This document shows, one piece after another, positions 1 through 64,000 of a stretch of 64,000 nt of DNA (the first letter of the stretch is position 1; every line of letters begins with the position of its first letter). This stretch comes from Kushneria indalinina DSM 14324. Its GTDB lineage: Bacteria > Pseudomonadota > Gammaproteobacteria > Pseudomonadales > Halomonadaceae. The notes under the pieces are model-generated. The model ran no database searches. It had not been told where the DNA came from and saw only the letters and a list, made by a program, of their open reading frames with translations. Both the position numbers and the translations under genes were made by a program. The stretch spans positions 461,380 through 525,379 of the forward strand of contig NZ_QRDJ01000007.1 of assembly GCF_003385845.1 (NCBI RefSeq), read 5' to 3'.

Positions 1-2
1 AG

Positions 3-344
3 GCCCTTTCCGGGTCATTCACGCCGGATGCGGCGCTGATTCAGCTGGTGCGCGGCTCGGGCCTGGAAGTCCATCTCGATAACGGCCACTACCGGGTTAA
101 TCAGAGCGACCGGGAGCGCATCAATGATCGTATCGAGACGCTGCGCTATCGTGTTGAAAGCGCCCGGAACGACGAGACGCTGTCGCCCGCCGCAGCCGAC
201 GCGCTCGACGCGCAGCTTGACGCCATCGCCGCCCAGAGCGATCAATTGATCACCGAGCAGGGCTTTTTGAGTGCCGCCGAAAAGGCCAGCTACGAGCGCC
301 TGTTTGCCTGGCTGGAAGGGCGCCTGACAGCGGCCGGCACCTGA
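3..344 (+). CDS. STN-domain protein, C-terminal part (5' end outside window)
   Basis: The reading frame is open from base 3 and stops at 342-344, so the gene begins before the window; a GTG at 48 is internal, not the likely start. The first ~35 residues read like the end of a secretin/TonB short N-terminal (STN) domain: a Phe-Thr-Pro, Ala-Leu, Leu-Val-Arg-Gly-Ser-Gly-Leu pattern. The remaining ~75 residues are charged and helical, rich in Asp, Ala and Glu, and no beta-barrel follows. STN domains are periplasmic modules of TonB receptors and secretins; here the domain seems attached to a small helical tail. Function unknown. Confidence 0.6.
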   Translation, partial: ALSGSFTPDAALIQLVRGSGLEVHLDNGHYRVNQSDRERINDRIETLRYRVESARNDETLSPAAADALDAQLDAIAAQSDQLITEQGFLSAAEKASYERLFAWLEGRLTAAGT

Positions 345-402
345 CTCTCATTCCTTCGCAACGACCGTCGCGCGTCACGCACAACAACAAGAGGTAATCA
401 CC

Positions 403-912
403 ATGAAGATTGTCCAGGATGACCTGACCGACCCGAACGTCATCGCGCTGGTGCGCGCCCACCTTCTTGAGCTGGCCGGCCACTCCCCCGAGGAGAGCTG
501 CCACGCGCTCGATCTCGACGCGCTGCGCGGCCCCGGCATGACCTTCTGGAGCGTGTGGGAGGGCGACACGATTGCCGGCTGCGGCGCGCTCAAGGCGCTC
601 GATGACACCCACGGCGAGATCAAGTCGATGCGCACCGCCGGCACACACCTGCGCCGCGGCGTGGCGGCCAAACTGCTCGATCACATCATCCATGAGGCGC
701 GCACGCGCGGGTTCGAAAGGCTGAGCCTTGAAACCGGCCCGCACGACCTCTTTGCCCCGGCGCGCAGCCTTTATGCCCGCTTTGGGTTCGAGACCTGCCC
801 GCCGTTTGGCCCGTACCGGGAAGACCCTTACAGCGTGTTCATGACCAGGGCGCTCGACGGCCCGGAGGACTACAACGCCCCGTCGAAATCCAGCTGTCGC
901 CAGGCTTCATAG
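403..912 (+). CDS. GNAT family N-acetyltransferase (YsnE-like)
   Basis: 169 residues, preceded by a fair Shine-Dalgarno (AGAGG, 10 bases upstream). The central part has the GNAT acetyl-CoA binding signature: a strand with Glu-Ile-Lys-Ser-Met-Arg-Thr, then a [10 protein letters not shown] loop and helix, and later the Leu-Glu-Thr-Gly and Ala-Arg-Ser-Leu-Tyr-x-Arg-Phe-Gly-Phe pattern typical of YsnE/PaiA-like members. It would transfer an acetyl group to an amine; the substrate cannot be told. The last 43 bases overlap the convergent trmL gene, so the C-terminal tail after the GNAT fold is unconserved and may be an accident of that overlap. Confidence 0.85.
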
Positions 913-1334
913 ACCAGCACCGCACAGGCGTTCGAAAGATTGAGGCTGCGGCTGTCTTCGCGCATGGGAATACGCAGGCGCTGATCTTCCGGCAGGCCAT
1001 CGATCAGGGTCTGCGGCAGGCCGCGGCTCTCCGGGCCAAACAGCAGCGCATCGCCGGCCTGATAGGCGACATGGTCATGGCGGGTGCGCCCGCGGGTGGT
1101 GATGGCCAGCAGTCGCTGCGGCTCAACTGTCGCCATGAAGGCGTCCAGCGAGGCATGGACCTGCACGCGGGCCCACTCATGGTAATCAAGCCCGGCCCGG
1201 CGCAGACGCTTGTCATCGAGCTCAAAGCCGAGCGGCTCGATCAGATGCAGGCGAAAGCCGGTATTGGCACACAGTCTGATGATGTTGCCAGTATTGGGCG
1301 CAATTTCCGGCTCGAACAGGGCGATATCCAGCAT
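870..1334 (-). CDS. trmL: tRNA (cytidine(34)-2'-O)-methyltransferase TrmL
   Basis: 154 residues starting Met-Leu-Asp-Ile-Ala-Leu; the frame is open 45 bases further upstream but this start fits the family length. SPOUT-family signatures are clear: [13 protein letters not shown] near the N-terminus, Phe-Gly-Pro-Glu-Ser-Arg-Gly-Leu-Pro in the middle, and Ile-Pro-Met-Arg followed by Ser-Arg-Ser-Leu-Asn-Leu-Ser-Asn in the SAM-binding knot. TrmL methylates the ribose of the wobble base in the leucine tRNAs with CAA and cmnm5UAA anticodons. It converges on and overlaps the GNAT gene by 43 bases. Confidence 0.93.
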
Positions 1335-1418
1335 GGCGGGTGTCTTCTCTACTTCGAGGACCGGTGTTGTCGTGATCAACGCGTGCGATCAACGGCTAAA
1401 AGGCTTGTGACCAACGAC

Positions 1419-1448
1419 AGCGGGCCCGACGCAAAGGCCGGGCCCGCT
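1419..1448 (-). terminator. GC-rich hairpin downstream of the YfaZ-like gene
   Basis: Perfect 10-base arms (AGCGGGCCCG and its complement) around a 10-base loop, 37 bases after the stop of the minus-strand outer-membrane gene. There is no clear U-run, so it may be an mRNA 3' stabiliser rather than a strong intrinsic terminator. Confidence 0.5.
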
Positions 1449-1484
1449 CATATCAAATGCGCGCCGGTTTAGAAACCGACCGAT

Positions 1485-2036
1485 TTAGAAACCAACCGAA
1501 ACGCCCAGTTCCGGGCCGCTGAACAGCGTCTTGCCATCACGGTTGTCGAAATCGGTATGGTAGTAGCGATAGCCGACATAGCCATAGGTATTGGCAATCA
1601 GTGTGGCGCGAGCGCGAGCACCGTATTCATAGCTTTCGTTGACATCGCCATGGCTCAGCCCTTCCGGGGTGTAGAAACCGTAGCCGCCGACACTGACGCG
1701 CGGGATCGGGGTATCGACATAGGCCGAACCACCCAGACCCAGGCCGCCGCCGTTGCCGTAGTCGCTGTCCAGGTACTGGTAGCGCCCGCCGACCGACACA
1801 TCCACACCCGGCAGATAGGGTGAGAACATCAGCTGACCGGAATAGGCCTTGGTGTTGTTGCCGCTGTCATTGGTGCTGAAATAGCCCAGACCGGCAGAAA
1901 AGCCCGGCAGCAGCCCCTGAGTGGCCTGAAAACCGTGAGAGTCCTCGCCACCGCTGGCAGAAAGGCTCAGGGCGGAGGCATTAAGACTTGAGAAGGCCAG
2001 GCCTGCACCCAGTACCGAGATGATGATCTTTTTCAT
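1485..2036 (-). CDS. YfaZ family outer-membrane protein
   Basis: 183 residues from ATG at 2036, with AAGGA placed upstream; the longer open frame adds 13 residues that do not look like a signal peptide. Residues 1-22 are a signal peptide (Lys-Lys, hydrophobic core, Ala-Ser-Ala). The rest alternates glycine, aromatic and polar residues as in short beta-barrels and ends in Val-Gly-Phe, the usual C-terminal Phe for BAM insertion. Spacing of Gly-Tyr-Phe-Ser and Tyr-Gly-Tyr-Val-Gly-Tyr-Arg fits YfaZ. Transport role unknown. Monocistronic, facing away from pyrE with a 178-base gap between. Confidence 0.75.
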   Translation of the reverse strand: MKKIIISVLGAGLAFSSLNASALSLSASGGEDSHGFQATQGLLPGFSAGLGYFSTNDSGNNTKAYSGQLMFSPYLPGVDVSVGGRYQYLDSDYGNGGGLGLGGSAYVDTPIPRVSVGGYGFYTPEGLSHGDVNESYEYGARARATLIANTYGYVGYRYYHTDFDNRDGKTLFSGPELGVSVGF

Positions 2037-2214
2037 TTTGAAATCCTTGGCTTGTTGTCCCCTTGAACGGGACATGCGCTGTCAGAGATGAATCCGTTCG
2101 CCTGCGAAAATACAGGCCGGTGTGCACCGGCGCATTGTGCCATCATGATGACAGGCATCGACATGATGACCTCTTTTTTATCAAGGCCAGCTTACAGCGT
2201 CCGAAGCGGTTACC

Positions 2215-2862
2215 CTAGACACCGTAGCGCGCGCGATAGTCGTGAATGGCGCGAGCATGCGGTGTCAGGCTGTCATCGGCGCGGGTTTCAAGATACTCAA
2301 GAATACCGGCCAGCGTGACGATAGGGATGACCGGAATGCCATAGCGACGACGAACGTCCTCGATGGCGCTGATATCCCCCTGACCGCGCTCCTGGCGATC
2401 AAGCGCCACGACCACGCCAGCGGCAGTGGCCCCGGCCGCCTCGATCAGGGCCATGGATTCCACGATGGCCGTGCCGGCGGTGATGACATCATCAATGATC
2501 AGCACGCGGCCGGACAGCGGCGCGCCGACCACCGAGCCGCCTTCGCCATGATCCTTGGCTTCCTTTCGATTGAACGACCAGGGCAGATTGCGGTCATGAT
2601 GAGTCGACATGGCAATGGCTGTACTCGATGCCAGTGGGATGCCCTTGTAGGCAGGACCGAACAGGAGATCAAACTCCAGTCCGGCGCGCTGGATGGCACC
2701 GGCATAGCAGCGCCCCAGCATGGCCAGTGCCGCCCCACTGTGAAAATGGCCGGCATTGAAGAAATAGGGACTGACGCGCCCCGACTTGAGGGTGAACTCG
2801 CCAAAGCGGAGCGCCTGCTCGGCAATGGCGAATTCGATGAATTCTCGCTGCTCGTCAATCAT
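2215..2862 (-). CDS. pyrE: orotate phosphoribosyltransferase
   Basis: 215 residues, the normal length for PyrE. It joins orotate to PRPP to make OMP, the fifth step of pyrimidine synthesis. The PRPP-binding loop is visible as [13 protein letters not shown], and the [10 protein letters not shown] segment is characteristic of the gammaproteobacterial enzyme. It is divergent from crc with 86 bases between the starts, the same arrangement as in Pseudomonas. Confidence 0.97.
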
Positions 2863-2948
2863 GTCATACCCTTATTTCTTGTACCGGCTCTTTACCCAAA
2901 CCTGTCAGGCTCGGGTATCATACACGCGCGAAAAACAAGGGACCATGT

Positions 2949-3710
2949 ATGAAAATCGCCAGTATCAACGTCAATGGCATGCGCAGGGCCGTCGAGCGGG
3001 GCTTTCTCGACTGGCTGAAAGCGCAGGATGCCGACATCGTCTGCGTGCAGAACCTGAAAACCAAAAGCTTCGAGCTGGACGACTCGATCCTCTATCCCGA
3101 GGGCTATGAAGGCTATTTTCTGGATGCCGAACAGGACGACTTTGCCGGCGTAGGCATCTACTGCCGCAAGATTCCCAAGGCGATCATGTATGGTCTGGGC
3201 TTTGAGCAGTGCGACAACGAAGGGCGCTTTCTGCAGGCCGACTACGAGCGCTTCAGCGTGGCCTCCTTTCTGATGCCGGAAGACCCGCACGCCAAGCAGC
3301 GCTTTATTGCGCAGTACAGCGACTACCTCAGCAAGCTGCGCCGCAAGCGTCGCCAGTACATCATTGCCGGCAGCTGGTACATCGCCCACAAGACCGTCGA
3401 TCTCGATCACTGGTCCGAACACCAGAGCACGCCCGGGTTTCGTCCCGAAGAGCGCGCCTTCATGGATCAGGTCTTCGGACCGATGGACTTTGTCGACACC
3501 TTCCGTGAAGTCGAGCGCAACGCCGGCCATCACACCTGGTGGGAAAAGCCTGACAGCGACGTGCCGCGCAAGCGTCAGGACGGCTGGCGCACCGACTATC
3601 AGATCACGGGCCCCGATATTGCCCGCACGGTCAAGCGTGCCTGGATCGATCGCGACGCCGATTTCAGCGAGTTCGCGCCGCTGATCATCGAGTACGATCT
3701 GGAACTCTGA
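2949..3710 (+). CDS. crc: Crc, catabolite repression control protein (catalytically dead ExoIII fold)
   Basis: 253 residues of exonuclease/endonuclease/phosphatase fold, alignable to ExoIII, but the active site is lost. The Asn of Ile-Asn-Val-Asn-Gly stays; the metal-binding Glu of Gln-Glu-Thr-Lys is replaced (Cys-Val-Gln-Asn-Leu-Lys); the Gly-Asp-Phe-Asn motif reads Gly-Ser-Trp-Tyr; and the terminal Ser-Asp-His is Glu-Phe-Ala. Pseudomonas Crc shows the same losses together with Arg-Arg-Lys-Arg-Arg and Gly-Trp-Arg-x-Asp-Tyr-Gln, both present here. In pseudomonads Crc acts with Hfq to block translation of catabolic mRNAs, which fits a genome with many catabolic genes. Calling it xthA would be wrong. 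Confidence 0.92.
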   Translation: MKIASINVNGMRRAVERGFLDWLKAQDADIVCVQNLKTKSFELDDSILYPEGYEGYFLDAEQDDFAGVGIYCRKIPKAIMYGLGFEQCDNEGRFLQADYERFSVASFLMPEDPHAKQRFIAQYSDYLSKLRRKRRQYIIAGSWYIAHKTVDLDHWSEHQSTPGFRPEERAFMDQVFGPMDFVDTFREVERNAGHHTWWEKPDSDVPRKRQDGWRTDYQITGPDIARTVKRAWIDRDADFSEFAPLIIEYDLEL

Positions 3711-3750
3711 TCCCCGGCTATTGATCGCTACCGTCTGGTCCCTTCGCGCA

Positions 3751-3783
3751 ACGGCGCCGGAAGCTTTTGGCTTCCGGCGCCGT
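3751..3783. terminator. Hairpin between crc and rph (convergent genes)
   Basis: Two perfect 14-base arms (3751-3764 and 3770-3783) around a TTTTG loop, between the convergent ends of crc and rph. It could serve both strands, although U-runs are short. Confidence 0.6.
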
Positions 3784-3834
3784 GTCGTTATGGGGACGGC
3801 GTTGAAATCGCGCGGATCAGTTCACCATGCCCAG

Positions 3835-3866
3835 GCGTTTAACTGACCATGCGTTTAACTGACCAT
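3835..3866. repeat. 16-base perfect tandem repeat at the rph stop
   Basis: The unit GCGTTTAACTGACCAT occurs at 3835-3850 and again at 3851-3866. The second copy contains the rph stop codon and last residues (Met-Val-Ser-stop on the minus strand); the first is a non-coding echo. A weaker third echo (TTCACCATGCCCAGG) lies just beyond at about 3821. Confidence 0.85.
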
Positions 3867-4577
3867 ACCCAGCTCTTTGCGCTGACACGCAAAGAGCTGC
3901 TCACAGCCGGCTTCGGCCATGTCCATCATCGCGTTGAGTTCACTGCGCGAGAACGACTTCTGCTCGGCGGTGCCCTGCACCTCGATGATGCCGCCATCGG
4001 CGGTCATGACCACGTTCATGTCGGTCTCGGCGCGCGAGTCCTCGGCGTAGTCCAGATCCGTCACCGCCTGACCCTTGTAGATGCCGACCGATACCGCGCT
4101 GACCAGCTGCTTGAGCGGATCGGTAGTGATCTGCTTGTTGCGCTGCAGCGACTGAAGCGCATCGACCAGCGCCACGCAGCCACCGGTAATGGCGGCGGTG
4201 CGCGTGCCGCCATCGGCCTGGAGCACATCGCAGTCGATGGTGATGGTGAACTCGCCGAGCTTTTTCAGATCCACCGCCGCACGCAGGCTGCGTCCGATCA
4301 GGCGCTGAATCTCGATGGTGCGCCCGCCCTGCTTGCCACGCGCCGCTTCCCGGCCGCTGCGGGTATGGGTCGCGCGCGGCAGCATGCCGTACTCGGCGGT
4401 GATCCAGCCCTGACCCTTGCCGCGCAGCCAGCGCGGCACGCCGGCTTCCACGCTTGCCGTGCACAGCACCTGGGTATCGCCAAAGGCGACCAGCACCGAG
4501 CCTTCGGCGTGCTTCGTGTAGCCGCGGGTCAGGGTAATTTCACGGGTTGCCTCGGGGGCACGTCCACTGGGTCGCAT
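3855..4577 (-). CDS. rph: ribonuclease PH
   Basis: 240 residues from the Met of Met-Arg-Pro-Ser-Gly-Arg; the frame is open for 70 more codons upstream but this start is the conserved one. RNase PH is a phosphorolytic 3'-5' exoribonuclease that trims tRNA 3' ends. Family landmarks: Thr-Arg-Gly-Tyr-Thr near the start, Gly-Arg-x-x-Glu-Ile-Gln-Arg-Leu-Ile-Gly-Arg-Ser-Leu-Arg, [18 protein letters not shown], and the conserved Asp pair of Leu-Asp-Tyr-Ala-Glu-Asp. It is divergent from yicC, 127 bases apart, a common gammaproteobacterial pairing. Confidence 0.97.
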
Positions 4578-4704
4578 GACACTCTCTCTACTGGTAAAAA
4601 TGAAAACCACAAACCAAAAGGCGGCCGGGCATCTTACACGCCCGCCTGCGCAATGAACGAATCGTTTAGACTCACCCTTTATCCACTTCACGCAAGGATG
4701 ACCC

Positions 4705-5571
4705 ATGGCACGCAGCATGACCGCCTTCACCCGCCAGACGCTGGATGCCGAGTGGGGCAGCCTTGCGTTGGAACTGCGCTCGGTCAATCAGCGCTATCTC
4801 GATCTGCACTTTCGCCTGCCCGAAGCACTGCGTGATCTCGAAGCGCCATTTCGCGACAGCCTGCGCGGGGCACTGTCGCGCGGCAAGATCGAGTGCTCGC
4901 TGCGCTTTGAGCGCGCCCGGGGCAGCGGTGACGGCCTCGACATCAACGTCGACCACCTTGAAGTGCTGATGGAAACCCTCACCCGCCTGCGCCGCCATGC
5001 GCCGGAAGCCTCGATGCCGAGTCTGCTGGAACTGCTGGATCATCCGGGCATCTCCCGCGGCGGTGAGATCGACATGGACGCCGTGCGCGCCGCCGCGCTC
5101 AAGCTGATGTCGCAGGCCCTGGATGACCTGAACGCCGGCCGCGAGCGCGAAGGCGAGCAGCTCTGCGCGCTGATCCGTGAGCGCCTGGCGGGCATCCGCA
5201 CCCAGGTGGAGGAAGTCCGCGCTCACCTGCCGGCAGTGCTGGAGCGCCAGCGCCGCCAGATTCTGGAACGCCTGGAGACCGTCAAGGCCGAGCTTGACCC
5301 CAACCGGCTGGAAGCGGAAATGGCACTGATGGCGCAAAAGGCCGACGTCGCCGAGGAGCTTGACCGGCTTGAAACGCACGTCGGTGAGGTCGAGCGTCAG
5401 CTCAATCAAAAGGGCCCGATCGGACGCCGGCTGGATTTTCTGATGCAGGAGCTCAACCGCGAGGCCAACACGCTCTCCTCCAAGGCCGCGGTGACCGACA
5501 CCACCCGCTGTGCGGTGGAGCTCAAGGTGCTGATCGAGCAGATGCGCGAGCAGATTCAAAATATCGAGTAG
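4705..5571 (+). CDS. yicC: YicC family endoribonuclease (3' end rebuilt by the island)
   Basis: 288 residues. The N-terminal Met-Thr-Ala-Phe block, [10 protein letters not shown] and the C-terminal Gly-Arg-Arg-Leu-Asp-Phe-Leu-x-Gln-Glu-Leu-Asn-Arg-Glu-x-Asn-Thr are the signature of the YicC family, which includes a stress-linked endoribonuclease. Long helical coiled-coil segments lie between residues ~130 and 240. The last seven codons (5551-5571) are repeated as a displaced copy at 29203-29223, so the present 3' end was very likely supplied by the integrated island. Confidence 0.94.
5551..5571 (+). other. attL: island attachment site in the 3' end of yicC
   Basis: These 21 bases encode the last six residues of YicC (Gln-Ile-Gln-Asn-Ile-Glu) and its stop. 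A copy with 18 of 21 identical bases and the same sense (Gln-Ile-Gln-Asn-Leu-Glu-stop) lies at 29203-29223, just before the chromosome resumes. The integrase gene starts 332 bases inside. The 3' end of yicC is a known integration site of mobilizable islands such as MGIVflInd1. Confidence 0.88.
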
Positions 5572-5903
5572 GGTCCATTAAAAGCCACAACAATACTTAG
5601 ACCCATTGTTTTTAAAGTATTTTTATCGACAACCAGTCCGCTGACGTCTATCAACATCTGTCAAAATCCACATCCTTTTGGGTAGTAAAGTGGGGAGTAA
5701 ATTCGTTGCCTCCCCACTTTTTGCCGTTTATCATCGAAAGTACTCCCCACCGTTTGCCGATTCTGTAACGTTCACAGTGAGTTAGCTACCTGCCCCTTAA
5801 AGGGAGCAGGCATAGGCAAACGCTCTGCTTTGGCAGGGCTAAATCGTTCGGGGATCCGGAGAGACCAATCTCCATCCGTTTTCACCCAGAAGAGAAAAGA
5901 GCC
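5572..5903. promoter_or_regulatory. Island left end with putative integrase arm-type sites
   Basis: No gene. It holds short repeats in both orientations: GGGTAGTAAAGTGGGGAGTA at 5680-5699, CCTCCCCAC at 5709-5717 and TACTCCCCAC at 5741-5750. A near copy of the first (18/20) recurs at the other end, 29111-29130. Repeats of this kind close to an att site are usual arm-type binding sites of tyrosine recombinases; here that is inference. Confidence 0.6.
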
Positions 5904-7118
5904 ATGGGAAGCCTCAATGCCAGAAAGGTGCAGGCCCTTATCAAGGGGGAAGAAGCCGGGCGTTACAGCGACGGTGACGGCCTGTACCTCATGGTGCCGC
6001 AAAAGGGCGCGCCATACTGGATGTTGAGGTACACGCTATCGGGTAAACGCCGGGAGATGACGCTGGGCAAACATGCTCATCTCTCTCTTGCAGAAGCCCG
6101 AGTCCGAGCTCAGGACCATCAGAAGCTGGTTCAGGATGGCGTTGACCCCATTGAAGCACGCAAGCAGGAACAGCAGGTTTCGATAAGAACCGTCGACGAC
6201 CTGTTTGCAGACTGGTATCCGGATCTTGAGAAGCGTCTCAAACATCCCAGAATCCCCTACCGTATTTATCACAAGGAAGTGGCCCCCAGTCTCGGCAAAC
6301 GCGAGCTGGATACCGTGACGCCCATGGAAGTAAGGGGCATCATCAGGAAAGTGGCGCAAAGCGGCCGACCAACGATCGCCAACGATACATTGATGTATCT
6401 AAAGCAGTTGTTTAACCACGCCATCAAGCTGGGGCTTGTCACCTACAACCCGGCGACGGCATTCAACGTCAATGACGCCGGCGGCGTGGAAAAAAGCCGC
6501 AGCCGAGCCCTGACCCAAGACGAGATCAATACGGCTTTCACCGTGTTTCGAGAAAACAACGCAAGCTTTAGTAGAGAGAATTATCTCGCCTGCGCGCTCC
6601 TGCTGGTACTGGGAACAAGAAAGACCGAGTTGACCGAAGCTAGATGGAAAGAATTCGATCTGACCAACAGCCACTGGACGCTGCCCGGAGAGCGCAGCAA
6701 GTCCGGCATCGGAATCAGAATCCCACTCCCTCCTCAGACCATTGATTGGCTGGAGGAGCTCAAGATACGGGCCTGCGGCTCGGAGTTCGTGTTTCCCAGC
6801 CGCCGCGGTAACAGCTCGCCCCACATGGGAAAGGACACGCTGAACCGCGCTATCGCTAAATTGTTCGGCAACGAACCCGGCAAGAAGCAACAGCCAGAGA
6901 ACCGAATGGGAGATCTGGAGCCCTTCACCGTGCACGATCTACGTCGTACCTGTCGGAGCTTGCTGGCCTCCACGGGCACGCCTGCACATGTGGCGGAGCG
7001 CTGCCTGAATCACAAGATCAAAGGCGTTGAAGGCATCTATGACCGGTACGATTATTTCCAGGAGCGGAAAGAAGCGATGGTTAAGGTCGCCGATTTTATT
7101 TCAGAAGCAATTAAATAG
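5904..7118 (+). CDS. Site-specific tyrosine integrase (P4/DUF4102 type)
   Basis: 404 residues. Residues 1-90 are the arm-binding DUF4102 domain (Asp-Gly-Asp-Gly-Leu-Tyr-Leu, and Gly-Lys-His..Leu-Ser-Leu-Ala-Glu-Ala-Arg). A SAM-like core-binding domain follows (~95-190), then the catalytic domain: Arg239 in Gly-Thr-Arg-Lys-Thr-Glu-Leu, His344-x-x-Arg347, His370 and Tyr379 in Gly-Ile-Tyr-Asp-Arg. All catalytic residues are present, so the enzyme looks functional. It lies next to attL, reads into the island, and should integrate and excise it at yicC. An AlpA-type protein at 8554 may be its activator or excision helper. Confidence 0.95.
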   Translation: MGSLNARKVQALIKGEEAGRYSDGDGLYLMVPQKGAPYWMLRYTLSGKRREMTLGKHAHLSLAEARVRAQDHQKLVQDGVDPIEARKQEQQVSIRTVDDLFADWYPDLEKRLKHPRIPYRIYHKEVAPSLGKRELDTVTPMEVRGIIRKVAQSGRPTIANDTLMYLKQLFNHAIKLGLVTYNPATAFNVNDAGGVEKSRSRALTQDEINTAFTVFRENNASFSRENYLACALLLVLGTRKTELTEARWKEFDLTNSHWTLPGERSKSGIGIRIPLPPQTIDWLEELKIRACGSEFVFPSRRGNSSPHMGKDTLNRAIAKLFGNEPGKKQQPENRMGDLEPFTVHDLRRTCRSLLASTGTPAHVAERCLNHKIKGVEGIYDRYDYFQERKEAMVKVADFISEAIK

Positions 7119-7214
7119 AGCGCTATCTCTTTTTCAAAAAGAGATAGCAAACTTGTCTTACACGCACTTGGTTAATCAGAAGTGTTAAACGTTTGAGATA
7201 TAAAACTGTAAAGG

Positions 7215-8105
7215 TTAAAAGCCTTCCTTATGAGCTTTTTTAATCAACCTTTCAAGAGTCTGATAAATATTTTCATGCCTACGATCTGCCATTAAATCCA
7301 GCATCTTCTTGGAGTCTTTGTCTATATAGACGTTTAAAGGACTTCTTCCTACCTGCTTATTTCTATAAACCTTTTGATCCCAGGCTTTTTTAAATCTTGA
7401 AGAAAAAAGTTTTTTTGTATCCACCCCAACATCCCAGCAATCAAGAACAGCATAAATAGCACCATACATAGCAGAAGGCTTTATAGGTTTAAAAAACCCG
7501 CTCTCTTCAAAGTTCCTTTTCGTATACTCCCATGCCCACTCACACTGTTCATCATCCTTTTTATTAAGCCAAGCAAAATTTAATCTATCTTGATATCTTT
7601 CTGTCCATATAGCCTCCAAGCTCGACATCAAATTTTTTTTCGCTGACTTTCCCCAAACCTGTAAGTCGTAAAATTTTTTAATATCTTGAAGATTGTTTTC
7701 ATAATTAGTAGGCTTGCCTGTAATAACAAGATTTTCAAATGTATCGTTTTCGGAGTAATGCCTATTTTTAAATAATCCTTCAGGTTCTAAAAACTGAACA
7801 AGATCTGTCTCAGTAGATTTCCTCAAGTATAACCAAGCAAAGTTGCAAGCTCGCTTATCCGATGTCATCCAGTCGAACTCCGACTGCTCCAACATTTCTT
7901 GATCTCTTCTTATCAACAAACCATCGATATATGCTTGTCTAGGCTGATAATCTAAAGAAGAGATAAAGCTCTCAATCGATGCAGCATTAGGTTCAACAAC
8001 ATTTTCAAATTTATCCTTGTTTATTATGTTTGCATAAAATTCAAAGGACCTTTTATTAGAAACATGCAAAAAAACTGATAAAGGAACATTCTTGTGGGCG
8101 ACCAT
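7215..8105 (-). CDS. Hypothetical protein with RHH-like C-terminus, AT-rich
   Basis: 296 residues from ATG at 8105, chosen because GGAGGTAAGG lies directly before it; the frame is open for another 28 codons. I recognise no family. The last ~45 residues (Pro-Leu-Asn-Val-Tyr-Ile-Asp-Lys-Asp-Ser-Lys-Lys-Met-Leu-Asp-Leu, ending Leu-Ile-Lys-Lys-Ala) resemble a ribbon-helix-helix DNA-binding fold: a short strand and two helices. The body is rich in Trp, Phe, Lys and Asn. Base composition is much more AT-rich than the flanking chromosome, a sign of transfer. A perfect palindrome lies 24 bases upstream of the start, so self-regulation is possible. Confidence 0.7.
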   Translation of the reverse strand: MVAHKNVPLSVFLHVSNKRSFEFYANIINKDKFENVVEPNAASIESFISSLDYQPRQAYIDGLLIRRDQEMLEQSEFDWMTSDKRACNFAWLYLRKSTETDLVQFLEPEGLFKNRHYSENDTFENLVITGKPTNYENNLQDIKKFYDLQVWGKSAKKNLMSSLEAIWTERYQDRLNFAWLNKKDDEQCEWAWEYTKRNFEESGFFKPIKPSAMYGAIYAVLDCWDVGVDTKKLFSSRFKKAWDQKVYRNKQVGRSPLNVYIDKDSKKMLDLMADRRHENIYQTLERLIKKAHKEGF

Positions 8106-8128
8106 CCTTACCTCCTCGAGCCTTGGAA

Positions 8129-8147
8129 CTACGTAACTTTTACGTAG
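8129..8147. promoter_or_regulatory. Palindromic operator candidate upstream of the 296-residue gene
   Basis: CTACGTAA-CTT-TTACGTAG, two perfect 8-base arms around 3 bases, in the leader of the minus-strand gene starting at 8105. Its size and place suit a dimeric repressor. Confidence 0.5.
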
Positions 8148-8553
8148 AACTATCGGGAGATTTTCAAAAAACTTTAGGGTAGTTACCAAGGTATTTTTAT
8201 AGGATTTTTGAGGTGAAATTTCAACGAGGGTTACGAAAATTCAAGCACTTACGCGAGCCAAAATGCTTATAAACGGCTATTCATTGCTTTGTACCTATTG
8301 CAAAAACCTAGTACAGGCATGCCAGTCATCGGAAATTGGCATTCTCAGAACAAGCAAGAACCTTAAACCAAGCATCAATTTTTTAACAGTCAGCATGAGC
8401 ATTGTTAGATATAGCCATACCAATTCAAAGAAACCTCTTCAATTTCAGGGCTTTTAAAGGTCAATCACCTAAGAATAGAACTGCATCTAAAATTTAAAGT
8501 AGTTTTTTACATACAACACACATCTCATGAGACGAATATGGAGCTTCGTAATC
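8148..8553. other. AT-rich gap without a convincing gene
   Basis: About 400 bases between the AT-rich unknown gene and the AlpA-like gene. A 64-codon frame at 8263-8457 has no ribosome site and no recognisable sequence. The stretch probably holds the divergent promoters of both neighbours; no other structure was seen. Confidence 0.5.
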
Positions 8554-8751
8554 ATGAGACTTCTCAAATTGAAAGACGTCATGTTTTTGACCGGGCTGGC
8601 GCGTTCTACCGTTTACAAATACATAGCGATGGGCACCTTTCCTAAACCGGTATCCTTGGGCGAGCGGAACGTTGCCTGGGTGGAAGATGAGATTAATAAC
8701 TGGATCGAATCAAAGATAAAAGAAAGAGATGAGGCGGCTACTGCAGCATGA
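8554..8751 (+). CDS. AlpA family phage/island transcriptional regulator
   Basis: 65 residues from the Met of Met-Arg-Leu-Leu-Lys-Leu; the frame also allows a start nine codons earlier. The MerR-like helix-turn-helix of AlpA proteins is plain: Val-x-Phe-Leu-Thr-Gly-Leu-Ala-Arg-Ser-Thr-Val-Tyr-Lys-Tyr then Gly-Thr-Phe-Pro-Lys-Pro-Val and a Trp-Val-Glu-Asp-Glu-Ile-x-x-Trp-Ile wing. AlpA proteins activate the integrase of P4-like islands or serve as excisionases. Position ~1.4 kb from the integrase agrees with that. Confidence 0.88.
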   Translation: MRLLKLKDVMFLTGLARSTVYKYIAMGTFPKPVSLGERNVAWVEDEINNWIESKIKERDEAATAA

Positions 8752-8935
8752 GGCCTTTGAAACTATTTTTGTAACATCGCTTTTTGCCCCTACATATCAA
8801 AACAATTTTTGATTAGCCGCAGCCACGGCTCACAAATCTATAAAACACAACAGCAACACTTCTTACGGTTACCTATCCAACCAGCTTCAGCAGTTAAAAC
8901 TGAATTGGCCTCTGCGGTAAAATATTTCCCAACAC

Positions 8936-9163
8936 TTGAAAACAATTGAACTTACGCAAGGCATTTCAAAAAAAAGAAATGTTTTGCAGGCGACCACGAC
9001 AGCCCTCACAGAGAGCTGTCGTGGTATTCGTATGCTGCTGGAAGAGTGTGATGCTCAGGGTCGGGTGCTTGGCCAAGTTCGAGACACCGTTGCAAATCGC
9101 ATTATTGGTGAAGCAATTATTTACTTCCAAGCTATAAAAAACGAAAATAGCCAAATTAATTAA
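8936..9163 (+). CDS. Small hypothetical protein, TTG start
   Basis: 75 residues beginning at TTG; no ATG in frame upstream and no good ribosome site, so the start and even the gene are uncertain. The product is Thr/Ala/Glu-rich with a helical middle (Arg-Met-Leu-Leu-Glu-Glu-Cys) and a helical end. It converges on the YqaJ gene, whose stop follows directly. No family recognised. Confidence 0.4.
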   Translation: MKTIELTQGISKKRNVLQATTTALTESCRGIRMLLEECDAQGRVLGQVRDTVANRIIGEAIIYFQAIKNENSQIN

Positions 9164-9775
9164 TCAAGCTGCTATAACCTGCAATATACGTTTTTCCAAC
9201 TCGTCATAGAACGCTTCAACACGTTCGGCAATGGTCTTGATCATTTCCTCATCTCGATAAGCACGTTTAACGAACAGCGGCATTCCGGGCCAGTAGCTGA
9301 CAAAGTCGATCCATTCTCTCTCGCTGACCCAGAGCCCACCCTGACATTGCGCCATATGTTCCTGTGGCAGCTCATCTGCAATCAGCAGCTCGATCTGGTA
9401 TTTGGGCAGTTTGGTCTTTATCTCGATGAGCCCATCGCCACTTACCAGGCTATCCGGTGAGTATCCGGCGCCATGGTTGAGAATGATCCCGACCTGCTCC
9501 AGATGAGTATTGCCGGTAGCATCGCTATAGAGTTCTCGCGCTATGGTCTCCAGCGCGTGCCCGCGCTGGGTATGGGCATTGCCCGAGAAAGTATCCGCTG
9601 ACTCTCCGGTAATACGCTCACCAATTAGCTGATGCATATAGCTCAGGGCACCGGCTCCGAAACTACCTGGCCCCTTGCCATTTACCAGTAACGTCTTGAG
9701 CTCAGACATGGTGACGATGCCCAGCCTCGCGGCATGCCACTCGGCTGTTCCCTGTTCATAGTTGAGTATCTGCAT
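9164..9775 (-). CDS. YqaJ/lambda-exonuclease family recombinase
   Basis: 203 residues from ATG at 9775. The PD-(D/E)xK core is seen as Glu76 in Gly-His-Ala-Leu-Glu-Thr-Ile-Ala-Arg, Asp108 in Tyr-Ser-Pro-Asp-Ser-Leu, and Glu118-x-Lys120 in Gly-Leu-Ile-Glu-Ile-Lys-Thr-Lys. The N-terminal Gly-Thr-x-Glu-Trp-x-x-Ala-Arg-Leu-Gly is typical of YqaJ. Such enzymes degrade one strand of a duplex 5'-3' to give tails for an annealing protein. The ERF-type annealase is the next gene upstream in the same direction, 41 bases away, as in phage and SXT-like recombination pairs. Confidence 0.92.
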   Translation of the reverse strand: MQILNYEQGTAEWHAARLGIVTMSELKTLLVNGKGPGSFGAGALSYMHQLIGERITGESADTFSGNAHTQRGHALETIARELYSDATGNTHLEQVGIILNHGAGYSPDSLVSGDGLIEIKTKLPKYQIELLIADELPQEHMAQCQGGLWVSEREWIDFVSYWPGMPLFVKRAYRDEEMIKTIAERVEAFYDELEKRILQVIAA

Positions 9776-9816
9776 CGTGCGCTCCTGAAAATGTGATGGC
9801 ATAAACGGCGAGGGCG

Positions 9817-10572
9817 TTACCCCTCGCGCACGTCGCCATGCGGTGGCTGTTGTGGCTGGGCGCGCTTTTGCAGCGACGCACGCAGCTTGTCGAAATGACT
9901 TTGAGGCACCTGCTCGGCATCGCCATACCGGCCGATGAACCACTCCTGTGTGGTCGTGGGACACTTGGCGATCAGTTGCCGGAGCTGTCCGGCCTGGAAG
10001 GATGTGATCCGCTTGATGGGCGTGGCAGCATGACCATTGTCATCCTGCCCCCGCGTGGTGATGTTGAGCAGCGCGCAGAGCACGTAGCGTTTGCCATAGC
10101 TGGTTGAAGAGCCAAAGGCCTGCACGGCGTTCTTGTTGCCACTCACGTCGGCAGGCAGCAGCATGCTGGTCTCTTCCCGATGCCCGTCCCGATGCATCAG
10201 CACCCCGGTCACCTGAATGCCGCGCTCCTGCGTCTGAATGCGAAAGCTCACGGCAAAGCCGTGGCACTGCAGGATGGGTCGTACCGTATCGACGATATCT
10301 TCCAGCGTGGCGTAGTGACCGTTATTGCCCTTGCCCCGCTCGACAATACTGGGCAGCTCGGTCTGCATGGCCGCCATGGCACTGCTGTAGGCCATCAGGG
10401 ATTGCCGATCGAGAACACGCTCCTGCATCTGCAGCAGACGTTCCATCTTGTCGATGTCCACGTCAGGATTGAGCGCTGCCCGCTCTATCACCTGAATGAT
10501 GGCGGTGCTGTCGCTGCTGGGTTCAGGTGGATGCCTGGTGACGTTGTCCTGCCGTGTAATTGACTGCGTCAT
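9817..10572 (-). CDS. ERF family single-strand annealing protein
   Basis: 251 residues. The ERF superfamily core is seen in residues ~45-170: an early helix Arg-Leu-Leu-Gln-Met-Gln, Ala-Ala-Met-Gln-x-Glu-Leu-Pro, Tyr-Ala-Thr-Leu-Glu-Asp-Ile-Val-Asp-Thr-Val-Arg-Pro, Gly-Phe-Ala-Val-Ser-Phe, and Gly-Ser-Ser-x-Ser-Tyr-Gly-Lys-Arg-Tyr. It anneals single strands prepared by the YqaJ exonuclease. Its start overlaps the stop of the 66-residue gene upstream by four bases (ATGA), so the two are translationally coupled. The C-terminal tail is Gln/Pro-rich. Confidence 0.92.
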   Translation of the reverse strand: MTQSITRQDNVTRHPPEPSSDSTAIIQVIERAALNPDVDIDKMERLLQMQERVLDRQSLMAYSSAMAAMQTELPSIVERGKGNNGHYATLEDIVDTVRPILQCHGFAVSFRIQTQERGIQVTGVLMHRDGHREETSMLLPADVSGNKNAVQAFGSSTSYGKRYVLCALLNITTRGQDDNGHAATPIKRITSFQAGQLRQLIAKCPTTTQEWFIGRYGDAEQVPQSHFDKLRASLQKRAQPQQPPHGDVREG

Positions 10573-10769
10573 GAGCTTTTCTCCGGAAGGTATTCATTGA
10601 TGACGTTCTGCAGATCCTTTTCTGTCACTGGCTCAAGCGTCATGGACGCGCGGTAAAAGCAGCCCTTGGCGCAGATAAGGGTGTCGGCCTGCGTTTCGCT
10701 CTGCTCCAGCATCAGGCGCGACAGATCGGTCAGCGCGATAGAAATGGATAGAGGGATATCGGTATTCAT
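10569..10769 (-). CDS. Small hypothetical protein coupled to the ERF gene
   Basis: 66 residues, mostly helical, beginning Met-Asn-Thr-Asp-Ile-Pro-Leu-Ser and containing one Cys pair (Cys-Ala-Lys-Gly-Cys). No family recognised. Its stop overlaps the ERF start in ATGA, and an intrinsic terminator separates it from the DUF932 gene, so it is the first gene of the recombination operon and probably an accessory to it. Confidence 0.7.
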   Translation of the reverse strand: MNTDIPLSISIALTDLSRLMLEQSETQADTLICAKGCFYRASMTLEPVTEKDLQNVINEYLPEKSS

Positions 10770-10790
10770 CGAGACGCTCCTTGCGACGAT

Positions 10791-10822
10791 AAAAAGCCCG
10801 ACCAGAAAACTGGTCGGGCTTT
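10791..10822 (-). terminator. Intrinsic terminator after the DUF932 gene
   Basis: Perfect 13-base arms (10793-10805, 10810-10822) with an AAAA loop and, on the minus strand, a run of five Ts after the stem. It closes the DUF932 transcript before the recombination operon. Confidence 0.85.
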
Positions 10823-10855
10823 ATGCGATTGAGTGGTGAACAACAGGCTTGGTGG

Positions 10856-11821
10856 TCAGGCAATCAGCTCAAGAGCACTATCCAGTGCCCGATGCTTCAG
10901 GTTGGCGCCCTGGCCGAACCAGGCCGAGTCCATGCGGGTATCGTTACTGCGGGCACGCTTCTCATGATCGACATACTCGGTCACAGCGTTGAGCAGCCCC
11001 CAGGCCGTGTCCTTGGCCGTTGAGAAGTGAGATCCCCGTCCTTCCCCGTGATAGAGCTGCTGCATCCGGTTCATGGCACGGCTGGGCTTTCCGGCCGGCG
11101 TGCCCAATGGCGCGTCGGTGTTGTTGAGCACGGTCTGGAAATAACGGGTGGCCTCGTCATGGCTGATCCTGCGTTCAGCCAGTGCCTTCATGCGGTACAT
11201 GAAGTCATCCCACTGCGATACCGAAATGCCCAGCTGCTGCTTGACCCGCTGCGGATTGAACTCGGTGCTATGAGGCACCCGAACCATCTGGGAAGCACCT
11301 TCGACGGCCATGCTCAGCGTGTTGTTGCAGACCACCCGCACGGAAGTGGGGGTAGCAACCGTAGCCAGCGTTCCATCACACGACGTGGCCAGCAGCAGAT
11401 AGCCCCGGACCTCATCCGTGTTCTTGAGCGACGTGCTCAGACCACTGCGGGCCAGTGCCCAGAACTTGCGACCGCCCTTTAGGACGCCGGCCGTCTCAAG
11501 TTCGTACCCCGCGTATTCGGTCAGGTCACGATAGAACTCCAGTACCTGCTGTGGTTGCACCACCTTATAGCGCTGTGACACCACCGACAGCGGCGTCTGG
11601 GTATCCGAGCGGAACAGCACCTTCTGCTCGGGGAAAGAGTGGATGCTGCCCAGATGAGAGGAAGAATCGGCGATAAACCGCACCGGCGTCTCTTCGATGT
11701 GCCAGTTCATGCCGGCCTGTTGCTGCCAGACCTCCAGTGGCTGATGGGGAGACAGCTGCTGCCCCAGCCCATGCCAGGGCGTATCGCCAACGTACGCCAT
11801 CTGCTCGACTTGATGTGCCAT
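10856..11821 (-). CDS. DUF932 phage/plasmid-like protein
   Basis: 321 residues from ATG at 11821 with GGAG upstream. The N-terminus (Val-Gly-Asp-Thr-Pro-Trp-His-Gly-Leu-Gly), Val-x-Ser-Gln-Arg-Tyr-Lys-Val-Val-Gln-Pro, Arg-Lys-Phe-Trp-Ala-Leu-Ala, Ser-Val-Arg-Val-Val-Cys-Asn-Asn-Thr-Leu and the final Ala-Thr/Ala-Trp-Gly-Leu-Leu-Asn-Ala-Val-Thr-Glu-Tyr-Val-Asp-His are the DUF932 (TIGR03299) signature. The family is common on plasmids, phages and integrative elements, often by recombination genes; its biochemical role is not established. Confidence 0.93.
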   Translation of the reverse strand: MAHQVEQMAYVGDTPWHGLGQQLSPHQPLEVWQQQAGMNWHIEETPVRFIADSSSHLGSIHSFPEQKVLFRSDTQTPLSVVSQRYKVVQPQQVLEFYRDLTEYAGYELETAGVLKGGRKFWALARSGLSTSLKNTDEVRGYLLLATSCDGTLATVATPTSVRVVCNNTLSMAVEGASQMVRVPHSTEFNPQRVKQQLGISVSQWDDFMYRMKALAERRISHDEATRYFQTVLNNTDAPLGTPAGKPSRAMNRMQQLYHGEGRGSHFSTAKDTAWGLLNAVTEYVDHEKRARSNDTRMDSAWFGQGANLKHRALDSALELIA

Positions 11822-11857
11822 GAGGAAACTCCTTGCTGATATTGATGTAGACGGCAT

Positions 11858-11889
11858 AAGGGCCCGCCATCGGTTGATGGCGGGCCCTT
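11858..11889 (-). terminator. Intrinsic terminator after the glycine-zipper gene
   Basis: 14-base perfect arms around a GGTT loop (AAGGGCCCGCCATC and its complement). It lies between the glycine-zipper gene and the DUF932 gene, both on the minus strand, so each of the three units here ends in its own terminator. Confidence 0.8.
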
Positions 11890-11937
11890 TGAATGAAAAA
11901 GATGGGAATGAATCAATGTCTCTGGGGGAGACAGCTA

Positions 11938-12270
11938 TTACGCGGATTGGGTACGGAAGGTATGGCCGCAGTCGCAGCATTCGAGGTTGTCGAGCACGCG
12001 CTCATCGAGTTCGCTGCCAAAACGGGCACCGGCCACCCCACCGGCAGCACCACCTGCCAGGGCACCGAATACGGCGCCGGTCAGACCGCCTACAGCAATG
12101 CCTACGGGCCCTGCAAAGGCTCCTGCCATCGCACCGGCCTGTGACCCACTCCACGCCCCGGCAGCACCACCAGCGGAACCCGCCACGATACCGACGCTGC
12201 CGCAGACACTGCGGCCCTGGTGGCGATCAACAATGTGAGGTGAATTACAGCGTGGACAACTGAATTTCAT
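11938..12270 (-). CDS. Glycine-zipper protein between two Cys-x-x-Cys pairs
   Basis: 110 residues from ATG at 12270, with GGAGG seven bases upstream. The N-terminus has a zinc-ribbon half (Cys-Pro-Arg-Cys), the middle (residues ~25-85) is an unbroken run of Gly and Ala in glycine-zipper spacing, and the C-terminus has a second pair (Cys-Cys-Asp-Cys-Gly). The two knuckles could join into one zinc ribbon with a membrane-inserting hairpin between them. Glycine zippers are typical of membrane-associated proteins. No assigned function; carried on the island as a separate transcript. Confidence 0.75.
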   Translation of the reverse strand: MKFSCPRCNSPHIVDRHQGRSVCGSVGIVAGSAGGAAGAWSGSQAGAMAGAFAGPVGIAVGGLTGAVFGALAGGAAGGVAGARFGSELDERVLDNLECCDCGHTFRTQSA

Positions 12271-12928
12271 GAATACCTCCTGATTGCAAAAATCAGCTAT
12301 TGAGCAAGCCAATGCTTCCCAGCTTCAGGAAGGTAATACAGGTCTGAAATATTTTTGAATGAAGCCAAGCCTCATCAATACTCTCCACCTTGAAGCACGC
12401 AGCAGATCATCTCGGTTTTCAAATGGGCAAGCACAAGACACCATCCAGGAAATGTAATTCTTAACATCGCCACGATATGTAATGAAGTGAAGTGGCGATC
12501 ATTTCGTCATTAATTCTTGTCCTGTTGGAAACGGAATTTCTTGATAATGCGTCCATGACTCGTTTCGCCGGTTCTACCTTACATTTCTATGTTAAGGGAT
12601 AGAGCTGGCCTGATGCATTCACGTGCACTACTGACGGGGAAGTATTATAGAGTTCCATGAATCATTAATAGACTTCACAAGTGAAGTCTATCTTGAATAT
12701 CCACAGAGCAGGTCCAGGTGCTCCATATCCCTTCTGACTTAATACAAGCTTCTGATATAAAACAAGAGATACGGAATGAACTCCAAGCTGTTCTAACAAG
12801 CAGCAATGGTTAACTCACTGATACTCTTGATGCTGTTACTCAACAGGAGTTCATCCATCCTTGGGCCTCTCTCCAACAATCAAAGAACTTCGCTTCAAGT
12901 CCATTAATCTTGTTCGCGAGTATAACCA
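12271..12928. other. 658-base non-coding stretch upstream of the Gp2-like gene
   Basis: No convincing gene. It is AT-rich and contains a perfect 22-base inverted repeat (12669-12690) and several GAAGT/ACTTC repeats near 12480-12690. A 33-codon frame (12807-12908) lacks a good ribosome site. As it lies directly before a replication-protein-like gene, it might contain an origin; that is conjecture. Confidence 0.5.
12669..12690. repeat. Perfect inverted repeat, candidate origin or operator
   Basis: TAGACTTCAC-AA-GTGAAGTCTA, two 10-base arms with a 2-base centre, 240 bases upstream of the Gp2-like gene. Confidence 0.75.
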
Positions 12929-13621
12929 ATGTTCCCAAGCTTTCCCCTACGCCATCCTGACAACGACAAACTGCGTCTTTTCTACGAAGAGACCTATTGT
13001 GGTTACGCTGTCATGCAGCATGAAAAAGGGCCGCTAATTGAAAACTTCCTGGAAAGGAGCCTCTTCACGCTCAATCTTGCCCGAGAGACGAACCGAACTA
13101 CCTTTGCCTTTCGAGTAGATTTGCACTTTCCTGATGCCATGCCAAGATCACGTATGCATGATGATAACGTTGTTCTGGCAAGGTTCTTTCGCTTCTTCTT
13201 TTACGAGTTGAGAAAAGCGAATACCAAGTATCCTCCAACACCACGCTATCTGTGGGCCCGAGAACAAGCCTCTAGCAATAAACCCCACTACCATCTAATG
13301 CTTTTGTTCAACAAGGATGCTTTCGACAGCATAGGCAAATTTGCACCAGACTATGACGGCATTTACTCACGTCAGAACATCTACCATCGCATAATGCGTT
13401 CTTGGCTGAAAGCAATGGGCTTTGATGCTGACGACCCGCGCTTTGGACAGTTGGTCAATGTAAGCAAAGACCCCGTAACTAAGGTTCCTTGGTCAAACAT
13501 CCTGCATCTTGACGATTGGTACGCAATGGATGAAGCAATGTTCATGGCCAGCTACCTTTGCAAAGCGTATAGCAAACCTTTCAATCAAGGGATTCACGTC
13601 TTCGATTCGAGTCGTCGCTGA
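12929..13621 (+). CDS. YagK/YfjJ (inovirus Gp2-like) domain protein
   Basis: 230 residues. It has the features of the YagK/YfjJ C-terminal family, related to inovirus replication initiator Gp2: a strand Phe-Ala-Phe-Arg-Val-Asp-Leu-His-Phe-Pro near residue 60, and a His-x-His motif (Lys-Pro-His120-Tyr-His122-Leu-Met-Leu-Leu-Phe-Asn) like the metal-binding pair of HUH nucleases, followed by Tyr-containing helices (Ile-Tyr-His-Arg-Ile-Met). Such proteins occur singly on P4-like islands. It may nick DNA for replication or transfer of the element, or be a domesticated remnant. Composition is lower in GC than the core genes. Confidence 0.8.
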   Translation: MFPSFPLRHPDNDKLRLFYEETYCGYAVMQHEKGPLIENFLERSLFTLNLARETNRTTFAFRVDLHFPDAMPRSRMHDDNVVLARFFRFFFYELRKANTKYPPTPRYLWAREQASSNKPHYHLMLLFNKDAFDSIGKFAPDYDGIYSRQNIYHRIMRSWLKAMGFDADDPRFGQLVNVSKDPVTKVPWSNILHLDDWYAMDEAMFMASYLCKAYSKPFNQGIHVFDSSRR

Positions 13622-13627
13622 GCATAA

Positions 13628-13650
13628 GGCCCGTCTCTGGCGGGCCCTTT
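13628..13650 (+). terminator. Intrinsic terminator after the Gp2-like gene
   Basis: Stem of GGCCCG and CGGGCC with a 7-base loop and a short T-run, 7 bases behind the stop codon. Confidence 0.7.
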
Positions 13651-13687
13651 CATTACCTTCCTGAAGAAGTTAGAAAGCTACTGTACT

Positions 13688-13805
13688 CGCCATGGCATGC
13701 GCGTGATCATTCCCCGGCGGCGTATGCACAGGCGTCTGCGTCGGGGACTGCTATGTCAGTTTGCCAGATCCGCAATACCGTCAGCGCAATGTGGTGAAGC
13801 GCCCC
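13688..13805 (+). pseudogene. IS5-family transposase fragment
   Basis: Reads Gly-Met-Arg-Val-Ile-Ile-Pro-Arg-Arg-Arg-Met-His-Arg-Arg in one frame, then, after a one-base shift, Tyr-Arg-Gln-Arg-Asn-Val-Val. Both pieces match the middle of the transposase remnant at 17399-18309. Only about 115 bases survive, directly upstream of the IetA-like gene. Confidence 0.8.
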
Positions 13806-13882
13806 AGTGAAAGCGTTATACTTTATTCAAGCAAAAATCCAGCCCAGCTTCGGCATTTTTTCACGACCACACCCGGTAACTT

Positions 13883-14869
13883 ATGGCCACGGCAGAGCAA
13901 ATCAAAGCATTGTTGAGGAGCCACGCTGATCACGATGATCAGCGGTTCTACTCTATTGCTTTGCAAGTTGCGGCCAAAGAGGCCCGCAAAGGTCACCATA
14001 AGCTGGCAAACGAGCTCAAGGAAACGATTGAGCGCTCACAGAAGGCATCCAAAAGCCCTGCCGTTGTACCTTCCAATCCAACTCCTCTCGCCCAACACCC
14101 TAAAGGTGAATTGAAAGGGCTCCTCGAGCTGACGCACTCTACCTCTCGCAAAAATGAGCTGGTGCTGTCGAGTGAGGTAAGCGAGCGGTTGGATAAGGTA
14201 CTACTGGAGCAGCGGCAAAAAAGTCGCCTGTCTCAGTTCGGTCTTTCCCCACGGCGTAAGCTGTTATTTACTGGCTCTCCGGGCACGGGTAAAACCCTGT
14301 CGGCAGCTGTATTGGCCTCAGAGCTGAAGCTTCCGCTATACACCATCGTGTTGGATAACTTGATCACCCGCTTTATGGGCGAGACCGCCGCCAAGCTTCG
14401 ATTGATTTTTGATCACATCAAGCAAACGCGGGCGGTGTATCTGTTTGACGAGTTTGACGCGATCGGCACTCAGCGAGGGGCGACAAACGACGTCGGTGAG
14501 ATACGCCGCGTGTTGAACTCGTTTCTCATGTTTGTCGAACAGGACTCCTCTGAAAGCATCCTTTTGGCGGCAACCAATCATCCAGAACTGTTGGACAAAG
14601 CGCTCTACCGACGCTTTGACGACATTATTCAGTTTGAAAAACCCGGGCAGGCGCAAATCAAGCAGCTCATTGAAAATCGTCTCTCAGCATTTGAGACCGG
14701 GCGCCTGAACTGGGATGAAATCACTCAGACTGCATGCGGGCTAAGCTCAGCAGACGTCACCCGAGCCTGTGAGGATGCTGCCAAAGAAGCGGTTTTACAC
14801 CATGATGCCAACATCACCACTGGAATAATTATCAAGGCCGTGCAACGCCGACAAAATGGAAAGCATTAA
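13883..14869 (+). CDS. ietA: IetA-like AAA+ ATPase (defence/addiction pair)
   Basis: 328 residues. Residues 1-110 are helical and lack known motifs. The AAA+ core follows: Walker A Gly-Ser-Pro-Gly-Thr-Gly-Lys-Thr (131-138), pore-loop region Phe-Met-Gly-Glu-Thr (~164-168), Walker B Tyr-Leu-Phe-Asp-Glu-Phe-Asp (186-192), sensor-1 Ala-Ala-Thr-Asn (229-232) and an arginine-finger pair at 243-244. It looks active, of FtsH/spastin-like type. The subtilisin-like protease gene starts 9 bases after its stop. An ATPase plus S8 protease pair is the architecture of IetAS, described as a plasmid stability pair and later listed among anti-phage systems. Confidence 0.85.
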   Translation: MATAEQIKALLRSHADHDDQRFYSIALQVAAKEARKGHHKLANELKETIERSQKASKSPAVVPSNPTPLAQHPKGELKGLLELTHSTSRKNELVLSSEVSERLDKVLLEQRQKSRLSQFGLSPRRKLLFTGSPGTGKTLSAAVLASELKLPLYTIVLDNLITRFMGETAAKLRLIFDHIKQTRAVYLFDEFDAIGTQRGATNDVGEIRRVLNSFLMFVEQDSSESILLAATNHPELLDKALYRRFDDIIQFEKPGQAQIKQLIENRLSAFETGRLNWDEITQTACGLSSADVTRACEDAAKEAVLHHDANITTGIIIKAVQRRQNGKH

Positions 14870-14878
14870 GGGGGCTTC

Positions 14879-17398
14879 ATGGCGAATCAGAAACCGCATC
14901 TACTGTTAAGCGGTATCGGCCGCAATGAAGATTTTCAGTCCCGTAATCAAGCGAGAGGTTCCGGAGTTCCCCTCAGGGATCGTCATACACACGGTATCGC
15001 TTTAAAGCAACAGTACACCGATGCACTCGCCAGGCATCAGGCTCGCCAATCTGAGCCACCGATTCCTATTACTGAAGAAACGGGCATTTATGTTGAAATC
15101 GTAGGATTTGCGGATGCCGAGCTTCCACTCGATAAGCTTGATAATCGTGCTTTTGAGCTTCGATCGTGTCGCAAAGTGGATGGACGGGAAATAGCAACGG
15201 TATTTATTCCCGACCCCAAGAGAGACGCTTTCCAAAAGAAGGTTCATGAGTATCTTAATAAGGATAGAGCGAAGGGAAAGCCTGCCAATCAAGCCCTTAT
15301 CGACAGCATCGCTGAGATCAAGCTGGCAGACCTGCGTTCCTTCTGGACAGACGCTCAAGAGCTTTTCCCGGAACCAGCAGATCAGTCTGTATGGTGGGAA
15401 CTGTGGCTGAAAAAGCGGGCGACAGATCTATCTGCCAAAGAAGTGGCCGAGCAGCTTGCCGAACGGCTCAACGCTGAGCTGAGCAGCACCTCACTTAGCT
15501 TCTTCGATAGTTTCGTTATTCTCATCAAAGCGTCCGCTAAGCAACTTGAGTCGGCCCCAGAGCTTATTGCCAACCTTGAAGAGCTGCGCCGCGCCAAGCA
15601 GACCCCGAATGCATTTATCGCCATGCCCGCCAAAGAGCAACACGAGTGGGCCAATGAGTTAGCCGAAAGAATCCGAGTAGATGAAAGCACTACCACGGCT
15701 ATCACGGTGCTGGATACAGGGGTCAATTACTACCATCCAGTATTACGCCAGGTGACTACACAGCAGTTGGCACAAGCGTGGGAACCCAGCTGGCCTCTCT
15801 ATGATAACTACCAACCTACCTACTCCCTTGCGTCTTATAATGATCACGGCTCCAGGCAAGCGGGGTTGGCAGCTTTGGGAGAGCTGGATAAATCGTTACT
15901 CGCTACCCATGAGATTTGGCTCGCTTATCGAATTGAGTCTGGCCGCATACTGCCTCCAGCTGGCCAGAACGACCCTGAACTTTACGGGGCTATCACCGTA
16001 GGCACCGCAGCAAAGCTTGAAATTAATAACCCCGAATTTTCCCGCGTTTATTCTTTGGCGATTACCTCGCCTGCTGACTCAATCAGTGGGCAGCCTTCAT
16101 CCTGGTCTGCTGAAATTGATCAGTTTGCCTTCGGCCTGGAAGACGATCTACAGCGGCTGTTTGTAATTTCTGCTGGTAACAACCATACATTATGCGCAAC
16201 GGTGGATTACTGGGATCAGGTGCACCTCGCAGACATCGAGGACCCAGCACAGGCATGGAACGCCTTGACCGTTGGTGCCTATACAGAAAAAACAATCAAT
16301 GACGACCCAAGCTTTGCAGGCTGGGCACCCTTTGCGCACCCCGGAGATATCGCCCCTGCAAGCCGCTCATCGGTAAATTGGGGCTGGAAACAACAAGCGC
16401 CTTATAAACCGGACGTCGTCGCTGAGGGCGGTAATCGTTTGCTGTCACCTGACGGTACTGAAGTATCAGACGCTGATGTCGTATCGCTACTAACCACGTC
16501 AGGCAGAACCAGCGGGCTGTTATTCGAGATGACCAAGGATACCAGCGCCGCCTGCGCCCTAGTGTCCAGGCAGTCTGCGCTGCTAATGACGGAATACCCT
16601 GATTACTGGCCTGAAACAATACGTGGGTTAATTGTTCATTCAGCGGAGTGGACGCCCAGGATGTGGCAACGCTTTGGGTTGTTGCAAAAGAGTCAATCGC
16701 CCTCGAATGCTGCCAAGACGATGCTGCGATGCGTGGGATACGGTGTGCCGAGTCTGGCTCGAGCCAGATATAGCGCCAATCATGCACTGACACTGATCAT
16801 TCAGGATACCCTTCAGCCCTTCATTAAATCGGCGGACAAGGCTTCTGGCGATCCCAGACTGAACGAGATGCAGCTTTATCAGTTGCCTTGGCCTGTTGAA
16901 GAGTTGCGCAAACTGCCGCCAGAGCTGGACATCAAACTGCGCGTAACGCTTTCGTACTTTATTGAGCCTAACCCTGGCCGCAGAGGCTATCGCCAGCGCT
17001 ACAGCTATCAATCCCACGGATTACGTTTTAATGTCATTCGTCCCGGCCAGACCCTGGAAAACTTCCGTGCTGCCATCAATCGTGTGGCCAACGACGCTAC
17101 CGAGGACTATCAAGGGGTCGAAGGTGATGGAAGTGGTTGGCTGTTGGGATCCCGGATTAGAACCCGAGGTTCTTTGCACTCGGATACTTGGACAGGTCCA
17201 GCAGCGGATCTAGCCGATATGCATGCACTGGTGGTGTATCCCGTAGGCGGGTGGTGGAAATACCGTGCAGGTGAGGAGCGCTGGCAGAACCGTGTACGTT
17301 TTAGCTTGATTGTTAGCATCGACGTGCCGGATAGCGAGGTGGATATCTACTCAGAGGTTGAGAGCTTGATTGAAACCGACATCTCAGTGGAAACCTAG
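14879..17398 (+). CDS. ietS: IetS-like subtilisin (S8) protease
   Basis: 839 residues, no signal peptide, so cytoplasmic. A ~270-residue N-terminal domain precedes the peptidase fold. The triad is complete: Asp279 in Val-Leu-Asp-Thr-Gly-Val, His323 in Asp-His-Gly-Ser, Ser556 in Thr-Ser-Ala-Ala; the oxyanion Asn434 sits in Ile-Ser-Ala-Gly-Asn-Asn. The ~90-base spread and a C-terminal beta-rich region (residues 660-839) are as in large S8 members of two-gene defence loci. Partner of the ATPase upstream. In IetAS the protease is thought to be the toxic part held in check by the ATPase. The stop codon TAG straddles the insertion point of the IS remnant behind it but is unchanged by it. Confidence 0.87.
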   Translation: MANQKPHLLLSGIGRNEDFQSRNQARGSGVPLRDRHTHGIALKQQYTDALARHQARQSEPPIPITEETGIYVEIVGFADAELPLDKLDNRAFELRSCRKVDGREIATVFIPDPKRDAFQKKVHEYLNKDRAKGKPANQALIDSIAEIKLADLRSFWTDAQELFPEPADQSVWWELWLKKRATDLSAKEVAEQLAERLNAELSSTSLSFFDSFVILIKASAKQLESAPELIANLEELRRAKQTPNAFIAMPAKEQHEWANELAERIRVDESTTTAITVLDTGVNYYHPVLRQVTTQQLAQAWEPSWPLYDNYQPTYSLASYNDHGSRQAGLAALGELDKSLLATHEIWLAYRIESGRILPPAGQNDPELYGAITVGTAAKLEINNPEFSRVYSLAITSPADSISGQPSSWSAEIDQFAFGLEDDLQRLFVISAGNNHTLCATVDYWDQVHLADIEDPAQAWNALTVGAYTEKTINDDPSFAGWAPFAHPGDIAPASRSSVNWGWKQQAPYKPDVVAEGGNRLLSPDGTEVSDADVVSLLTTSGRTSGLLFEMTKDTSAACALVSRQSALLMTEYPDYWPETIRGLIVHSAEWTPRMWQRFGLLQKSQSPSNAAKTMLRCVGYGVPSLARARYSANHALTLIIQDTLQPFIKSADKASGDPRLNEMQLYQLPWPVEELRKLPPELDIKLRVTLSYFIEPNPGRRGYRQRYSYQSHGLRFNVIRPGQTLENFRAAINRVANDATEDYQGVEGDGSGWLLGSRIRTRGSLHSDTWTGPAADLADMHALVVYPVGGWWKYRAGEERWQNRVRFSLIVSIDVPDSEVDIYSEVESLIETDISVET

Positions 17399-18309
17399 GT
17401 TCTGTCTGAAAAGTCGGCTCTCATGCAACGCTTGATACGGTCCAGTGTCACCATGGCCCTGAAGCTGCTGGCCAGCTTGTCATTACGGGTGTTCAACCGA
17501 CGTCTTTCCTTTAACCAGCCGAATAGTCGCTCCACTACGTTGCGTTGACGGTATTTCGGTCGATCAAACTGATGTGACAGGGCCGGCCGTGGACGCCTGT
17601 GCATACGGCGCCGCGGGATGATCGGACGCATACCGTAACGTACGCAGTAGTGTAGTAGTGCATCGCTGTCGTAGCCCTTGTCCGCTACGATATAGCGCCT
17701 ACGTTTGCAAAGACGGCCCGCACGCCCCGGCAATCGAACCTTTTTCAATAGCCCGGTCAATTGTATCAAGTCGGCTCGCTGACCTGCTGATAAAGAGAAG
17801 GCGATTGGAAATCCACGGCTATCGCACAGCAGGTGCATTTTCGTGGTCAGCCCGCCCCGGCTGCGACCGAGCGCGTGGTTGGACGGTTCTATCGATCCCC
17901 CTTTTTAACAGCACCACTGGCCGACCGGGTCGCTCTTATGGATGTTGAATCCACCATCCATGTATTGATGTTCATATAACACCGTCTTCTCGCAGACGGA
18001 GATGCAGGCACGTCAGAATCCGGTCAAAAGTACCGTCATCACGCCAATGTCGAAAGCGCTGATAAACGGTCTTCCATGGACCGTAGCGCTTAGGGAGATC
18101 ACGCACTGCGCTCCTGAGCAGAGAATTCAGAAAATGCCATTGAGCATTTGGCGATCATTTCGGCAAGAGCATTCCATGGTCTGCTGTGGAGAAACAGTAT
18201 CCTCGATCACCTACCAGCGCTGATCGGAAAGCTCGTAACCGCTTGCCATGACAGTCTCCTGTTCAGTGAACAGAGGCAGCGTAGCAATCATGACCTTTCA
18301 GACAGAGCT
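17399..18309 (-). mobile_element. Degenerate IS5-family (IS427-like) element with both ends
   Basis: Terminal inverted repeats GGTTCTGTCTGAAAA (left) and, on the other strand, AGCTCTGTCTGAAAG (right), flanked on both sides by TA (17396-17397 and 18310-18311), the target duplication expected of this group. The transposase reads on the minus strand from Met-Ala-Ser-Gly-Tyr-Glu-Leu-Ser-Asp-Gln-Arg-Trp and is broken by stops and shifts in its first half; the DDE-domain second half (17395-17838) is intact with Val-Ala-Asp-Lys-Gly-Tyr-Asp-Ser-Asp and Arg-Asn-Val-Val-Glu-Arg-Leu-Phe. Immobile unless helped in trans. Confidence 0.88.
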
Positions 18310-18333
18310 TAGCTAAAATATATTAACAACTAC

Positions 18334-19491
18334 TTACTCTTCATACTTCACGTCTTCGAATGCACTAATATCAATTTCCAATAGCTCAACAGGCCTGCTC
18401 TTTCTAACCCCAACTTGGTTTTCGACCAAAAGCTCAATAAGACGATCCCCATCAATAAGTGTTATAGGAGCAGCGCCAGGGAAAAGTGCTGCCTGCTCAC
18501 AGCTGCTGGCAAACTTTCCTAAAGTAATCAATGTACCTCGGATGGCTTTATGATAGGGCAAAGCTCCTCGAAGCTGGTCTAATACCGGGCGGATGATGCT
18601 ACCCTGCTGACGCTTGACTTGGACAACCTCTGTAATTGTTGTTATTCCTACTTGCACACTGCCTACTACATCTACGCCCTTATCACCGGATGCTTTAGTT
18701 ACTTCGACATCTTCGTAACCCATTGCCCGGAGTAGTTCTCCGATTAGCGCTTCAAACTGATAAGGGTCCATTGCAGCAAGATGATCTTTAAGCAGCTGTT
18801 TCTGCTGTAGATTGTAGCGATTCACTCCGCTGATAATGGCTTTGCGTGGATCATCTGGTTTTGCATCTAAGCTATTATTTATCCATTCGAGGCCGCAAGG
18901 TGATATCTGGTATCGATTACCTTGACGCTCTACGAGCTTACGAGCCACCAAGTTACTCAACCGCTGGTGCAGAGTAGTTTTGCAGGATGAATCAGAGGCA
19001 AATTTTGAAACCTGGTGCAGAAAGGCCATCCATTCAGGTAAAATATCGCTTCTTTTCGCCATTTCGAGACCCGAAAGTAGCTCAAGCAAAGCTAATAACC
19101 CCTCCTCGTCATCCAACCATTTAAGCGTAGCTTCATCCCTGTTTAAGAACTTCCGACCCCGCTTGGAGGGCTGCCAACAGCCAGAATCATCAACTTCCAT
19201 CAAATCGTAAGTTTTAATAAACAGCCAACTACCATAACTGTGTCTAGGGTTCACCACCTGATTATCAGTTTGCCAAATTTTCAAAGCCAACTCAGCATGC
19301 GCCCCCTCTAAGCGCTCAGCGATCCATGCATCCGGGTTAGACCAATCCACCGGATTCTTTGGCGTTCCGGTTTGATCTTGAATCGCTTTTATCATGTCAC
19401 GAATAGCTTTCGGAGCAATCCCGGTAGAGGCTTTCATCAGTGCCGCCGCTTGGGCATAGGCAGGAAAAAGAGGCATCCTGACTTTATGCAT
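18334..19491 (-). CDS. Mrr-like restriction endonuclease
   Basis: 385 residues. Residues 1-100 resemble the Mrr N-terminal winged-helix region (Pro-Leu-Phe-Pro-Ala-Tyr-Ala). The C-terminal ~140 residues are the Mrr catalytic domain: Ala-Met-Asp-Pro-Tyr-Gln-Phe-Glu-x-Leu-Ile, Met-Gly-Tyr-Glu-Asp-Val, Gly-Asp-Lys-Gly-Val-Asp-Val-Val and Gln-Val-Lys-Arg-Gln (the Asp and Gln-x-Lys active-site residues). Mrr cuts methylated or foreign DNA. Last gene of the type I operon, 72 bases behind hsdM, same strand, with AAGGA before the start. It may target methylated phage DNA that escapes HsdR, but could be independent. Confidence 0.85.
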   Translation of the reverse strand: MHKVRMPLFPAYAQAAALMKASTGIAPKAIRDMIKAIQDQTGTPKNPVDWSNPDAWIAERLEGAHAELALKIWQTDNQVVNPRHSYGSWLFIKTYDLMEVDDSGCWQPSKRGRKFLNRDEATLKWLDDEEGLLALLELLSGLEMAKRSDILPEWMAFLHQVSKFASDSSCKTTLHQRLSNLVARKLVERQGNRYQISPCGLEWINNSLDAKPDDPRKAIISGVNRYNLQQKQLLKDHLAAMDPYQFEALIGELLRAMGYEDVEVTKASGDKGVDVVGSVQVGITTITEVVQVKRQQGSIIRPVLDQLRGALPYHKAIRGTLITLGKFASSCEQAALFPGAAPITLIDGDRLIELLVENQVGVRKSRPVELLEIDISAFEDVKYEE

Positions 19492-19563
19492 TAGTATTTT
19501 CCTTTATAAATCATTTATGCCCGATTTATTCGGTTATCAGAAAATACTTGCAAGAAATAGGCT

Positions 19564-21006
19564 TCACTTTGCTTCTCCTTCCAGCTCTGCGCTCACACTG
19601 CGAAACTGCTCCAAGGCGGCCTCGAGGTTCTCGACAATTTCGGTGGCCAGCATATCCGGTTCTGGCAGGCTATCGAAATCCTCTAGGCTGTCGTCTTTCA
19701 GCCAGAAGATATCCAGGTTGAGCTTATCGCGTTGAATCAGCTCATCATAAGTAAAGCGGCGAAAACGTTCGGTTTCCTGGCGCTCTTGATAACAGCGCAC
19801 GAAGTCATCCAGATCGGATTGGATCAGGCGTTTGGTCTTCAGGGTCTTGTGGACATTAGTGCGGTAGTCGTAAACCCACAGCTCTTTCGTCTGGGCTTCC
19901 CGAGAGGCTGGGCGCTTGTCAAAGAACAGCACGTTGGCCTTCACCCCGGGGCTATACCAGATGCCGGTGGGTAGGCGCAGCAAGGTATGAAAATTGAAAC
20001 TCTCCAGCAGGCGCTTGCGGATACCCTCACCCGCCCGACCGGCCTCGAACAGCACATTGTCGGGTAGCACTACGCCCGCGCGACCGTGGGAGTCAAGAAT
20101 GGTCATAATGTGCTGAAGGAAGTTGAGCTGCTTGTTCGAAGTGGAGAACTTAAAGTCCTCACGCTCATAGCTCTCCCGCTCGGTGCTCACCGAGCCATCT
20201 TCCCCTACTACCGTGTAGCTGGACTTTTTGCCAAATGGCGGGTTGGTCAGCACAACGTCGAAGCGCTTACCACCGTCGCCAGCGAGGGCATCTCCTTGCT
20301 GCACGGGACTGCCACCGTTGTCGATGCCATGCAGGTAGAGGTTCATCGCACACAACCGCACCACTTCATCGACGATATCAACCCCATGCAAGGCTTTGTA
20401 CTTCAGCTGACGTAGCTTCTCGCGGTCCTGACTCTGAGTCTTCATGTGCTCGAAGCCAGAAAGCAGGAATCCCCCGGTACCGCAGGCGGGATCACAAACG
20501 GTCTCATCGATTTTAGGGTTGACGCACTTCACGATGGCGTCAATCACCGGGCGCGGGGTGAAGTACTGGCCAGCTCCAGAGCGCACCTCAGAGGCATTAC
20601 GCTCCAGCAGGCCCTCGTAGATCTGGCCCTTAACGTCTACCTTCAGGCCGACCCAAGGGCCTTCCTTGTCGATCAGGCTGACCACCCGTTTGAGCTTGGC
20701 CGGGTCGGAAAGCTTATTTTGGGATTTGCGGAAGATGGTGCCGATCAAGCCGCTCTCGCGGGCCAGGCCCTCCAGGGTATGGCGATACTGAAGCTCCAAT
20801 TCATCGCCATCCTTCTCTGCCAACTTTGCCCAGCGCCACTGGCTTGGGATGCAGGTCTTCTCGCCCAGCAGCTCCACACGTTCCTCATCCATCTTGAGGA
20901 ACAATAGATAAGTAATTTGTTCGAGATAGTCGCCATAGGAGACGCCTTGATCCCGCAGGACATGAGCATAGTTCCAGACTTTAGAAACGAGTTGTTCGTT
21001 GCTCAT
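19564..21006 (-). CDS. hsdM: Type I restriction-modification, N6-adenine methyltransferase subunit
   Basis: 480 residues. HsdM N-terminal helical domain, then the SAM-binding motif Asp-Pro-Ala-Cys-Gly-Thr-Gly-Gly-Phe (172-180) and catalytic Asn-Pro-Pro-Phe (255-258). Two HsdM with one HsdS form the methylase that protects host DNA at the asymmetric bipartite site read by HsdS. Unusually it is not next to hsdS: a TIR-domain gene lies between them with only 3 bases separating it from this start. GGGGA precedes the ATG. Confidence 0.96.
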   Translation of the reverse strand: MSNEQLVSKVWNYAHVLRDQGVSYGDYLEQITYLLFLKMDEERVELLGEKTCIPSQWRWAKLAEKDGDELELQYRHTLEGLARESGLIGTIFRKSQNKLSDPAKLKRVVSLIDKEGPWVGLKVDVKGQIYEGLLERNASEVRSGAGQYFTPRPVIDAIVKCVNPKIDETVCDPACGTGGFLLSGFEHMKTQSQDREKLRQLKYKALHGVDIVDEVVRLCAMNLYLHGIDNGGSPVQQGDALAGDGGKRFDVVLTNPPFGKKSSYTVVGEDGSVSTERESYEREDFKFSTSNKQLNFLQHIMTILDSHGRAGVVLPDNVLFEAGRAGEGIRKRLLESFNFHTLLRLPTGIWYSPGVKANVLFFDKRPASREAQTKELWVYDYRTNVHKTLKTKRLIQSDLDDFVRCYQERQETERFRRFTYDELIQRDKLNLDIFWLKDDSLEDFDSLPEPDMLATEIVENLEAALEQFRSVSAELEGEAK

Positions 21007-21009
21007 TCG

Positions 21010-21972
21010 TTATTCCCCTTGCAGCGGCTGGATTAGCAGAGACCAGTAATATTCCGCTGCCCCCTCTTGACTCAGGTTTGTGTCACTATCAGCCATGTTC
21101 AAAAGCGGCATGCCCATTGCTTGTAAAAAAAGCTTTTGACTATCCTTGCTCACGGACAGGCTTTCATTGTAGGTATTGGCAGCTGCATCATCGCCTTGAG
21201 AGTAGGAAATTCCATTACCGAACATTCCGCCTAAACGTATTGTACATGACGCTTTTTTTTGGCCATTTTGGTAGACCACAGCCGTAAAGCAGTTTCCATC
21301 TATACGGCGATAGCGAGTTTCGATACCAGCATTCCGCTCTTGTAATTCTGCAAGTGATCCATGGAAAAAACGGCCCAGGTACTCGAAGGAATCCAATAGA
21401 AATTGATCTTCCTCCGCTTTGGTGAATTCTTTCTTCAAGCGCAGATTGGAAGACCGAGGAAGCGACTCGTTCACTTCTCCATTTGCTGGCCTGTCTATGA
21501 AAGCATGATTCTGTCTAGGCGTTTTTGCTTGTCCAAGTTCTTCGATTGCACGGCGAATGGCTTGTGCAACATTGAGAAAAGCTTCGTCCCGATCAGCCCA
21601 CTGGGTGACAGGCTTACCGTCTTTCGGCGTAACAAGAAATTCTTGAAGCTCAGTATGTGGCCAATCACAAGGCCTGAGAATGACAGAGATCAGGCGTGCG
21701 CTACCTTCACGGTGACGCTCCAAAGCCCGCGCTTTCTCGATCTTATAGCAGTAGTCGGAGGCCAGAAAATTCGGGCTCACCAAAAGCAAAATTATATCGG
21801 CTTGATTCAACTCTTTATTGATGGTCCAGTCGAGGTGATCGCCGGGCAAGAGACGTCGGTCGTGCCAGACATCCACTAAGCCCTGCCTTTTGAGCATGGC
21901 GAGCTGAACTTCGAGTTGATCGCGTAGCTCCTCATCTATATGGGAATAGGACATGAAGACACGGGCTGCCAT
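21010..21972 (-). CDS. TIR-domain protein embedded in the type I restriction operon
   Basis: 320 residues from ATG at 21972 (GAGAGG upstream); the frame is open further up inside hsdS but without support. Residues 2-145 are a TIR domain: Val-Phe-Met-Ser-Tyr-Ser-His-Ile-Asp at the start, Asp-Val-Trp-His-Asp-Arg-Arg-Leu-Leu-Pro-Gly, Ala-Asp-Ile-Ile-Leu-Leu-Leu-Val-Ser, and Glu79 in Tyr-Lys-Ile-Glu-Lys at the place of the NADase glutamate. Residues ~195-320 form a second, unassigned domain with Phe-His-Gly-Ser-Leu, Arg-Tyr-Arg-Arg-Ile-Asp and Leu-Gly-Gly-Met-Phe-Gly. Bacterial TIR domains cleave NAD+ or make signals in defence. Lies 28 bases after hsdS and 3 before hsdM. Confidence 0.88.
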   Translation of the reverse strand: MAARVFMSYSHIDEELRDQLEVQLAMLKRQGLVDVWHDRRLLPGDHLDWTINKELNQADIILLLVSPNFLASDYCYKIEKARALERHREGSARLISVILRPCDWPHTELQEFLVTPKDGKPVTQWADRDEAFLNVAQAIRRAIEELGQAKTPRQNHAFIDRPANGEVNESLPRSSNLRLKKEFTKAEEDQFLLDSFEYLGRFFHGSLAELQERNAGIETRYRRIDGNCFTAVVYQNGQKKASCTIRLGGMFGNGISYSQGDDAAANTYNESLSVSKDSQKLFLQAMGMPLLNMADSDTNLSQEGAAEYYWSLLIQPLQGE

Positions 21973-22000
21973 TACAAACCTCTCCGATATACGTGGTTGT

Positions 22001-23473
22001 TCATGAGGCATTGGCTTTCTTACAGCCTCTCTGCTTCGGCTTGGCATCACGCTCGGCGTGGATGCGGGCCAGCAACTCGGTGGCGGGCTCATCTTCAGGG
22101 TCCTGGGGCACTAGTTTGCCAGCAAAGGCATCCTTGAGGATGGACTGGCGCAGGGCAACGGAGCGCGCGAGCTCGGTTCGGCACCAGTCTTCCAAATGCT
22201 CAATCTTGGAAAAGGCTTCGGAAATTGCCTCAGTAATCTGAAAAGCCTCCGATAGGCTTGGCACAGGAACAACCAGTGATTCAATCTTGCTAATACTCAG
22301 CGTGTATAGCCCTGACGTAGAGGACGCCACCTTCTCTATGTTTTGACGCCCATAGAATGATTGGAACCACCACAGTGCAAGCTCGACCAGTTGCTTATCG
22401 ATCATCCTGATTTTGATCAAGTGGTTTTGGTGCACAGCTTCAGGGATTTCGCATCGCCAAACAGCCATTCGACCAATTTGCCCCTTGCTTCCATTGCCTT
22501 CCACCACGAGGAGATCACGGTCTTCCAAGGCGACACGGGAAAGCTCTTTTTCAGAAACTCCCGTCTCGTGCATGTCTTCTAGGTCAAGCCTGTTCTGGTA
22601 GACATTTGCGACACGCAGCATAGGCTTCTGTATCGGCAGGCCCTCACGCTTGCTATTTTTTGTCAATCCCCCGATCACTTCAGCTAGTTGCTCAACCGAT
22701 GCCCATACCCACCCCTTGGGAAGCCTCGGCAGATCCCTGGTGTCAGGCACAGCAGGCTCCTTGTACTTACCCCGCCCCTGCCAATTCTCGCGCCGGGTCT
22801 GGAGGATGCGCTTCAGCAGGTCACCGCCAGACTCAAAGCGGTCGGCATTCTCGGCCCGCCAGTCGGCGGTTAGCTGGCCGGTGACAGCGGACTTAAGGAC
22901 GGACTGTCGATAGCGAACCAGTAGCTTCTGCACATCGCGAAGGCTGGCCTCGCCATGGTCGAGCTGGGCAAAAAGGGACTCGATCTTCTCAACGATGCGA
23001 CGTTGCTCGCTCAGAGGAGGAAGAGGAAACAATACATTTTTCAGGAGAGTCTGACTGATATTTTGCTGGGTGCCGCCTTGACCGAGAGCTATTAGATTTG
23101 GCTTGAGACGCATAAGGCCGAAAAAAAGAAAGTCTGCTTCAATCAAATCAGAAATAGGTTGGCAAAAGGCAATCGCTTGATTCGTGGAACAGGAGATTTT
23201 TGTTAAACCGAGCTTTCCGATTGATCCATACATCGCCACCAGAAGCGCTCCGCCCGGAATCAACTTAGCCGATGAAGCTTCAAGACCGGCTTGAGTAATT
23301 TTTGTTTCCGAAGACCAAATTAGGCCGTCTGTCAGATCGCCAATTTTCAGCCATGGAATGTCGCCACCGTAGAAATTTGGGTTCGTTTTAGAGGGCGTTC
23401 CGCCACTACCCCATTTCCCGAGATCACCAAGCTGAACGAGAATCCAATTTTTTGGCAAGTTCGCCGTCTTCAT
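22001..23473 (-). CDS. hsdS: Type I restriction-modification, specificity subunit
   Basis: 490 residues from ATG at 23473, which overlaps the hsdR stop by one base (TGATG). Two target-recognition domains, each with the type I S signature: Leu-Gly-Asp-Leu-Gly-Lys-Trp-Gly-Ser-Gly-Gly-Thr-Pro in the first half and Leu-Pro-Lys-Gly-Trp-Val-Trp-Ala opening the second; coiled-coil spacers of Glu-Gln-Arg-Arg-Ile-Val-Glu-Lys-Ile-Glu-Ser-Leu-Phe-Ala type separate them. It reads the two half-sites and anchors HsdM and HsdR. The recognised site cannot be derived from sequence alone. Confidence 0.95.
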   Translation of the reverse strand: MKTANLPKNWILVQLGDLGKWGSGGTPSKTNPNFYGGDIPWLKIGDLTDGLIWSSETKITQAGLEASSAKLIPGGALLVAMYGSIGKLGLTKISCSTNQAIAFCQPISDLIEADFLFFGLMRLKPNLIALGQGGTQQNISQTLLKNVLFPLPPLSEQRRIVEKIESLFAQLDHGEASLRDVQKLLVRYRQSVLKSAVTGQLTADWRAENADRFESGGDLLKRILQTRRENWQGRGKYKEPAVPDTRDLPRLPKGWVWASVEQLAEVIGGLTKNSKREGLPIQKPMLRVANVYQNRLDLEDMHETGVSEKELSRVALEDRDLLVVEGNGSKGQIGRMAVWRCEIPEAVHQNHLIKIRMIDKQLVELALWWFQSFYGRQNIEKVASSTSGLYTLSISKIESLVVPVPSLSEAFQITEAISEAFSKIEHLEDWCRTELARSVALRQSILKDAFAGKLVPQDPEDEPATELLARIHAERDAKPKQRGCKKANAS

Positions 23474-26235
23474 CAAGCCACCAGTACCTCTTGCAGATCA
23501 TTCAGCATTTCATTCAGTCCGTTACCCAGTACCTGTCTGGCGCGCAGGATACCACCCCGATCGGCAAGGCTGGGGACCTCCATGAAATCTTTCGGAGCGA
23601 TCTCGGCATTGGCAGCGAGATAGGCGGTGATGGCTCGCAGCCATGATTCCTGCTCGGCGTTGTATTCACGCCCGGCTTTCTTCTCGCGCCCGAGCCAGAG
23701 ATTGAAGCGGCGCTCTACCACGGCATCGATGGGCTCCAGAGCATCAACTTGGCCCAGGGCGTAGCGAACCAGACTGACCATCTCGGTGAGCTGATCGTCC
23801 ACCGGAGCACCACGTACTCGGGAGGCCTCCAGGCGCTTATAAGCTTGCCAGACATTGGCTACCGCCAAGTGAGGGGGCTTTTCCACCATGGTATGGGCCA
23901 GCTCGCGAATGGCAGCATAAGTCAGCCGCTGCTGGCCCAGCGGCTGATTGTAGAGGATCTGCAGGGCGGTCAGCTCGTCACGGTGCTCCTCAATAAAGGC
24001 CTTGAAGCTGGTGATGGTCTGCTCGGCCCGCTGATGGTCGAAGTCGGCATGAACCAGCGCATCCGTGGTCACCTCATCGATGACGATGTCGCGCTTCTGC
24101 TTGATCTCCTTTAGCAGGGTGCGAAAAGTCGGCTTGTCGAAGGGCCGGCAGGCCTCGTCCAGCAGCTCCTCCACTACAGCCTGTTCCTGCTCCGGCGTGG
24201 GGGAATACCCATGTCGCTCGGTGATAGCGGCCTGCTGGGTATCCGGGTCGATGGCACCAAGCAGCCGGTTGGCCAGCTGGCGAGGTGTCTGGCCGCCGCT
24301 GCTCTCGGCTAGGCGAGCGCGGTCCTCATCGGTCAGCTTGCGATCCAAGGATGCCAAACGAGCCGCTAGAGAGGAGACGGCGTCCTCATCACGCCGGCCC
24401 ATGGCGATCTGCTCGAGCAGGGCATCGAAACTGAGCGACGGCTTGCGCTCCAGGGGCTGGCTAGCGTTCTTCTTCGATTCCGTCACGCCAACGGCGTCGA
24501 TCAGGATGAAGCGGGTCTTGGTCTTGGCATCGGGAGTTACGGCCTTGAGATCAGCATCGGGAATGGTGCGCACGCCTCGTCCCTTCATCTGCTCGTAGTA
24601 GCCCTCGGATTTCACGTCGCGCATGAATATCAGCACTTCCACCGGCTTGATGTCGGTACCGGTGGCGATCATATCTACGGTGACGGCGACGCGGGGCATG
24701 GGATCGACCCGGAACGCCTTGATCAGTGCCTTGGGGTCCTCACCACTATTGCGGTAAGTGATTTTCTTGGCGAAGTCGTTACCCTCGCCGAACACCTCGC
24801 GCACAGCGTGGACGATCTCCTCGGCGTGGTTGTCGTCTTTGGCGAAGATCAGCGTCTTGGGCAGCCACTTCCTCGTGCGCTCCGGAAAGAGCTCGGTAAA
24901 CACCCGGTCACGGTAGGTCTGCAGCACGGTGCGGATCTGGTTAGGGTTCACCACCGAGCGATCGAGCTCCTTGCCGCTGTACGCCAGTTCCTCGTCCAGC
25001 GTCTCGTAGCGCAGACGCCGAGTGCGCCTGTCGCGCACCGGTACCTGGTAGCCCACGTCGCCGGGCTCCACCTTGCCGCCCTCTTCGGTGACCCGAGTGC
25101 GAATGCGGTAGATCTCATATCCGACATTGACACCATCGGCTACCGAACGCTCGTAAGGGTACTCCGCTACCAGGTTCTGATTGAAAAAGCCCAAAGTGTG
25201 CTTGGAAGGAGTAGCGGTCAGACCGATAAGCGAAGCATCAAAATACTCCAGCACCTGACGCCACAAACCATAGATGGATCGATGACACTCGTCGGTGACG
25301 ATAAAATCGAAAGTCTCAACGGGTATCTCCGGATTATAGGCCAGCGGCAGCGGCTCACCCTTTTCTATTCCCGATTGCTCAAAGGTGGAAGCCTCTTCCT
25401 CTTCCACATCCAGCTCTTTTCCGCACAACATAGAGTAGAGGCGTTGAATTGTGGTGATCACCACCTTGGCGTCCGTATCAATGCGATGACCATGCAGATG
25501 CTGAACGATGTAGGTGTCGGTGAAGCGGTTAGCCGCTCCCGTAGGCTGGAAGTTCTGGAACTCCTTGAGGGTCTGATCACCGAGGTTGTTACGATCAACC
25601 AAAAACAGGACGCGCTTGGCCCCGGCATGCTTTATCAATCGATAGGAAAAGGAGCAAGCCGTAAAGGTCTTGCCCGCGCCGGTAGCCAGTTGAATCAGTG
25701 CTCGCGGGCGATCCTCAGCGAGGGAATGCTCCAGTCCCAGGATGGCCTCAACCTGGCAATCCCGTAGTCCCTTGGTTTCCAGTGGTGGCATCGTGCACAG
25801 CCGGGCGCGCAAAGTTTCTGGCTGGCGTAGCCACTCCTGCAGTGTTTCGGGGCGGTGAAAGGCAAACAAGCGACGTGAGCGAGGCTTGGGGTCACGCAGG
25901 TTGCAAAAAAAGGTTTCTTCACCAGTGCTTTCGTAATGGTAGATGAGCTGATCATCCCAGCGGGCCAAGTGTTCGGGCAGGGCAGCTACATACTTGGCTG
26001 ACTGCTCTGCTACGCCACTGAGGGTTACCCCAGCCTTTTTGGCCTCGATCACCCCGGCTGCTTTGCCGTCAATGAACAGCAGGTAGTCGCAGTAGCCGGC
26101 TGGTAGGGGGAACTCGCGTACCGCCACGCCTATCGCTGCCTTGCGATCGAATTGGTCCCTATTTTGGATGACCCAGCCGGCATCAATTAAAAGCTGGTCG
26201 ATCTTGATTCTTGCTTTTTGTTCAGGCTGTTGCAC
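23473..26235 (-). CDS. hsdR: Type I restriction enzyme, R (motor/nuclease) subunit
   Basis: 920 residues from GTG at 26235, chosen because GAGGGGGAG stands just upstream; an ATG 14 codons earlier has no ribosome site. The N-terminal nuclease shows Asp50 and Glu64-x-Lys66 (Gly-Val-Ile-Glu-Ala-Lys-Lys). The SF2 translocase follows with Walker A Ala-Thr-Gly-Ala-Gly-Lys-Thr (184-190), Thr-Asp-Glu-Cys-His-Arg-Ser and Gly-Leu-Thr-Ala-Thr-Pro. HsdR moves on unmethylated DNA and cuts at a distance. It is the first gene of the operon, with hsdS, TIR, hsdM and the Mrr-like gene behind it. Confidence 0.95.
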   Translation of the reverse strand: MQQPEQKARIKIDQLLIDAGWVIQNRDQFDRKAAIGVAVREFPLPAGYCDYLLFIDGKAAGVIEAKKAGVTLSGVAEQSAKYVAALPEHLARWDDQLIYHYESTGEETFFCNLRDPKPRSRRLFAFHRPETLQEWLRQPETLRARLCTMPPLETKGLRDCQVEAILGLEHSLAEDRPRALIQLATGAGKTFTACSFSYRLIKHAGAKRVLFLVDRNNLGDQTLKEFQNFQPTGAANRFTDTYIVQHLHGHRIDTDAKVVITTIQRLYSMLCGKELDVEEEEASTFEQSGIEKGEPLPLAYNPEIPVETFDFIVTDECHRSIYGLWRQVLEYFDASLIGLTATPSKHTLGFFNQNLVAEYPYERSVADGVNVGYEIYRIRTRVTEEGGKVEPGDVGYQVPVRDRRTRRLRYETLDEELAYSGKELDRSVVNPNQIRTVLQTYRDRVFTELFPERTRKWLPKTLIFAKDDNHAEEIVHAVREVFGEGNDFAKKITYRNSGEDPKALIKAFRVDPMPRVAVTVDMIATGTDIKPVEVLIFMRDVKSEGYYEQMKGRGVRTIPDADLKAVTPDAKTKTRFILIDAVGVTESKKNASQPLERKPSLSFDALLEQIAMGRRDEDAVSSLAARLASLDRKLTDEDRARLAESSGGQTPRQLANRLLGAIDPDTQQAAITERHGYSPTPEQEQAVVEELLDEACRPFDKPTFRTLLKEIKQKRDIVIDEVTTDALVHADFDHQRAEQTITSFKAFIEEHRDELTALQILYNQPLGQQRLTYAAIRELAHTMVEKPPHLAVANVWQAYKRLEASRVRGAPVDDQLTEMVSLVRYALGQVDALEPIDAVVERRFNLWLGREKKAGREYNAEQESWLRAITAYLAANAEIAPKDFMEVPSLADRGGILRARQVLGNGLNEMLNDLQEVLVA

Positions 26236-26449
26236 ATTCTCCCCCTCAATCCTAGATACCGTATGGGCACGAGCCATGGCTGCCCTTTGCAGCCCCATCC
26301 CTGGGGAGCCTTGATCAGACGGCAACTTGTGTTCAATACTTCACAATTGTTAATACAATGCTAAAAAATGATTTACGCAATAATACCGGCTCAAGCCAAC
26401 GATTTCTTGCTGGACTCAAAGCATTTTTATCGGCTTGATTTCCCTATTT

Positions 26450-27226
26450 ATTGAGAACAGGTATTCAACCGGCGCTTTTCCTTCAACCAGTCAAACAGAC
26501 GTTCCACCACATTGCTCTGACGATATTTCGGTCGGTCAAGTTGATACGGTAGGCCCAGACGTGAACGTCGACGCATGCGGCGTCGAGGAATAATCAGACG
26601 CGTGCAGTACCGTCGCAGCACATCGCTGTCGTAGCCCTTGTCTGCCACGACATAACGGCTGCGTTTGTGAGGCCGCCCCGAACGACTCGGCAATCGTACC
26701 TTCTCCAGCAGCCCAGCCAAGTGAAGCAAGTCGGCGCGCTGGCCCGCGGAAAGGGAGAAGGTAAGAGGAAAGCCCTGGCTATCGCATAGCAGGTGTATTT
26801 TCGTGGTCAGCCCACCACGGCTACGGCCGAGGACTTATTCCGGCGGTTCTATAGATTCCCCTTTTTACCGGCACCGCTGGCCGACCGAGTTGCTCTGATG
26901 GACGTTGAATCCACCATCCAGACAGGTTATCAAGATTTATGGTGCCGTCCTCACGCATACGAAGATGCAGGCGCGTCAGTATTTGGTTGATTCAGGGACA
27001 ATAACGCTCCGGCAGATCACGCCGCTATGCAGCGGAGCAGAGAGTCCAGAAAATGCCATTGAGCATTTGGCGATCATTTCGGCAAAAGCATTCCATGGTC
27101 TGCTGTGGAGAAACAGTATCCTCGATCACCTGCCAGCGCTGGTCGGAAAGCTCGTAACCGCCTGCCCCGATGGTCTCCTGTTCAACGAATAGGAACAGCA
27201 TAAAAACCATGACTTTTCAGACAGCC
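26450..27226 (-). mobile_element. Second degenerate IS5-family copy, truncated at its left end
   Basis: The right inverted repeat GGGCTGTCTGAAAAGTCAT (minus strand) ends at about 27226; the left end is missing, the transposase frame breaking off at 26459 after Arg-Arg-Leu-Asn-Thr. The first half has stops and shifts; the second half (26448-26729) still reads Val-Ala-Asp-Lys-Gly-Tyr-Asp-Ser-Asp. Clearly related to, but diverged from, the copy at 17399. It stands upstream of hsdR, so two such copies bracket the restriction operon. Confidence 0.85.
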
Positions 27227-27282
27227 CACAAGAAGAGAGTTTCAAGCAAGAAAACATCGTCCTGAGCAACCTGTGAGGAAAT

Positions 27283-27492
27283 ATGGCGCAGGAAAAGATC
27301 AAATTTGACGTCCCTGATAGTCCGTTTCCTTTTATGCCGCCTATAGCGGAACTCTTGGATTGGCTTGGTGGGCCCACGGGGCTGCATCAGGATCTAGGGC
27401 TTAATAAGCCTGACTTGAAAACTCTTAGGAAAGCTTGCAAGGAAGGGGTGACGCCACGCATTGCCGAGATGATCGAGGCAAACATTCGTTAA
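27283..27492 (+). CDS. Small hypothetical protein
   Basis: 69 residues with GAGGA 5 bases before the ATG. Contains Pro-Phe-Pro-Phe-Met-Pro-Pro and a helical end (Glu-Met-Ile-Glu-Ala-Asn-Ile-Arg). A segment Gly-Gly-Pro-Thr-Gly-Leu-His-Gln-Asp-Leu-Gly-Leu-Asn and the following helices recall a small helix-turn-helix, but I cannot assign a family. Starts 56 bases past the IS remnant. Confidence 0.5.
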   Translation: MAQEKIKFDVPDSPFPFMPPIAELLDWLGGPTGLHQDLGLNKPDLKTLRKACKEGVTPRIAEMIEANIR

Positions 27493-27772
27493 ACCGTAAA
27501 GAAAAAAGGGTTTGCAAAGCTACTACTAGAAGAGCTTGGCCCAGTAAAGCCAAGAGTCGCCGCTCCCTAGATTGGCGCAAGAGAAGAAATTTTTCACTAG
27601 AATGATACAAGGATATTTTTTTCTATATCCTGTTAAGGCTTCTTGGTTGAAAATTAGGCGCTGAAAGAAATGTTGCCGAGGAAGCCAGAATCAAGGCCGA
27701 GACGACCAAGTTCGTCGACTACGTCGGCATCAACGAACACCAGCAAACATGTAATAGCCACTACCTAACTTT
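27493..27772. other. Gap with a possible gene remnant
   Basis: No complete gene. Around 27663-27755 a frame reads Asn-Val-Ala-Glu-Glu-Ala-Arg-Ile-Lys-Ala-Glu-Thr-Thr-Lys-Phe-Val-Asp-Tyr-Val-Gly-Ile-Asn, GC-richer than its surroundings, without start or end; it looks like a piece of a lost gene. Confidence 0.4.
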
Positions 27773-28687
27773 TTACGCACCATACAACTCCTTAACAAAG
27801 ACTATTTTTCTCTCACGCCACCTATCATTAATTCTTTTATCTGTGTAGTCAAAATATTCAATTTTTAAATATTCCATATCTGATTCCCAATCAGCAATAG
27901 CTTTCGCAAAATCGCCATCTCTTCTTTTAATATTACGGCAAAGCGATGATATAGTGTTACCCATCTTCATCAACCTGCCCATTGTTCCGGGCTTACCCCA
28001 CTGTTCTACATATTTTTTTTGCACTCCTCTACTTTCTAGATCCGCATTTACAAGCTTGTCTAATATTAATCTCCTTTTAAGCAATTCAACCCCTTTTTCC
28101 CCTACATGATATCCGAATGAATCAAGAACCCCGTTGGAAATCCAAGTTATTTCTCGCAATTCCTGTAACGATTTAGGGGCTTCGCTTGTTGGCCATTTTA
28201 AAAATCTCTGGATTTCCTCTTTCAATACAAAATCGTTGCGTTGAGAGCGGAAAGACATCAAATCCTCTTTAATCTTTTTGATATCTTGTATGTCAGGTAT
28301 TTTCTTCTCACAAAGAAGCTTGTAGCACTCGAAAGAAATCAAATAATTATCAGTAAGATCAATTAAGCTCTTTTTTGACTTATGCCCCTTACAAACCAAT
28401 TCTTCTGCGCTGTTCGTTTTTAATTTAACATATAAAAATGTAGATAAATAACTTATAAACAAGGTATTTTTTGTGCCTGAAAAACTTATCAACTTTTTTA
28501 ACTTGTTAAAATCACCATTACTTGTTTCCCACAAAAAATTGGCATAATGATCTTCAAAAATTTTTGCCGCCCCTCCAACTTTACTTTTTAGCAAGCCACT
28601 CTCCGTCCAATATTCGAGCCCGTTCATAATGAAATTAAATTTTTTATTGTCCGAAAACCCCAATTTGTATAGATCTTTTTTTTCCAT
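27773..28687 (-). CDS. Hypothetical protein, AT-rich island gene
   Basis: 304 residues, AGGA ten bases before the start. Lys-, Phe- and Ser-rich with no signal peptide, no membrane segment and no motif I know. Mostly helical by composition; the middle (Ile-Lys-Lys-Ile-Lys-Glu-Asp-Leu) is charged. It is strongly AT-rich compared with the core, like the unknown gene at 7215-8105, and lies at the far end of the island between two IS remnants. Being beside a defence cluster makes a defence role possible but there is no direct evidence. Confidence 0.65.
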   Translation of the reverse strand: MEKKDLYKLGFSDNKKFNFIMNGLEYWTESGLLKSKVGGAAKIFEDHYANFLWETSNGDFNKLKKLISFSGTKNTLFISYLSTFLYVKLKTNSAEELVCKGHKSKKSLIDLTDNYLISFECYKLLCEKKIPDIQDIKKIKEDLMSFRSQRNDFVLKEEIQRFLKWPTSEAPKSLQELREITWISNGVLDSFGYHVGEKGVELLKRRLILDKLVNADLESRGVQKKYVEQWGKPGTMGRLMKMGNTISSLCRNIKRRDGDFAKAIADWESDMEYLKIEYFDYTDKRINDRWRERKIVFVKELYGA

Positions 28688-28781
28688 CTAAATTGTTCCT
28701 GTTATAAACTTTCTTACTAAGCACTAAAATTCAATAACTTATTTATCGGATATTAAAACGGCAGCAGAACGTCCTTCTTTA

Positions 28782-29080
<299 letters not shown>

Positions 29081-29110
29081 AAGATCAAATAACACCAAGC
29101 AAAGACAAGT

Positions 29111-29130
29111 GGGTAGTAAAACGGGGAGTA
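29111..29130 (+). promoter_or_regulatory. Right-end copy of the integrase arm-type repeat
   Basis: GGGTAGTAAAACGGGGAGTA, 18 of 20 bases identical to 5680-5699 and in the same orientation, 72 bases inside attR. Confidence 0.65.
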
Positions 29131-29202
29131 TTTGTAAAAAATACCTGAAAAAAACTAAGCAAATAATTGTTTTTATTGGGTTTTAAACAATTACACGGCA
29201 TT

Positions 29203-29223
29203 CAGATTCAAAACCTCGAGTAA
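29203..29223 (+). other. attR: displaced original 3' end of yicC
   Basis: Matches the last 21 bases of yicC with 18 identities; the three differences are synonymous, conservative (Ile/Leu) or within the stop codon. It is not attached to any gene now. It marks the right end of the island; chromosomal genes resume at 29287. Confidence 0.88.
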
Positions 29224-29286
29224 CCATTCATCACTTCCATGGCGTCGTCGGATGTTCTTTTCCCGATTCACGACGCCAGCCTGCCA

Positions 29287-30201
29287 CTACTCCCACGACG
29301 CCCCGTCCAGCGCATCCAGCGGCATCTTCAGATAGCGCCGGCCGTTGCTTTCGGGCTCGGGCAGGCGCCCACCGAGGATGTTGACCTGCAGCGCGTGCAG
29401 GATCAGCTTCGGCATCGGCAGTTCACTGTCGCGCCTCTGGCGCAGTTCGACATATTCCGCCTCACTGCTGTCTTTCAGACCGTGCTTGTTGGTGTCGCGC
29501 TGCTCGCGCACCGTGCTTTCCCACTGTGGCTCGCGATCCCCCGGCATGTAGTCGTGGCCGGTGAACAGCCGCGTGTCGTCCGCCAGCGCCAGAATTCTCT
29601 GGATCGAGTGCCACAGCTGATGCGCGCAGCCACCGGGAAAATCGGCGCGTGCGGTGCCAAAGTCGGGCTGAAAGAGCGTGTCGTGTACGAAGGCGGCGTC
29701 ACCGATCACGTAGGTGACCGAGGCCGGGGTATGGCCCGGGGAGTGCATCACGCGGACTTCGAGCTCGCCCACCCGGAAGGTGTCGCCATCATCGAACAGA
29801 CGGTCCCACTGACTGCCGTCATCCCTGAGATCCGGCCAGTGGTAAATCTCCTTCCACAGCGCCTGCACTCTGGTGACCGGCCGGCCGATGGCCGTCGGTG
29901 CACCGGTGTTGTCATGGAGATAGCGCGCGGCGGAGAAGTGATCGGCGTGCGGGTGGGTGTCCAGAATCCACTCGACCTCAAGACCTTCCTGCTCGATATA
30001 GGCCAGAAGCCGGTCGGCCTGCAGCGTGGCGGTGGCGCCGGCCTTCTCATCGAAATCGAGCACCGGATCGATGATCGCGCAGCGCCGCGTGGCAGGGTCT
30101 GACACCACATACTGAATGCTGAAGGTGCGCGGATCGAAAAAGCCGGCGACGTCGGGTCGGGCACGCTCCGCATCTCCCGGGGAGAGGGCAAGGGTCTTCA
30201 T
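29287..30201 (-). CDS. MBL-fold hydrolase, persulfide-dioxygenase/Blh-like
   Basis: 304 residues with a metallo-beta-lactamase fold. Metal ligands: Thr-His-Pro-His-Ala-Asp-His, then His in Ser-Pro-Gly-His-Thr-Pro, Asp in Phe-Val-His-Asp-Thr-Leu-Phe, and His in Thr-Gly-His-Asp-Tyr. The Gly-Thr-Ala-Arg-Ala-Asp-Phe-Pro-Gly-Gly segment and the N-terminal Phe-Asp-Pro-x-Thr-Phe-Ser-Ile-Gln-Tyr-Val-Val are typical of the sulfur dioxygenase/Blh branch rather than glyoxalase II. Probable role: oxidation of glutathione persulfide. First chromosomal gene to the right of the island. Confidence 0.85.
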   Translation of the reverse strand: MKTLALSPGDAERARPDVAGFFDPRTFSIQYVVSDPATRRCAIIDPVLDFDEKAGATATLQADRLLAYIEQEGLEVEWILDTHPHADHFSAARYLHDNTGAPTAIGRPVTRVQALWKEIYHWPDLRDDGSQWDRLFDDGDTFRVGELEVRVMHSPGHTPASVTYVIGDAAFVHDTLFQPDFGTARADFPGGCAHQLWHSIQRILALADDTRLFTGHDYMPGDREPQWESTVREQRDTNKHGLKDSSEAEYVELRQRRDSELPMPKLILHALQVNILGGRLPEPESNGRRYLKMPLDALDGASWE

Positions 30202-30306
30202 GACGGCTCCTTGAAAAGGCAGGTCTCAAGGATAACGGCAAAACGGTTCATGATCAGGTGGATCCGAACTATCGAAAGTGGTGATCAATACTCACGTCAC
30301 CTGCGT

Positions 30307-31464
30307 TCAGGTGTGCCGCGCCCGAAACAGCACACCGGTGACCAGCGACAAAACGGCTGCCCCGGTAAACACCATCATCAGACTCGAAGCACTTGCCAGA
30401 TAGCCTGCCAGTGCGGGCCCTGCAACGTTGCCCAGGGCATAGACAGTCAGAACGGCTGTAAAACTGATGCTCGAGATGTCGGGATACAGCCGCTGACTGA
30501 CAAACGAAAAAATGGCACTCAGACTCATGAGACAAAGGCCCTGCAGGGCAGCAGAAACAATAACCCCCGCCCAGAAATTCGCCCCGAATGCGATCAACAA
30601 CAGAGAGACAGCAGAGCAGAGAAAGACCCCCTGCACCAGACGGCGCAGACCGACACGCCGCTCAACATCAGCCGTCCACAGGCCGACGATCCCGCCGACA
30701 CCAAAGGCAATGAACAGTATCGCACCAGCGCCGTCAGCCTGCAGGCCGGCCAGGCCGCCAGCTGAATCGATTTGATCGGCGGCGAACGACAGATAGAGGC
30801 CATTGGTAATGCCAAACGACACGGCAATCCAATACACAGGTCGAATCGCTTTATTTACCAGTCTTTTGAGTTTTTCCAGATCAAAAGATGACGCCGTCGC
30901 TTTTGGCAGCTGACGCAACACCATCAGGTTATACAGGGCGCACAACAGCGCCAGACCGGAAAATCCGAACCAGATGGCACGCCAGTCCCAGTCAAGTATG
31001 GCGACCGCCAGCCCCAGCACACCTGCCCCTGCAATACCGAACGTGGTTCCTGTACTGACAATGGACAACACGCGTCCATGCCACGTCTCAACCACCGCGC
31101 GTCCCACGGCGTCATTGAAGGGAGACCAGCACAGGCCGGCGCTGGTGGACGCCAATACAATGCCAATGGCAAATATCAGACTGTCCTGTGTGCCTGCCAC
31201 GAGTGCCATACCGATCGCGGCGGCCAGCGAGCCGACCACCACCGGCACACGCGAGCCATGGCGCACGACGAGATGGGCAGACACCAGCAGAGCAATGAAA
31301 AAGGCCGCGAAGGCACTGCTTGCGATCAAGCCGGCATGTGAGGTGCTCAACGAAAACACATCGCGAAATTTTGGAAGAAAAAGCCCGTACCCCATGCGGG
31401 CCGGCCCAAAGGCAATGGCCGTGCACAGGGCTCCCCCAACGGCAATGGCGGCGGTTCTTTTCAT
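30307..31464 (-). CDS. YbfB/YjiJ-type MFS permease
   Basis: 385 residues from the Met of Met-Lys-Arg-Thr-Ala-Ala; an ATG 14 codons earlier is less likely. Twelve hydrophobic segments. Early Gly-Pro-Ala-Arg-Met-Gly-Tyr-Gly-Leu-Phe-Leu-Pro and Ser-Thr-Ser-His-Ala-Gly-Leu-Ile-Ala-Ser are usual in the YbfB/YjiJ branch of the major facilitator superfamily. Substrate unknown. Neighbours on the same strand are not close enough to suggest an operon. Confidence 0.8.
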   Translation of the reverse strand: MKRTAAIAVGGALCTAIAFGPARMGYGLFLPKFRDVFSLSTSHAGLIASSAFAAFFIALLVSAHLVVRHGSRVPVVVGSLAAAIGMALVAGTQDSLIFAIGIVLASTSAGLCWSPFNDAVGRAVVETWHGRVLSIVSTGTTFGIAGAGVLGLAVAILDWDWRAIWFGFSGLALLCALYNLMVLRQLPKATASSFDLEKLKRLVNKAIRPVYWIAVSFGITNGLYLSFAADQIDSAGGLAGLQADGAGAILFIAFGVGGIVGLWTADVERRVGLRRLVQGVFLCSAVSLLLIAFGANFWAGVIVSAALQGLCLMSLSAIFSFVSQRLYPDISSISFTAVLTVYALGNVAGPALAGYLASASSLMMVFTGAAVLSLVTGVLFRARHT

Positions 31465-31548
31465 TTCGGCTCGATTGGTATGTTGTTTCACTCTCGGGCA
31501 ACTCACTTGTCAACACGTGGCGTTACCGGCTGTTCTTGAAGGACCGCC

Positions 31549-31920
31549 TCATTCCAGCGGGCGTCTCTTGAAGCCGGACTCATTCAGATGTAGCTGACAC
31601 AGAACTTCCGTCGCATCCATGGTCAGGGGTGACTGCACGGCCCGCAGTAGCTCGGCACGTCGAAAGCCCAGGTCGGCCAGCGTCTGGTCATCATGGGTCA
31701 GCAACTGTCGCATCCAGCGCCGTTCGTGCCAGGTCAGAAAGCGTCTTTTCAGTGACGACATCAAACCGATCGGTGGCATGGCCGGCATAGTGAGCTCGGG
31801 CCGGGTCGGTTGACGAAGCACATCCGGGTATAACCGGTCCAGCGCCGCCCTGGTCATTTCAGGCGTATTGTCCCCCGAACGATATTTGAGCGGTGACAGC
31901 TCGTCCCTTGTTTTTGTCAT
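31549..31920 (-). CDS. DUF1127 domain protein
   Basis: 123 residues from ATG at 31920. The DUF1127 motif lies at residues ~60-100: Trp-His-Glu-Arg-Arg-Trp-Met-Arg-Gln-Leu-Leu, Asp-Asp-Gln-Thr-Leu-Ala-Asp-Leu-Gly-Phe-Arg-Arg-Ala-Glu-Leu. Small DUF1127 proteins are Arg-rich and in alphaproteobacteria bind RNA and affect phosphate and carbon metabolism; this one has a long N-terminal extension. Divergent from the LysR gene with 104 bases in between, so probably controlled by it. Confidence 0.82.
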   Translation of the reverse strand: MTKTRDELSPLKYRSGDNTPEMTRAALDRLYPDVLRQPTRPELTMPAMPPIGLMSSLKRRFLTWHERRWMRQLLTHDDQTLADLGFRRAELLRAVQSPLTMDATEVLCQLHLNESGFKRRPLE

Positions 31921-32024
31921 GGTACGGACCTCATCAAACGGTGATGGATACATTGCCAGGGTACGCGCCACCGTGTGATCATTAAATCTATATTTAAAAC
32001 ACCCTGTGTATAGAAAATTTAAAC

Positions 32025-32918
32025 ATGTCTGATCGAACGCTTGATATCGCGTTATTACGCACATTGCACATGGCCGGGTCACTGGGCACGCTGCGTGCAA
32101 CGGCCGCGCGTCGGCATTGCACGCTCGGTGCGGTCAGCCAGCAGATCAAGCGGCTGGAGCAGCAGCTGGATTGCCAATTGCTGGTGCGTTTCAAGACGGG
32201 CGTACAGCTCACGGCGGAAGGCGAGCAGTTGATCGCGCAGTCACTCACCCTGCTTGCCGAGCACGATGCGCTTGTTGAACGGCTGTCACATCGCTCGGCA
32301 CAGGGCGTGGTTCGAATCGGCATGCCGAACGAATATGTGCCCCGGATGCTCGATAACCTGTTGCCGGCCCTTCGACAGACGGTTCCCCAGGTGCGCCTGC
32401 AGGTCACAACGGCCAACAGCCTTGAACTGCGGCGGTCAGTGACCCAGGGCGAGCTTGATATGGCGATTGCGCTGTATTCCGACAGGGAAGATCAGGCCCC
32501 CGGACCCCCTCTTTGGCGCACCCGGCCCGTATGGGCAGGCTCGATCCATGGCGGACTACACAGGCGTGATCCACTGCCGCTGGCGCTGCACCCCTGTGAC
32601 TGCACGTATCGGGCCATCGCCCTGGCAGCACTGAACGACAACGGTCGAAGCTGGGAAACGGTATTTGCCAGTACCAGCGTTGCCGCGATCGAATCGGCCG
32701 TGGCCAACGGTCTGGCAGTCAGTGTTCTCAACCGGTCGCGCCTGACGGGAGATATGCAGGTACTGGGCGCCAGAGAAGGCTTTCCACCGCTGCCGGAATG
32801 TCTCGCCTGCCTGATTGAATCACCGGACGTCGCCACGCAGAACAGGGCAGCTGTGGACCTTGTCAAAAACCGGTTGCAGTCCTCCGGCTTGATCCAGCAA
32901 GTAAAATGGGCGGGCTAG
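32025..32918 (+). CDS. LysR family transcriptional regulator (LrhA-like)
   Basis: 297 residues. N-terminal winged helix-turn-helix: Leu-Arg-Thr-Leu-His-Met-Ala-Gly-Ser-Leu-Gly, Ala-Ala-Arg-Arg, Gly-Ala-Val-Ser-Gln-Gln-Ile-Lys-Arg-Leu-Glu. Effector domain from ~95 on (Gly-Val-Val-Arg-Ile-Gly-Met-Pro-Asn-Glu-Tyr). Divergent to the DUF1127 gene, its probable target. The stop overlaps the start of the CPBP gene. Confidence 0.88.
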   Translation: MSDRTLDIALLRTLHMAGSLGTLRATAARRHCTLGAVSQQIKRLEQQLDCQLLVRFKTGVQLTAEGEQLIAQSLTLLAEHDALVERLSHRSAQGVVRIGMPNEYVPRMLDNLLPALRQTVPQVRLQVTTANSLELRRSVTQGELDMAIALYSDREDQAPGPPLWRTRPVWAGSIHGGLHRRDPLPLALHPCDCTYRAIALAALNDNGRSWETVFASTSVAAIESAVANGLAVSVLNRSRLTGDMQVLGAREGFPPLPECLACLIESPDVATQNRAAVDLVKNRLQSSGLIQQVKWAG

Positions 32919-33643
32919 TGTCGAGGCCCCCCAACATGACCTCAGCCGCATCTTTCTGCCATCGCCCCCCATGGCAGATTCTCTTTGGCCTTTTGATGTT
33001 TGCCGCCTATCTCGCCAGTCAGTTTCTGAGCGTGCAGGTGCTGCAACATGTCCTGAGCGATGCCGCCTTTGCAGCACTCATTCAGGGCTACGGCTTCGCG
33101 GTCATTCTGGCGCCGTCACTGGTGCTGATGCTCGCGGGCTTTTGGGCGTGGCGACGCTGGTTTTCGGCGCGGCCCACGCTTGTCGGACACTTCACATGGG
33201 GCGATCTGGCCCGGGGCATCGGCCTAGTACTGCTGATCCAGGGGCTGGCCGCTGCCGTCAGCGTCTGGCTGGACATGGCGCCCGAGGCGTTCATGACATC
33301 GCTCTATGACGGCAAGAACACGCTGCAGATCGCCATCATGGTGGTCTGCGTGCTGGTCTGGGCGCCGATCATCGAGGAGCTGGCGTTTCGCCACTTTTTA
33401 ATCCCGCGTATCGATGACCAGCCGCGGGGCTGGTGCGCGGCGTTTCTGGTCATGTTCAGCGCGCTGTGCTTTGCCGGCCTGCACATGATCCAGTATCACC
33501 ATCTGCTCACGTTTGTGGCGCTGTTTGGCTGGGGGCTGGTGCTGGGCTACTACCGCTGGCACACCCGCGGGCTGTTGCTGCCCATGCTGCTCCACGCCCT
33601 TGTCTCGTCCATTGGCCTTGTCGGGGCGCTGTTTCAGGGGTGA
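32906..33643 (+). CDS. CPBP family intramembrane metalloprotease
   Basis: 245 residues (an in-frame Met at 32936 is an alternative start). Multi-pass membrane protein with the CPBP/Abi motifs: Glu-Glu-Leu-Ala-Phe-Arg-His-Phe-Leu (motif 1), Phe-Ala-Gly-Leu-His-Met (motif 2), and His-Ala-Leu-Val-Ser-Ser near the end. These give the glutamates and histidines that bind metal in Rce1-like proteases. The start lies within the end of the LysR gene, which suggests translational coupling. Substrate unknown. Confidence 0.85.
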   Translation: MGGLVSRPPNMTSAASFCHRPPWQILFGLLMFAAYLASQFLSVQVLQHVLSDAAFAALIQGYGFAVILAPSLVLMLAGFWAWRRWFSARPTLVGHFTWGDLARGIGLVLLIQGLAAAVSVWLDMAPEAFMTSLYDGKNTLQIAIMVVCVLVWAPIIEELAFRHFLIPRIDDQPRGWCAAFLVMFSALCFAGLHMIQYHHLLTFVALFGWGLVLGYYRWHTRGLLLPMLLHALVSSIGLVGALFQG

Positions 33644-33706
33644 TCAGCCAGGGGCAGGGCAGACGACTGTGCCAGGCTGAAGCAAAATCCTTCAGGTGAA
33701 TCCCTC

Positions 33707-34450
33707 ATGGCCACGACCCTCTACGCCCATCGCCTCTCCCAACCCTCGCGCGCCGCGGAAATGCTCCTTCGCGAGCTGGCCATCGAGTACGACTTTCATG
33801 AGATCGACTTCGCCGGTGGCGAGACCCGCACCGATGAATTTGACGCCATCAATCCCTTCCAGACCGTGCCGGCGCTGGTGGTCGAACATGACGGCGAGAC
33901 ACTCCATCTGGCCGAAAGCCAGGCGATCATGATGACGCTGTGTCGCATCGCCGAAGACCAGCATGTCGCCCAGCGCTGGTATCCGGGGGAGCAGGACATC
34001 CCCCGCAGTTCAAAAATTGATCAGTGGCTTGCCTGGTATCACAACAACCTGCGCCGCTTCGACATGTTCCACCACATCATGAACCTGCACCTGACCCTGC
34101 CGATGCTCAAGCGCGAGATTCAGGCCACGCTGCTTGAGCCGCTGCAGGAGGGTCTCAGACCGGGTCTGGAACGGCTCGAGGCGCACTTCCAGCATCAGCA
34201 ACGTAGCGGCCATGCGCCAACGCTGCTGGGGGATGAGCACCCCACCATTGCCGATCTCGCCATGGGCTGCGAGCTCTATCAGATCCGCGCCGCCGGCTAC
34301 CGCTTTGACGGCTATCCGCAGGTGGATGCCTGGCTTGAAGGGCTGGCCCGCCGAGCGCACTTCCAGCACGTGTCGGAAGCGGTCGACGCCCAGGGCCGCG
34401 AGATTCGGCAACAAAGCGGCGACTATCTGGCGCTCGATACGTTCGGATAG
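33707..34450 (+). CDS. Glutathione S-transferase family protein
   Basis: 247 residues. Thioredoxin-like N-terminal domain with Tyr-Ala-His-Arg-Leu-Ser-Gln-Pro-Ser-Arg and the GSH-binding Thr-Val-Pro-Ala-Leu and Ala-Glu-Ser-Gln-Ala-Ile segments, then a helical C-terminal domain with Pro-Thr-Ile-Ala-Asp-Leu-Ala. Substrate unknown. Followed by a strong terminator. Confidence 0.87.
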   Translation: MATTLYAHRLSQPSRAAEMLLRELAIEYDFHEIDFAGGETRTDEFDAINPFQTVPALVVEHDGETLHLAESQAIMMTLCRIAEDQHVAQRWYPGEQDIPRSSKIDQWLAWYHNNLRRFDMFHHIMNLHLTLPMLKREIQATLLEPLQEGLRPGLERLEAHFQHQQRSGHAPTLLGDEHPTIADLAMGCELYQIRAAGYRFDGYPQVDAWLEGLARRAHFQHVSEAVDAQGREIRQQSGDYLALDTFG

Positions 34451-34476
34451 GCCCGTCGACAGGCAGGCTCATGACC

Positions 34477-34505
34477 AAAAAAGCTCGGCACCGGCCGAGC
34501 TTTTT
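34477..34505. terminator. Bidirectional terminator between the GST and hlyD-like genes
   Basis: Stem AAGCTCGG/CCGAGCTT with a 6-base loop, As before and Ts after, so usable from both convergent genes. Confidence 0.88.
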
Positions 34506-34527
34506 AACGCGTGGATCATGCCGTCTC

Positions 34528-35589
34528 TCAACCATGCGCGTCGGTGTGAATCGTCGTCTCCACCGACAGCCCCACCCGCAGCCGATCGAGCCCGGGCTGG
34601 TCGGGGTCCAGCGCGATGCGCACCGGCAGGCGCTGGACGATCTTGGTGAAGTTGCCGGAGGTGTCGTTGCTCGACACCGGTGAGAAGGTGGCCCCGGTGG
34701 CCGGCGCCAGGCTTTTGACATGGCCGTGCAGCTTGAGGTCCGGCCAGGCATCGACCGAGATATCCACCGGCTGACCGGGCTCGACATCGGTGATATCGAC
34801 CTCGCGGTAGTGGGCGGTGATGTAGATGCCCTGCACCGGCACGATGGCCAGCTGGGCGCTGCCGGCATTGACCCAGCCGCCCACGCGGGCGGACTGCTCG
34901 GCAATCACGCCATCCACCGGCGCGGTGAGATGGGTGCGCGACAGCGACAGCCGGGCCTTCTCCTGCTGCGCCAGCGCCTGATCCAGCGTCGCTTCAGCGC
35001 TCTCCCTTTGCGCCTCGAGCACCTGTTTTTGCTGGCGAACGCGCGCCAGCTCGGCCTGATCGGCCCGACGTTTGGCCTGCTGGGCGTGGGCGTTGGCCTC
35101 GGCCTGCTGGGCGTTCTGATCGGAGACGTTGCCGTTGTGGCGCAGCCGCCGGTAGCGCTCGGCAGTGGCGTGGGCGTAGTCGGCATTGGCGCCGTCCTCG
35201 GCCACCTGCGCCCGGGCGCGCTGCACCTGCGCCGGGTGCTGGGCCAGCTGCGCCTCGATCTGCGCCAGCGACGCCCGGGCCGCGGCCACCTGGCCCTCGG
35301 CGTCATCGACGGCTGCCTGATAGTCGCGCGGATCGATATCCATCAGCGCATCGCCGCGCGTGACGCGGTCGTGATCATCAACGTGTACCGCCACCAGATC
35401 GCCTTCCACCTGCGGGGCGATCACTACGTAGTCAGCATCAAGGCGGGCATCGTTGGTCCAGACCTCACCGCCGCGGAACTGATGGCGGGCCAGCAGGGCC
35501 GCCGCCACGGCGGCGATCAGCACGATCGCGATCGTCAGAATCAACGTCTTGCGCGACCGGGGTCGGGCGTCATCGGCAGGGTTACTCAT
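34528..35589 (-). CDS. HlyD/EmrA-type membrane fusion protein
   Basis: 353 residues. Short cytoplasmic start, one transmembrane helix (residues ~15-35: Ile-Leu-Thr-Ile-Ala-Ile-Val-Leu-Ile-Ala), a lipoyl-like half (Val-Ile-Ala-Pro-Gln-Val-Glu-Gly), a long coiled-coil hairpin rich in Ala/Gln (~100-210), and the second lipoyl half (Leu-Thr-Ala-Pro-Val-Asp-Gly-Val-Ile). It should link the DHA2 permease encoded just upstream to an outer-membrane channel. No outer-membrane factor gene is near. Confidence 0.92.
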   Translation of the reverse strand: MSNPADDARPRSRKTLILTIAIVLIAAVAAALLARHQFRGGEVWTNDARLDADYVVIAPQVEGDLVAVHVDDHDRVTRGDALMDIDPRDYQAAVDDAEGQVAAARASLAQIEAQLAQHPAQVQRARAQVAEDGANADYAHATAERYRRLRHNGNVSDQNAQQAEANAHAQQAKRRADQAELARVRQQKQVLEAQRESAEATLDQALAQQEKARLSLSRTHLTAPVDGVIAEQSARVGGWVNAGSAQLAIVPVQGIYITAHYREVDITDVEPGQPVDISVDAWPDLKLHGHVKSLAPATGATFSPVSSNDTSGNFTKIVQRLPVRIALDPDQPGLDRLRVGLSVETTIHTDAHG

Positions 35590-35672
35590 GGCACTCTCGA
35601 GGGATCAAAAGGGTTTTGGGAATCAAAAGGGGCCTGGAAATCAAAGTGCTTTGAAATAAAAGTGCTTTGAAA
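35590..35672. repeat. Imperfect direct repeats between the efflux genes
   Basis: The 83 bases between the permease and adaptor genes consist mainly of short repeats: AATCAAAAGGGG-type and GAAATCAAAGTGCTTTGAA-type units recur four to five times, probably by slippage. Confidence 0.7.
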
Positions 35673-37220
35673 TCAAAGGGGTCTGGGGCGGTTGAAACGC
35701 GGCGCAAAGGTGCGTTTGGGCAGCAGACACAGCGGCAGCAGCAGCAGGGCGCCCAACGCCAGCGCCCGCCAGAGATCGGCATGGGCCATCACCTGGGCCT
35801 GCACCTCCAGCTGCTCGAACAGATGATGAAAGGGCTCGCCGTGCGCCGGGCCCGACGACCAGGCCAGCGCCGCCCCATCATGACCGCCGAGCGGCATCGA
35901 GCGGGCAAGCGCAAAGCGCATAGTGCCGATACGATCGAGCAGGGTATGAAGGTGGTGATCCACGGCCACCGTCATGGCGTGGCCGATAAGGCCGCCGGCC
36001 ACGGGGCCGGCCAGCGCCCGGGTCGTGTTGATCGTCGCCGAAGCGAACGGCCCTTCCTTCGGGTCGATCACGGCGGTGGAGGTGGTCAAAAGACTCACCA
36101 CCACGATCGACTGACCGGCCGAGAAGATCATCTGCGAGAGATAGAACTGATCGCGCGTCCAGGCGATGGTGGCGTGGCTGTTCATCCAGCTCGACAGCGC
36201 CATCAGCACCAGCCCCAGCGCCACCATCCAGCGGCTGTCGACGCGCTCGAAGTTGAGCACAAACGCCGTCAGCGGCAGCATCACCAGCGAGGGCAGGGCG
36301 AGCGCCAGGGCGACCGGCAGACTCTGCAGCGGCCGATAGCCCTGCACCTCGGCAAGAAATTCCTCCGGCAGTGACGCCGCCGAGGCGCCCAGTGCGATCA
36401 CGCCCATGAGCATGACAATGCCGAAGCCGAAATTGACCCGCTTGACCAGCGCCGGCTGGATCAGCGGCACCGGGGCCACGCAGCAGCGCAGGATGAACAG
36501 CGGCACCAGCGTGGCACTGGCCAGCGCCAGCCAGCAGATCAGCGGTGAATTGAACCAGTCCAGCCGCTCGCCCTGGGTAAACACCACCACCACGGCTGAA
36601 CACACGCCCCAGCCCAGCATCCACCCGGGCCAGTCGAACTGACGCCAGCGCCCGGGCGGGCGCGGATCCTGCGGCAGGCCGTAGAGCAGCAGCGCGGCGG
36701 CCAGCACGCACAGCGGCACCACCGCCCAGAAGACGAAATCAATGCCCAGCCCCTGATGGGCCCGGATCACGATCGGCGCCCCGATATTGGGCGCGAAGGT
36801 GGCCGTCAGGCCGTAGGCGGCCAGACCAAAGAGCTTGATCGACGGGGTCAGAAAGCGCAGCGCCACCGCCATCAAAAGGGGAATCAGAAAGCCGTTGGTC
36901 AGCCCCTGCAGCCAGCGCAGGGCGAGCATCAGCGCGCGCGAATCGATCACCGTAAAGCAAAGGCCCAGCGCGCCGAGAGCCAGCACCGCTACCGCCGCAA
37001 AGCGACGCATGGAGTACGTGGTCGCAAGCCAGGGCGCCACCAGCATGCCCATGGCCACCCCGGCAGCGTAGAGCGTGGTGAACCACTGGCCCTGATCGGC
37101 ACTGAAGCCGTAGGCACCGCGGATATCGGCCAGGGCCAGAGAGGTGGCTTCTTCATTGATATCGGCACCGACACAGGCCAGCAGCATACCGACCAGGCCG
37201 AGAACCAGACGCAGGGACAT
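35673..37220 (-). CDS. DHA2-family (EmrB-like) drug efflux permease
   Basis: 515 residues, about 14 membrane segments, the size of EmrB/QacA relatives. Motifs of the group: Ile-Asn-Glu-Glu-Ala-Thr-Ser-Leu-Ala-Leu-Ala-Asp-Ile-Arg-Gly near the start, Trp-Leu-Gln-Gly-Leu-Thr-Asn-Gly, and Pro-Asn-Ile-Gly-Ala-Pro-Ile-Val. Lies between the MarR regulator upstream and the HlyD-like adaptor downstream, all on the minus strand, forming a regulator-permease-adaptor unit. A perfect palindrome lies in its leader. Confidence 0.9.
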   Translation of the reverse strand: MSLRLVLGLVGMLLACVGADINEEATSLALADIRGAYGFSADQGQWFTTLYAAGVAMGMLVAPWLATTYSMRRFAAVAVLALGALGLCFTVIDSRALMLALRWLQGLTNGFLIPLLMAVALRFLTPSIKLFGLAAYGLTATFAPNIGAPIVIRAHQGLGIDFVFWAVVPLCVLAAALLLYGLPQDPRPPGRWRQFDWPGWMLGWGVCSAVVVVFTQGERLDWFNSPLICWLALASATLVPLFILRCCVAPVPLIQPALVKRVNFGFGIVMLMGVIALGASAASLPEEFLAEVQGYRPLQSLPVALALALPSLVMLPLTAFVLNFERVDSRWMVALGLVLMALSSWMNSHATIAWTRDQFYLSQMIFSAGQSIVVVSLLTTSTAVIDPKEGPFASATINTTRALAGPVAGGLIGHAMTVAVDHHLHTLLDRIGTMRFALARSMPLGGHDGAALAWSSGPAHGEPFHHLFEQLEVQAQVMAHADLWRALALGALLLLPLCLLPKRTFAPRFNRPRPL

Positions 37221-37284
37221 GACACACTCTTTGCGATGGATGAGGGGCGGGGAGGCCGACCCGGGGTGGGCAACCTATCGCTAC

Positions 37285-37303
37285 AAGTTGACTTTGTCAA
37301 CTT
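37285..37303. promoter_or_regulatory. MarR-type operator before the efflux permease
   Basis: AAGTTGAC-TTT-GTCAACTT, perfect 8-base arms with a 3-base centre, 65 bases upstream of the permease start and behind the marR gene. Size and sequence (TTGAC...GTCAA) suit a MarR dimer. Confidence 0.75.
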
Positions 37304-37338
37304 TTGGTCAAGCCCTTATCGCATCCAACGCGCCCTGA

Positions 37339-37776
37339 TCAACTCACGGGAGGCGCATCACCCACATTGCCCAGCACCCGCTCCAGCAGCGCATCGAACT
37401 GCCGGGTCTCCTCCGGCGTGCAGCCGGCCGTCATGGTCGCGGCCAGCTCGCTTCGAATCTTCTCAAGCTGCTCAAACAGCGCCCGGCCTTCCGCGGTCAG
37501 CGCCGCCTCGGAGATGCGCCGGGCTGTGGAGCTGCCACAGCGCTCGATCAGGCCCTGCTGCTCCAGCTCCCGAAAAGCCCGCGCCACCTGACCCTTGTCC
37601 CAGCCGCGGCGCTGCAGGATGGCCTGCTGCGCCTGGTCGGGAAAGCGGCCCACGACCGACAGCACCCGCAGCTGAAAGGTGGGCAGGGTGATTCCCTCGC
37701 GGCGGGCCAGCTCGCTCAGCCGCGCGCGACTCAGAAAACTCAGCTCTGCCAGCTTGTCGATGATCCTGCTTTCCAT
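37339..37776 (-). CDS. MarR family regulator of the efflux pair
   Basis: 145 residues from ATG at 37776 (GAGGG upstream). Winged-helix region: Leu-Pro-Thr-Phe-Gln-Leu-Arg-Val-Leu-Ser, Gln-Ala-Ile-Leu-Gln-Arg-Arg-Gly-Trp-Asp-Lys-Gly-Gln-Val-Ala-Arg-Ala-Phe-Arg-Glu-Leu-Glu-Gln-Gln-Gly-Leu-Ile. The ligand site is unknown. Directly upstream of the DHA2 permease on the same strand, so it likely represses that operon. Confidence 0.87.
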   Translation of the reverse strand: MESRIIDKLAELSFLSRARLSELARREGITLPTFQLRVLSVVGRFPDQAQQAILQRRGWDKGQVARAFRELEQQGLIERCGSSTARRISEAALTAEGRALFEQLEKIRSELAATMTAGCTPEETRQFDALLERVLGNVGDAPPVS

Positions 37777-38015
37777 GGCCCCCTCGCTGTGGTGAAAAGC
37801 CGTCATTGTGATGGAAAGGGGGTGGGGCTGGCGAGTGTGGGTGAAAGCCACCGTGATCGAGGCAAGATCCCCGCGGGCTCCGGTATGCACAGGCCGGCCC
37901 TCAAACTTTGATTCGGTTTCTTTTTATTAGAAATGCGGCCAGGCTGTCATAACGGGCAAGCCATTAAGCTATAAACAAGCGTGCCCGGATAACGACAAGC
38001 TCAAGGGAGAGCGCC

Positions 38016-40547
38016 ATGACAACATCTTCAGGGAAGGAACGCCGGCGCGATATCGCGCTGCTGCTGGTCGGCGCGCTGGTCGCGCTGGTCGGACTGGTGT
38101 TAACGGTGGGGGGCGCCTGGCTGGCGATCGTCGGCGGCTCCTGGTATTACCTGCTGGCCGGCATCGGCATGCTGTTGGCCGGGGGGCTGCTGGCCATGCA
38201 GCGTCGCGCCGGGGTGGCGCTTTACGCCGTGGTCTTTATCGGCTCGCTGATCTGGGCGGCCTGGGAGTCGGGGCTTGACTACTGGCGCTGGATCCCGCGC
38301 ATGGATGTGGTGCTGATCCTCGGCATTCTGGTGGCGCTGGTGGCCTGGCGCACCGTCGATGGCCTGTCACGACGCGCCTCATTTTTAACCGCCGGCGGGC
38401 TGACGCTGGTGCTGGCAGGCGCCGGGGCGCTGGCCTTTCTGCCGCACAACTTCACCCATTCGGGGAATGTCCCCGAGCCGCAATCAGCGTCGCTTGCCAC
38501 GGATACCGGCAACGCTCAGCCGGCGGACCAGCCGGCGCGCGGTGACTGGGCCGCCTACGGTGGCGATAATGCCGCCACCCGTTATACCTCGCTGGATCAG
38601 ATCACGCCCGATAACGTCGGCCAGCTGGAAAAGGCCTGGACCTATCGCACCGGGGATCTGCTCGACCACCGCTGGGGGGCTGAAACCACGCCGCTGAAGG
38701 TCGGCAATGATGTCTTTCTGTGCACGTCACGCAACATCCTGATTTCGCTGGATGCCGCCAGCGGCGAGGAGCGCTGGCGCCATGATCCGCAGGTCTCCGA
38801 TGACGCCATCCCCTATACGGCGGCTTGCCGCGGGGTCACCTACTACCAGGTCCCGGACAGTTCCTCAACGCAGACCGAAAACGACGATAACAGCGCCAAT
38901 GACCGTGGCCTGGTCGGCAACAATGACACGGCCAACAACAATGACACGGCCGAAAGCACTGTCGTCGCCGGCACCTCAAACAACAGCGCGCAGCAGTGCC
39001 AGACACGCATTTTCTCCGGCACGCTGGACGGGCGCATCATCGCCGTGGATGCCGAGACCGGCAGCCCCTGCACCGGGTTCGGTGACAACGGCCAGGTCGA
39101 TATCAAACAGAACATGGGCGAGACACCGCCGGGTTATGTCTCCATCAACTCGGCGCCGGTGATTGTCGATGACGTGCTGGTCACCGGTCACCAGGTGCTG
39201 GACGGTCAGCGTCGCTATCCGCCCTCCGGCGTGATCAAGGGCTATGACGCCGTCACCGGCGAACTGCTCTGGGCCTGGGATGCCGGTCGTCCGGAGCGCA
39301 GCGAACTGCTCAGTGGTGACGAGACCTACGTGCGCGGCTCCCCCAACATGTGGACCACGGCCGTCGGCGACAACCAGCTGGGGCTGGTCTACCTGCCGAT
39401 GGCCAACTCGGCGGCGGACTACTGGAGCAGCTCGCGAACGCCGGCCGAAAATGAATGGGCCAGTTCGCTGGTGGCGCTGGATGTCACCACCGGGCTGCCA
39501 AAGTGGAAGTTCCAGACCGCGCACAAGGATGTCTGGGATTACGACCCCGGCTCCCAGCCCACGCTGATCGACTTTCCCACCGACAGCGGCAAGGTGCCGG
39601 CGGTGCTCATGCCCACCAAGCAGGGCGGCATCTACGTCTTTGATCGACGCAGCGGCGAACTGCTCGGTGGGGGCGCCGAGGAGCGTCCGGTACCCCAGGG
39701 CGGCGTCGAGCCCGAGCAGCGTACAAAAACCCAGCCCTACTCGCTCTATCACACCCTGGAGCAGCCCGAGCTGACCGCACGCGACATGTGGGGCATGTCG
39801 CCCTTTGATCAGATGTTCTGTCGCATCCAGTTCCAGAACGCCAGCTACGAGGGCATGTACACCCCGCCGACCGCCGATCGCCACTGGGTCGAATATACCG
39901 GCTACAACGGCGGCTCGGACTGGGGCAGCATCTCGGTCGACCCCAATCGGGGCGTGCTGATCGCCAACTACAACGACATGCCCAACTACAACATTCTGGT
40001 GCCGCGCGAGAAGGCCGATGAATATGGCTGGAAACCGCGTGAAGAGCAGCAAAGCGACGATGGCGGTGCCGAAGGGGCCGGCGCGCCGCAGGCCAGTACA
40101 CCCTACGCCGTGAACGTTAATGCCGGCTGGCGGGTGCCCTTCACCGGCATGCTCTGCAAGCAGCCGCCCTATGGCCATATCCGTGCGGTCGACGTGGCCT
40201 CCGGCAACACGCTGTGGGACCGTCCGCTGGGCACCGCCCGTGCCAACGGCCCCTGGGGCATCCGCTCGGGACTGCCGATCAACATCGGCACGCCCAACAA
40301 CGGCGGCTCGGTGGTCACCGCTGGCGGTCTGATCTTCATTGCCGCGGCGACCGATGACCTGATTCGGGCGATCGATATCGAAAGCGGTGAAACGCTCTGG
40401 AGCGCACCGCTGCCGGCGGGCGGCCAGGCCAATCCGCTGGTGTATGAAGCCAACGGTCGCGAGTATCTGATGATCGTCGCCACCGGCCACCACTTCATGG
40501 AAACGCCGTCGGGGGATTACGTGCTCACCTACGCGCTGCCGGAGTAA
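38016..40547 (+). CDS. gcd: Membrane-bound PQQ-dependent glucose dehydrogenase
   Basis: 843 residues. Residues 1-150 hold five membrane helices; the remainder is a periplasmic eight-bladed PQQ propeller starting at Trp-Ala-Ala-Tyr-Gly-Gly-Asp-Asn-Ala-Ala-Thr-Arg-Tyr. It oxidises glucose or a related polyol to the lactone and passes electrons to ubiquinone. The glucose/quinate/shikimate group is certain; the substrate within it is not. Unusual: an insertion of ~45 residues rich in Asn, Asp, Thr and Ser (38857-38995) in a propeller loop, and a smaller acidic one at ~40040-40100. A second, truncated gcd 3' end lies at 42166-42350. Confidence 0.92.
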   Translation: MTTSSGKERRRDIALLLVGALVALVGLVLTVGGAWLAIVGGSWYYLLAGIGMLLAGGLLAMQRRAGVALYAVVFIGSLIWAAWESGLDYWRWIPRMDVVLILGILVALVAWRTVDGLSRRASFLTAGGLTLVLAGAGALAFLPHNFTHSGNVPEPQSASLATDTGNAQPADQPARGDWAAYGGDNAATRYTSLDQITPDNVGQLEKAWTYRTGDLLDHRWGAETTPLKVGNDVFLCTSRNILISLDAASGEERWRHDPQVSDDAIPYTAACRGVTYYQVPDSSSTQTENDDNSANDRGLVGNNDTANNNDTAESTVVAGTSNNSAQQCQTRIFSGTLDGRIIAVDAETGSPCTGFGDNGQVDIKQNMGETPPGYVSINSAPVIVDDVLVTGHQVLDGQRRYPPSGVIKGYDAVTGELLWAWDAGRPERSELLSGDETYVRGSPNMWTTAVGDNQLGLVYLPMANSAADYWSSSRTPAENEWASSLVALDVTTGLPKWKFQTAHKDVWDYDPGSQPTLIDFPTDSGKVPAVLMPTKQGGIYVFDRRSGELLGGGAEERPVPQGGVEPEQRTKTQPYSLYHTLEQPELTARDMWGMSPFDQMFCRIQFQNASYEGMYTPPTADRHWVEYTGYNGGSDWGSISVDPNRGVLIANYNDMPNYNILVPREKADEYGWKPREEQQSDDGGAEGAGAPQASTPYAVNVNAGWRVPFTGMLCKQPPYGHIRAVDVASGNTLWDRPLGTARANGPWGIRSGLPINIGTPNNGGSVVTAGGLIFIAAATDDLIRAIDIESGETLWSAPLPAGGQANPLVYEANGREYLMIVATGHHFMETPSGDYVLTYALPE

Positions 40548-40580
40548 ATCGTTGGAAGGAAAGGCAAACCATTGAGAGAT

Positions 40581-40607
40581 AAAGCGCCCTGCGGGGCGCT
40601 TTTTTTT
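40581..40607 (+). terminator. gcd terminator
   Basis: AAAGCGCCC-TGCG-GGGCGCTTT followed by a run of Ts. The same hairpin recurs at 42388-42412 behind the broken gcd copy. Confidence 0.92.
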
Positions 40608-40661
40608 GGCCGGTGGAACCGTCCAGGGCGGACGCCATGACGACCCGGCGCTTTCAGGGCA

Positions 40662-40692
40662 ACAAAAAAGCCCTGTCGCAGGACAGGGCAAA
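40662..40692 (-). terminator. Terminator of the porin gene
   Basis: GCCCTGTC-GCAG-GACAGGGC with six Ts on the minus strand after the stem, 40 bases behind the porin stop. Confidence 0.88.
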
Positions 40693-40732
40693 ATAGCTCA
40701 GTCAAGGAAATCTAAACGGTCACGCCATCGGT

Positions 40733-42022
40733 TCAAAACACATACTGCAGACGAGTCATGATCGCATCACCGCTGTCGTCGCCGTTGGCGTTTTCAAGCG
40801 CGCTGTCGACCCTGGCGTGGTTGTAGTTCAACGACACCTTGACGCTATTGTTGGCGTACCAGTTAACGCCGAGCGTTTGTACGTAAGCCTTGTTTTCGCC
40901 ATCGACCGCACCGCTTGGAATGTCATTGACGATTACGGCGCTATCAGAGGAGACGCGACCATAGCGGTAGAAAAGCTCCCAGGCGCCCAGACTCGGGTTT
41001 TCCGGTTTGATCGCATCGAAGCGAGCGCCGTCGAACTTGTAATTGCGTGACTCACCGGTCAGTGTCCAGGCCACCTGGCCATACATGCCGTCGGATTTGA
41101 CGTCGTCGTAGCCGGCGTCGTCGCCTGAAAGTTCACGGTGCAGATACTCCCCCTGTAGCGAGAAAGGCCCACTGGCCCAGGCAAATTCGGCGCCCAGTAC
41201 CGAGTCGTCGCCGTAATGCGTACCCGGCGCGATCCGAGTCAGCACCGGATCGTAGTCGTTGTCGCCGGCATCACCGTGAACGCCAAGCCCGGTATCGATG
41301 TTGTCGCCGAAATCGACGTCACCGAGGTCGCGATAGGCATAGTCAATGCCAAAATGGAGCACGTTGCCAGCGGTATGAAATGGCGCATAGACGGCGCGCG
41401 CGTTGAACTGTTTGGGCGCTTTTCCATTGACATCATCGAGGCCGTCACGGCTCACCAGACTGGCCGAAGCGTAGATGCTGTCAGCAAGGTTCGATTGGAT
41501 CTGAAGACCGAGATCCTGATCGGAACCGTTGATCCAGGGCGCCACGTCGTAGCCGATGTTGCGCTCGGTCGCGGTGACCCATTTGGAGCTGGTCGCTTTC
41601 TCAAGGCCAAAGTCCGGATCGAAGATCCCAAATGTCACGGTCGCAGGCGAGGCACCCGCGTAGAAGATGGTGGCGTTATCGAAATCGTTGTCGCTGTTGT
41701 CGAGCTTGGTCGTAACGTTGTAGCCCCAGTCCCCGAACGCCTTGCCCTTGACCGTCAGATAGACACGGCGAAATTCGGCTTCATCACCGGTCTTGCCATT
41801 GTCGGTATAGATGCCATCAAAGCTGTCGTAATCGGCTTGAACCCGGCCGTGCACACCGAAACTGAACCGCTCGTCCTCGGTCGTGACGTCCAGGCCACCG
41901 GAGCCGGCGTCGACGATCAGATCCTGATCGCCCGGAGTGCGCACCACGCCGGCCAGCGCGTGAGCCGATGCCCCCGTAAAGGCGGCGAGCGCGATCCATG
42001 AGGCAAGTGTCGAATAACGCAT
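40733..42022 (-). CDS. OprP/OprO-like phosphate-selective porin family protein
   Basis: 429 residues from the Met of Met-Arg-Tyr-Ser-Thr-Leu, where a 22-residue signal peptide starts; an upstream ATG adds 19 residues that do not fit. Rich in Asp and Gly, with Arg-Arg-Val-Tyr-Leu-Thr-Val-Lys-Gly and Ser-Ser-Lys-Trp-Val-Thr-Ala-Thr-Glu-Arg as in the OprP/OprO family, ending in Gln-Tyr-Val-Phe. The family makes anion-selective 16-strand trimers; the Asp-rich composition here is as usual in halophiles. Its neighbours do not show what it takes up. Confidence 0.85.
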   Translation of the reverse strand: MRYSTLASWIALAAFTGASAHALAGVVRTPGDQDLIVDAGSGGLDVTTEDERFSFGVHGRVQADYDSFDGIYTDNGKTGDEAEFRRVYLTVKGKAFGDWGYNVTTKLDNSDNDFDNATIFYAGASPATVTFGIFDPDFGLEKATSSKWVTATERNIGYDVAPWINGSDQDLGLQIQSNLADSIYASASLVSRDGLDDVNGKAPKQFNARAVYAPFHTAGNVLHFGIDYAYRDLGDVDFGDNIDTGLGVHGDAGDNDYDPVLTRIAPGTHYGDDSVLGAEFAWASGPFSLQGEYLHRELSGDDAGYDDVKSDGMYGQVAWTLTGESRNYKFDGARFDAIKPENPSLGAWELFYRYGRVSSDSAVIVNDIPSGAVDGENKAYVQTLGVNWYANNSVKVSLNYNHARVDSALENANGDDSGDAIMTRLQYVF

Positions 42023-42165
42023 GATGAATGACTCCAGTTCCCTGCAATTGTTTAGCCAGCGCCGATTGTTCAAACGCAAACACTGTTTTTGCAGGAGCCA
42101 TCTTCAGTGCATTCGGTTACACCTTATTTACAATTTAAGAACATTGGATGTCACATTCATCACGA
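42023..42165. other. Porin promoter region
   Basis: About 140 bases between the porin and the broken gcd copy, presumably with the minus-strand porin promoter. No other feature was seen. Confidence 0.4.
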
Positions 42166-42350
42166 CCTGATTCAGGCTATCGACATCGAAAGCGGCGAAA
42201 CGCTGTGGCGCGCGCCATTGCCGGCGGTCAGACCAATCCGCTGGTGTATGAAGCCAACGGTCGCGAGTATCTGATGATTGTGGCCACCGGCCACCACTTC
42301 ATGGAAACGCCGTCGGGAGATTACGTGCTGACCTACGCGCTGCCGGAGTA
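42166..42350 (+). pseudogene. Truncated, frameshifted gcd 3' end
   Basis: Aligns with the last ~190 bases of gcd (40358-40547): Ala-Ile-Asp-Ile-Glu-Ser-Gly-Glu-Thr-Leu-Trp in one frame, then, after deleted bases near 42227, Ala-Asn-Gly-Arg-Glu-Tyr-Leu-Met-Ile-Val and the same C-terminal end. The stop and the terminator hairpin downstream are shared as well. The copies differ at scattered third positions, so it looks like the relic of a paralogue or of an older duplication. Confidence 0.88.
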
Positions 42351-42432
42351 AATCTTTGACAGGAAAGGCAAACCATTGAGAGACAAAGCGCCCTGCGGGG
42401 CGCTTTTTTTTGAGCACACCATTGCTGGTCCA

Positions 42433-42621
42433 TTATCGCAACCCGTCGATGTCAGGCAGGTCGAGATCCGGCCGATCGCCGATCACACAAACCAAGCCCT
42501 CGCCGCCGTTAGCCACCCCGATCACCTCATGCCCCTGCGAAACCAAACTGATGCGCAAAAAGCGGCGAATCTGGAGTTCGTCATCAACGATCAGAATGCA
42601 GGAGCGCTCAAGGGACTTATC
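42433..42621 (-). pseudogene. kdpE remnant (response regulator N-terminus)
   Basis: Reads Ser-Cys-Ile-Leu-Ile-Val-Asp-Asp-Glu-Leu-Gln-Ile-Arg-Arg-Phe-Leu-Arg, the KdpE receiver start, and ends Arg-Pro-Asp-Leu-Asp-Leu-Pro-Asp-Ile-Asp-Gly-Leu; a few codons around the phosphorylated Asp are deleted and a stop follows. No start codon is visible. Confidence 0.75.
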
Positions 42622-42626
42622 TCGGA

Positions 42627-42758
42627 TCAGGGGAGGTTTCCGGGGCCAGCAGCTCGTCCTCGTCGGAACCGGTAGCGGTAGCGGCGTGATCATGCCTGCC
42701 CAGCAGCGGCAGATGAATCACGATGCAGGTGCCGGCGTGGGCGTGAATCTCACCCGCG
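42627..42758 (-). pseudogene. kdpD remnant (sensor kinase C-terminus)
   Basis: Minus-strand frame His-Ala-Gly-Thr-Cys-Ile-Val-Ile-His-Leu-Pro-Leu-Leu-Gly and a 26-residue tail to a stop, just upstream of the kdpE piece. It matches the end of a histidine-kinase ATPase domain; the KdpD assignment follows from its KdpE-like neighbour. Confidence 0.6.
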
Positions 42759-42847
42759 ACGTTTCGCTTGATGTCGGCTTCGTCGGCCGATTCGATGGTA
42801 ACCTCATCGACTATGGAGGTAATGCCAACCTGGGTTGGCGATTTTGA
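42712..42847 (+). pseudogene. Outer-membrane beta-barrel C-terminal fragment
   Basis: Reads Ala-Gly-Val-Gly-Val-Asn-Leu-Thr-Arg-Asp-Val-Ser-Leu-Asp-Val-Gly-Phe and ends Asn-Leu-Gly-Trp-Arg-Phe-stop, the last strands of an autotransporter-type or similar barrel with terminal Phe. It overlaps the kdpD piece on the other strand, so one of the two readings may be fortuitous. Confidence 0.45.
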
Positions 42848-43168
42848 AGGAGGATTAGAGCGTGGGCGGTGACGATAGCGGCCTGAATGCGATCAGGGCA
42901 AGCGACGACGTTGGATGCATGTTTAACTTTCGCCGCAGCGCCATACCGCTTGCGATACACCGACAATAAGCGTCTCGCCAAAGAGAGCGCGTTTCCCATC
43001 ACACCCTATGAGTTCGCTTGTTCGCACTAACGCCGATCGCCACCATTTCTATAGGTGGGCATAAAGGTGGCCTCTTTGGTGCGCAACGAGGGCCGTCAGG
43101 GGCCACGGTCTTTATCACGCGGGACACGCCGTACTCGAGTCGACGAATGACGACAGGGGACGTCAGAT

Positions 43169-43200
43169 GGTAAAGGCCCGGCGTTAGACGAGCCTTTACC
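43169..43200 (-). terminator. Hairpin downstream of the APC permease
   Basis: GGTAAAGGC and GCCTTTACC arms with a 14-base loop, 52 bases behind the permease stop; no U-run, so only a possible terminator. Confidence 0.5.
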
Positions 43201-43252
43201 GGAGGTTACTAAAGATAGCGCCACGGATGCCAATTCATGCGGATGTCGAGTT

Positions 43253-44674
43253 TCAGTCCTCGACGCTATCAAGAGGCTCAGGTTTGAACAGGGGCTTTTT
43301 CATTACAGTTTTGATCCAGACAATGGCAATCACACTGACGATCCCAAGTACCACGCCGGCGCTCATGAATATCTGCATGGTCAGATCCGGTGCCGGCGAA
43401 GCATAGACAATCGCGTAGAGCATGCCCGCGATACCGATTATCTGGGGCAAGGGATAGAGCGGTGAGCGATAGGGCCGGCGGGCCTCGGGATATCGCCGAC
43501 GCAGGGCGATGACATTGCAATGAGCGATGATGTAGGCGATCAGCCAGGCGATGGCGGCAGCGGTCAGCAGCAATTCCACGGTACTCGGATCGTCCCCCCA
43601 CACCAGTAGCGGCAGCCCGGTGACGATGGCGACAAAGAGTACCGCCACCCAAGGAGTTCGGTTACCTCGTGTGACCCGCCCCAGTATTGGAAAGGCCTGT
43701 CCTCGCCCGGCCATGCCTTGCAGCATACGCGGCACTGCCGCCAGCGAGGTATTCAAGGTGCTGCAGGTAGCCGTGATCGCCGCGACAGCCAGCAAAAGAT
43801 TCCCAGAATTGCCGAAAACGGCGCGAGCATACTCTAGATGCGGCAGGCTGGCGGAGAGCATGACGTCTTGGGGCAGGTAGAACAGCGCGCCCAGACAATA
43901 AAGAGCAAAGACAGCGAAAATCACCGTCAACCCCATGTACATGGCGCGCGGCACGTGGCGGCCCGGATTTCGTGTCTCGCCGATCAGCGGGCAGACGAAC
44001 TCAGCACCTACATAGCCCCAGATGGCCAGCGCGATGAGCGTGAAAGCACCGTTACCCAAGCTGAAATCGGCCACCAAATCACCGGCATGGATAGTGTGGG
44101 GCGCAAAACCGCCGGTCAGGGCACTCAAGCCCAGCAGCGTCAACGCCAGGACCATGGCAAAGGCCAGCACGTTCTGCAGCCGGGCGAAAACGTCGATGCC
44201 CATCAGGTTGAGCAGGGCGAATAGCCCCAGTATGCCAAAGGCGATGAACTGGGTGCCGCCCAGTACCGGATAAAGCACGCCGAGAAGATGGTCGATCAGC
44301 AACAGTTCGGCGGAAAGCGCGAACATCGCCACTACCACGTACCCGGAAAATACCGACAGGATTGCCGGAAAGTGGCCCAGAGCCACCTCGGTATAGGTAC
44401 CAAGGCTGCCAGCACGAGGAATCATCAGCGATAGCTCGGAAAAGGACGCAGCGTAGCACAATGCCAGTATCCAGGCGATTGTCAGCGGCACGATGAATCC
44501 AAGCCCGGCAATGCCGACGACCTGAAGCATGATCACCATGACGCCTTGGGAGACCACCAAGCCGACGGCGACAGCCATCAGCGATTTCAGACCGAGCAGA
44601 CGCGTGGGTCTGGCGAGGCGATCTACCGGGGCGCTCTTTGCAGTGCCATTGGACCCCGCGGATGTATCTTGCAT
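43253..44674 (-). CDS. APC family amino acid/polyamine permease
   Basis: 473 residues, twelve membrane segments. APC landmarks: Gly-Leu-Lys-Ser-Leu-Met-Ala-Val-Ala-Val-Gly near the start, Phe-Ser-Glu-Leu-Ser-Leu-Met-Ile-Pro-Arg-Ala-Gly-Ser-Leu-Gly-Thr-Tyr-Thr-Glu, and Trp-Gly-Tyr-Val-Gly-Ala-Glu-Phe-Val-Cys. It is the second gene of a two-gene unit, 79 bases behind the aldehyde dehydrogenase, so it probably imports the amine or amino acid whose aldehyde that enzyme oxidises. Substrate not determinable. Confidence 0.9.
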   Translation of the reverse strand: MQDTSAGSNGTAKSAPVDRLARPTRLLGLKSLMAVAVGLVVSQGVMVIMLQVVGIAGLGFIVPLTIAWILALCYAASFSELSLMIPRAGSLGTYTEVALGHFPAILSVFSGYVVVAMFALSAELLLIDHLLGVLYPVLGGTQFIAFGILGLFALLNLMGIDVFARLQNVLAFAMVLALTLLGLSALTGGFAPHTIHAGDLVADFSLGNGAFTLIALAIWGYVGAEFVCPLIGETRNPGRHVPRAMYMGLTVIFAVFALYCLGALFYLPQDVMLSASLPHLEYARAVFGNSGNLLLAVAAITATCSTLNTSLAAVPRMLQGMAGRGQAFPILGRVTRGNRTPWVAVLFVAIVTGLPLLVWGDDPSTVELLLTAAAIAWLIAYIIAHCNVIALRRRYPEARRPYRSPLYPLPQIIGIAGMLYAIVYASPAPDLTMQIFMSAGVVLGIVSVIAIVWIKTVMKKPLFKPEPLDSVED

Positions 44675-44753
44675 GGTTGTAGCCTCTTTGTTGTTGTAGG
44701 TTCTGACGCGGTTGGCGCTATCCGCGCTTTATCGATGATTTTGCCGGATTTCG

Positions 44754-46241
44754 TTAAAGACGAATCCAAGTGGTCTTGAGCTGGGTGAATTTATCGAGCG
44801 CATGCAACGACAGATCACGCCCGAACCCTGACTGTTTGTAGCCACCAAAGGGCGTGGTGAAATCAAGGGCGTCCACCGTGTTGATCGAGACGGTGCCCGC
44901 GCGCAGGCGGCGCGAGACTCGATGTGCTCGTGATAGGTTGTCGGTCCATACCGACGCTGCCAAACCGTAGATCGAGTCGTTGGCGATGGCGACGGCCTCA
45001 TCCTCATCGTCGAACTCGATCAGCACTGCTACCGGCCCGAAGATCTCTTCCCGTGCAATGGTCATCTGCGGCGTTACGTCGTGAAATAGCGTCGGCAACA
45101 CAAAAGCGCCCTGCTCCTCGCCACTGGGCGTCTCGCCCAGCGCCAGATGTGCGCCCTCTTCCAAGCCCAGCGAAATGTAGCCGCGTACCTTGTCGGCCTG
45201 GCTGCTATCGATCAGCGAGCCAACATTGGTAGCCGGATCCAGCGGATCGCCCACCACCAACTCGGAAGCAGCGGCCAAGAAGCGCTCGACAAACGCTTCT
45301 TTGGCATCGCGCTGGATCAGAATTCGCGAGTTCGCCGAGCATACTTCGCCCTGATTGAAGTAAATGCCCTGTACTGCCGCCTTTGCGGCAGCATCGATGT
45401 CGCAATCACCAAAAATGAGATTAGGGCTCTTGCCGCCACACTCTAGCCAAACCTGCTTCATGTTCGACGCGGACGAATATTCCAAGAACCGTTTGCCAGT
45501 GGCGGTAGAGCCGGTAAACGTCAGGCAGTCTACGTCTGCATGTCGTCCAAGCGCCTGACCGGTGATGTGGCCGTGTCCGGTAAGCACGTTGAAAACGCCA
45601 TCGGGAATGCCAGCTTCTTGGGCGAGGGCAGCCAGACGCAAGGCGGTCAGAGGGGATTGTTCCGCGGGCTTGAGAATCACGCTATTACCCGCGGCGAGTG
45701 CAGGGGCCAGCTTCCAGGCCGTAATATCGAGAGGAAAGTTCCACGGTACCACCGCTGCCACTATGCCCAAGGGCTCGCGGGTAATCGTGGCCAGATTGGC
45801 ACTGTCCGTGGGGGCCACCTCTCCATACATCTTGTCGATGGCTTCGGCATACCAGGCAAAACAGCCCGCTGCACCGGGGATATCCAGCGTGAAGGCGTCA
45901 CTGATCGGTTTGCCTGTATCCAAGGCCTCCAACAGCGCCAGCTCCTCGACGTGCTCGAGGATCAGCGCCGACAAGCGCAGCAGTACCTTCTTGCGAGTGG
46001 CCGGGGCGGCCTGCGACCAATTGCCGGCTTCGAAAGCGGCCCGCGCGGCGACAACGGTACGATCAACATCCTTTGCTGTACAGGCCGGCACGGTGCCCAA
46101 GGCTTCGCCGGTAGCGGGATAATGAGTCGTCAGTGTGGCACCGTCGGAAGCGGCGGTGAATTCACCATTGATAAACGCAGCATCGGGGATACGAAGCTCT
46201 TCGCGAAGTTGACGCCAGTAGGTGCAGTCATGTTCGGCCAT
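44754..46241 (-). CDS. NAD-dependent aldehyde dehydrogenase (PuuC-like)
   Basis: 495 residues. Catalytic Cys in Gln-Gly-Glu-Val-Cys-Ser-Ala-Asn-Ser-Arg, Glu in Leu-Glu-Cys-Gly-Gly-Lys-Ser-Pro-Asn, cofactor loop Phe-Thr-Gly-Ser-Thr-Ala-Thr-Gly-Lys. Closest in look to gamma-glutamyl-aminobutyraldehyde and other amine-derived aldehyde dehydrogenases. GGAG precedes the ATG. Its promoter region (46338-46365) shares a motif with the promoters of the flavin monooxygenase and symporter genes. Confidence 0.92.
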   Translation of the reverse strand: MAEHDCTYWRQLREELRIPDAAFINGEFTAASDGATLTTHYPATGEALGTVPACTAKDVDRTVVAARAAFEAGNWSQAAPATRKKVLLRLSALILEHVEELALLEALDTGKPISDAFTLDIPGAAGCFAWYAEAIDKMYGEVAPTDSANLATITREPLGIVAAVVPWNFPLDITAWKLAPALAAGNSVILKPAEQSPLTALRLAALAQEAGIPDGVFNVLTGHGHITGQALGRHADVDCLTFTGSTATGKRFLEYSSASNMKQVWLECGGKSPNLIFGDCDIDAAAKAAVQGIYFNQGEVCSANSRILIQRDAKEAFVERFLAAASELVVGDPLDPATNVGSLIDSSQADKVRGYISLGLEEGAHLALGETPSGEEQGAFVLPTLFHDVTPQMTIAREEIFGPVAVLIEFDDEDEAVAIANDSIYGLAASVWTDNLSRAHRVSRRLRAGTVSINTVDALDFTTPFGGYKQSGFGRDLSLHALDKFTQLKTTWIRL

Positions 46242-46976
46242 TTAAAACTCCATCGAAGAAGATATCGCGTTGTTATTGGAGGATTCGCAGGGCTGCACCC
46301 TGCTTATAACCACGATAGGTATCCGACATTCTTCGACAAAATATTATTATGCGAGCTTTTGGATCATTTTTATTAATACAGATCGGAAAAACGGGCCAAC
46401 GACAAACGTTAGAAGTCACTGCCGTTTGCGGCCGCGCTTAGTCGCGAATCAGTCCTGTTCCGCTAATGTCGATCGAAATCGCCTAATAGAGTCGCACAGC
46501 GGGAATTGCATGCTGGAGGTCGTGCGCGGGGAGGGTGAAGAGTCGCTGAAAAGCATGCCAAGCGGCGTCATTCATTCTAATAACTCGATCGCATCTCGAC
46601 GATTCCCTGATTTTCGCTGGCCATTCCCTTCCGCCTAGCGCCATCACCCTACTCTCGCCAGAAAGCGCCGCAAGCCGTTGCCAAGTGCAGGGGCCAGGCT
46701 ACTGCTTTCCGATAGCCAGCCCCCTACGGCCCAGCCGCTCTGAGCGAAACGATGAACGTAGGAGGTTGCCGATTTGTGCTAACGCCTCTCCCCTAGAGCA
46801 CGACAGACTCGGTTCCTCGGAGTAGGCCGGCTATCAATAGCTGAATTCGAGAAGGGTCGCTTCGCGTGGTTAATGCCAGAAACAGTTGCCGGGTCGAGAC
46901 CTACCACGGCGGCGTTGAGGTACAGGCACCCGTGCGGCGCCTAGCTCTCACTCAGAATACGGATCGAGTACCGATC
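46242..46976. other. Divergent promoter region, 735 bases
   Basis: No convincing gene. The first ~130 bases contain the aldehyde dehydrogenase leader with the shared motif at 46338-46365. The rest, up to the cyclodeaminase-like gene, has short unsupported frames only. Confidence 0.5.
46338..46365 (-). promoter_or_regulatory. Shared promoter element, copy A
   Basis: On the minus strand: GATCCAAAAG followed by CTCGCATAATAATATTTT. The first block recurs exactly before the flavin monooxygenase gene (51151-51160); the second closely resembles 56269-56287 before the symporter. Confidence 0.5.
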
Positions 46977-48116
46977 ATGACGAACAATACAAAAATCGAT
47001 TTTATCTACCTATCCGAGCCCGACATGATACGTGCCGGCGTCACTGACATGCCCACTTGCGTGGATACCATGGAGGAAGTGTTTCGGCTGCTCTATCAGG
47101 GTGATTACCGTATGGCCGGCGCCGATAACGATTCTCACGGCGCCATGATCATGTTCTCGGAAGAGTCGCCCTTTCCGGGTATGCCCAAACCGACGGCCGA
47201 TCGTCGAATGATGGCCATGCCCGCCTATCTGGGCGGCAGTTTCGGTACCGCCGGGGTCAAGTGGTATGGATCCAACATCGAGAACCGAGACAGAGGCCTA
47301 CCACGCTCCATCCTGACGTTCATTTTGAACGATGCTGACACGGGCGCACCGCTGGCCTACATGTCGGCCAACCTTCTCTCCGCCTATCGCACCGGCGCCG
47401 TGCCAGGTGTCGGCGCCCGCCACCTAGCCAGGCAGGATGCTCGCGTCGTGGGTCTGGTCGGCCCGGGCGTCATGGGCAAGACCTCGATCGCCGCCTTCAT
47501 GGCTACGTGTCCCGATATCGATACGATCCGGGTCAAGGGTCGGGGACAGAAAAGCCTCGACGACTTCAAGGCCTGGGTGGCAGAACACTACCCACAGATC
47601 ACGACCGTTGACATCGTCGATAGCCTCGAGGAGGTCGTCAGAGGCGCCGACATCGTCACCTACTGCAACTCCGGCAAAGGCGGTGATCCCTCGACCTACC
47701 CCATCGTCCAACGCGAATGGGTCAAGCCCGGCGCCTTTCTCTCTATGCCTTCACTGTGCAGTCTGGACGAAGAAATGGAGCAGTCCGGCGTTCGCAAGGT
47801 GCTGGATAACACGGGTCTGTATCAAGCCTGGTATCGAGAAGTGCCCAAGCCAGCGCACAACTATATTCCCATGATCGGCGTGCGCTTCATGGACATGATG
47901 GCAGAAGACACGTTGACGCTGGAGCAGCTGGAAGATCTTGGAAAAATCGTCGCAGGTGATGCCCCGGGTCGTCAGTCGGAAGACGAGATCATCATCCTGT
48001 CGGTCGGCGGTTTGCCTGTCGAAGACGTGGGCTGGGCTACGGTCGTCTATCGCAATGCCATCGAAAAAGGCATTGGGGTCAAACTCAATCTCTGGGATAC
48101 CCCAGCCTTGAAATAA
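46977..48116 (+). CDS. Ornithine cyclodeaminase/mu-crystallin family protein
   Basis: 379 residues from ATG at 46977; the frame extends 37 codons upstream without a ribosome site. The family's NAD-binding Rossmann part shows Val-Val-Gly-Leu-Val-Gly-Pro-Gly-Val-Met-Gly-Lys, and the substrate part Ala-Gly-Val-Lys-Trp and Ala-Tyr-Arg-Thr-Gly-Ala-Val-Pro-Gly-Val. Members act on imino or cyclic amino acids, or reduce imines. From memory, close relatives are annotated as tyramine oxidase subunit B; I cannot verify this. Followed at 75 bases by RidA and then an FAD oxidase. Confidence 0.85.
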   Translation: MTNNTKIDFIYLSEPDMIRAGVTDMPTCVDTMEEVFRLLYQGDYRMAGADNDSHGAMIMFSEESPFPGMPKPTADRRMMAMPAYLGGSFGTAGVKWYGSNIENRDRGLPRSILTFILNDADTGAPLAYMSANLLSAYRTGAVPGVGARHLARQDARVVGLVGPGVMGKTSIAAFMATCPDIDTIRVKGRGQKSLDDFKAWVAEHYPQITTVDIVDSLEEVVRGADIVTYCNSGKGGDPSTYPIVQREWVKPGAFLSMPSLCSLDEEMEQSGVRKVLDNTGLYQAWYREVPKPAHNYIPMIGVRFMDMMAEDTLTLEQLEDLGKIVAGDAPGRQSEDEIIILSVGGLPVEDVGWATVVYRNAIEKGIGVKLNLWDTPALK

Positions 48117-48190
48117 GTGGCGTCTCCCTGCAGCCGCCGCTTGTTAGAACGTGACGTCGTCTTCATAACAATGCCATCAGGAAATAACCA

Positions 48191-48616
48191 ATGACCAAAA
48201 TCACGAAAGTCAAAACCGGTTCGCAGTTTGAAGTTCACGGCAGCTATTCACGGCTGGTCGAGATCAACGGCTGGATCCATGTATCGAATACAGCCGGACG
48301 CAATCCCCAGACAAAGAAGATTCCCGAAGATCTCGGCGAACAGACGCTGCAAGTCTTTGCCAACATCGAAAGAGCGCTGGCCGCCGTGGATGCAAGCCTT
48401 GCCGACGTGGTGTTTTCCAGGGTCTTTGTCCAAAACCCCGAGCACGTGATGCCGGTCATGGACATCGTTGGTGAGAAGTTCCGGGGAATCGATCCGGCGA
48501 CCACCGTCACTTGTCCACCTTTGGGTACGACAGAGTACAAGGTCGAACTGGAAGTGACGGCCTACCGAGGTGCCGCCAGCGCCGACGTCGACGAGATCAC
48601 TCTGCCCCAGCAGTGA
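48191..48616 (+). CDS. RidA family imine/enamine deaminase (first copy)
   Basis: 141 residues. RidA landmarks: Ile-His-Val-Ser-Asn-Thr-Ala-Gly-Arg-Asn, Gln-Thr-Leu-Gln-Val-Phe-Ala-Asn-Ile-Glu-Arg-Ala-Leu, Val-Phe-Val-Gln-Asn, and Val-Glu-Leu-Glu-Val-Thr-Ala. RidA proteins hydrolyse reactive imines and enamines. Placed between a cyclodeaminase-family gene and an amino-acid oxidase, it would deal with the imine the oxidase makes. The usual catalytic Arg near residue 105 is not evident, so it may be a Rid-group variant rather than archetypal RidA. Confidence 0.85.
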   Translation: MTKITKVKTGSQFEVHGSYSRLVEINGWIHVSNTAGRNPQTKKIPEDLGEQTLQVFANIERALAAVDASLADVVFSRVFVQNPEHVMPVMDIVGEKFRGIDPATTVTCPPLGTTEYKVELEVTAYRGAASADVDEITLPQQ

Positions 48617-48677
48617 TCTTGCCCGGCGCTCACCGCCAGGATTTTCGTTCTTTCAACGCGTCACGCAGGAGCCCTGT

Positions 48678-49970
48678 ATGGCACCGACAATCACGCCCGT
48701 CACGACATCCCAAAACTGCCCTGAATCGGCAACAGTGGTCATCATTGGCGGCGGAATCATTGGCCTTACGGCGGCGCTGACGCTGGCGGAGCGCAATATC
48801 CCGGTGGTAGTGCTGGAAAAGGGCCGAATTGCGGGAGAGCAGTCCTCGCGCAATTTGGGCTGGGTCAGAAAGACGAGTCGGCATGGCCACGACATTCCGC
48901 TCGCCCAGGCGGCTGACCGCCTCTGGGCGGGCATGTCCGAACGCGTCGGTAGCGATGTCGGCTACCGCCAGTCAGGCATCATGTTCGTGGCGCGTACCGA
49001 TGCGGAGATGGCGCTGCATGAGCAGTGGCTGAAAACGGTCGACGAGCTCGCGCTCGATTCTCGCCTGCTCGGCTCGAAAGAGATCGATACCCTGGCTCCC
49101 GGCAACCGAAGCAAGTGGGCCGGTGGTATCTATACCCCTTCCGACGGCCGGGCGGAACCCACTTTGGCGTCCAGCGCCATCGCTCGAGCCGCCATGGCGA
49201 AGGGGGCGATCATCGTCGAGCAATGCGCCGTGCGTGGCCTCTCCATGGCGGGTGGCAGAATCGAGGGTGTGGTCACCGAAAAAGGGGAGATACGCTGCGA
49301 TCAGGTGCTGCTGGCTGGCGGTCTCTGGTCGCGGCGGTTTCTCGGCAATCTTGGCGTGTCGCTGCCGACTCTGCCTCTGATCAGCTCAGTGCTTAGAACC
49401 GCTCCGATGAAAGGCCCGACGGAGATCGCGGTCGGCGCGCCTGACTTCTCGTTTCGTCAGCACCGAGACGGTGGATTCATCATTACGCAACGGGGCGCGC
49501 TCGATGCGCCCCTGACCCTGGATCACATGCTGATCGGTACGAAGTACCTGAAGGCGTTACGCGGACAGCGCGGCGTTCTACGCGTAAAACTGAACAGACA
49601 TTTCGTCAGCGACATGGCGCTGTCGAGGCGCTGGAAAGCGGACGGGACTTCTCCTTTCGAGCGGGTTCGCACGATGGATCCCCCCGTCAATGACTCCCTC
49701 AACAACGAGGCAATGGGCAACCTCAGGGCTGCCTGGCCCGCCTTTGAGCAGGCCACCGTGGCCGATACCTGGGCCGGCATGATCGACATCACGCCAGACT
49801 CCAACCCGGTAATCGGGCCAATACCTGGCATACCGGGACTCACGGTCGCCTCTGGCTTCTCAGGGCACGGTTTTGGCACATCACCGGCGGCGGGCCAGCT
49901 GGCAGCGGATCTGGTCACCGGTGTCGAGCCGCTCATCGACCCCGCCCCCTACCGATTCGATCGCTTCTGA
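48678..49970 (+). CDS. DadA-type FAD-dependent amine/amino-acid oxidase
   Basis: 430 residues from ATG at 48678 (AGGAG upstream), the frame being open earlier within ridA. FAD-binding Val-Val-Ile-Ile-Gly-Gly-Gly-Ile-Ile-Gly near residue 20 with Leu-Glu-Lys-Gly at its end, a DAO-type barrel, and Gly-Phe-Ser-Gly-His-Gly-Phe-Gly-Thr-Ser-Pro near the C-terminus. It oxidises the C-N bond of an amine or amino acid to an imine. Third in the unit cyclodeaminase-RidA-oxidase. The substrate may be a D-amino acid, a secondary amine or an N-alkyl amino acid. Confidence 0.88.
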   Translation: MAPTITPVTTSQNCPESATVVIIGGGIIGLTAALTLAERNIPVVVLEKGRIAGEQSSRNLGWVRKTSRHGHDIPLAQAADRLWAGMSERVGSDVGYRQSGIMFVARTDAEMALHEQWLKTVDELALDSRLLGSKEIDTLAPGNRSKWAGGIYTPSDGRAEPTLASSAIARAAMAKGAIIVEQCAVRGLSMAGGRIEGVVTEKGEIRCDQVLLAGGLWSRRFLGNLGVSLPTLPLISSVLRTAPMKGPTEIAVGAPDFSFRQHRDGGFIITQRGALDAPLTLDHMLIGTKYLKALRGQRGVLRVKLNRHFVSDMALSRRWKADGTSPFERVRTMDPPVNDSLNNEAMGNLRAAWPAFEQATVADTWAGMIDITPDSNPVIGPIPGIPGLTVASGFSGHGFGTSPAAGQLAADLVTGVEPLIDPAPYRFDRF

Positions 49971-49992
49971 ACGGCCGATCAGAACCTGCGAC

Positions 49993-50898
49993 TCACCCGG
50001 CAAGACGCTGGCGAGTCACCGACGGCGGCTCGAGAAACAACCGGCGATATTCTCGGGTGAAGTAGCTCTGATGGAAAAATCCATGCTGCGCGGCGGCATC
50101 GGCCAAAGGGACGGTCGGGTCCTGCAGCAGGCGACGCCGAACGGCGTTGAGACGCAGCGCCCGCAGGTAGTGTATCGGCGTCTGCCCGGTCTCGCTTTGA
50201 AAGCTGTATTGCAGCGTACGCCGCGAGATTTTGAGCTGGCCGCACAGCTCCATCAGCGAGGGGGGGGCATCTGGCCGCAATCGGGTCAGGGCATGGCAGC
50301 GATCCACAATGTAGCGACGGGTACGGTAATTGCCGCTGTCATCGCTCGTGACGCGCTGCGACGGCGTATCCAGCAATAGCTCGATGCCACCCTGTAGCTG
50401 GCGAAGCATGGCCTGCTGGGTGACTGCCGGCAGCGTCCCTTCGACGTACCTCGAATACTCCGTCAATAGTCGCCACTCCTGCTTCAGACGCGTCAAGAGG
50501 GCCGGCGCCACCTCGAGCAAGCGCAACTTTTTCTCGTCACGCTCGAGCCAAGGGTGATGCTGGCGCTCAATCGACAGCACTAGCAGGTCGTAATCGGCCG
50601 GCGCGACACTCAAGAACTCTTCACAGCTGGGCAGCACGGTGAGTGCGTCGAACCGATACAGACTATTGCTCGACCAGTTCAGAGGAAGTACGAAATGCCA
50701 CTGATCGGCTGGGAAATGAATCGATTGCGAAACGCCAAGGTTGGCCTTTTCGCGATACAGCCTCACCCCGGGGCCCACGATATCGACGATTTCGCCAGCA
50801 AAGTGCCCTGTCTCGATCTGATCAAACTCCTGCTGCCACCCAGGTAGCTGCGCGGCATGCTGAGTGACGTCTTTACATTCATGGAAAGCGATTTTCAT
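49993..50898 (-). CDS. AraC family transcriptional regulator
   Basis: 301 residues from ATG at 50898. The C-terminal ~100 residues are the two helix-turn-helix AraC domain: Ser-Leu-Met-Glu-Leu-Cys-Gly-Gln-Leu-Lys-Ile-Ser-Arg-Arg-Thr-Leu-Gln-Tyr-Ser-Phe and Ala-Ala-Gln-His-Gly-Phe-Phe-His-Gln-Ser-Tyr-Phe-Thr-Arg-Glu-Tyr. The N-terminus resembles regulators of ethanolamine or amine catabolism. Convergent to the oxidase unit at 46977-49970, a likely target. Confidence 0.88.
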   Translation of the reverse strand: MKIAFHECKDVTQHAAQLPGWQQEFDQIETGHFAGEIVDIVGPGVRLYREKANLGVSQSIHFPADQWHFVLPLNWSSNSLYRFDALTVLPSCEEFLSVAPADYDLLVLSIERQHHPWLERDEKKLRLLEVAPALLTRLKQEWRLLTEYSRYVEGTLPAVTQQAMLRQLQGGIELLLDTPSQRVTSDDSGNYRTRRYIVDRCHALTRLRPDAPPSLMELCGQLKISRRTLQYSFQSETGQTPIHYLRALRLNAVRRRLLQDPTVPLADAAAQHGFFHQSYFTREYRRLFLEPPSVTRQRLAG

Positions 50899-51150
50899 AG
50901 GATGTTGACGCTTGGTCAGCCTTGGCAATGTTCATTCGATAGACATAGCCGGCTCAGGTTGAAACAGCAAACGATCGTAATCGGATAGCTGACGAGGGCC
51001 GACGGCAAGAGCGCCGCTTACGCATCCGATAGTGCCAGCATTGGCGCATGGAAAGAAACCCGGCTTGAGAGAGTGGAACTCGCCACTCGGGTAAAGACGT
51101 TCCAGTGCACCGAGAAATCGATATTGAAACGCCTATGGATCACTAAAGCT

Positions 51151-51180
51151 GATCCAAAAGAAAAAATAAGTATATTTTAA
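51151..51180 (+). promoter_or_regulatory. Shared promoter element, copy B
   Basis: GATCCAAAAG then AAAAAATAAGTATATTTTAA, about 55 bases before the 26-codon leader frame. The first block is identical to the minus strand of 46356-46365. Confidence 0.5.
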
Positions 51181-51235
51181 TGATCCATCCTGTCTTCGTA
51201 AGCTTCCAGACACAATAAAACCCAAGGAAGCCCCC

Positions 51236-51316
51236 ATGTCAGCCGAGTTCATGTTCGATTTGCCTCGTCCGCAGCCCTCATCGTCCCGCTGTCACCACGC
51301 CAGCATCTCCCGGTAA
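51236..51316 (+). CDS. Possible 26-residue leader peptide
   Basis: ATG with AAGGAAG 7 bases upstream, 26 codons, Pro-Arg-Pro-Gln-Pro then a Ser-Ser-Ser-Arg-Cys-His-His cluster. No relative recognised; possibly a regulatory leader for the monooxygenase transcript, or chance. Confidence 0.25.
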   Translation: MSAEFMFDLPRPQPSSSRCHHASISR

Positions 51317-51401
51317 TACATCCGGTTTCTCTTCGACGATCGATAGGCGAGACAGTGTCGATATCACCCCGCCTTTCGCCGACTCAACGGAAAACAACAT
51401 C

Positions 51402-52703
51402 ATGGCCCTAAAGAAAAGCTACGTTGACACGCTCGTGATTGGCGCCGGACAGGCCGGCATCGCCATGAGCGAACACCTGATACAGGCTGATGTTTCACAC
51501 CTGGTACTGGAGCGCGACCGCATCGCGGAACGCTGGCGGTCACAGCGCTGGGACTCCCTGGTGGCGAATGGCCCCGCCTGGCATGATCGCTTCCCGGGCA
51601 TGACGTTTGCCGATGTCGACCCCGATGCCTTTGCGGGCAAGGAGCAGGTCGCGGCGTATTTTGAAACCTATGCAGCGAACATGGACGCCCCCGTCCAGAC
51701 CGGCGTCGAGGTGACGTCCGTGGTACGCAACGAAGGCCACCCCGGATTCAAGATCGAGACCTCGGAAGGCACGCTCGAGGCCGCCCGCGTGGTGGTTGCA
51801 ACGGGCCCCTTCCAGCGACCGGTGATTCCGCCGATCGCTCCCCGAACCGAAGCCCTGACGCAGATCCACAGCTCCGAATACCGCAACCCCGGACAGCTGC
51901 CCGAGGGCGCCGTACTGGTGGTCGGCGCAGGCTCATCAGGCGTTCAAATCGCCGAAGAGCTGATGCGTGCAGGAGGCCGACAGGTCTATCTCTCCGTAGG
52001 GCCGCATCACCGCCCACCGCGCGCCTATCGCGGCCGCGATTTTTGCTGGTGGCTGGGCGTGCTGGGCGAGTGGGATGCCGAGGCGATGAAGCCGGGCACC
52101 GAGCATGTGACCATCGCCGTGAGCGGGGCGCGGGGTGGCAATACGATCGATTTTCGCCGACTTGCCGCCGAAGGCATGACGCTCGTGGGCATGACACGAA
52201 GCTTCGACGAGGGCGTGGTAACGTTCGAGCCGGACCTGGCGAAAAACATCGCCCTGGGCGATGCCAACCATCTCTCGCTGCTGGATGCCGCCGACGCCTA
52301 CGCGACGCGCAACGGGCTTGATCTGCCGCCCGACCCCGAAGCGAGGGAGCGTCTGCCCGACCCTGACTGCCTGACGAACCCGCTGAGCACGCTCGATCTC
52401 GACGACGCCGGTGTAAGTGCCATCGTCTGGGCGACCGGCTTTTCCCAGGATTACATCTGGCTGAACGTCAATGCCTTCGATGACCAGGGCAAACCCCAGC
52501 ATCAGCGCGGCGTGTCAAAAGAGCCGGGCGTTTATTTCCTGGGTCTGCCGTGGCTCTCCCGTCGCGGGTCGAGCTTCATCTGGGGGGTCTGGCACGATGC
52601 CAAACACGTCGCTGACCACATCGCGACCCAGCGCAAGTATCTGGCCTATCACGCCGACGCCCAGTCACAGGGTACGCCCGCCGATGTCGAGAGGACGATC
52701 TGA
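51402..52703 (+). CDS. Flavin-containing monooxygenase (CzcO-like)
   Basis: 433 residues. FAD-binding Val-Ile-Gly-Ala-Gly-Gln-Ala-Gly-Ile-Ala-Met-Ser near residue 12 and NADPH-binding Val-Val-Gly-Ala-Gly-Ser-Ser-Gly-Val-Gln-Ile-Ala at ~170; Arg-Trp-Arg-Ser-Gln-Arg-Trp-Asp-Ser-Leu after the first motif is typical of the CzcO/YUC-like branch. It would oxygenate an amine or imine. Its stop overlaps the next start (TGATG), coupling it to the second RidA. Confidence 0.88.
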   Translation: MALKKSYVDTLVIGAGQAGIAMSEHLIQADVSHLVLERDRIAERWRSQRWDSLVANGPAWHDRFPGMTFADVDPDAFAGKEQVAAYFETYAANMDAPVQTGVEVTSVVRNEGHPGFKIETSEGTLEAARVVVATGPFQRPVIPPIAPRTEALTQIHSSEYRNPGQLPEGAVLVVGAGSSGVQIAEELMRAGGRQVYLSVGPHHRPPRAYRGRDFCWWLGVLGEWDAEAMKPGTEHVTIAVSGARGGNTIDFRRLAAEGMTLVGMTRSFDEGVVTFEPDLAKNIALGDANHLSLLDAADAYATRNGLDLPPDPEARERLPDPDCLTNPLSTLDLDDAGVSAIVWATGFSQDYIWLNVNAFDDQGKPQHQRGVSKEPGVYFLGLPWLSRRGSSFIWGVWHDAKHVADHIATQRKYLAYHADAQSQGTPADVERTI

Positions 52704-53128
52704 TGCCGACGCATACACGTATTCGCATGTTCAACACCAGAGTCACCTACCCCAATCAGAGCCTGGACAACGACCTGTGTCAGGCAGTGCGGGCCGGTGA
52801 CACCGTCTATGTCCGCGGGCAGGTCGGCACCGATTTCGACGGCAATCTCGTCGGCCTCGGCGACCCGCGCGCCCAGGCAGAACAGGCAATGAAAAACGTC
52901 GCCCAGCTGCTGAAGGAGGCGGGCAGCGATCTCTCGCATATCGTCAAGACCACGACCTATATCACCGACCCGCGCTTTCGCGAGCCGGTCTATCGGGAAG
53001 TCGGGCTGTGGATCAAGGGGGTGTTTCCCATCTCTACCGGCCTGGTCGTCGCGGGGCTGGCCCAGCCCGAGTGGCTGATGGAGATCGACGTGATCGCTGT
53101 CATCCCTCAGCAGGAGAGTGAACAATGA
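52703..53128 (+). CDS. RidA family protein (second copy)
   Basis: 141 residues, start and stop overlapping both neighbours (TGATG with the monooxygenase, ATGA with the DUF1028 gene). Contains Ala-Gly-Asp-Thr-Val-Tyr-Val-Arg-Gly-Gln-Val-Gly, Gln-Ala-Glu-Gln-Ala-Met-Lys-Asn-Val, and Ile-Val-Lys-Thr-Thr-Thr-Tyr-Ile-Thr-Asp, followed by Pro-Glu-Trp-Leu-Met-Glu-Ile-Asp. It is quite different from the first copy, so the two serve different intermediates. Confidence 0.87.
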   Translation: MPTHTRIRMFNTRVTYPNQSLDNDLCQAVRAGDTVYVRGQVGTDFDGNLVGLGDPRAQAEQAMKNVAQLLKEAGSDLSHIVKTTTYITDPRFREPVYREVGLWIKGVFPISTGLVVAGLAQPEWLMEIDVIAVIPQQESEQ

Positions 53129-53799
53129 CGCTATCGATTGCCGGTTTCTGCCGTAAGACAGGCCAGTTCGGCGCGGCCATCACCTCGTCGAGTATCTGCG
53201 TGGCCAGCCGCTGCGTCTTCGTCGGCCCGCGCCATGGGGTGGTGCTGACGCAGAACGTCACCAATCCGGTCCTTGGGCAGCTGGGGCTCGAGCACCTGCA
53301 ATCCGGCCTGGCCGCCGGCGACGTGCTGACGAAGCTTCTGGACAGTGAAGATTATCCTGAATGGCGCCAGCTTCAGGTGCTCGATGCCAACGGCGACAGC
53401 GCCATTCACAACGGCGCCGAGACGCTGGGTATTCATGCGACGCGCGCCGGCAGCGACTGCGTGGCGGGGGGCAACATGCTGGCCGATGCCAGCGTGGTCG
53501 ACGTCACGGTCGCCGCCTTCGAAAATGCCACGGGCGAACTGGCTGAGCGTCTACTGGTGGCCCTGGCCGCCGGCGTCGAAGCCGGTGGTGAAATGGGGCC
53601 CGTCCACTCCGCGGGCCTGAAGGTCACCAGTCAGGCCAGCTGGCCGGTCGTCGACCTGCGTGTCGACTGGCACGACGACCCCATCGTCGAGCTGCGCCAG
53701 CTCTGGACGCGCTACCTGCCCCAGCGCGACGACTACGTCTGCCGCGCCGTCCGCCCCGATGAGTCGCCCTCCTATGGAGTGCCAGGAGACGTGCGCTAA
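53125..53799 (+). CDS. DUF1028 family protein
   Basis: 224 residues. Met-Thr-Leu-Ser-Ile-Ala-Gly, Gly-Ala-Ala-Ile-Thr-Ser, Gly-Val-Val-Leu-Thr-Gln-Asn-Val-Thr-Asn-Pro, Arg-Gln/Gln-Leu-Gln-Val-Leu-Asp-Ala-Asn-Gly, and Val-Ala-Gly-Gly-Asn-Met-Leu-Ala are the DUF1028 pattern (an Ntn-hydrolase-like fold in published structures). The family often sits with RidA and amidase-like genes. Role unknown; a hydrolase step is plausible. Coupled to RidA by a four-base overlap. Confidence 0.87.
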   Translation: MTLSIAGFCRKTGQFGAAITSSSICVASRCVFVGPRHGVVLTQNVTNPVLGQLGLEHLQSGLAAGDVLTKLLDSEDYPEWRQLQVLDANGDSAIHNGAETLGIHATRAGSDCVAGGNMLADASVVDVTVAAFENATGELAERLLVALAAGVEAGGEMGPVHSAGLKVTSQASWPVVDLRVDWHDDPIVELRQLWTRYLPQRDDYVCRAVRPDESPSYGVPGDVR

Positions 53800-53912
53800 G
53801 CCCCGGCTTCGCCAGAACATGGCCGCGGCCCGTCGAGAAGCCTGCTTCCTTCCTGACGGCGCAAATGACAAATCATCGTGTGCGCCGTTCTTTTATGGGA
53901 TTTTGAACCGCC

Positions 53913-55133
53913 ATGCCCACTACTGATGCCGTTGACCTGCTCACCACTCTGGTGGGTTTTGATACCACCAGCCACCGCTCCAACCTTGAACTGATCGCCT
54001 TCATCGAGCGCTATCTCGACGACCATGGGGTCGCCTCGCGTCGCGTACTCGACACCACCGGCGAGAAGGCCAATCTCTTCGCGACCATCGGCCCGCAGGA
54101 CCGTGGTGGCGTCATCCTGTCGGGACATACCGATGTTGTCCCCGTTACCGGCCAGACATGGCGCAGCGATCCCTTTACCCTAACGGCGCATGAAGGTCGT
54201 CTCTACGGGCGCGGGGCGGCAGACATGAAGGGCTTTCTCGCCGCCGTGCTCGCGACCGTGCCGGCGATGACCCGGGCCGAGCTTGCCGTGCCTATCCACC
54301 TTGCCTTCTCTCACGATGAAGAGGTCGGCTGCGTCGGGGTGCGCAGTCTTCTCGACGATCTCAAGGGCGTTGCCCATCGCCCCGTGGCCTGCATTGTCGG
54401 AGAACCCACGCGGATGAGGGTGGCGACGGCGCACAAGGGCAAGCTCGCCGTACGCGTGTCGATCACCGGCAAGGCAAGCCATTCGGGCATGGCCCCGGAG
54501 GGCGTCAATGCGATTCATGCCGCAGGGCATCTGATCCATTGGGTCGACACGCAGGCGGCGACAAAAGCCGAAAGCGGTCCGTTCGACGAGCGGTTTTCAG
54601 TGCCCTATACCACGCTTCAGGTCGGCGTCGTGCAGGGGGGGGAGGCGCTGAACATCGTACCAGCGAAATGCCATCTCGATATCGAGATGCGCACCGTCCC
54701 CGAGGATGACCCCGAAGCACTGCTCGAGGCCCTCACAGCCGTCGGCGAGAGGATCGAAGCCGACATGCGTACTCATCACGACGAGGCTCGAATCGAGATC
54801 ACCCGGCTCGGCGACTATCCGGGGCTCTCGGTCGAGGAGACCAGTCCGCTGCTGGCGTTCACGCTGGGGTTAATCGAGGATCAAAACCGCGCCCGAATCG
54901 GCTACGGCACCGAGGCCGGGCTTTTCCAGAACGAGCTCGACATTCCCACCCTCATCTGCGGTCCCGGCGACATGGCACAGGGTCACACACCGGATGAGTT
55001 CATCGAAACGGATCAACTGCACCAGTGCGTTGTTTGGCTGCACGAGATGGTCGAATCCTTGACGACAGACGCCATTGAAAGTAGCTATGGAGGCCGCGCG
55101 CCGTTCATCGAGGCTTTCCCGCCCGGCCAATAG
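53913..55133 (+). CDS. M20 deacylase, acetylornithine deacetylase (ArgE)-like
   Basis: 406 residues. Metal-binding motifs: Leu-Ser-Gly-His-Thr-Asp-Val-Val-Pro-Val, Gly-Arg-Gly-Ala-Ala-Asp-Met-Lys-Gly, catalytic Asp-Glu-Glu-Val-Gly-Cys, and Gly-Glu-Pro-Thr. It belongs to the ArgE branch of M20, which hydrolyses N-acyl amino acids. As the last gene of this unit, behind RidA and DUF1028, it more likely acts on a catabolic N-acyl intermediate than in arginine synthesis. 113 bases behind the DUF1028 gene. Confidence 0.9.
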   Translation: MPTTDAVDLLTTLVGFDTTSHRSNLELIAFIERYLDDHGVASRRVLDTTGEKANLFATIGPQDRGGVILSGHTDVVPVTGQTWRSDPFTLTAHEGRLYGRGAADMKGFLAAVLATVPAMTRAELAVPIHLAFSHDEEVGCVGVRSLLDDLKGVAHRPVACIVGEPTRMRVATAHKGKLAVRVSITGKASHSGMAPEGVNAIHAAGHLIHWVDTQAATKAESGPFDERFSVPYTTLQVGVVQGGEALNIVPAKCHLDIEMRTVPEDDPEALLEALTAVGERIEADMRTHHDEARIEITRLGDYPGLSVEETSPLLAFTLGLIEDQNRARIGYGTEAGLFQNELDIPTLICGPGDMAQGHTPDEFIETDQLHQCVVWLHEMVESLTTDAIESSYGGRAPFIEAFPPGQ

Positions 55134-55241
55134 ACGTTTCAGGCCTGGCAAACATGCGACATCGGAGCCGTCTGGTACGCTGGCGTAAGACAGACTCTTC
55201 TCCAGCGTAACGCTTACTCCCACTACAGGACGGCCGGCTCG

Positions 55242-56195
55242 ATGCGTCAATTCACCCTCAAGCAACTTCGCTATTTCGTCGTCGCCGGCGAACTCGGCAG
55301 CGTGACGGGCGCGGCGAGACAACTCTACGTTTCGCAGCCCTCGATCTCTGCCGCCATTCATCAAATCGAGGAGATGACGGGACTTCAGCTCTTTGTGCGC
55401 CACCACGCTCAGGGGCTGTCCCTCACTCCCTCGGGAAGACAGCTGATGACGCGGTCAAGGCAGCTGCTTCGCGATGCGGACAGCCTGATGCAGTACGCGA
55501 TGTCGCTGGGGGACACGATCGCCGGCGAACTCAAGCTGGTGGCCTTTCCCACGTTTGCCCCTGTCTTCCTTCCTCGCCTGCTGCGCAAGTACGCGGATGC
55601 CTATCCAGACGTCAACCTGAGCTGCCACGAGATGACGCAGGAAGACATCCTCAAGGGACTGCACAACGGCGAGTACGAACTGGCGTTCGCCTATGACCTT
55701 CAACTGCCCCAGGAGATCGAGTTCACCCCGCTCTCACGCTTTCCTCCCTATGCCGTCGTGGCCGAGGATCATCCACTCGCCCGGCAGACCAGCGTAAGCC
55801 TTGCCCGGCTCATCGAGCATCCAATGGTGCTGCTGGACTGGCCTCAGAGCCGCGAATATTTTCTCTCCCTGTTCGAGGTCGAGGGCATCGTTCCGGACAT
55901 CATTTATCGGGCGAAATCACTCGACATGATTCGCGGCCTTGTCGCCAACGGCTTTGGCTTTTCGTTGTTCAACACGCCGCTGACGACCGATAAGGCGTTT
56001 GATGGCAAACGCATTGTGGCACTCACGCTTGAAGAAGACGCCCGCCCGCTCTCCATGGGCATCGCCAACCTTCGTCACCTCACCCTCAGCCCTGCGGCTA
56101 ATGCGCTGCGCCAGCTCGCCCTGCAGACCGACCTCGTCCTCGAGACGATCACTCAGTCGCGCTCAATCTTCTCGTCTTCCACGCCCGGGCCCTGA
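55242..56195 (+). CDS. LysR family transcriptional regulator
   Basis: 317 residues. N-terminal helix-turn-helix: Phe-Thr-Leu-Lys-Gln-Leu-Arg-Tyr-Phe-Val-Val-Ala-Gly-Glu-Leu-Gly-Ser-Val-Thr-Gly-Ala-Ala-Arg, Gln-Pro-Ser-Ile-Ser-Ala-Ala-Ile. The effector domain resembles NAC/Cbl-type regulators. Between the deacylase unit and the symporter, it may control both. Confidence 0.9.
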   Translation: MRQFTLKQLRYFVVAGELGSVTGAARQLYVSQPSISAAIHQIEEMTGLQLFVRHHAQGLSLTPSGRQLMTRSRQLLRDADSLMQYAMSLGDTIAGELKLVAFPTFAPVFLPRLLRKYADAYPDVNLSCHEMTQEDILKGLHNGEYELAFAYDLQLPQEIEFTPLSRFPPYAVVAEDHPLARQTSVSLARLIEHPMVLLDWPQSREYFLSLFEVEGIVPDIIYRAKSLDMIRGLVANGFGFSLFNTPLTTDKAFDGKRIVALTLEEDARPLSMGIANLRHLTLSPAANALRQLALQTDLVLETITQSRSIFSSSTPGP

Positions 56196-56447
56196 TCGCT
56201 CGCCCCGTCAACGTCTCGCCAACGACGAGGGCAGGGCGAGATTGCATCAGCGAAACCTATCCCGATGTTCGCATAAAAGTATTTTAACCAATCCGGGGCC
56301 CTGCTTATCGTGGAGCTACCCGGCGAGACTTTCGTATTACAGGAACAGAAGCTCACCGCTCAAGGCGCCACGCCTTCCGAACGACGTATAACAACAGCTG
56401 GCCCATCGCAACATCAACTCATAACAACAGCCAATAACGGAGTTTCC
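56196..56447. promoter_or_regulatory. Symporter promoter region with shared element, copy C
   Basis: TCGCATAAAAGTATTTTAA at 56269-56287 closely resembles the second block of copies A and B at the aldehyde dehydrogenase and monooxygenase promoters. No gene in the interval. Confidence 0.5.
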
Positions 56448-56576
56448 ATGTCCTCGCACTCAATCCACAAGCGCTCAGACGCTAGCGCCTTTGCTCAAGC
56501 ACTGCCCGACCAGGCCCCATCGATCGTCACGGTCTTCGTATCGTTTCCGGTCGCGTCCTGCGCAGTGACCGCGTAA
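56448..56576 (+). CDS. Possible 42-residue peptide before the symporter
   Basis: ATG with CGGAG upstream, 42 codons; first half polar, second half hydrophobic (Ile-Val-Thr-Val-Phe-Val-Ser-Phe-Pro-Val-Ala). No family known. It might be a leader or chance. Confidence 0.3.
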   Translation: MSSHSIHKRSDASAFAQALPDQAPSIVTVFVSFPVASCAVTA

Positions 56577-56609
56577 CCCAATCAGGTACCGCCTTCTAGG
56601 GAGAACGCC

Positions 56610-56702
56610 ATGAGTTCCTGGACCTTCGTCGCCTTCGGTGTCGTATCGGCAGCCACACTTGCGCTCGCTGTCATGGCGCTGCTGCTGGACAAGCAACGCT
56701 AG
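56610..56702 (+). CDS. 30-residue single-span membrane peptide
   Basis: ATG with AGGGAGA 6 bases upstream, 30 codons. Met-Ser-Ser-Trp-Thr-Phe, a hydrophobic helix of ~18 residues (Gly-Val-Val-Ser-Ala-Ala-Thr-Leu-Ala-Leu-Ala-Val-Met-Ala-Leu-Leu-Leu) and a charged end (Asp-Lys-Gln-Arg). It ends 52 bases before the symporter start, same strand, so it may be a small subunit of that transporter. Confidence 0.6.
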   Translation: MSSWTFVAFGVVSAATLALAVMALLLDKQR

Positions 56703-56754
56703 TCCCATCGACTGCAAGACCTCTTTCAATAACAATGATCCGAGGACTATTCCC

Positions 56755-58191
56755 ATGTTGAACTGGGCCCTACTGATCGTGTCCGCCACGATCCTAATTG
56801 GTCTGTCGCTCTACTCGATGCGAGTCGCCGGCGACCAGGACGAGTCCGGCTTTCTCGTCGCCAATAATTCGCTCGGCCCCTTCGTCGCCGCCGCCACCCT
56901 GATCGCCACCGGCTACAGCGGTTTCGTATTCATCGGCTCCCCCGGTGTCGTCTACGAGTACGGTTCGCTCGAGCTCTTTTCGAACGCGTTCTACACACCC
57001 GCCTTTTTGATTGCCACGCTTTTTTTCGCCAACTATTTACGCCGCAAGGCGCGAACGCTGGGCAGTCGTACCATGCCCGAGTACATCGCGCAGACCCACT
57101 CGTCGGGCATGGCCGGACGCTGGCTGCAGGGGGTGGTGGCCGTCATCATCATTTTGCTGTTGAGCGTCTTTCTCGTCTCCCAGATCAAGGCGATCGGCCT
57201 CCTCGTGTCCGGCTGGCTGGGGATTTCACCGACGATGGGCGCGCTGCTGATCACGCTGCTGGTGATCGGCTACACCATGTTCGGCGGGCTGCGGGCCGTT
57301 GCCTGGACCGATGCCGTGATGGTGCTGGGGATGGTGTTCGCCTCCTGCGCCATTGCCTATGTCGTCTTCATCGAGATTGGCATGGGCGAGCTTATCGCCA
57401 GACTCGATGTGATCAACCCGGAGCTTGCCAACCCCTCATCCGGAGCGCCCTACGGCGATAGCCCGGCCTCTGCGCTGCTGCTGCTTCCCTACGCCTTTCT
57501 GTGGGCCGCGGCGCTGCCGTTCATGTCGGTACGCTTTCTCGCCATCAAGCAGAACGTCAGCATGGCGCGGGTCGGCATCTGGGTCGCCATTCTTGGTCTT
57601 TTGCTCAACTTCACGCCGCTGGCAGGACTCTACGCCAAAGCCTATTTCCCCGACCTCGCTTCCCCGGACATGGCCATGCCAACGTTTCTGGCGGAGGGGG
57701 TCAGCCCTCTGATGTCCAGCGTCATCACGCTTTTTATCCTTTTCGCCATGAAGTCGACCGCGAACTCACTGATGCATACGGTCTCGACGGCGCTCTCCTA
57801 TGATCTGCGCGCAGCACTGGGGCTGCATGAAGGCTTCACAACCACCATGACGTTCAACCGGTTGATGGTGCTGATCGTGGGGATCTGCGGCTTTGTCGGC
57901 ATGGCCTACATGCCCCCGGTAATGATCCTTTGGCTGGGTATTCTGGGTAACGGCACGCTGATGGCGTCACTGTTCGGGGTGACGCTCTGCTCAACGTTCT
58001 GGCAGGGCAACAGCGCGGGGGCGTTCGCCTCCATCGCCACCGGTTTCAGCGTCAGCGCGTTCCTTCTACTGGGTACGGATCTCGGCTGGGTGCAGGGCCC
58101 ACTCTACGGCTGCCTCGCCTCGGCGGCCTGCTACGTCGGTGTGAGCCTGGTGACACGTCGCGCGCTCAACCCTGCCGTCTCGTCCCTCTGA
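56755..58191 (+). CDS. Sodium:solute symporter (SSS family)
   Basis: 478 residues from ATG at 56755 (GAGG upstream). About 13 membrane helices with SSS landmarks: Ser-Gly-Phe-Leu-Val-Ala-Asn-Asn-Ser-Leu-Gly-Pro-Phe, Ala-Thr-Gly-Tyr-Ser-Gly, Ser-Arg-Thr-Met-Pro-Glu-Tyr-Ile, Gly-Gly-Leu-Arg-Ala-Val-Ala-Trp-Thr-Asp-Ala. The family covers proline, pantothenate and related solutes. Position after a LysR regulator and a catabolic unit suggests that it imports that pathway's substrate. Confidence 0.9.
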   Translation: MLNWALLIVSATILIGLSLYSMRVAGDQDESGFLVANNSLGPFVAAATLIATGYSGFVFIGSPGVVYEYGSLELFSNAFYTPAFLIATLFFANYLRRKARTLGSRTMPEYIAQTHSSGMAGRWLQGVVAVIIILLLSVFLVSQIKAIGLLVSGWLGISPTMGALLITLLVIGYTMFGGLRAVAWTDAVMVLGMVFASCAIAYVVFIEIGMGELIARLDVINPELANPSSGAPYGDSPASALLLLPYAFLWAAALPFMSVRFLAIKQNVSMARVGIWVAILGLLLNFTPLAGLYAKAYFPDLASPDMAMPTFLAEGVSPLMSSVITLFILFAMKSTANSLMHTVSTALSYDLRAALGLHEGFTTTMTFNRLMVLIVGICGFVGMAYMPPVMILWLGILGNGTLMASLFGVTLCSTFWQGNSAGAFASIATGFSVSAFLLLGTDLGWVQGPLYGCLASAACYVGVSLVTRRALNPAVSSL

Positions 58192-58253
58192 TCATGCGCG
58201 CCGTATGACGTGCCGACTGAAGCACGCTGATGGGCCACCGGGGCCTTGAACGC

Positions 58254-58289
58254 AAAAGCGGCAGTGACTTGAATTCACTGTCGCTTTTT
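58254..58289 (+). terminator. Terminator of the symporter gene
   Basis: GCGGCAGTGA and TCACTGTCGC (one wobble pair), 7-base loop, then TTTTT. Confidence 0.88.
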
Positions 58290-58370
58290 ACATTGGAACC
58301 AATCGACCTCGAACCTGGCACGCCATCTCTGATCAAGGTCGCTACCGACTATCACGACATGGAAACGTCG

Positions 58371-59813
58371 TCAGGCACGTTTGAGCAGCCTTTTATCGGC
58401 CAATTTCCCCTTCGCCGCCAGCACTCTCGGCTTCATCATCTCCGCCACGGCCTGAAACACCGGCACCACCACCGAGTTGCCGAACTGGCGATAGGCCTGG
58501 GTGTCGGAGACCGGAATCACGAAACGTCGCTCCCCGGGGGCGTCAAAGCCCATCAAGCGCGCGCACTCGTGCGGCGTGAGCCGCCGGGGGCGGTGTTGCA
58601 GGTTCTCGGGGGCATCAAAGGCCAGCGCGTCATTAAAGCCGCGGTCGACGAGGATCTCCGAGCCGTCCTTGTGATAGCGCGCTGACAGGGTGCGGGCGGT
58701 GTCTTCTGCCCGGGTCAGGCCAAAGCCGAAGCCGTTGCCTTTTTCCTTGTGCTTGCGGGCGTACTGGTAGAGATAGTTCCAGAGCTTGGGAGTGAGCACA
58801 TACTTCGCATCGACCTCGCTATCGAGCAGCTCACCGAAGGTGGGCTTTTGGGCGGGGAAGTGGGCGCTGATGTCGCGCAGGGTGAAGCCCTCATGCACGT
58901 CGAGATCGCGGCGAAAGCCGACCAGCACGATGCGCTCGCGGTGCTGGGGCACAAAGTGGCGGGCGTCGATCACCTTCGGGTCGCGGCCCTTCAGGGCGTC
59001 TGCGTCGGCGACGTCATAGCCCAGTTCATCAAGCGCTTCGCAGATCACCCGAAAGGTCTTGCCCTGGTCGTGGCTTTTGAGGTTTTTGACGTTTTCCAGC
59101 ACGAACGCGGCCGGCCTTCGCGCGGCGATGATGCGGGCGACGTCGAAAAAGAGCGTGCCCTGGGCGTCGCACTCGAAGCCGTGCTTGCGCCCCAGCGCGT
59201 TTTTCTTGGAGACCCCGGCCAGCGAGAAGGGCTGACAGGGAAAGCCCGCCAGCAGCACGTCATGCGCGGGGATCTGCTCGCGGATGTGGGCGTAGGCCGC
59301 TTCTTCATCAACGTCATCCCGCGCAGAGAGCGTCACATCGCGGATGTCTTCGTTGAAGCGGTGGGTCTGCGGGTCGCAGTAGTGATTCGCCTTGTAGGTG
59401 CGCACCGCGTAGGTGTTCCACTCGGAAGTGAACACACACTCACCGCCCACGGCCTCGAACCCCTGACGAATGCCGCCGATGCCGGCAAACAGATCGATAA
59501 AGGTGAAATCGGCCCGATGCTGATGGAACGGCGGAGCCGGCAGCAGGGTGATCAGCACCCGGCGCTCGGCCTCATCCAAGGGCGTTGGGTGGCCCTGCTT
59601 GAGATAGCGAGCCAGCGTGTCGCGGGTCCAGTGAGCGCTCACTTTAGCCAGTTTTTCGGCGACAGCGCCCCGATCAAAGATCTCCAGCACCCGGGCCAGC
59701 AGGGCGTCATCTGTCAGGGCGTCATAGGGGCAGGCGCCCGTCGGGGTGCGGTCGGTCTCGAGTTCCGGGGGCAGCAGTTCCGGTGAAAACGGTTCTGATG
59801 AAGACAGAGTCAT
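58371..59813 (-). CDS. dcm: DNA (cytosine-5-)-methyltransferase, Dcm-like
   Basis: 480 residues from the Met of Met-Thr-Leu-Ser-Ser; the open frame runs 82 codons further upstream without support. Motifs in order: [10 protein letters not shown], catalytic Gly-Phe-Pro-Cys-Gln-Pro-Phe-Ser, Leu-Glu-Asn-Val-Lys, and Gln-His-Arg-Glu-Arg. An N-terminal extension of ~100 residues is as in E. coli Dcm (472 residues). No restriction gene and no vsr repair gene is beside it, so it is a solitary methylase; CCWGG specificity is only inferred from similarity. Confidence 0.9.
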
Positions 59814-59902
59814 GGGCGCTCGCGAATAGGCAGGGTACGATCGGCGCCCATTGTACGGCCGGCGCCCCCTGCCCACCAGGGCGCTGCCCCCGGGTTTTGC
59901 AC

Positions 59903-60643
59903 TCAGCCGCTCTGTTCGGCGTCTTCCTGCTTGGCGCTTTTGTGGCGCTCCTCGTTCAGGCCCAGCTTCCAGTAGCTCGAGACGTAAAGATCGCTTTTGG
60001 CCACCGCGCGCTCGGTCTTGAAGTAGTGGCGCAGCTGGCGCATGGCGGAGAACTCGCACGCCGCCCAGACCGCCGGGCGGCCGTCCTGCCAGTCGATGGT
60101 CCGCACCGCGTCAGGCAGCGCCTCGCTGTCTTCACCCGGATGTTCATTGACCACCCAGTGCAGTTCGATGCCCTCGGGCGCATCAAGCGGCTGAATATCG
60201 GCTTCGCTCAACACCTCGATGACGGCGTGGCCGCGGGCGTGGGCGGGGAGATTTTCCAGGTTGTCGCTGATCGCCGGCAGGGCGGTCATGTCCCCGGCGA
60301 GCAAGAACCAGTCGGCGCTGTCATCGACGCGCTTGCGCGGACCGGGGCCGCCGATCTCGATGGTGTCACCGGCGGCGGCGCTGTCGGCCCACTGCGCGGC
60401 CGGGCCGCCGTCCTCGTGAAGCACGACATCCACATCGATGGCGTCATCACGCTGGGCGCGCACGGTGTAGGTGCGCATGAAGGGCGTGCCGTCCTCGCGG
60501 GTGAACATCAGCTTGATGTAGGTGCCGGCCTGATCGGCGGGGAAGGTCTGCATACCCTCACCGCCGAGCGTCACGCGCAGCATGTGCGGGGTGATCAGGG
60601 TCTTGTCCAGCACGGTAAAACGACGGGGGGCGGGGCGGCTCAT
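59903..60643 (-). CDS. Siderophore-interacting protein (ViuB-like ferric reductase)
   Basis: 246 residues. FAD-binding part with Arg-Thr-Tyr-Thr-Val-Arg and NAD(P)-binding part with Gly-Asp-Met-Thr-Ala-Leu-Pro-Ala-Ile; C-terminal [10 protein letters not shown] is typical of the SIP group. It reduces iron in imported ferric siderophores. Its start overlaps the MarR stop by four bases (ATGA), so both are one transcript. Confidence 0.93.
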
Positions 60644-61074
60644 GGGCTCTCCTGGTCGCGATCAAGCTGATCGGTCATGGCGTTGACGGTGTCGATGAAA
60701 TCACGGGTCCGGGCCGGGCTTAATCCGGCGGCCATCTGCGCCTCGAGCGTTTGCTCGATGGCATCAAGGCGCTCGCGCAACGCCCGGCCGTCGGCGCTGA
60801 GCGCCAGATGCGCGGCGCGGCTGTCGGTGGGGTGCGGGTGGCGCTCGATCAGGCCCTCGCGCTCCAGCTCGCGTGTCACTCGGGTGATCAGGCCCTTGTC
60901 CTGCAAAAGCGCCGTGGCCACCTCGCGGGCCATCACGCCGTCGTGGCGACCGATCTCGCCGAGTACGCGCAGGTGCGACAGCGGCAGGGTGATACCGTCT
61001 CTGAGATAGCGCTCGCGCAAGGCACGCTTGTAGACATGCAAAAGCCCGAAAAGCGCATTGCCGGCGGTAGGCAT
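60640..61074 (-). CDS. MarR family regulator coupled to the siderophore protein
   Basis: 144 residues. Winged helix: Leu-Pro-Leu-Ser-His-Leu-Arg-Val-Leu-Gly-Glu-Ile-Gly, Lys-Gly-Leu-Ile-Thr-Arg-Val-Thr-Arg-Glu-Leu-Glu-Arg-Glu-Gly-Leu-Ile-Glu-Arg. Coupled to the SIP gene downstream. A palindrome resembling a MarR operator lies upstream at 61122-61140, so it probably regulates itself and possibly the divergent pyrophosphatase gene. Confidence 0.87.
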   Translation of the reverse strand: MPTAGNALFGLLHVYKRALRERYLRDGITLPLSHLRVLGEIGRHDGVMAREVATALLQDKGLITRVTRELEREGLIERHPHPTDSRAAHLALSADGRALRERLDAIEQTLEAQMAAGLSPARTRDFIDTVNAMTDQLDRDQESP

Positions 61075-61121
61075 AACGTCATGACCGTCAATGAAAGTGA
61101 TTCTCGATACGATCCGCTATA

Positions 61122-61140
61122 TGGTTGATATTGTCAACCA
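61122..61140. promoter_or_regulatory. MarR-type operator, second site
   Basis: TGGTTGA-TATTG-TCAACCA, perfect 7-base arms, between the divergent marR and pyrophosphatase genes. The TTGA...TCAA core resembles the site at 37285-37303. Confidence 0.65.
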
Positions 61141-61225
61141 GTTGCATCGACAGCTGTCATCGCCGTGACATGACCCTGTCTCAATCTGGACGCCTTTTTC
61201 GTCCACCGATCCGGAGTTGACCAAC

Positions 61226-61834
61226 ATGTCCGTTACCCGCCGCTTTACCACTGCCGTGCTGACCACCGCGGCGCTGTCGACCTCACTGCTGGCCCAGGCG
61301 GCCGGCGGTCTGGGGGATGTCTCCCAACCCGATAGCGCCCCGGACACCTTTTTGATGGTCAACGAGATCCCGGCGGGCAGCGCCATCAAGTACGAGCTGG
61401 ATGAAGCGGGGCATGTGATCGTCGATCGCTTTTTGTCCATGCCGATGGCGTATCCGGCCAACTATGGTTCGATCCCCAGCTCGCAGGGCGGCGATGGTGA
61501 CCCGCTCGATGTGATGGCATTTACCCGCACGCCGATCGTGCCGGGCGCGATCATGGCCGTGCGGCCCATCGGTATGCTGCGCATGGTTGATGGCGGCGAG
61601 GCGGACGACAAGATCATCGCCGTGCCCACCCATGAAGTGGACCCGACCTGGGATGAGGTCGAAAGCCTCGATGATCTGCCGGCCATGGAACGCGAGCGTC
61701 TTGAGGGCTTTTTCCGGGTCTACAAGCAGCTGCCGGAAGGCAGCAAGGTGATCGAGCTCAAGGGCTTTGCCCCGGTCAGCGAGGCCCACGAGGTGCTGCA
61801 ACAGGCGCTGGACGATTATCAACCGCCGTCCTGA
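61226..61834 (+). CDS. Periplasmic inorganic pyrophosphatase
   Basis: 202 residues from ATG at 61226 (GGAG upstream). Residues 1-26 are a signal peptide ending Ala-Gln-Ala. The family I pyrophosphatase core is intact: Ile-Lys-Tyr-Glu-Leu-Asp, Tyr-Pro-Ala-Asn-Tyr-Gly, Asp-Gly-Asp-Pro-Leu-Asp-Val, Val-Arg-Pro-Ile-Gly-Met-Leu and Asp-Asp-Lys-Ile. Family I enzymes are usually cytoplasmic, so the export signal is noteworthy; it might recover phosphate from external PPi. Confidence 0.9.
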   Translation: MSVTRRFTTAVLTTAALSTSLLAQAAGGLGDVSQPDSAPDTFLMVNEIPAGSAIKYELDEAGHVIVDRFLSMPMAYPANYGSIPSSQGGDGDPLDVMAFTRTPIVPGAIMAVRPIGMLRMVDGGEADDKIIAVPTHEVDPTWDEVESLDDLPAMERERLEGFFRVYKQLPEGSKVIELKGFAPVSEAHEVLQQALDDYQPPS

Positions 61835-61857
61835 GCTACGCTTGTCGCTACCGACAC

Positions 61858-61892
61858 AACGCCCGCCCTCGAATCGAGAGCGGGCGTTTTTT
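61858..61892 (+). terminator. Terminator of the pyrophosphatase gene
   Basis: CGCCCGC/GCGGGCG stem with an inner CTCGA/TCGAG stem, followed by seven Ts. Confidence 0.9.
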
Positions 61893-61951
61893 TGAGCAAC
61901 AAATTGCTCAAGAAGAGCTCCATGCCCAAAAAATGAGCGATATTTTGCTCA
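61892..61951. promoter_or_regulatory. Two inverted repeats before the ABC transporter
   Basis: TTGAGCAA-CAAA-TTGCTCAA (61892-61911, perfect 8-base arms) and, 22 bases on, TGAGC...GCTCA (61934-61951), which shares the half-site. Paired operators for one regulator are plausible; the sequence is not a Fur box. Confidence 0.55.
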
Positions 61952-62113
61952 ACTCGCACCAGCGAGCTGATGTCCAGGAGTCCGGCGCTGCGTGAGCGCC
62001 TTTTGAACCGCGCCCGACGCGCTGCATCCGTCACATGCCTGTCATGTTGCCCGGCCACGATGACGGCCCGTGTTCCCGTTCATCTGCCGATGCCTCTACC
62101 AATGCCCCTGCCC

Positions 62114-63112
62114 ATGACTGTCACACCATTTGTTGCGTTTCGCTCCGGACTCTCCGCTCTGGCCGCCGTGGCCTTCACGCTCGTCGCCCCCCTGGCCAGC
62201 GCCGAGTCGCTGATGCTCTATACCAGCCAGCCCAACACCGATGCCCAGCAGACGGTGGACGCCTTTGAGAAGGCCCACCCCGAGATCGACGTGCAGTGGG
62301 TACGCGATGGCACCACGCGCTTGATGACGCGTCTGGAGGCCGAACGTGCCGCCGGGCAGAACCGCGCCGATGTGCTGCTGGTCGCCGATGCAGTCAGCCT
62401 CGAGAATCTGCGCCAGCAGGACCTGCTGGCCCAATACCAGCCCGAGGCGCTGAGCCATTACCCGGATGCGCTGTATGACCCGGAGGGTTACTACTTCGGC
62501 ACCAAGCAGATCGCCACCGGCATCGTTTATCACCAGCGCGCCGCCGAGCAGCCGCAGCGCTGGCAGGATCTGACCGAGCCCGCATACCAGGGCCAGGTCG
62601 CCATGCCCAGCCCGCTTTACTCAGGCGCGGCACTCATTCATCTGGACAGCATGGTCAACGATGAGCGCTTTGGCTGGGACTATTACCAGGCCCTGGCTGA
62701 CAACGGCGTGACCCCCAACGGCGGCAACGGCGGCGTTCTCAAGCAGGTGGCGGCCGGCACCAAACCCTATGGCGTGATGGTCGATTTCATGGCGCTGCGC
62801 GAGAAGGCCAAGGGCTCGCCGATCGAGTTCGTTTATCCCGAGGAAGGGGTGAGCGTGGTTACCGAACCGGTGGCGATCATGAAGGAGGCTCAAAATATTG
62901 ATGCCGCGCAGACCTTTGTCGATTTTCTGCTCTCCCGCGAGGGCCAGCAGCTGGTAAGCCGGCAGGGCTACCTGCCGGCGCGCGATGACGTGGACGCCCC
63001 CGAGGGCTATCCCGACCGCGCGCAGATCAAACCGCTGCCCTTCTCGGCCACCCGGGCACTCGAGCAGGCCGAGGACGAAAAGGCACGCTTTGCCGATATC
63101 TTCTCTTCCTGA
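62114..63112 (+). CDS. Iron-type ABC transporter substrate-binding protein
   Basis: 332 residues if started at 62114; ATGs at 62060 and 62090 are in frame and none has a good ribosome site, so the start is open. A signal peptide (Ala-Leu-Ala-Ala-Val-Ala-Phe-Thr-Leu-Val, Ala-Ser-Ala) precedes Leu-Met-Leu-Tyr-Thr-Ser-Gln-Pro. Follows the pattern of FbpA/AfuA-like binding proteins (Asp-Val-Leu-Leu-Val-Ala-Asp, Gly-Thr-Lys-Pro-Tyr-Gly-Val-Met), which bind Fe(III) or, in relatives, phosphonate or polyamine-type ligands. The permease overlaps its stop by one base. Confidence 0.85.
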   Translation: MTVTPFVAFRSGLSALAAVAFTLVAPLASAESLMLYTSQPNTDAQQTVDAFEKAHPEIDVQWVRDGTTRLMTRLEAERAAGQNRADVLLVADAVSLENLRQQDLLAQYQPEALSHYPDALYDPEGYYFGTKQIATGIVYHQRAAEQPQRWQDLTEPAYQGQVAMPSPLYSGAALIHLDSMVNDERFGWDYYQALADNGVTPNGGNGGVLKQVAAGTKPYGVMVDFMALREKAKGSPIEFVYPEEGVSVVTEPVAIMKEAQNIDAAQTFVDFLLSREGQQLVSRQGYLPARDDVDAPEGYPDRAQIKPLPFSATRALEQAEDEKARFADIFSS

Positions 63113-64000
63113 TGGCGGCAACGGTCATGACGCGAGGCCTGCCACGGCTGGGGCCGGCACTGCTGTTTGTGCCGGCACTGCTCATCTGCCTACTGCCGGT
63201 GGGCCAACTGCTCATCGAGGCAGTGCTGGCAACGATCACCGCGCCGACGCAGTGGCGTGACTCACCGCTTTTTGAGGTGCTGAGCAGCGCCAGCACCTGG
63301 CGGGCCACCGGCCACAGCCTGTACACCACGGCACTGGGGACCCTGATCAGCGTGGCACTGGGCACACTCTTTGCCTTTACGCTGGCGCTGACCGACCTGC
63401 GTGGCCGGCGGGCGCTGGTGATCTGTTTCATGCTGCCAATGATGATTCCACCCCAGGTCACGGCGCTGGCCTGGCTGCAACTGTTCGGCCCGGCCAGCAC
63501 GCTGCTGATTACCCTCGGCATCGCCCCGGCACTGGGCGCACCGCAGCCGCTCTATTCCGCCGAGGGCATTGCGCTGCTGCTGGGCATTCAGCATGCGCCG
63601 ATGGTGTTTCTGGCGCTTCGGGCCAGCCTGGCCGAACTGCCGGCGGAACTGGTGGAAGTCGCCCGTCTGAGCGGTGCGGCGCCACGCACGGTGTGGCGTA
63701 CGGTTATCCTGCCGCTGAGCACGCCGGGCCTGATTGCCGGCACGGCCATGGCGGCGATTGCGGCACTGGGCAACTTCGGCATCCCGGCCATGCTGGGCAT
63801 TCCGGTGGGCTACTACACGCTGCCTACCCTCATCTACCAGCAGCTGGCGGGGTTTGGCACCGGCGTACTGGACCGCGTCGCCTCGCTGGCACTTCTGATG
63901 ACGTTACTGGTGGGGGTGGGCATCTGGCTGCAGCACCATCTGCTGGCCCGGCGCGACTATCGACTCGGCGGGCAGGGCGCCCGGCCGCTGACCTTTGCCA
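63112..64000 (+). CDS. ABC transporter permease (FbpB-type), 3' end outside window
   Basis: Starts at ATG overlapping the binding-protein stop (TGATG); the frame stays open to the window end (296 codons seen). Membrane helices from residue ~15; Glu-Leu-Val-Glu-Val-Ala-Arg-Leu-Ser-Gly-Ala-Ala-Pro-Arg-Thr-Val-Trp-Arg-Thr-Val-Ile-Leu-Pro-Leu is the EAA loop that contacts the ATPase. In the FbpB family two such units are fused in ~500-700 residues, so more than half may be missing here. The ATPase gene is expected after it. Confidence 0.9.
   Translation, partial: MAATVMTRGLPRLGPALLFVPALLICLLPVGQLLIEAVLATITAPTQWRDSPLFEVLSSASTWRATGHSLYTTALGTLISVALGTLFAFTLALTDLRGRRALVICFMLPMMIPPQVTALAWLQLFGPASTLLITLGIAPALGAPQPLYSAEGIALLLGIQHAPMVFLALRASLAELPAELVEVARLSGAAPRTVWRTVILPLSTPGLIAGTAMAAIAALGNFGIPAMLGIPVGYYTLPTLIYQQLAGFGTGVLDRVASLALLMTLLVGVGIWLQHHLLARRDYRLGGQGARPLTFA

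Follow-up and report, generated by a model that had tools for sequence, protein, structure and literature searches.

Does a TIR gene lodged between hsdS and hsdM of a type I restriction operon belong to a combined restriction-TIR machine, or is it an independent defence gene that shares the operon? The question is raised by five genes of Kushneria indalinina DSM 14324, which lie within the stretch of 64,000 nucleotides analysed here (the window) and which a preliminary description had put forward as a candidate combined system, with the TIR protein as a possible backup for failed restriction. The TIR gene looks like new cargo in a known arrangement, not like a new machine. The reading that we favour, with some reserve, is that an autonomous TIR effector is co-expressed with an ordinary type I operon of the layout hsdR-hsdS-cargo-hsdM, giving a layered defence.

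Organization of the operon and its flanks

The five genes share the minus strand, in the order hsdR-hsdS-TIR-hsdM-mrr-like, and every frame is open, with no internal stop. The restriction subunit gene hsdR (23473-26235; 920 aa, GTG start) encodes a protein with Pfam matches to ResIII (2.1e-36) and EcoEI_R_C (2.8e-31), as well as an HSDR_N match slightly below the cut-off (23.2 vs 25.1 bits). The specificity subunit gene hsdS (22001-23476; 491 aa, TTG start) matches Methylase_S (4.8e-31, Pfam) and contains two target-recognition stretches, and the methyltransferase subunit gene hsdM (19564-21006; 480 aa) matches N6_Mtase (7.9e-68) and HsdM_N (4.9e-15). HsdR, HsdM and HsdS are encoded together, making the type I restriction-modification gene set complete. 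Between hsdS and hsdM lies the TIR gene (21010-21972; 320 aa), which is of the ThsB1 type with a C-terminal domain; the last gene encodes an Mrr-like nuclease (18334-19491; 385 aa; Mrr_cat 2.9e-28) and belongs to the PADLOC candidate family PDC-S02 (7.2e-184). The intergenic gaps measure 28 (hsdS-TIR), 3 (TIR-hsdM) and 72 bases (hsdM-mrr-like), in agreement with the order, spacing and tight packing described previously; the value of -1 then given for hsdR-hsdS is consistent with an ATG one codon later, and with the TTG start the two genes overlap by 4 bases. Promoter and terminator consensus sequences matched 5 and 6 times, compared with 5.8 and 9.4 expected in shuffles, with no excess at the operon. 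A GGAGAGG ribosome-binding sequence precedes the ATG of the TIR gene, whose G+C content (48.4%) is lower than that of hsdM (55.6%) and hsdR (58.5%).

The operon forms an island between two degenerate repeats, at 17485-18305 on the left and 26457-27224 on the right, which align in two pieces (75.8% over 476 bases and 88.9% over 190 bases). Each is associated with an IS5-like transposase fragment on the minus strand (17395-17838 and 26448-26729, respectively), and the encoded fragments share 69% identity over 94 residues. The family search covered 9 other congeners, and neither the TIR gene nor this hsdM was found in any of them; megablast in E. coli genomes returned no near match to the operon. 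An E. coli record carries a homologue of the Mrr-like protein (62%) upstream of a type I hsdR, at a distance of 3 kb.

Features of the TIR protein

The TIR_2 domain occupies residues 5-110 (1.4e-14, Pfam), and the PADLOC ThsB1 model PDLC00420 covers the protein at full length (residues 3-318, 7.2e-121). Residues 1-155 share the TIR fold with the effectors SPARTA TIR-APAZ, Cat1 and AbTir (VIA Z 13-17). The putative NADase glutamate named in the preliminary description, Glu79, is present (codon 21736-21738, minus strand) and does not vary among all 48 full-length relatives, the window included; all catalytic-type positions are retained in a frame of full length. The protein is probably an NAD-attacking immune effector.

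A second domain, previously put at about 125 residues, is real and somewhat longer, spanning 149 aa (about residues 172-320; 21013-21459, minus strand). Fold searches with the whole protein were swamped by TIR domains, and the C-terminal domain was then predicted alone, which gave a helix, six strands and a helix (AlphaFold2 pLDDT 84.2, pTM 0.79). Foldseek comparison of this model with the PDB yielded nothing at E <=0.001 (best 0.035), comparison with viral models likewise yielded nothing at E <=0.001, and a sequence profile run against the PDB retrieved one chain only, at E 0.87. The best VIA-align 2 match was to frataxin, with a Z of 8.1, an rmsd of 4.0 over 109 residues and 5% identity, a range that the tool calls common. 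As modelled, the domain has no convincing known fold, and these searches do not demonstrate a new one.

Census of the hsdS-hsdM junction

The interval between hsdS and hsdM in the window (21007-22000, minus strand; 994 bases) holds the TIR gene as its sole gene. Besides the window's own hsdM, 35 matches (19 + 12 + 4) were collected; 25 were kept and 10 dropped, either at contig ends (L081, L088, L089, L096, L098, L116, L119, L121) or where no hsdS was found (L085, L095). Among the 25 operons with both hsdS and hsdM visible, the junction is occupied in 23, each with at least one cargo gene matching Pfam or PADLOC. The cargo includes two-gene CBASS (L082), Septu PtuA (L090), DarTG (L092), AbiD (L093), IetAS (L146), GmrSD (L091, L097), Fic (L086), HEPN (L112), TIR (L109) and AlbA_2 (L083, L087, L118, L144, L145), and a NucS-like gene found in the slot of relatives represents the PADLOC candidate family PDC-S18. 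Several of these systems are known to act by themselves. In this hsdM subfamily, the junction is a variable cargo slot, and the premise that hsdS and hsdM are usually adjacent fails here.

The slot is empty in the remaining two operons. One of them, L143, has a 4-base overlap between hsdS and hsdM, and its HsdR and HsdM are 90.5% and 92.3% identical to those of the window. Because so near a relative is free of cargo, an operon of the window type can exist without the TIR gene.

Distribution of TIR relatives

A set of 48 full-length TIR relatives, including the window's, was examined for neighbouring genes, leaving out L013, L027, L029 (partial) and L105 (stop-interrupted); sampling of the family is biased to close relatives of the window's protein, and it took in 11 of the 22 plasmid records that encode the C-terminal domain. 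In eight of the set, the window among them, the gene lies between hsdS and hsdM (R-S-slot-M), and in three it directly follows hsdS in other operon layouts (M-S-TIR). Two more are near hsd genes and not joined to them, and another two, on plasmids, are preceded by a retron type VI-like reverse transcriptase. The remaining 33 have no visible link to hsd or reverse transcriptase genes, a count that includes L007, L015 and L124, in which the upstream flank is truncated. The association with type I genes recurs in other genomes, and is not a feature of this locus only: a foreign gene is found repeatedly between hsd genes and on the same strand. A phage origin gained no support, as no relative appeared in 50,697 phage records.

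Where the TIR gene adjoins hsdS or hsdM, the gaps range from -4 to 28 bases (window, L004-L006, L008, L011, L099, L109). On the TIR tree, the eight R-S-slot-M loci need 3 changes and the three M-S-TIR loci 2 more; as reconstructed from these sequences, hsd loci acquired the gene on more than one occasion. The TIR clade of the window also contains hsd-free relatives (L009, L010, L012), and L007 in the same clade ends at a contig end. Distances between TIR proteins correlate with those between HsdM proteins across seven slot loci (r 0.68; 48 of 5040 permutations as high) and also with L109 included (r 0.88; 44 of 40320), and between L004 and L005 the TIR gene is kept while its neighbour changes. 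Identity among the HsdS proteins of TIR-bearing operons is only 29-54%. Control loci around TIRs that lack this C-terminal domain, 18 in number and short (1.9-3.7 kb), contained no hsd gene; in 16 of these the TIR was recognised by the model used. The hsd link in the family (11/48) compared with this control gave Fisher p values of 0.052 (16 loci) and 0.028 (18 loci), or 0.028 and 0.027 if L024 is counted (12/48), to which we give little weight, as sampling was neither independent nor free of bias and the control loci have short flanks.

Proposed function and alternative explanations

In the favoured reading, all five genes would be expressed together: HsdRMS would cut unmodified phage DNA, the Mrr-like nuclease would cut wrongly modified DNA, and the TIR protein would add a layer of its own, by consuming NAD+ or generating a signal derived from it. 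The C-terminal domain of the TIR protein may itself sense infection, in which case Hsd proteins would not be needed as a trigger. The slot has probably been maintained because genes placed in it are expressed and transferred along with a selfish restriction system, and the hsdM-last order would keep the operon working. This reading draws on the turnover of the slot, filled in most operons by varied, unrelated and self-sufficient systems, on the cargo-free L143, on the many TIR relatives free of hsd and reverse transcriptase genes, and on the low G+C content of the TIR gene. The promiscuous slot, L143 and the mostly hsd-free relatives also leave the dedicated combined system and the backup for failed restriction without support. 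Against autonomy, the TIR gene is no transient occupant in one hsdM clade, given the distance correlation and its retention between L004 and L005, and so stable a pairing would also be expected from functional coupling.

Such coupling could take the form of a guard, in which assembled HsdRMS silences the TIR protein until a phage anti-restriction protein inhibits or reshapes the assembly, whereupon the TIR protein fires and NAD+ is depleted. The precedent is PrrC: its gene sits inside a type IC operon, and the protein becomes active once EcoprrI is blocked by Stp, a peptide of phage T4 (PMC12707154, PMC2610378). Repeated entry into hsd loci, the tight placement beside hsdS or hsdM in eight loci, the correlated distances and the embedding itself all fit a guard. 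However, the slot also accommodates systems with their own sensors, the operon occurs without TIR, most of the relatives examined lack hsd genes even within the window's clade, and HsdS, the likely contact, diverges strongly between TIR-bearing operons; we regard a guard as unlikely. A broader variant, to which we assign a similarly low probability, treats the junction as a dedicated effector port, where any cargo, be it TIR, CBASS, Septu, DarTG, AbiD, GmrSD or another, would be under the control of the restriction complex or coupled to it at the level of translation. Spelled out, and again improbable in our judgement, blocked restriction or lost translation of the cargo would alter the HsdM supply or release the effector, with the TIR protein as an NAD-depleting fuse and counterpart of PrrC.

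Alternatively, the protein may act as a ThsB, producing cyclic ADP-ribose as a signal that is received by a ThsA-like protein from another locus of the genome, as the full-length ThsB1 match would allow. A second TIR cluster in the same genome, on contig C7, encodes a short ThsB-like TIR (PDLC00431, 7.5e-14), a 392-aa protein that scores above the cut-off of TIR_2 and, as a neighbour, a 293-aa protein of SLOG type by eye. Yet Pfam and PADLOC place no ThsA among eight genes searched, the five of the operon and three of its neighbours, and the ThsA model PDLC00416, matched in one of 15 genomes searched (that of L006), is unmatched in the window's; PDLC00415 is also unmatched there, in a weak search that was silent on controls as well, and other ThsA models may exist. 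We consider Thoeris in trans quite improbable. Least credible to us is a recently inserted, functionless or decaying passenger: the absence of TIR and this hsdM from the other congeners, the flanking degenerate repeats and the lower G+C content would suit it, whereas the full-length open frame, the retained catalytic-type positions, the ribosome-binding sequence and the long co-inheritance of TIR with HsdM in relatives argue against it.

Significance

If the TIR protein does act autonomously, a TIR effector joins the known cargo list of type I operons, and the junction in one hsdM subfamily is filled far more often than it is empty. Since it is so regularly filled, the junction is a practical hunting ground for new defence genes, with nameless cargo as good candidates. 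The window (with TIR) and L143 (without) provide a near-isogenic natural pair for testing crosstalk between cargo and restriction. Should the guard reading hold instead, a second, chemically different effector would be wired to a restriction enzyme.

Comparison with known systems

Defence genes embedded in type I operons have already been published; a literature search, with preprints, most subscription papers and supplements outside its scope, returned no description of a TIR gene at the hsdS-hsdM junction. Campylobacter jejuni carries rlo/mlo genes, RloC among them, inside hsd loci. Genes embedded in prokaryotic immune systems were reportedly treated under the term "guilt-by-embedding" in a 2024 preprint by Payne et al., said to be linked to the PADLOC PDC families. 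The Mrr-like gene and the NucS-like slot gene of relatives, as PDC-S02 and PDC-S18 candidates, represent the same phenomenon.

Like PrrC, the TIR gene is an effector gene inside an hsd operon, but PrrC is a tRNA nuclease controlled by EcoprrI in a type IC locus, whereas the window has a TIR protein in the layout R-S-TIR-M. Although the protein belongs to the PADLOC ThsB1 family, it differs from Thoeris ThsB in its C-terminal domain and in having no adjacent ThsA, nor any in the genome by the two models searched. It shares the N-terminal TIR fold with SPARTA TIR-APAZ, Cat1 and AbTir, while its C-terminal part has no recognised Argonaute, CARF or other known sensor domain, and, unlike in retron-TIR loci, no reverse transcriptase gene lies beside it within the operon. 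The conserved catalytic-type glutamate likens it to TIR NADases, with putative NAD+ consumption, just as Mrr_cat likens the last gene to Mrr type IV nucleases, with putative cleavage of modified DNA. Also close is the RRDM island of enteropathogenic E. coli, where DarTG2, a complete defence module, is embedded in a type I locus (PMC12255303); its cargo occupies the hsdS-hsdR interval, that of the window the hsdS-hsdM interval, the very slot that holds DarTG in the relative L092.

Architecture and surroundings of the operon

The genes hsdR, hsdS, TIR, hsdM and the Mrr-type nuclease gene occupy 26235-18334 on the minus strand as open frames with zero internal stops, and the identity of every part was assigned by Pfam and PADLOC. 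hsdS, starting at a TTG, shares 4 bases with hsdR; at the remaining junctions, the gaps of 28, 3 and 72 bases agree with the preliminary description. A good ribosome-binding sequence (GGAGAGG) precedes the TIR gene, and the hsdM counterpart (AAGGGG) overlaps this gene's 3' end, which suggests that translation of hsdM may depend on the TIR gene. A pair of degenerate direct repeats containing transposase fragments (17485-18305 and 26457-27224; 75.8% over 476 bases and 88.9% over 190 bases) flanks this hsd-TIR-mrr island, an arrangement that looks like a worn composite transposon. Beyond the right-hand repeat, a 304-aa protein (27773-28687, minus strand) gave no Pfam match above cut-off and no PADLOC or NCBIfam match.

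An anti-phage IetAS system, consisting of the AAA ATPase IetA and the subtilase IetS (13883-17398, plus strand; PADLOC, 9.0e-79 and 1.6e-26), adjoins the operon upstream on the opposite strand. In the relative locus L146, IetAS (5897-9415; sharing 50% (IetA) and 38% (IetS) identity with the window's proteins) sits within the hsdS-hsdM junction, hereafter the slot, rather than beside the operon.

The TIR protein

In the 320-residue protein, a poorly predicted linker joins a TIR domain (residues 1 to about 155; VIA Z 13-17 against many solved TIR domains) to a C-terminal domain (172-320) predicted to form a helix, six strands and a helix (pLDDT 84.2). The PADLOC ThsB1 model PDLC00420 covers residues 3 to 318 (7.2e-121). 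Glu79 (segment SPNFLASDYCYKIE), which by motif is the putative NADase glutamate, is invariant in all 48 full-length relatives (window included), as are S8, Y9, D13, G31, W36, D38, G44, S72, Y74 and C75. Within the C-terminal domain, an RSSN motif (173-176) and F203, S206, E209, R213, N269, E270, E307 and W310 are kept in 41 to 48 of the 48. Sequence and fold comparison found no convincing relative of this domain. Among 22 matching plasmid records, the matched feature was annotated as a TIR protein in 18; of the other four, one is annotated as a hypothetical protein, two lack a feature at the match and one is an unannotated record. There is thus no sign in these records of the domain on non-TIR proteins.

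Recurrence beside type I genes

A scan of genome contigs yielded 27 loci, 24 with a full-length TIR protein; after further genomes and plasmids were added, the neighborhoods of 48 full-length proteins, including the window's, were inspected. The link with type I genes noted in the preliminary description recurs in other genomes. The TIR gene occupies the slot of an hsdR-hsdS-slot-hsdM operon in eight (the window, L003, L004, L005, L006, L008, L011 and L109), counting L003, whose hsdR falls beyond the contig end, and directly follows hsdS in other layouts in three (L099 and L026, both with hsdM before hsdS, and L025, with hsdM beyond the contig end). In L024 and L108 the gene lies near hsd genes but unjoined, in L126 and L127 it comes after a reverse transcriptase gene, and in the other 33 it has neither neighbor. 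On the TIR tree, the eight slot rows need three changes, at least two of them forced by well-supported branches, and the other three hsdS-following rows need two. The window's well-supported clade of 11 holds seven slot rows and four counted as free (L007, L009, L010, L012); the L109 protein, about 40% identical to the rest, forms a long branch of unsure placement.

On the plasmids L126 and L127 (5780-7957), two genes, for an HTH protein and a reverse transcriptase, precede the TIR-family gene, which follows after 19-20 bases. This arrangement resembles a retron carrying a TIR effector, and the L127 reverse transcriptase matches PADLOC RT_VI (1.2e-85). Outside hsd operons, the TIR gene is also followed by a NucS-like or DUF91-type nuclease gene in L007, L012 and L129 (the last matching PDC-S11, 1.2e-19), hinting at a recurrent pair. 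Other free-standing relatives have a protein of about 100-135 aa immediately upstream (L021, L023, L107) or of about 160-195 aa immediately downstream (L020, L046, L106, L124).

Contents of the hsdS-hsdM slot

Operons were also sampled by hsdM, independently of TIR (E 1e-120 or better), with matches in 20 of 274 class genomes, 15 of 398 phylum genomes and 5 of 151 family genomes, each count including the window's own. All 35 distinct non-window matches were retrieved, L109 among them also having been found through the TIR search, and hsdS and hsdM were visible on the same strand in 25. At least one gene separates them in 23 of these 25; in L113 and L143 the slot is empty and hsdS and hsdM overlap by 4 bases.

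According to Pfam and PADLOC, the commonest cargo is AlbA_2 (Schlafen-type, with a RecG-like C-terminal part), above the Pfam cut-off in 5 of 23 (L083, L087, L118, L144, L145). The remainder comprises a CBASS cyclase with a patatin phospholipase (L082), Septu PtuA with a partner (L090), DarTG (L092), AbiD (L093), IetAS (L146), GmrSD (L091, L097), Fic (L086), HEPN (L112), RES (L114), DUF3800 (L094, L117), DUF4917/PDC-S21 (L122), NucS-like DUF5655 (L080), a reverse transcriptase with PIN and a below-cut-off AlbA_2-like protein (L115), a marginal Mrr_cat match (L120), TIR (L109) and ATPases that are not defense-specific (L084). TIR stands alone in the slot in the window and L109; elsewhere its partner varies, being GmrSD in L004 and L008 and NucS-like (PDC-S18) in L003, L005, L006 and L011.

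The Mrr-type protein is a full-length PDC-S02 (PADLOC, 7.2e-184), with homologs at E 1e-60 in three plasmid-collection records. The closest, 62% identical, comes from an E. coli record, where it neighbors yjiA and precedes a type I hsdR by 3 kb. An Mrr-like gene stands behind hsdM in 3 of the 35 sampled loci (L088 immediately, L098 after 126 bases, L082 at 994 bases), and Mrr adjoining type I genes is the textbook E. coli arrangement.

Co-inheritance and age of the operon

All eight TIR-bearing slot operons fall within one HsdM clade of 13 (support 100), and none of the 20 sampled operons outside it has TIR in the slot. This proportion means little, because seven of the eight are the window's operon and operons reached through their TIR gene. 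If only the window and the hsdM-sampled clade members with a visible slot are counted, the six operons hold TIR twice (window, L109), a NucS-like gene (L080), HEPN (L112) and nothing twice (L113, L143). TIR and HsdM distances among slot loci correlate both without L109 (r 0.68; 48/5040 permutations) and with it (r 0.88; 44/40320). TIR and this hsdM lineage have thus mostly traveled together, a pattern that fits a functional tie but also plain linkage.

The window's sister on the HsdM tree (support 99) is L143, which comes from a different genus of the family and has HsdR 90.5% and HsdM 92.3% identical to the window's. The family search at E 1e-40 found no TIR elsewhere in its genome. The window's operon is therefore either the L143 operon with an inserted TIR gene or the form from which L143 lost it, and the data fit either direction. 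Neither the TIR gene nor this hsdM was found in the nine other congeners listed in the family searches, which makes the operon itself a recent arrival.

Possible mechanisms and comparison with known systems

We consider it probable, with some reservation, that the TIR protein acts as an effector in an autonomous, layered defense, since the slot cargo is varied, cargo-free relatives exist and TIR relatives occur outside hsd loci. The slot would give the effector expression and mobility, and the protein would carry its own sensor domain; co-inheritance and tight gene packing count against this reading. A guard like PrrC, silenced by the HsdRMS complex and firing when a phage protein blocks restriction, seems unlikely. 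More doubtful still is that the protein works as ThsB, producing a signal for a ThsA encoded elsewhere, given that two ThsA models matched nothing in the window's genome (one of these searches was without a positive control match). That genome does hold a second TIR cluster (L101, contig C7, 7019-9599), in which a short ThsB-like TIR protein (175 aa), a 392-aa protein that passes the TIR_2 cut-off and a 293-aa protein judged SLOG-like by eye are encoded in head-to-tail overlap.

Searches of published papers, preprints aside, gave no report of a TIR gene placed between hsdS and hsdM and no count of how often this junction is filled. PrrC is encoded inside a type IC operon and triggered when Stp blocks restriction (PMC12707154, PMC2610378), and in enteropathogenic E. 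coli DarTG2 lies between hsdS and hsdR in an island active against phages (PMC12255303). A Pseudomonas island survey places a second defense system inside most type I systems of one hotspot and calls such content a trend seen before (PMC12629846), and PMC12988326 traces the PDC families to the 'guilt-by-embedding' method of Payne et al. 2024. A defense gene inside a type I operon is thus a known kind of arrangement.
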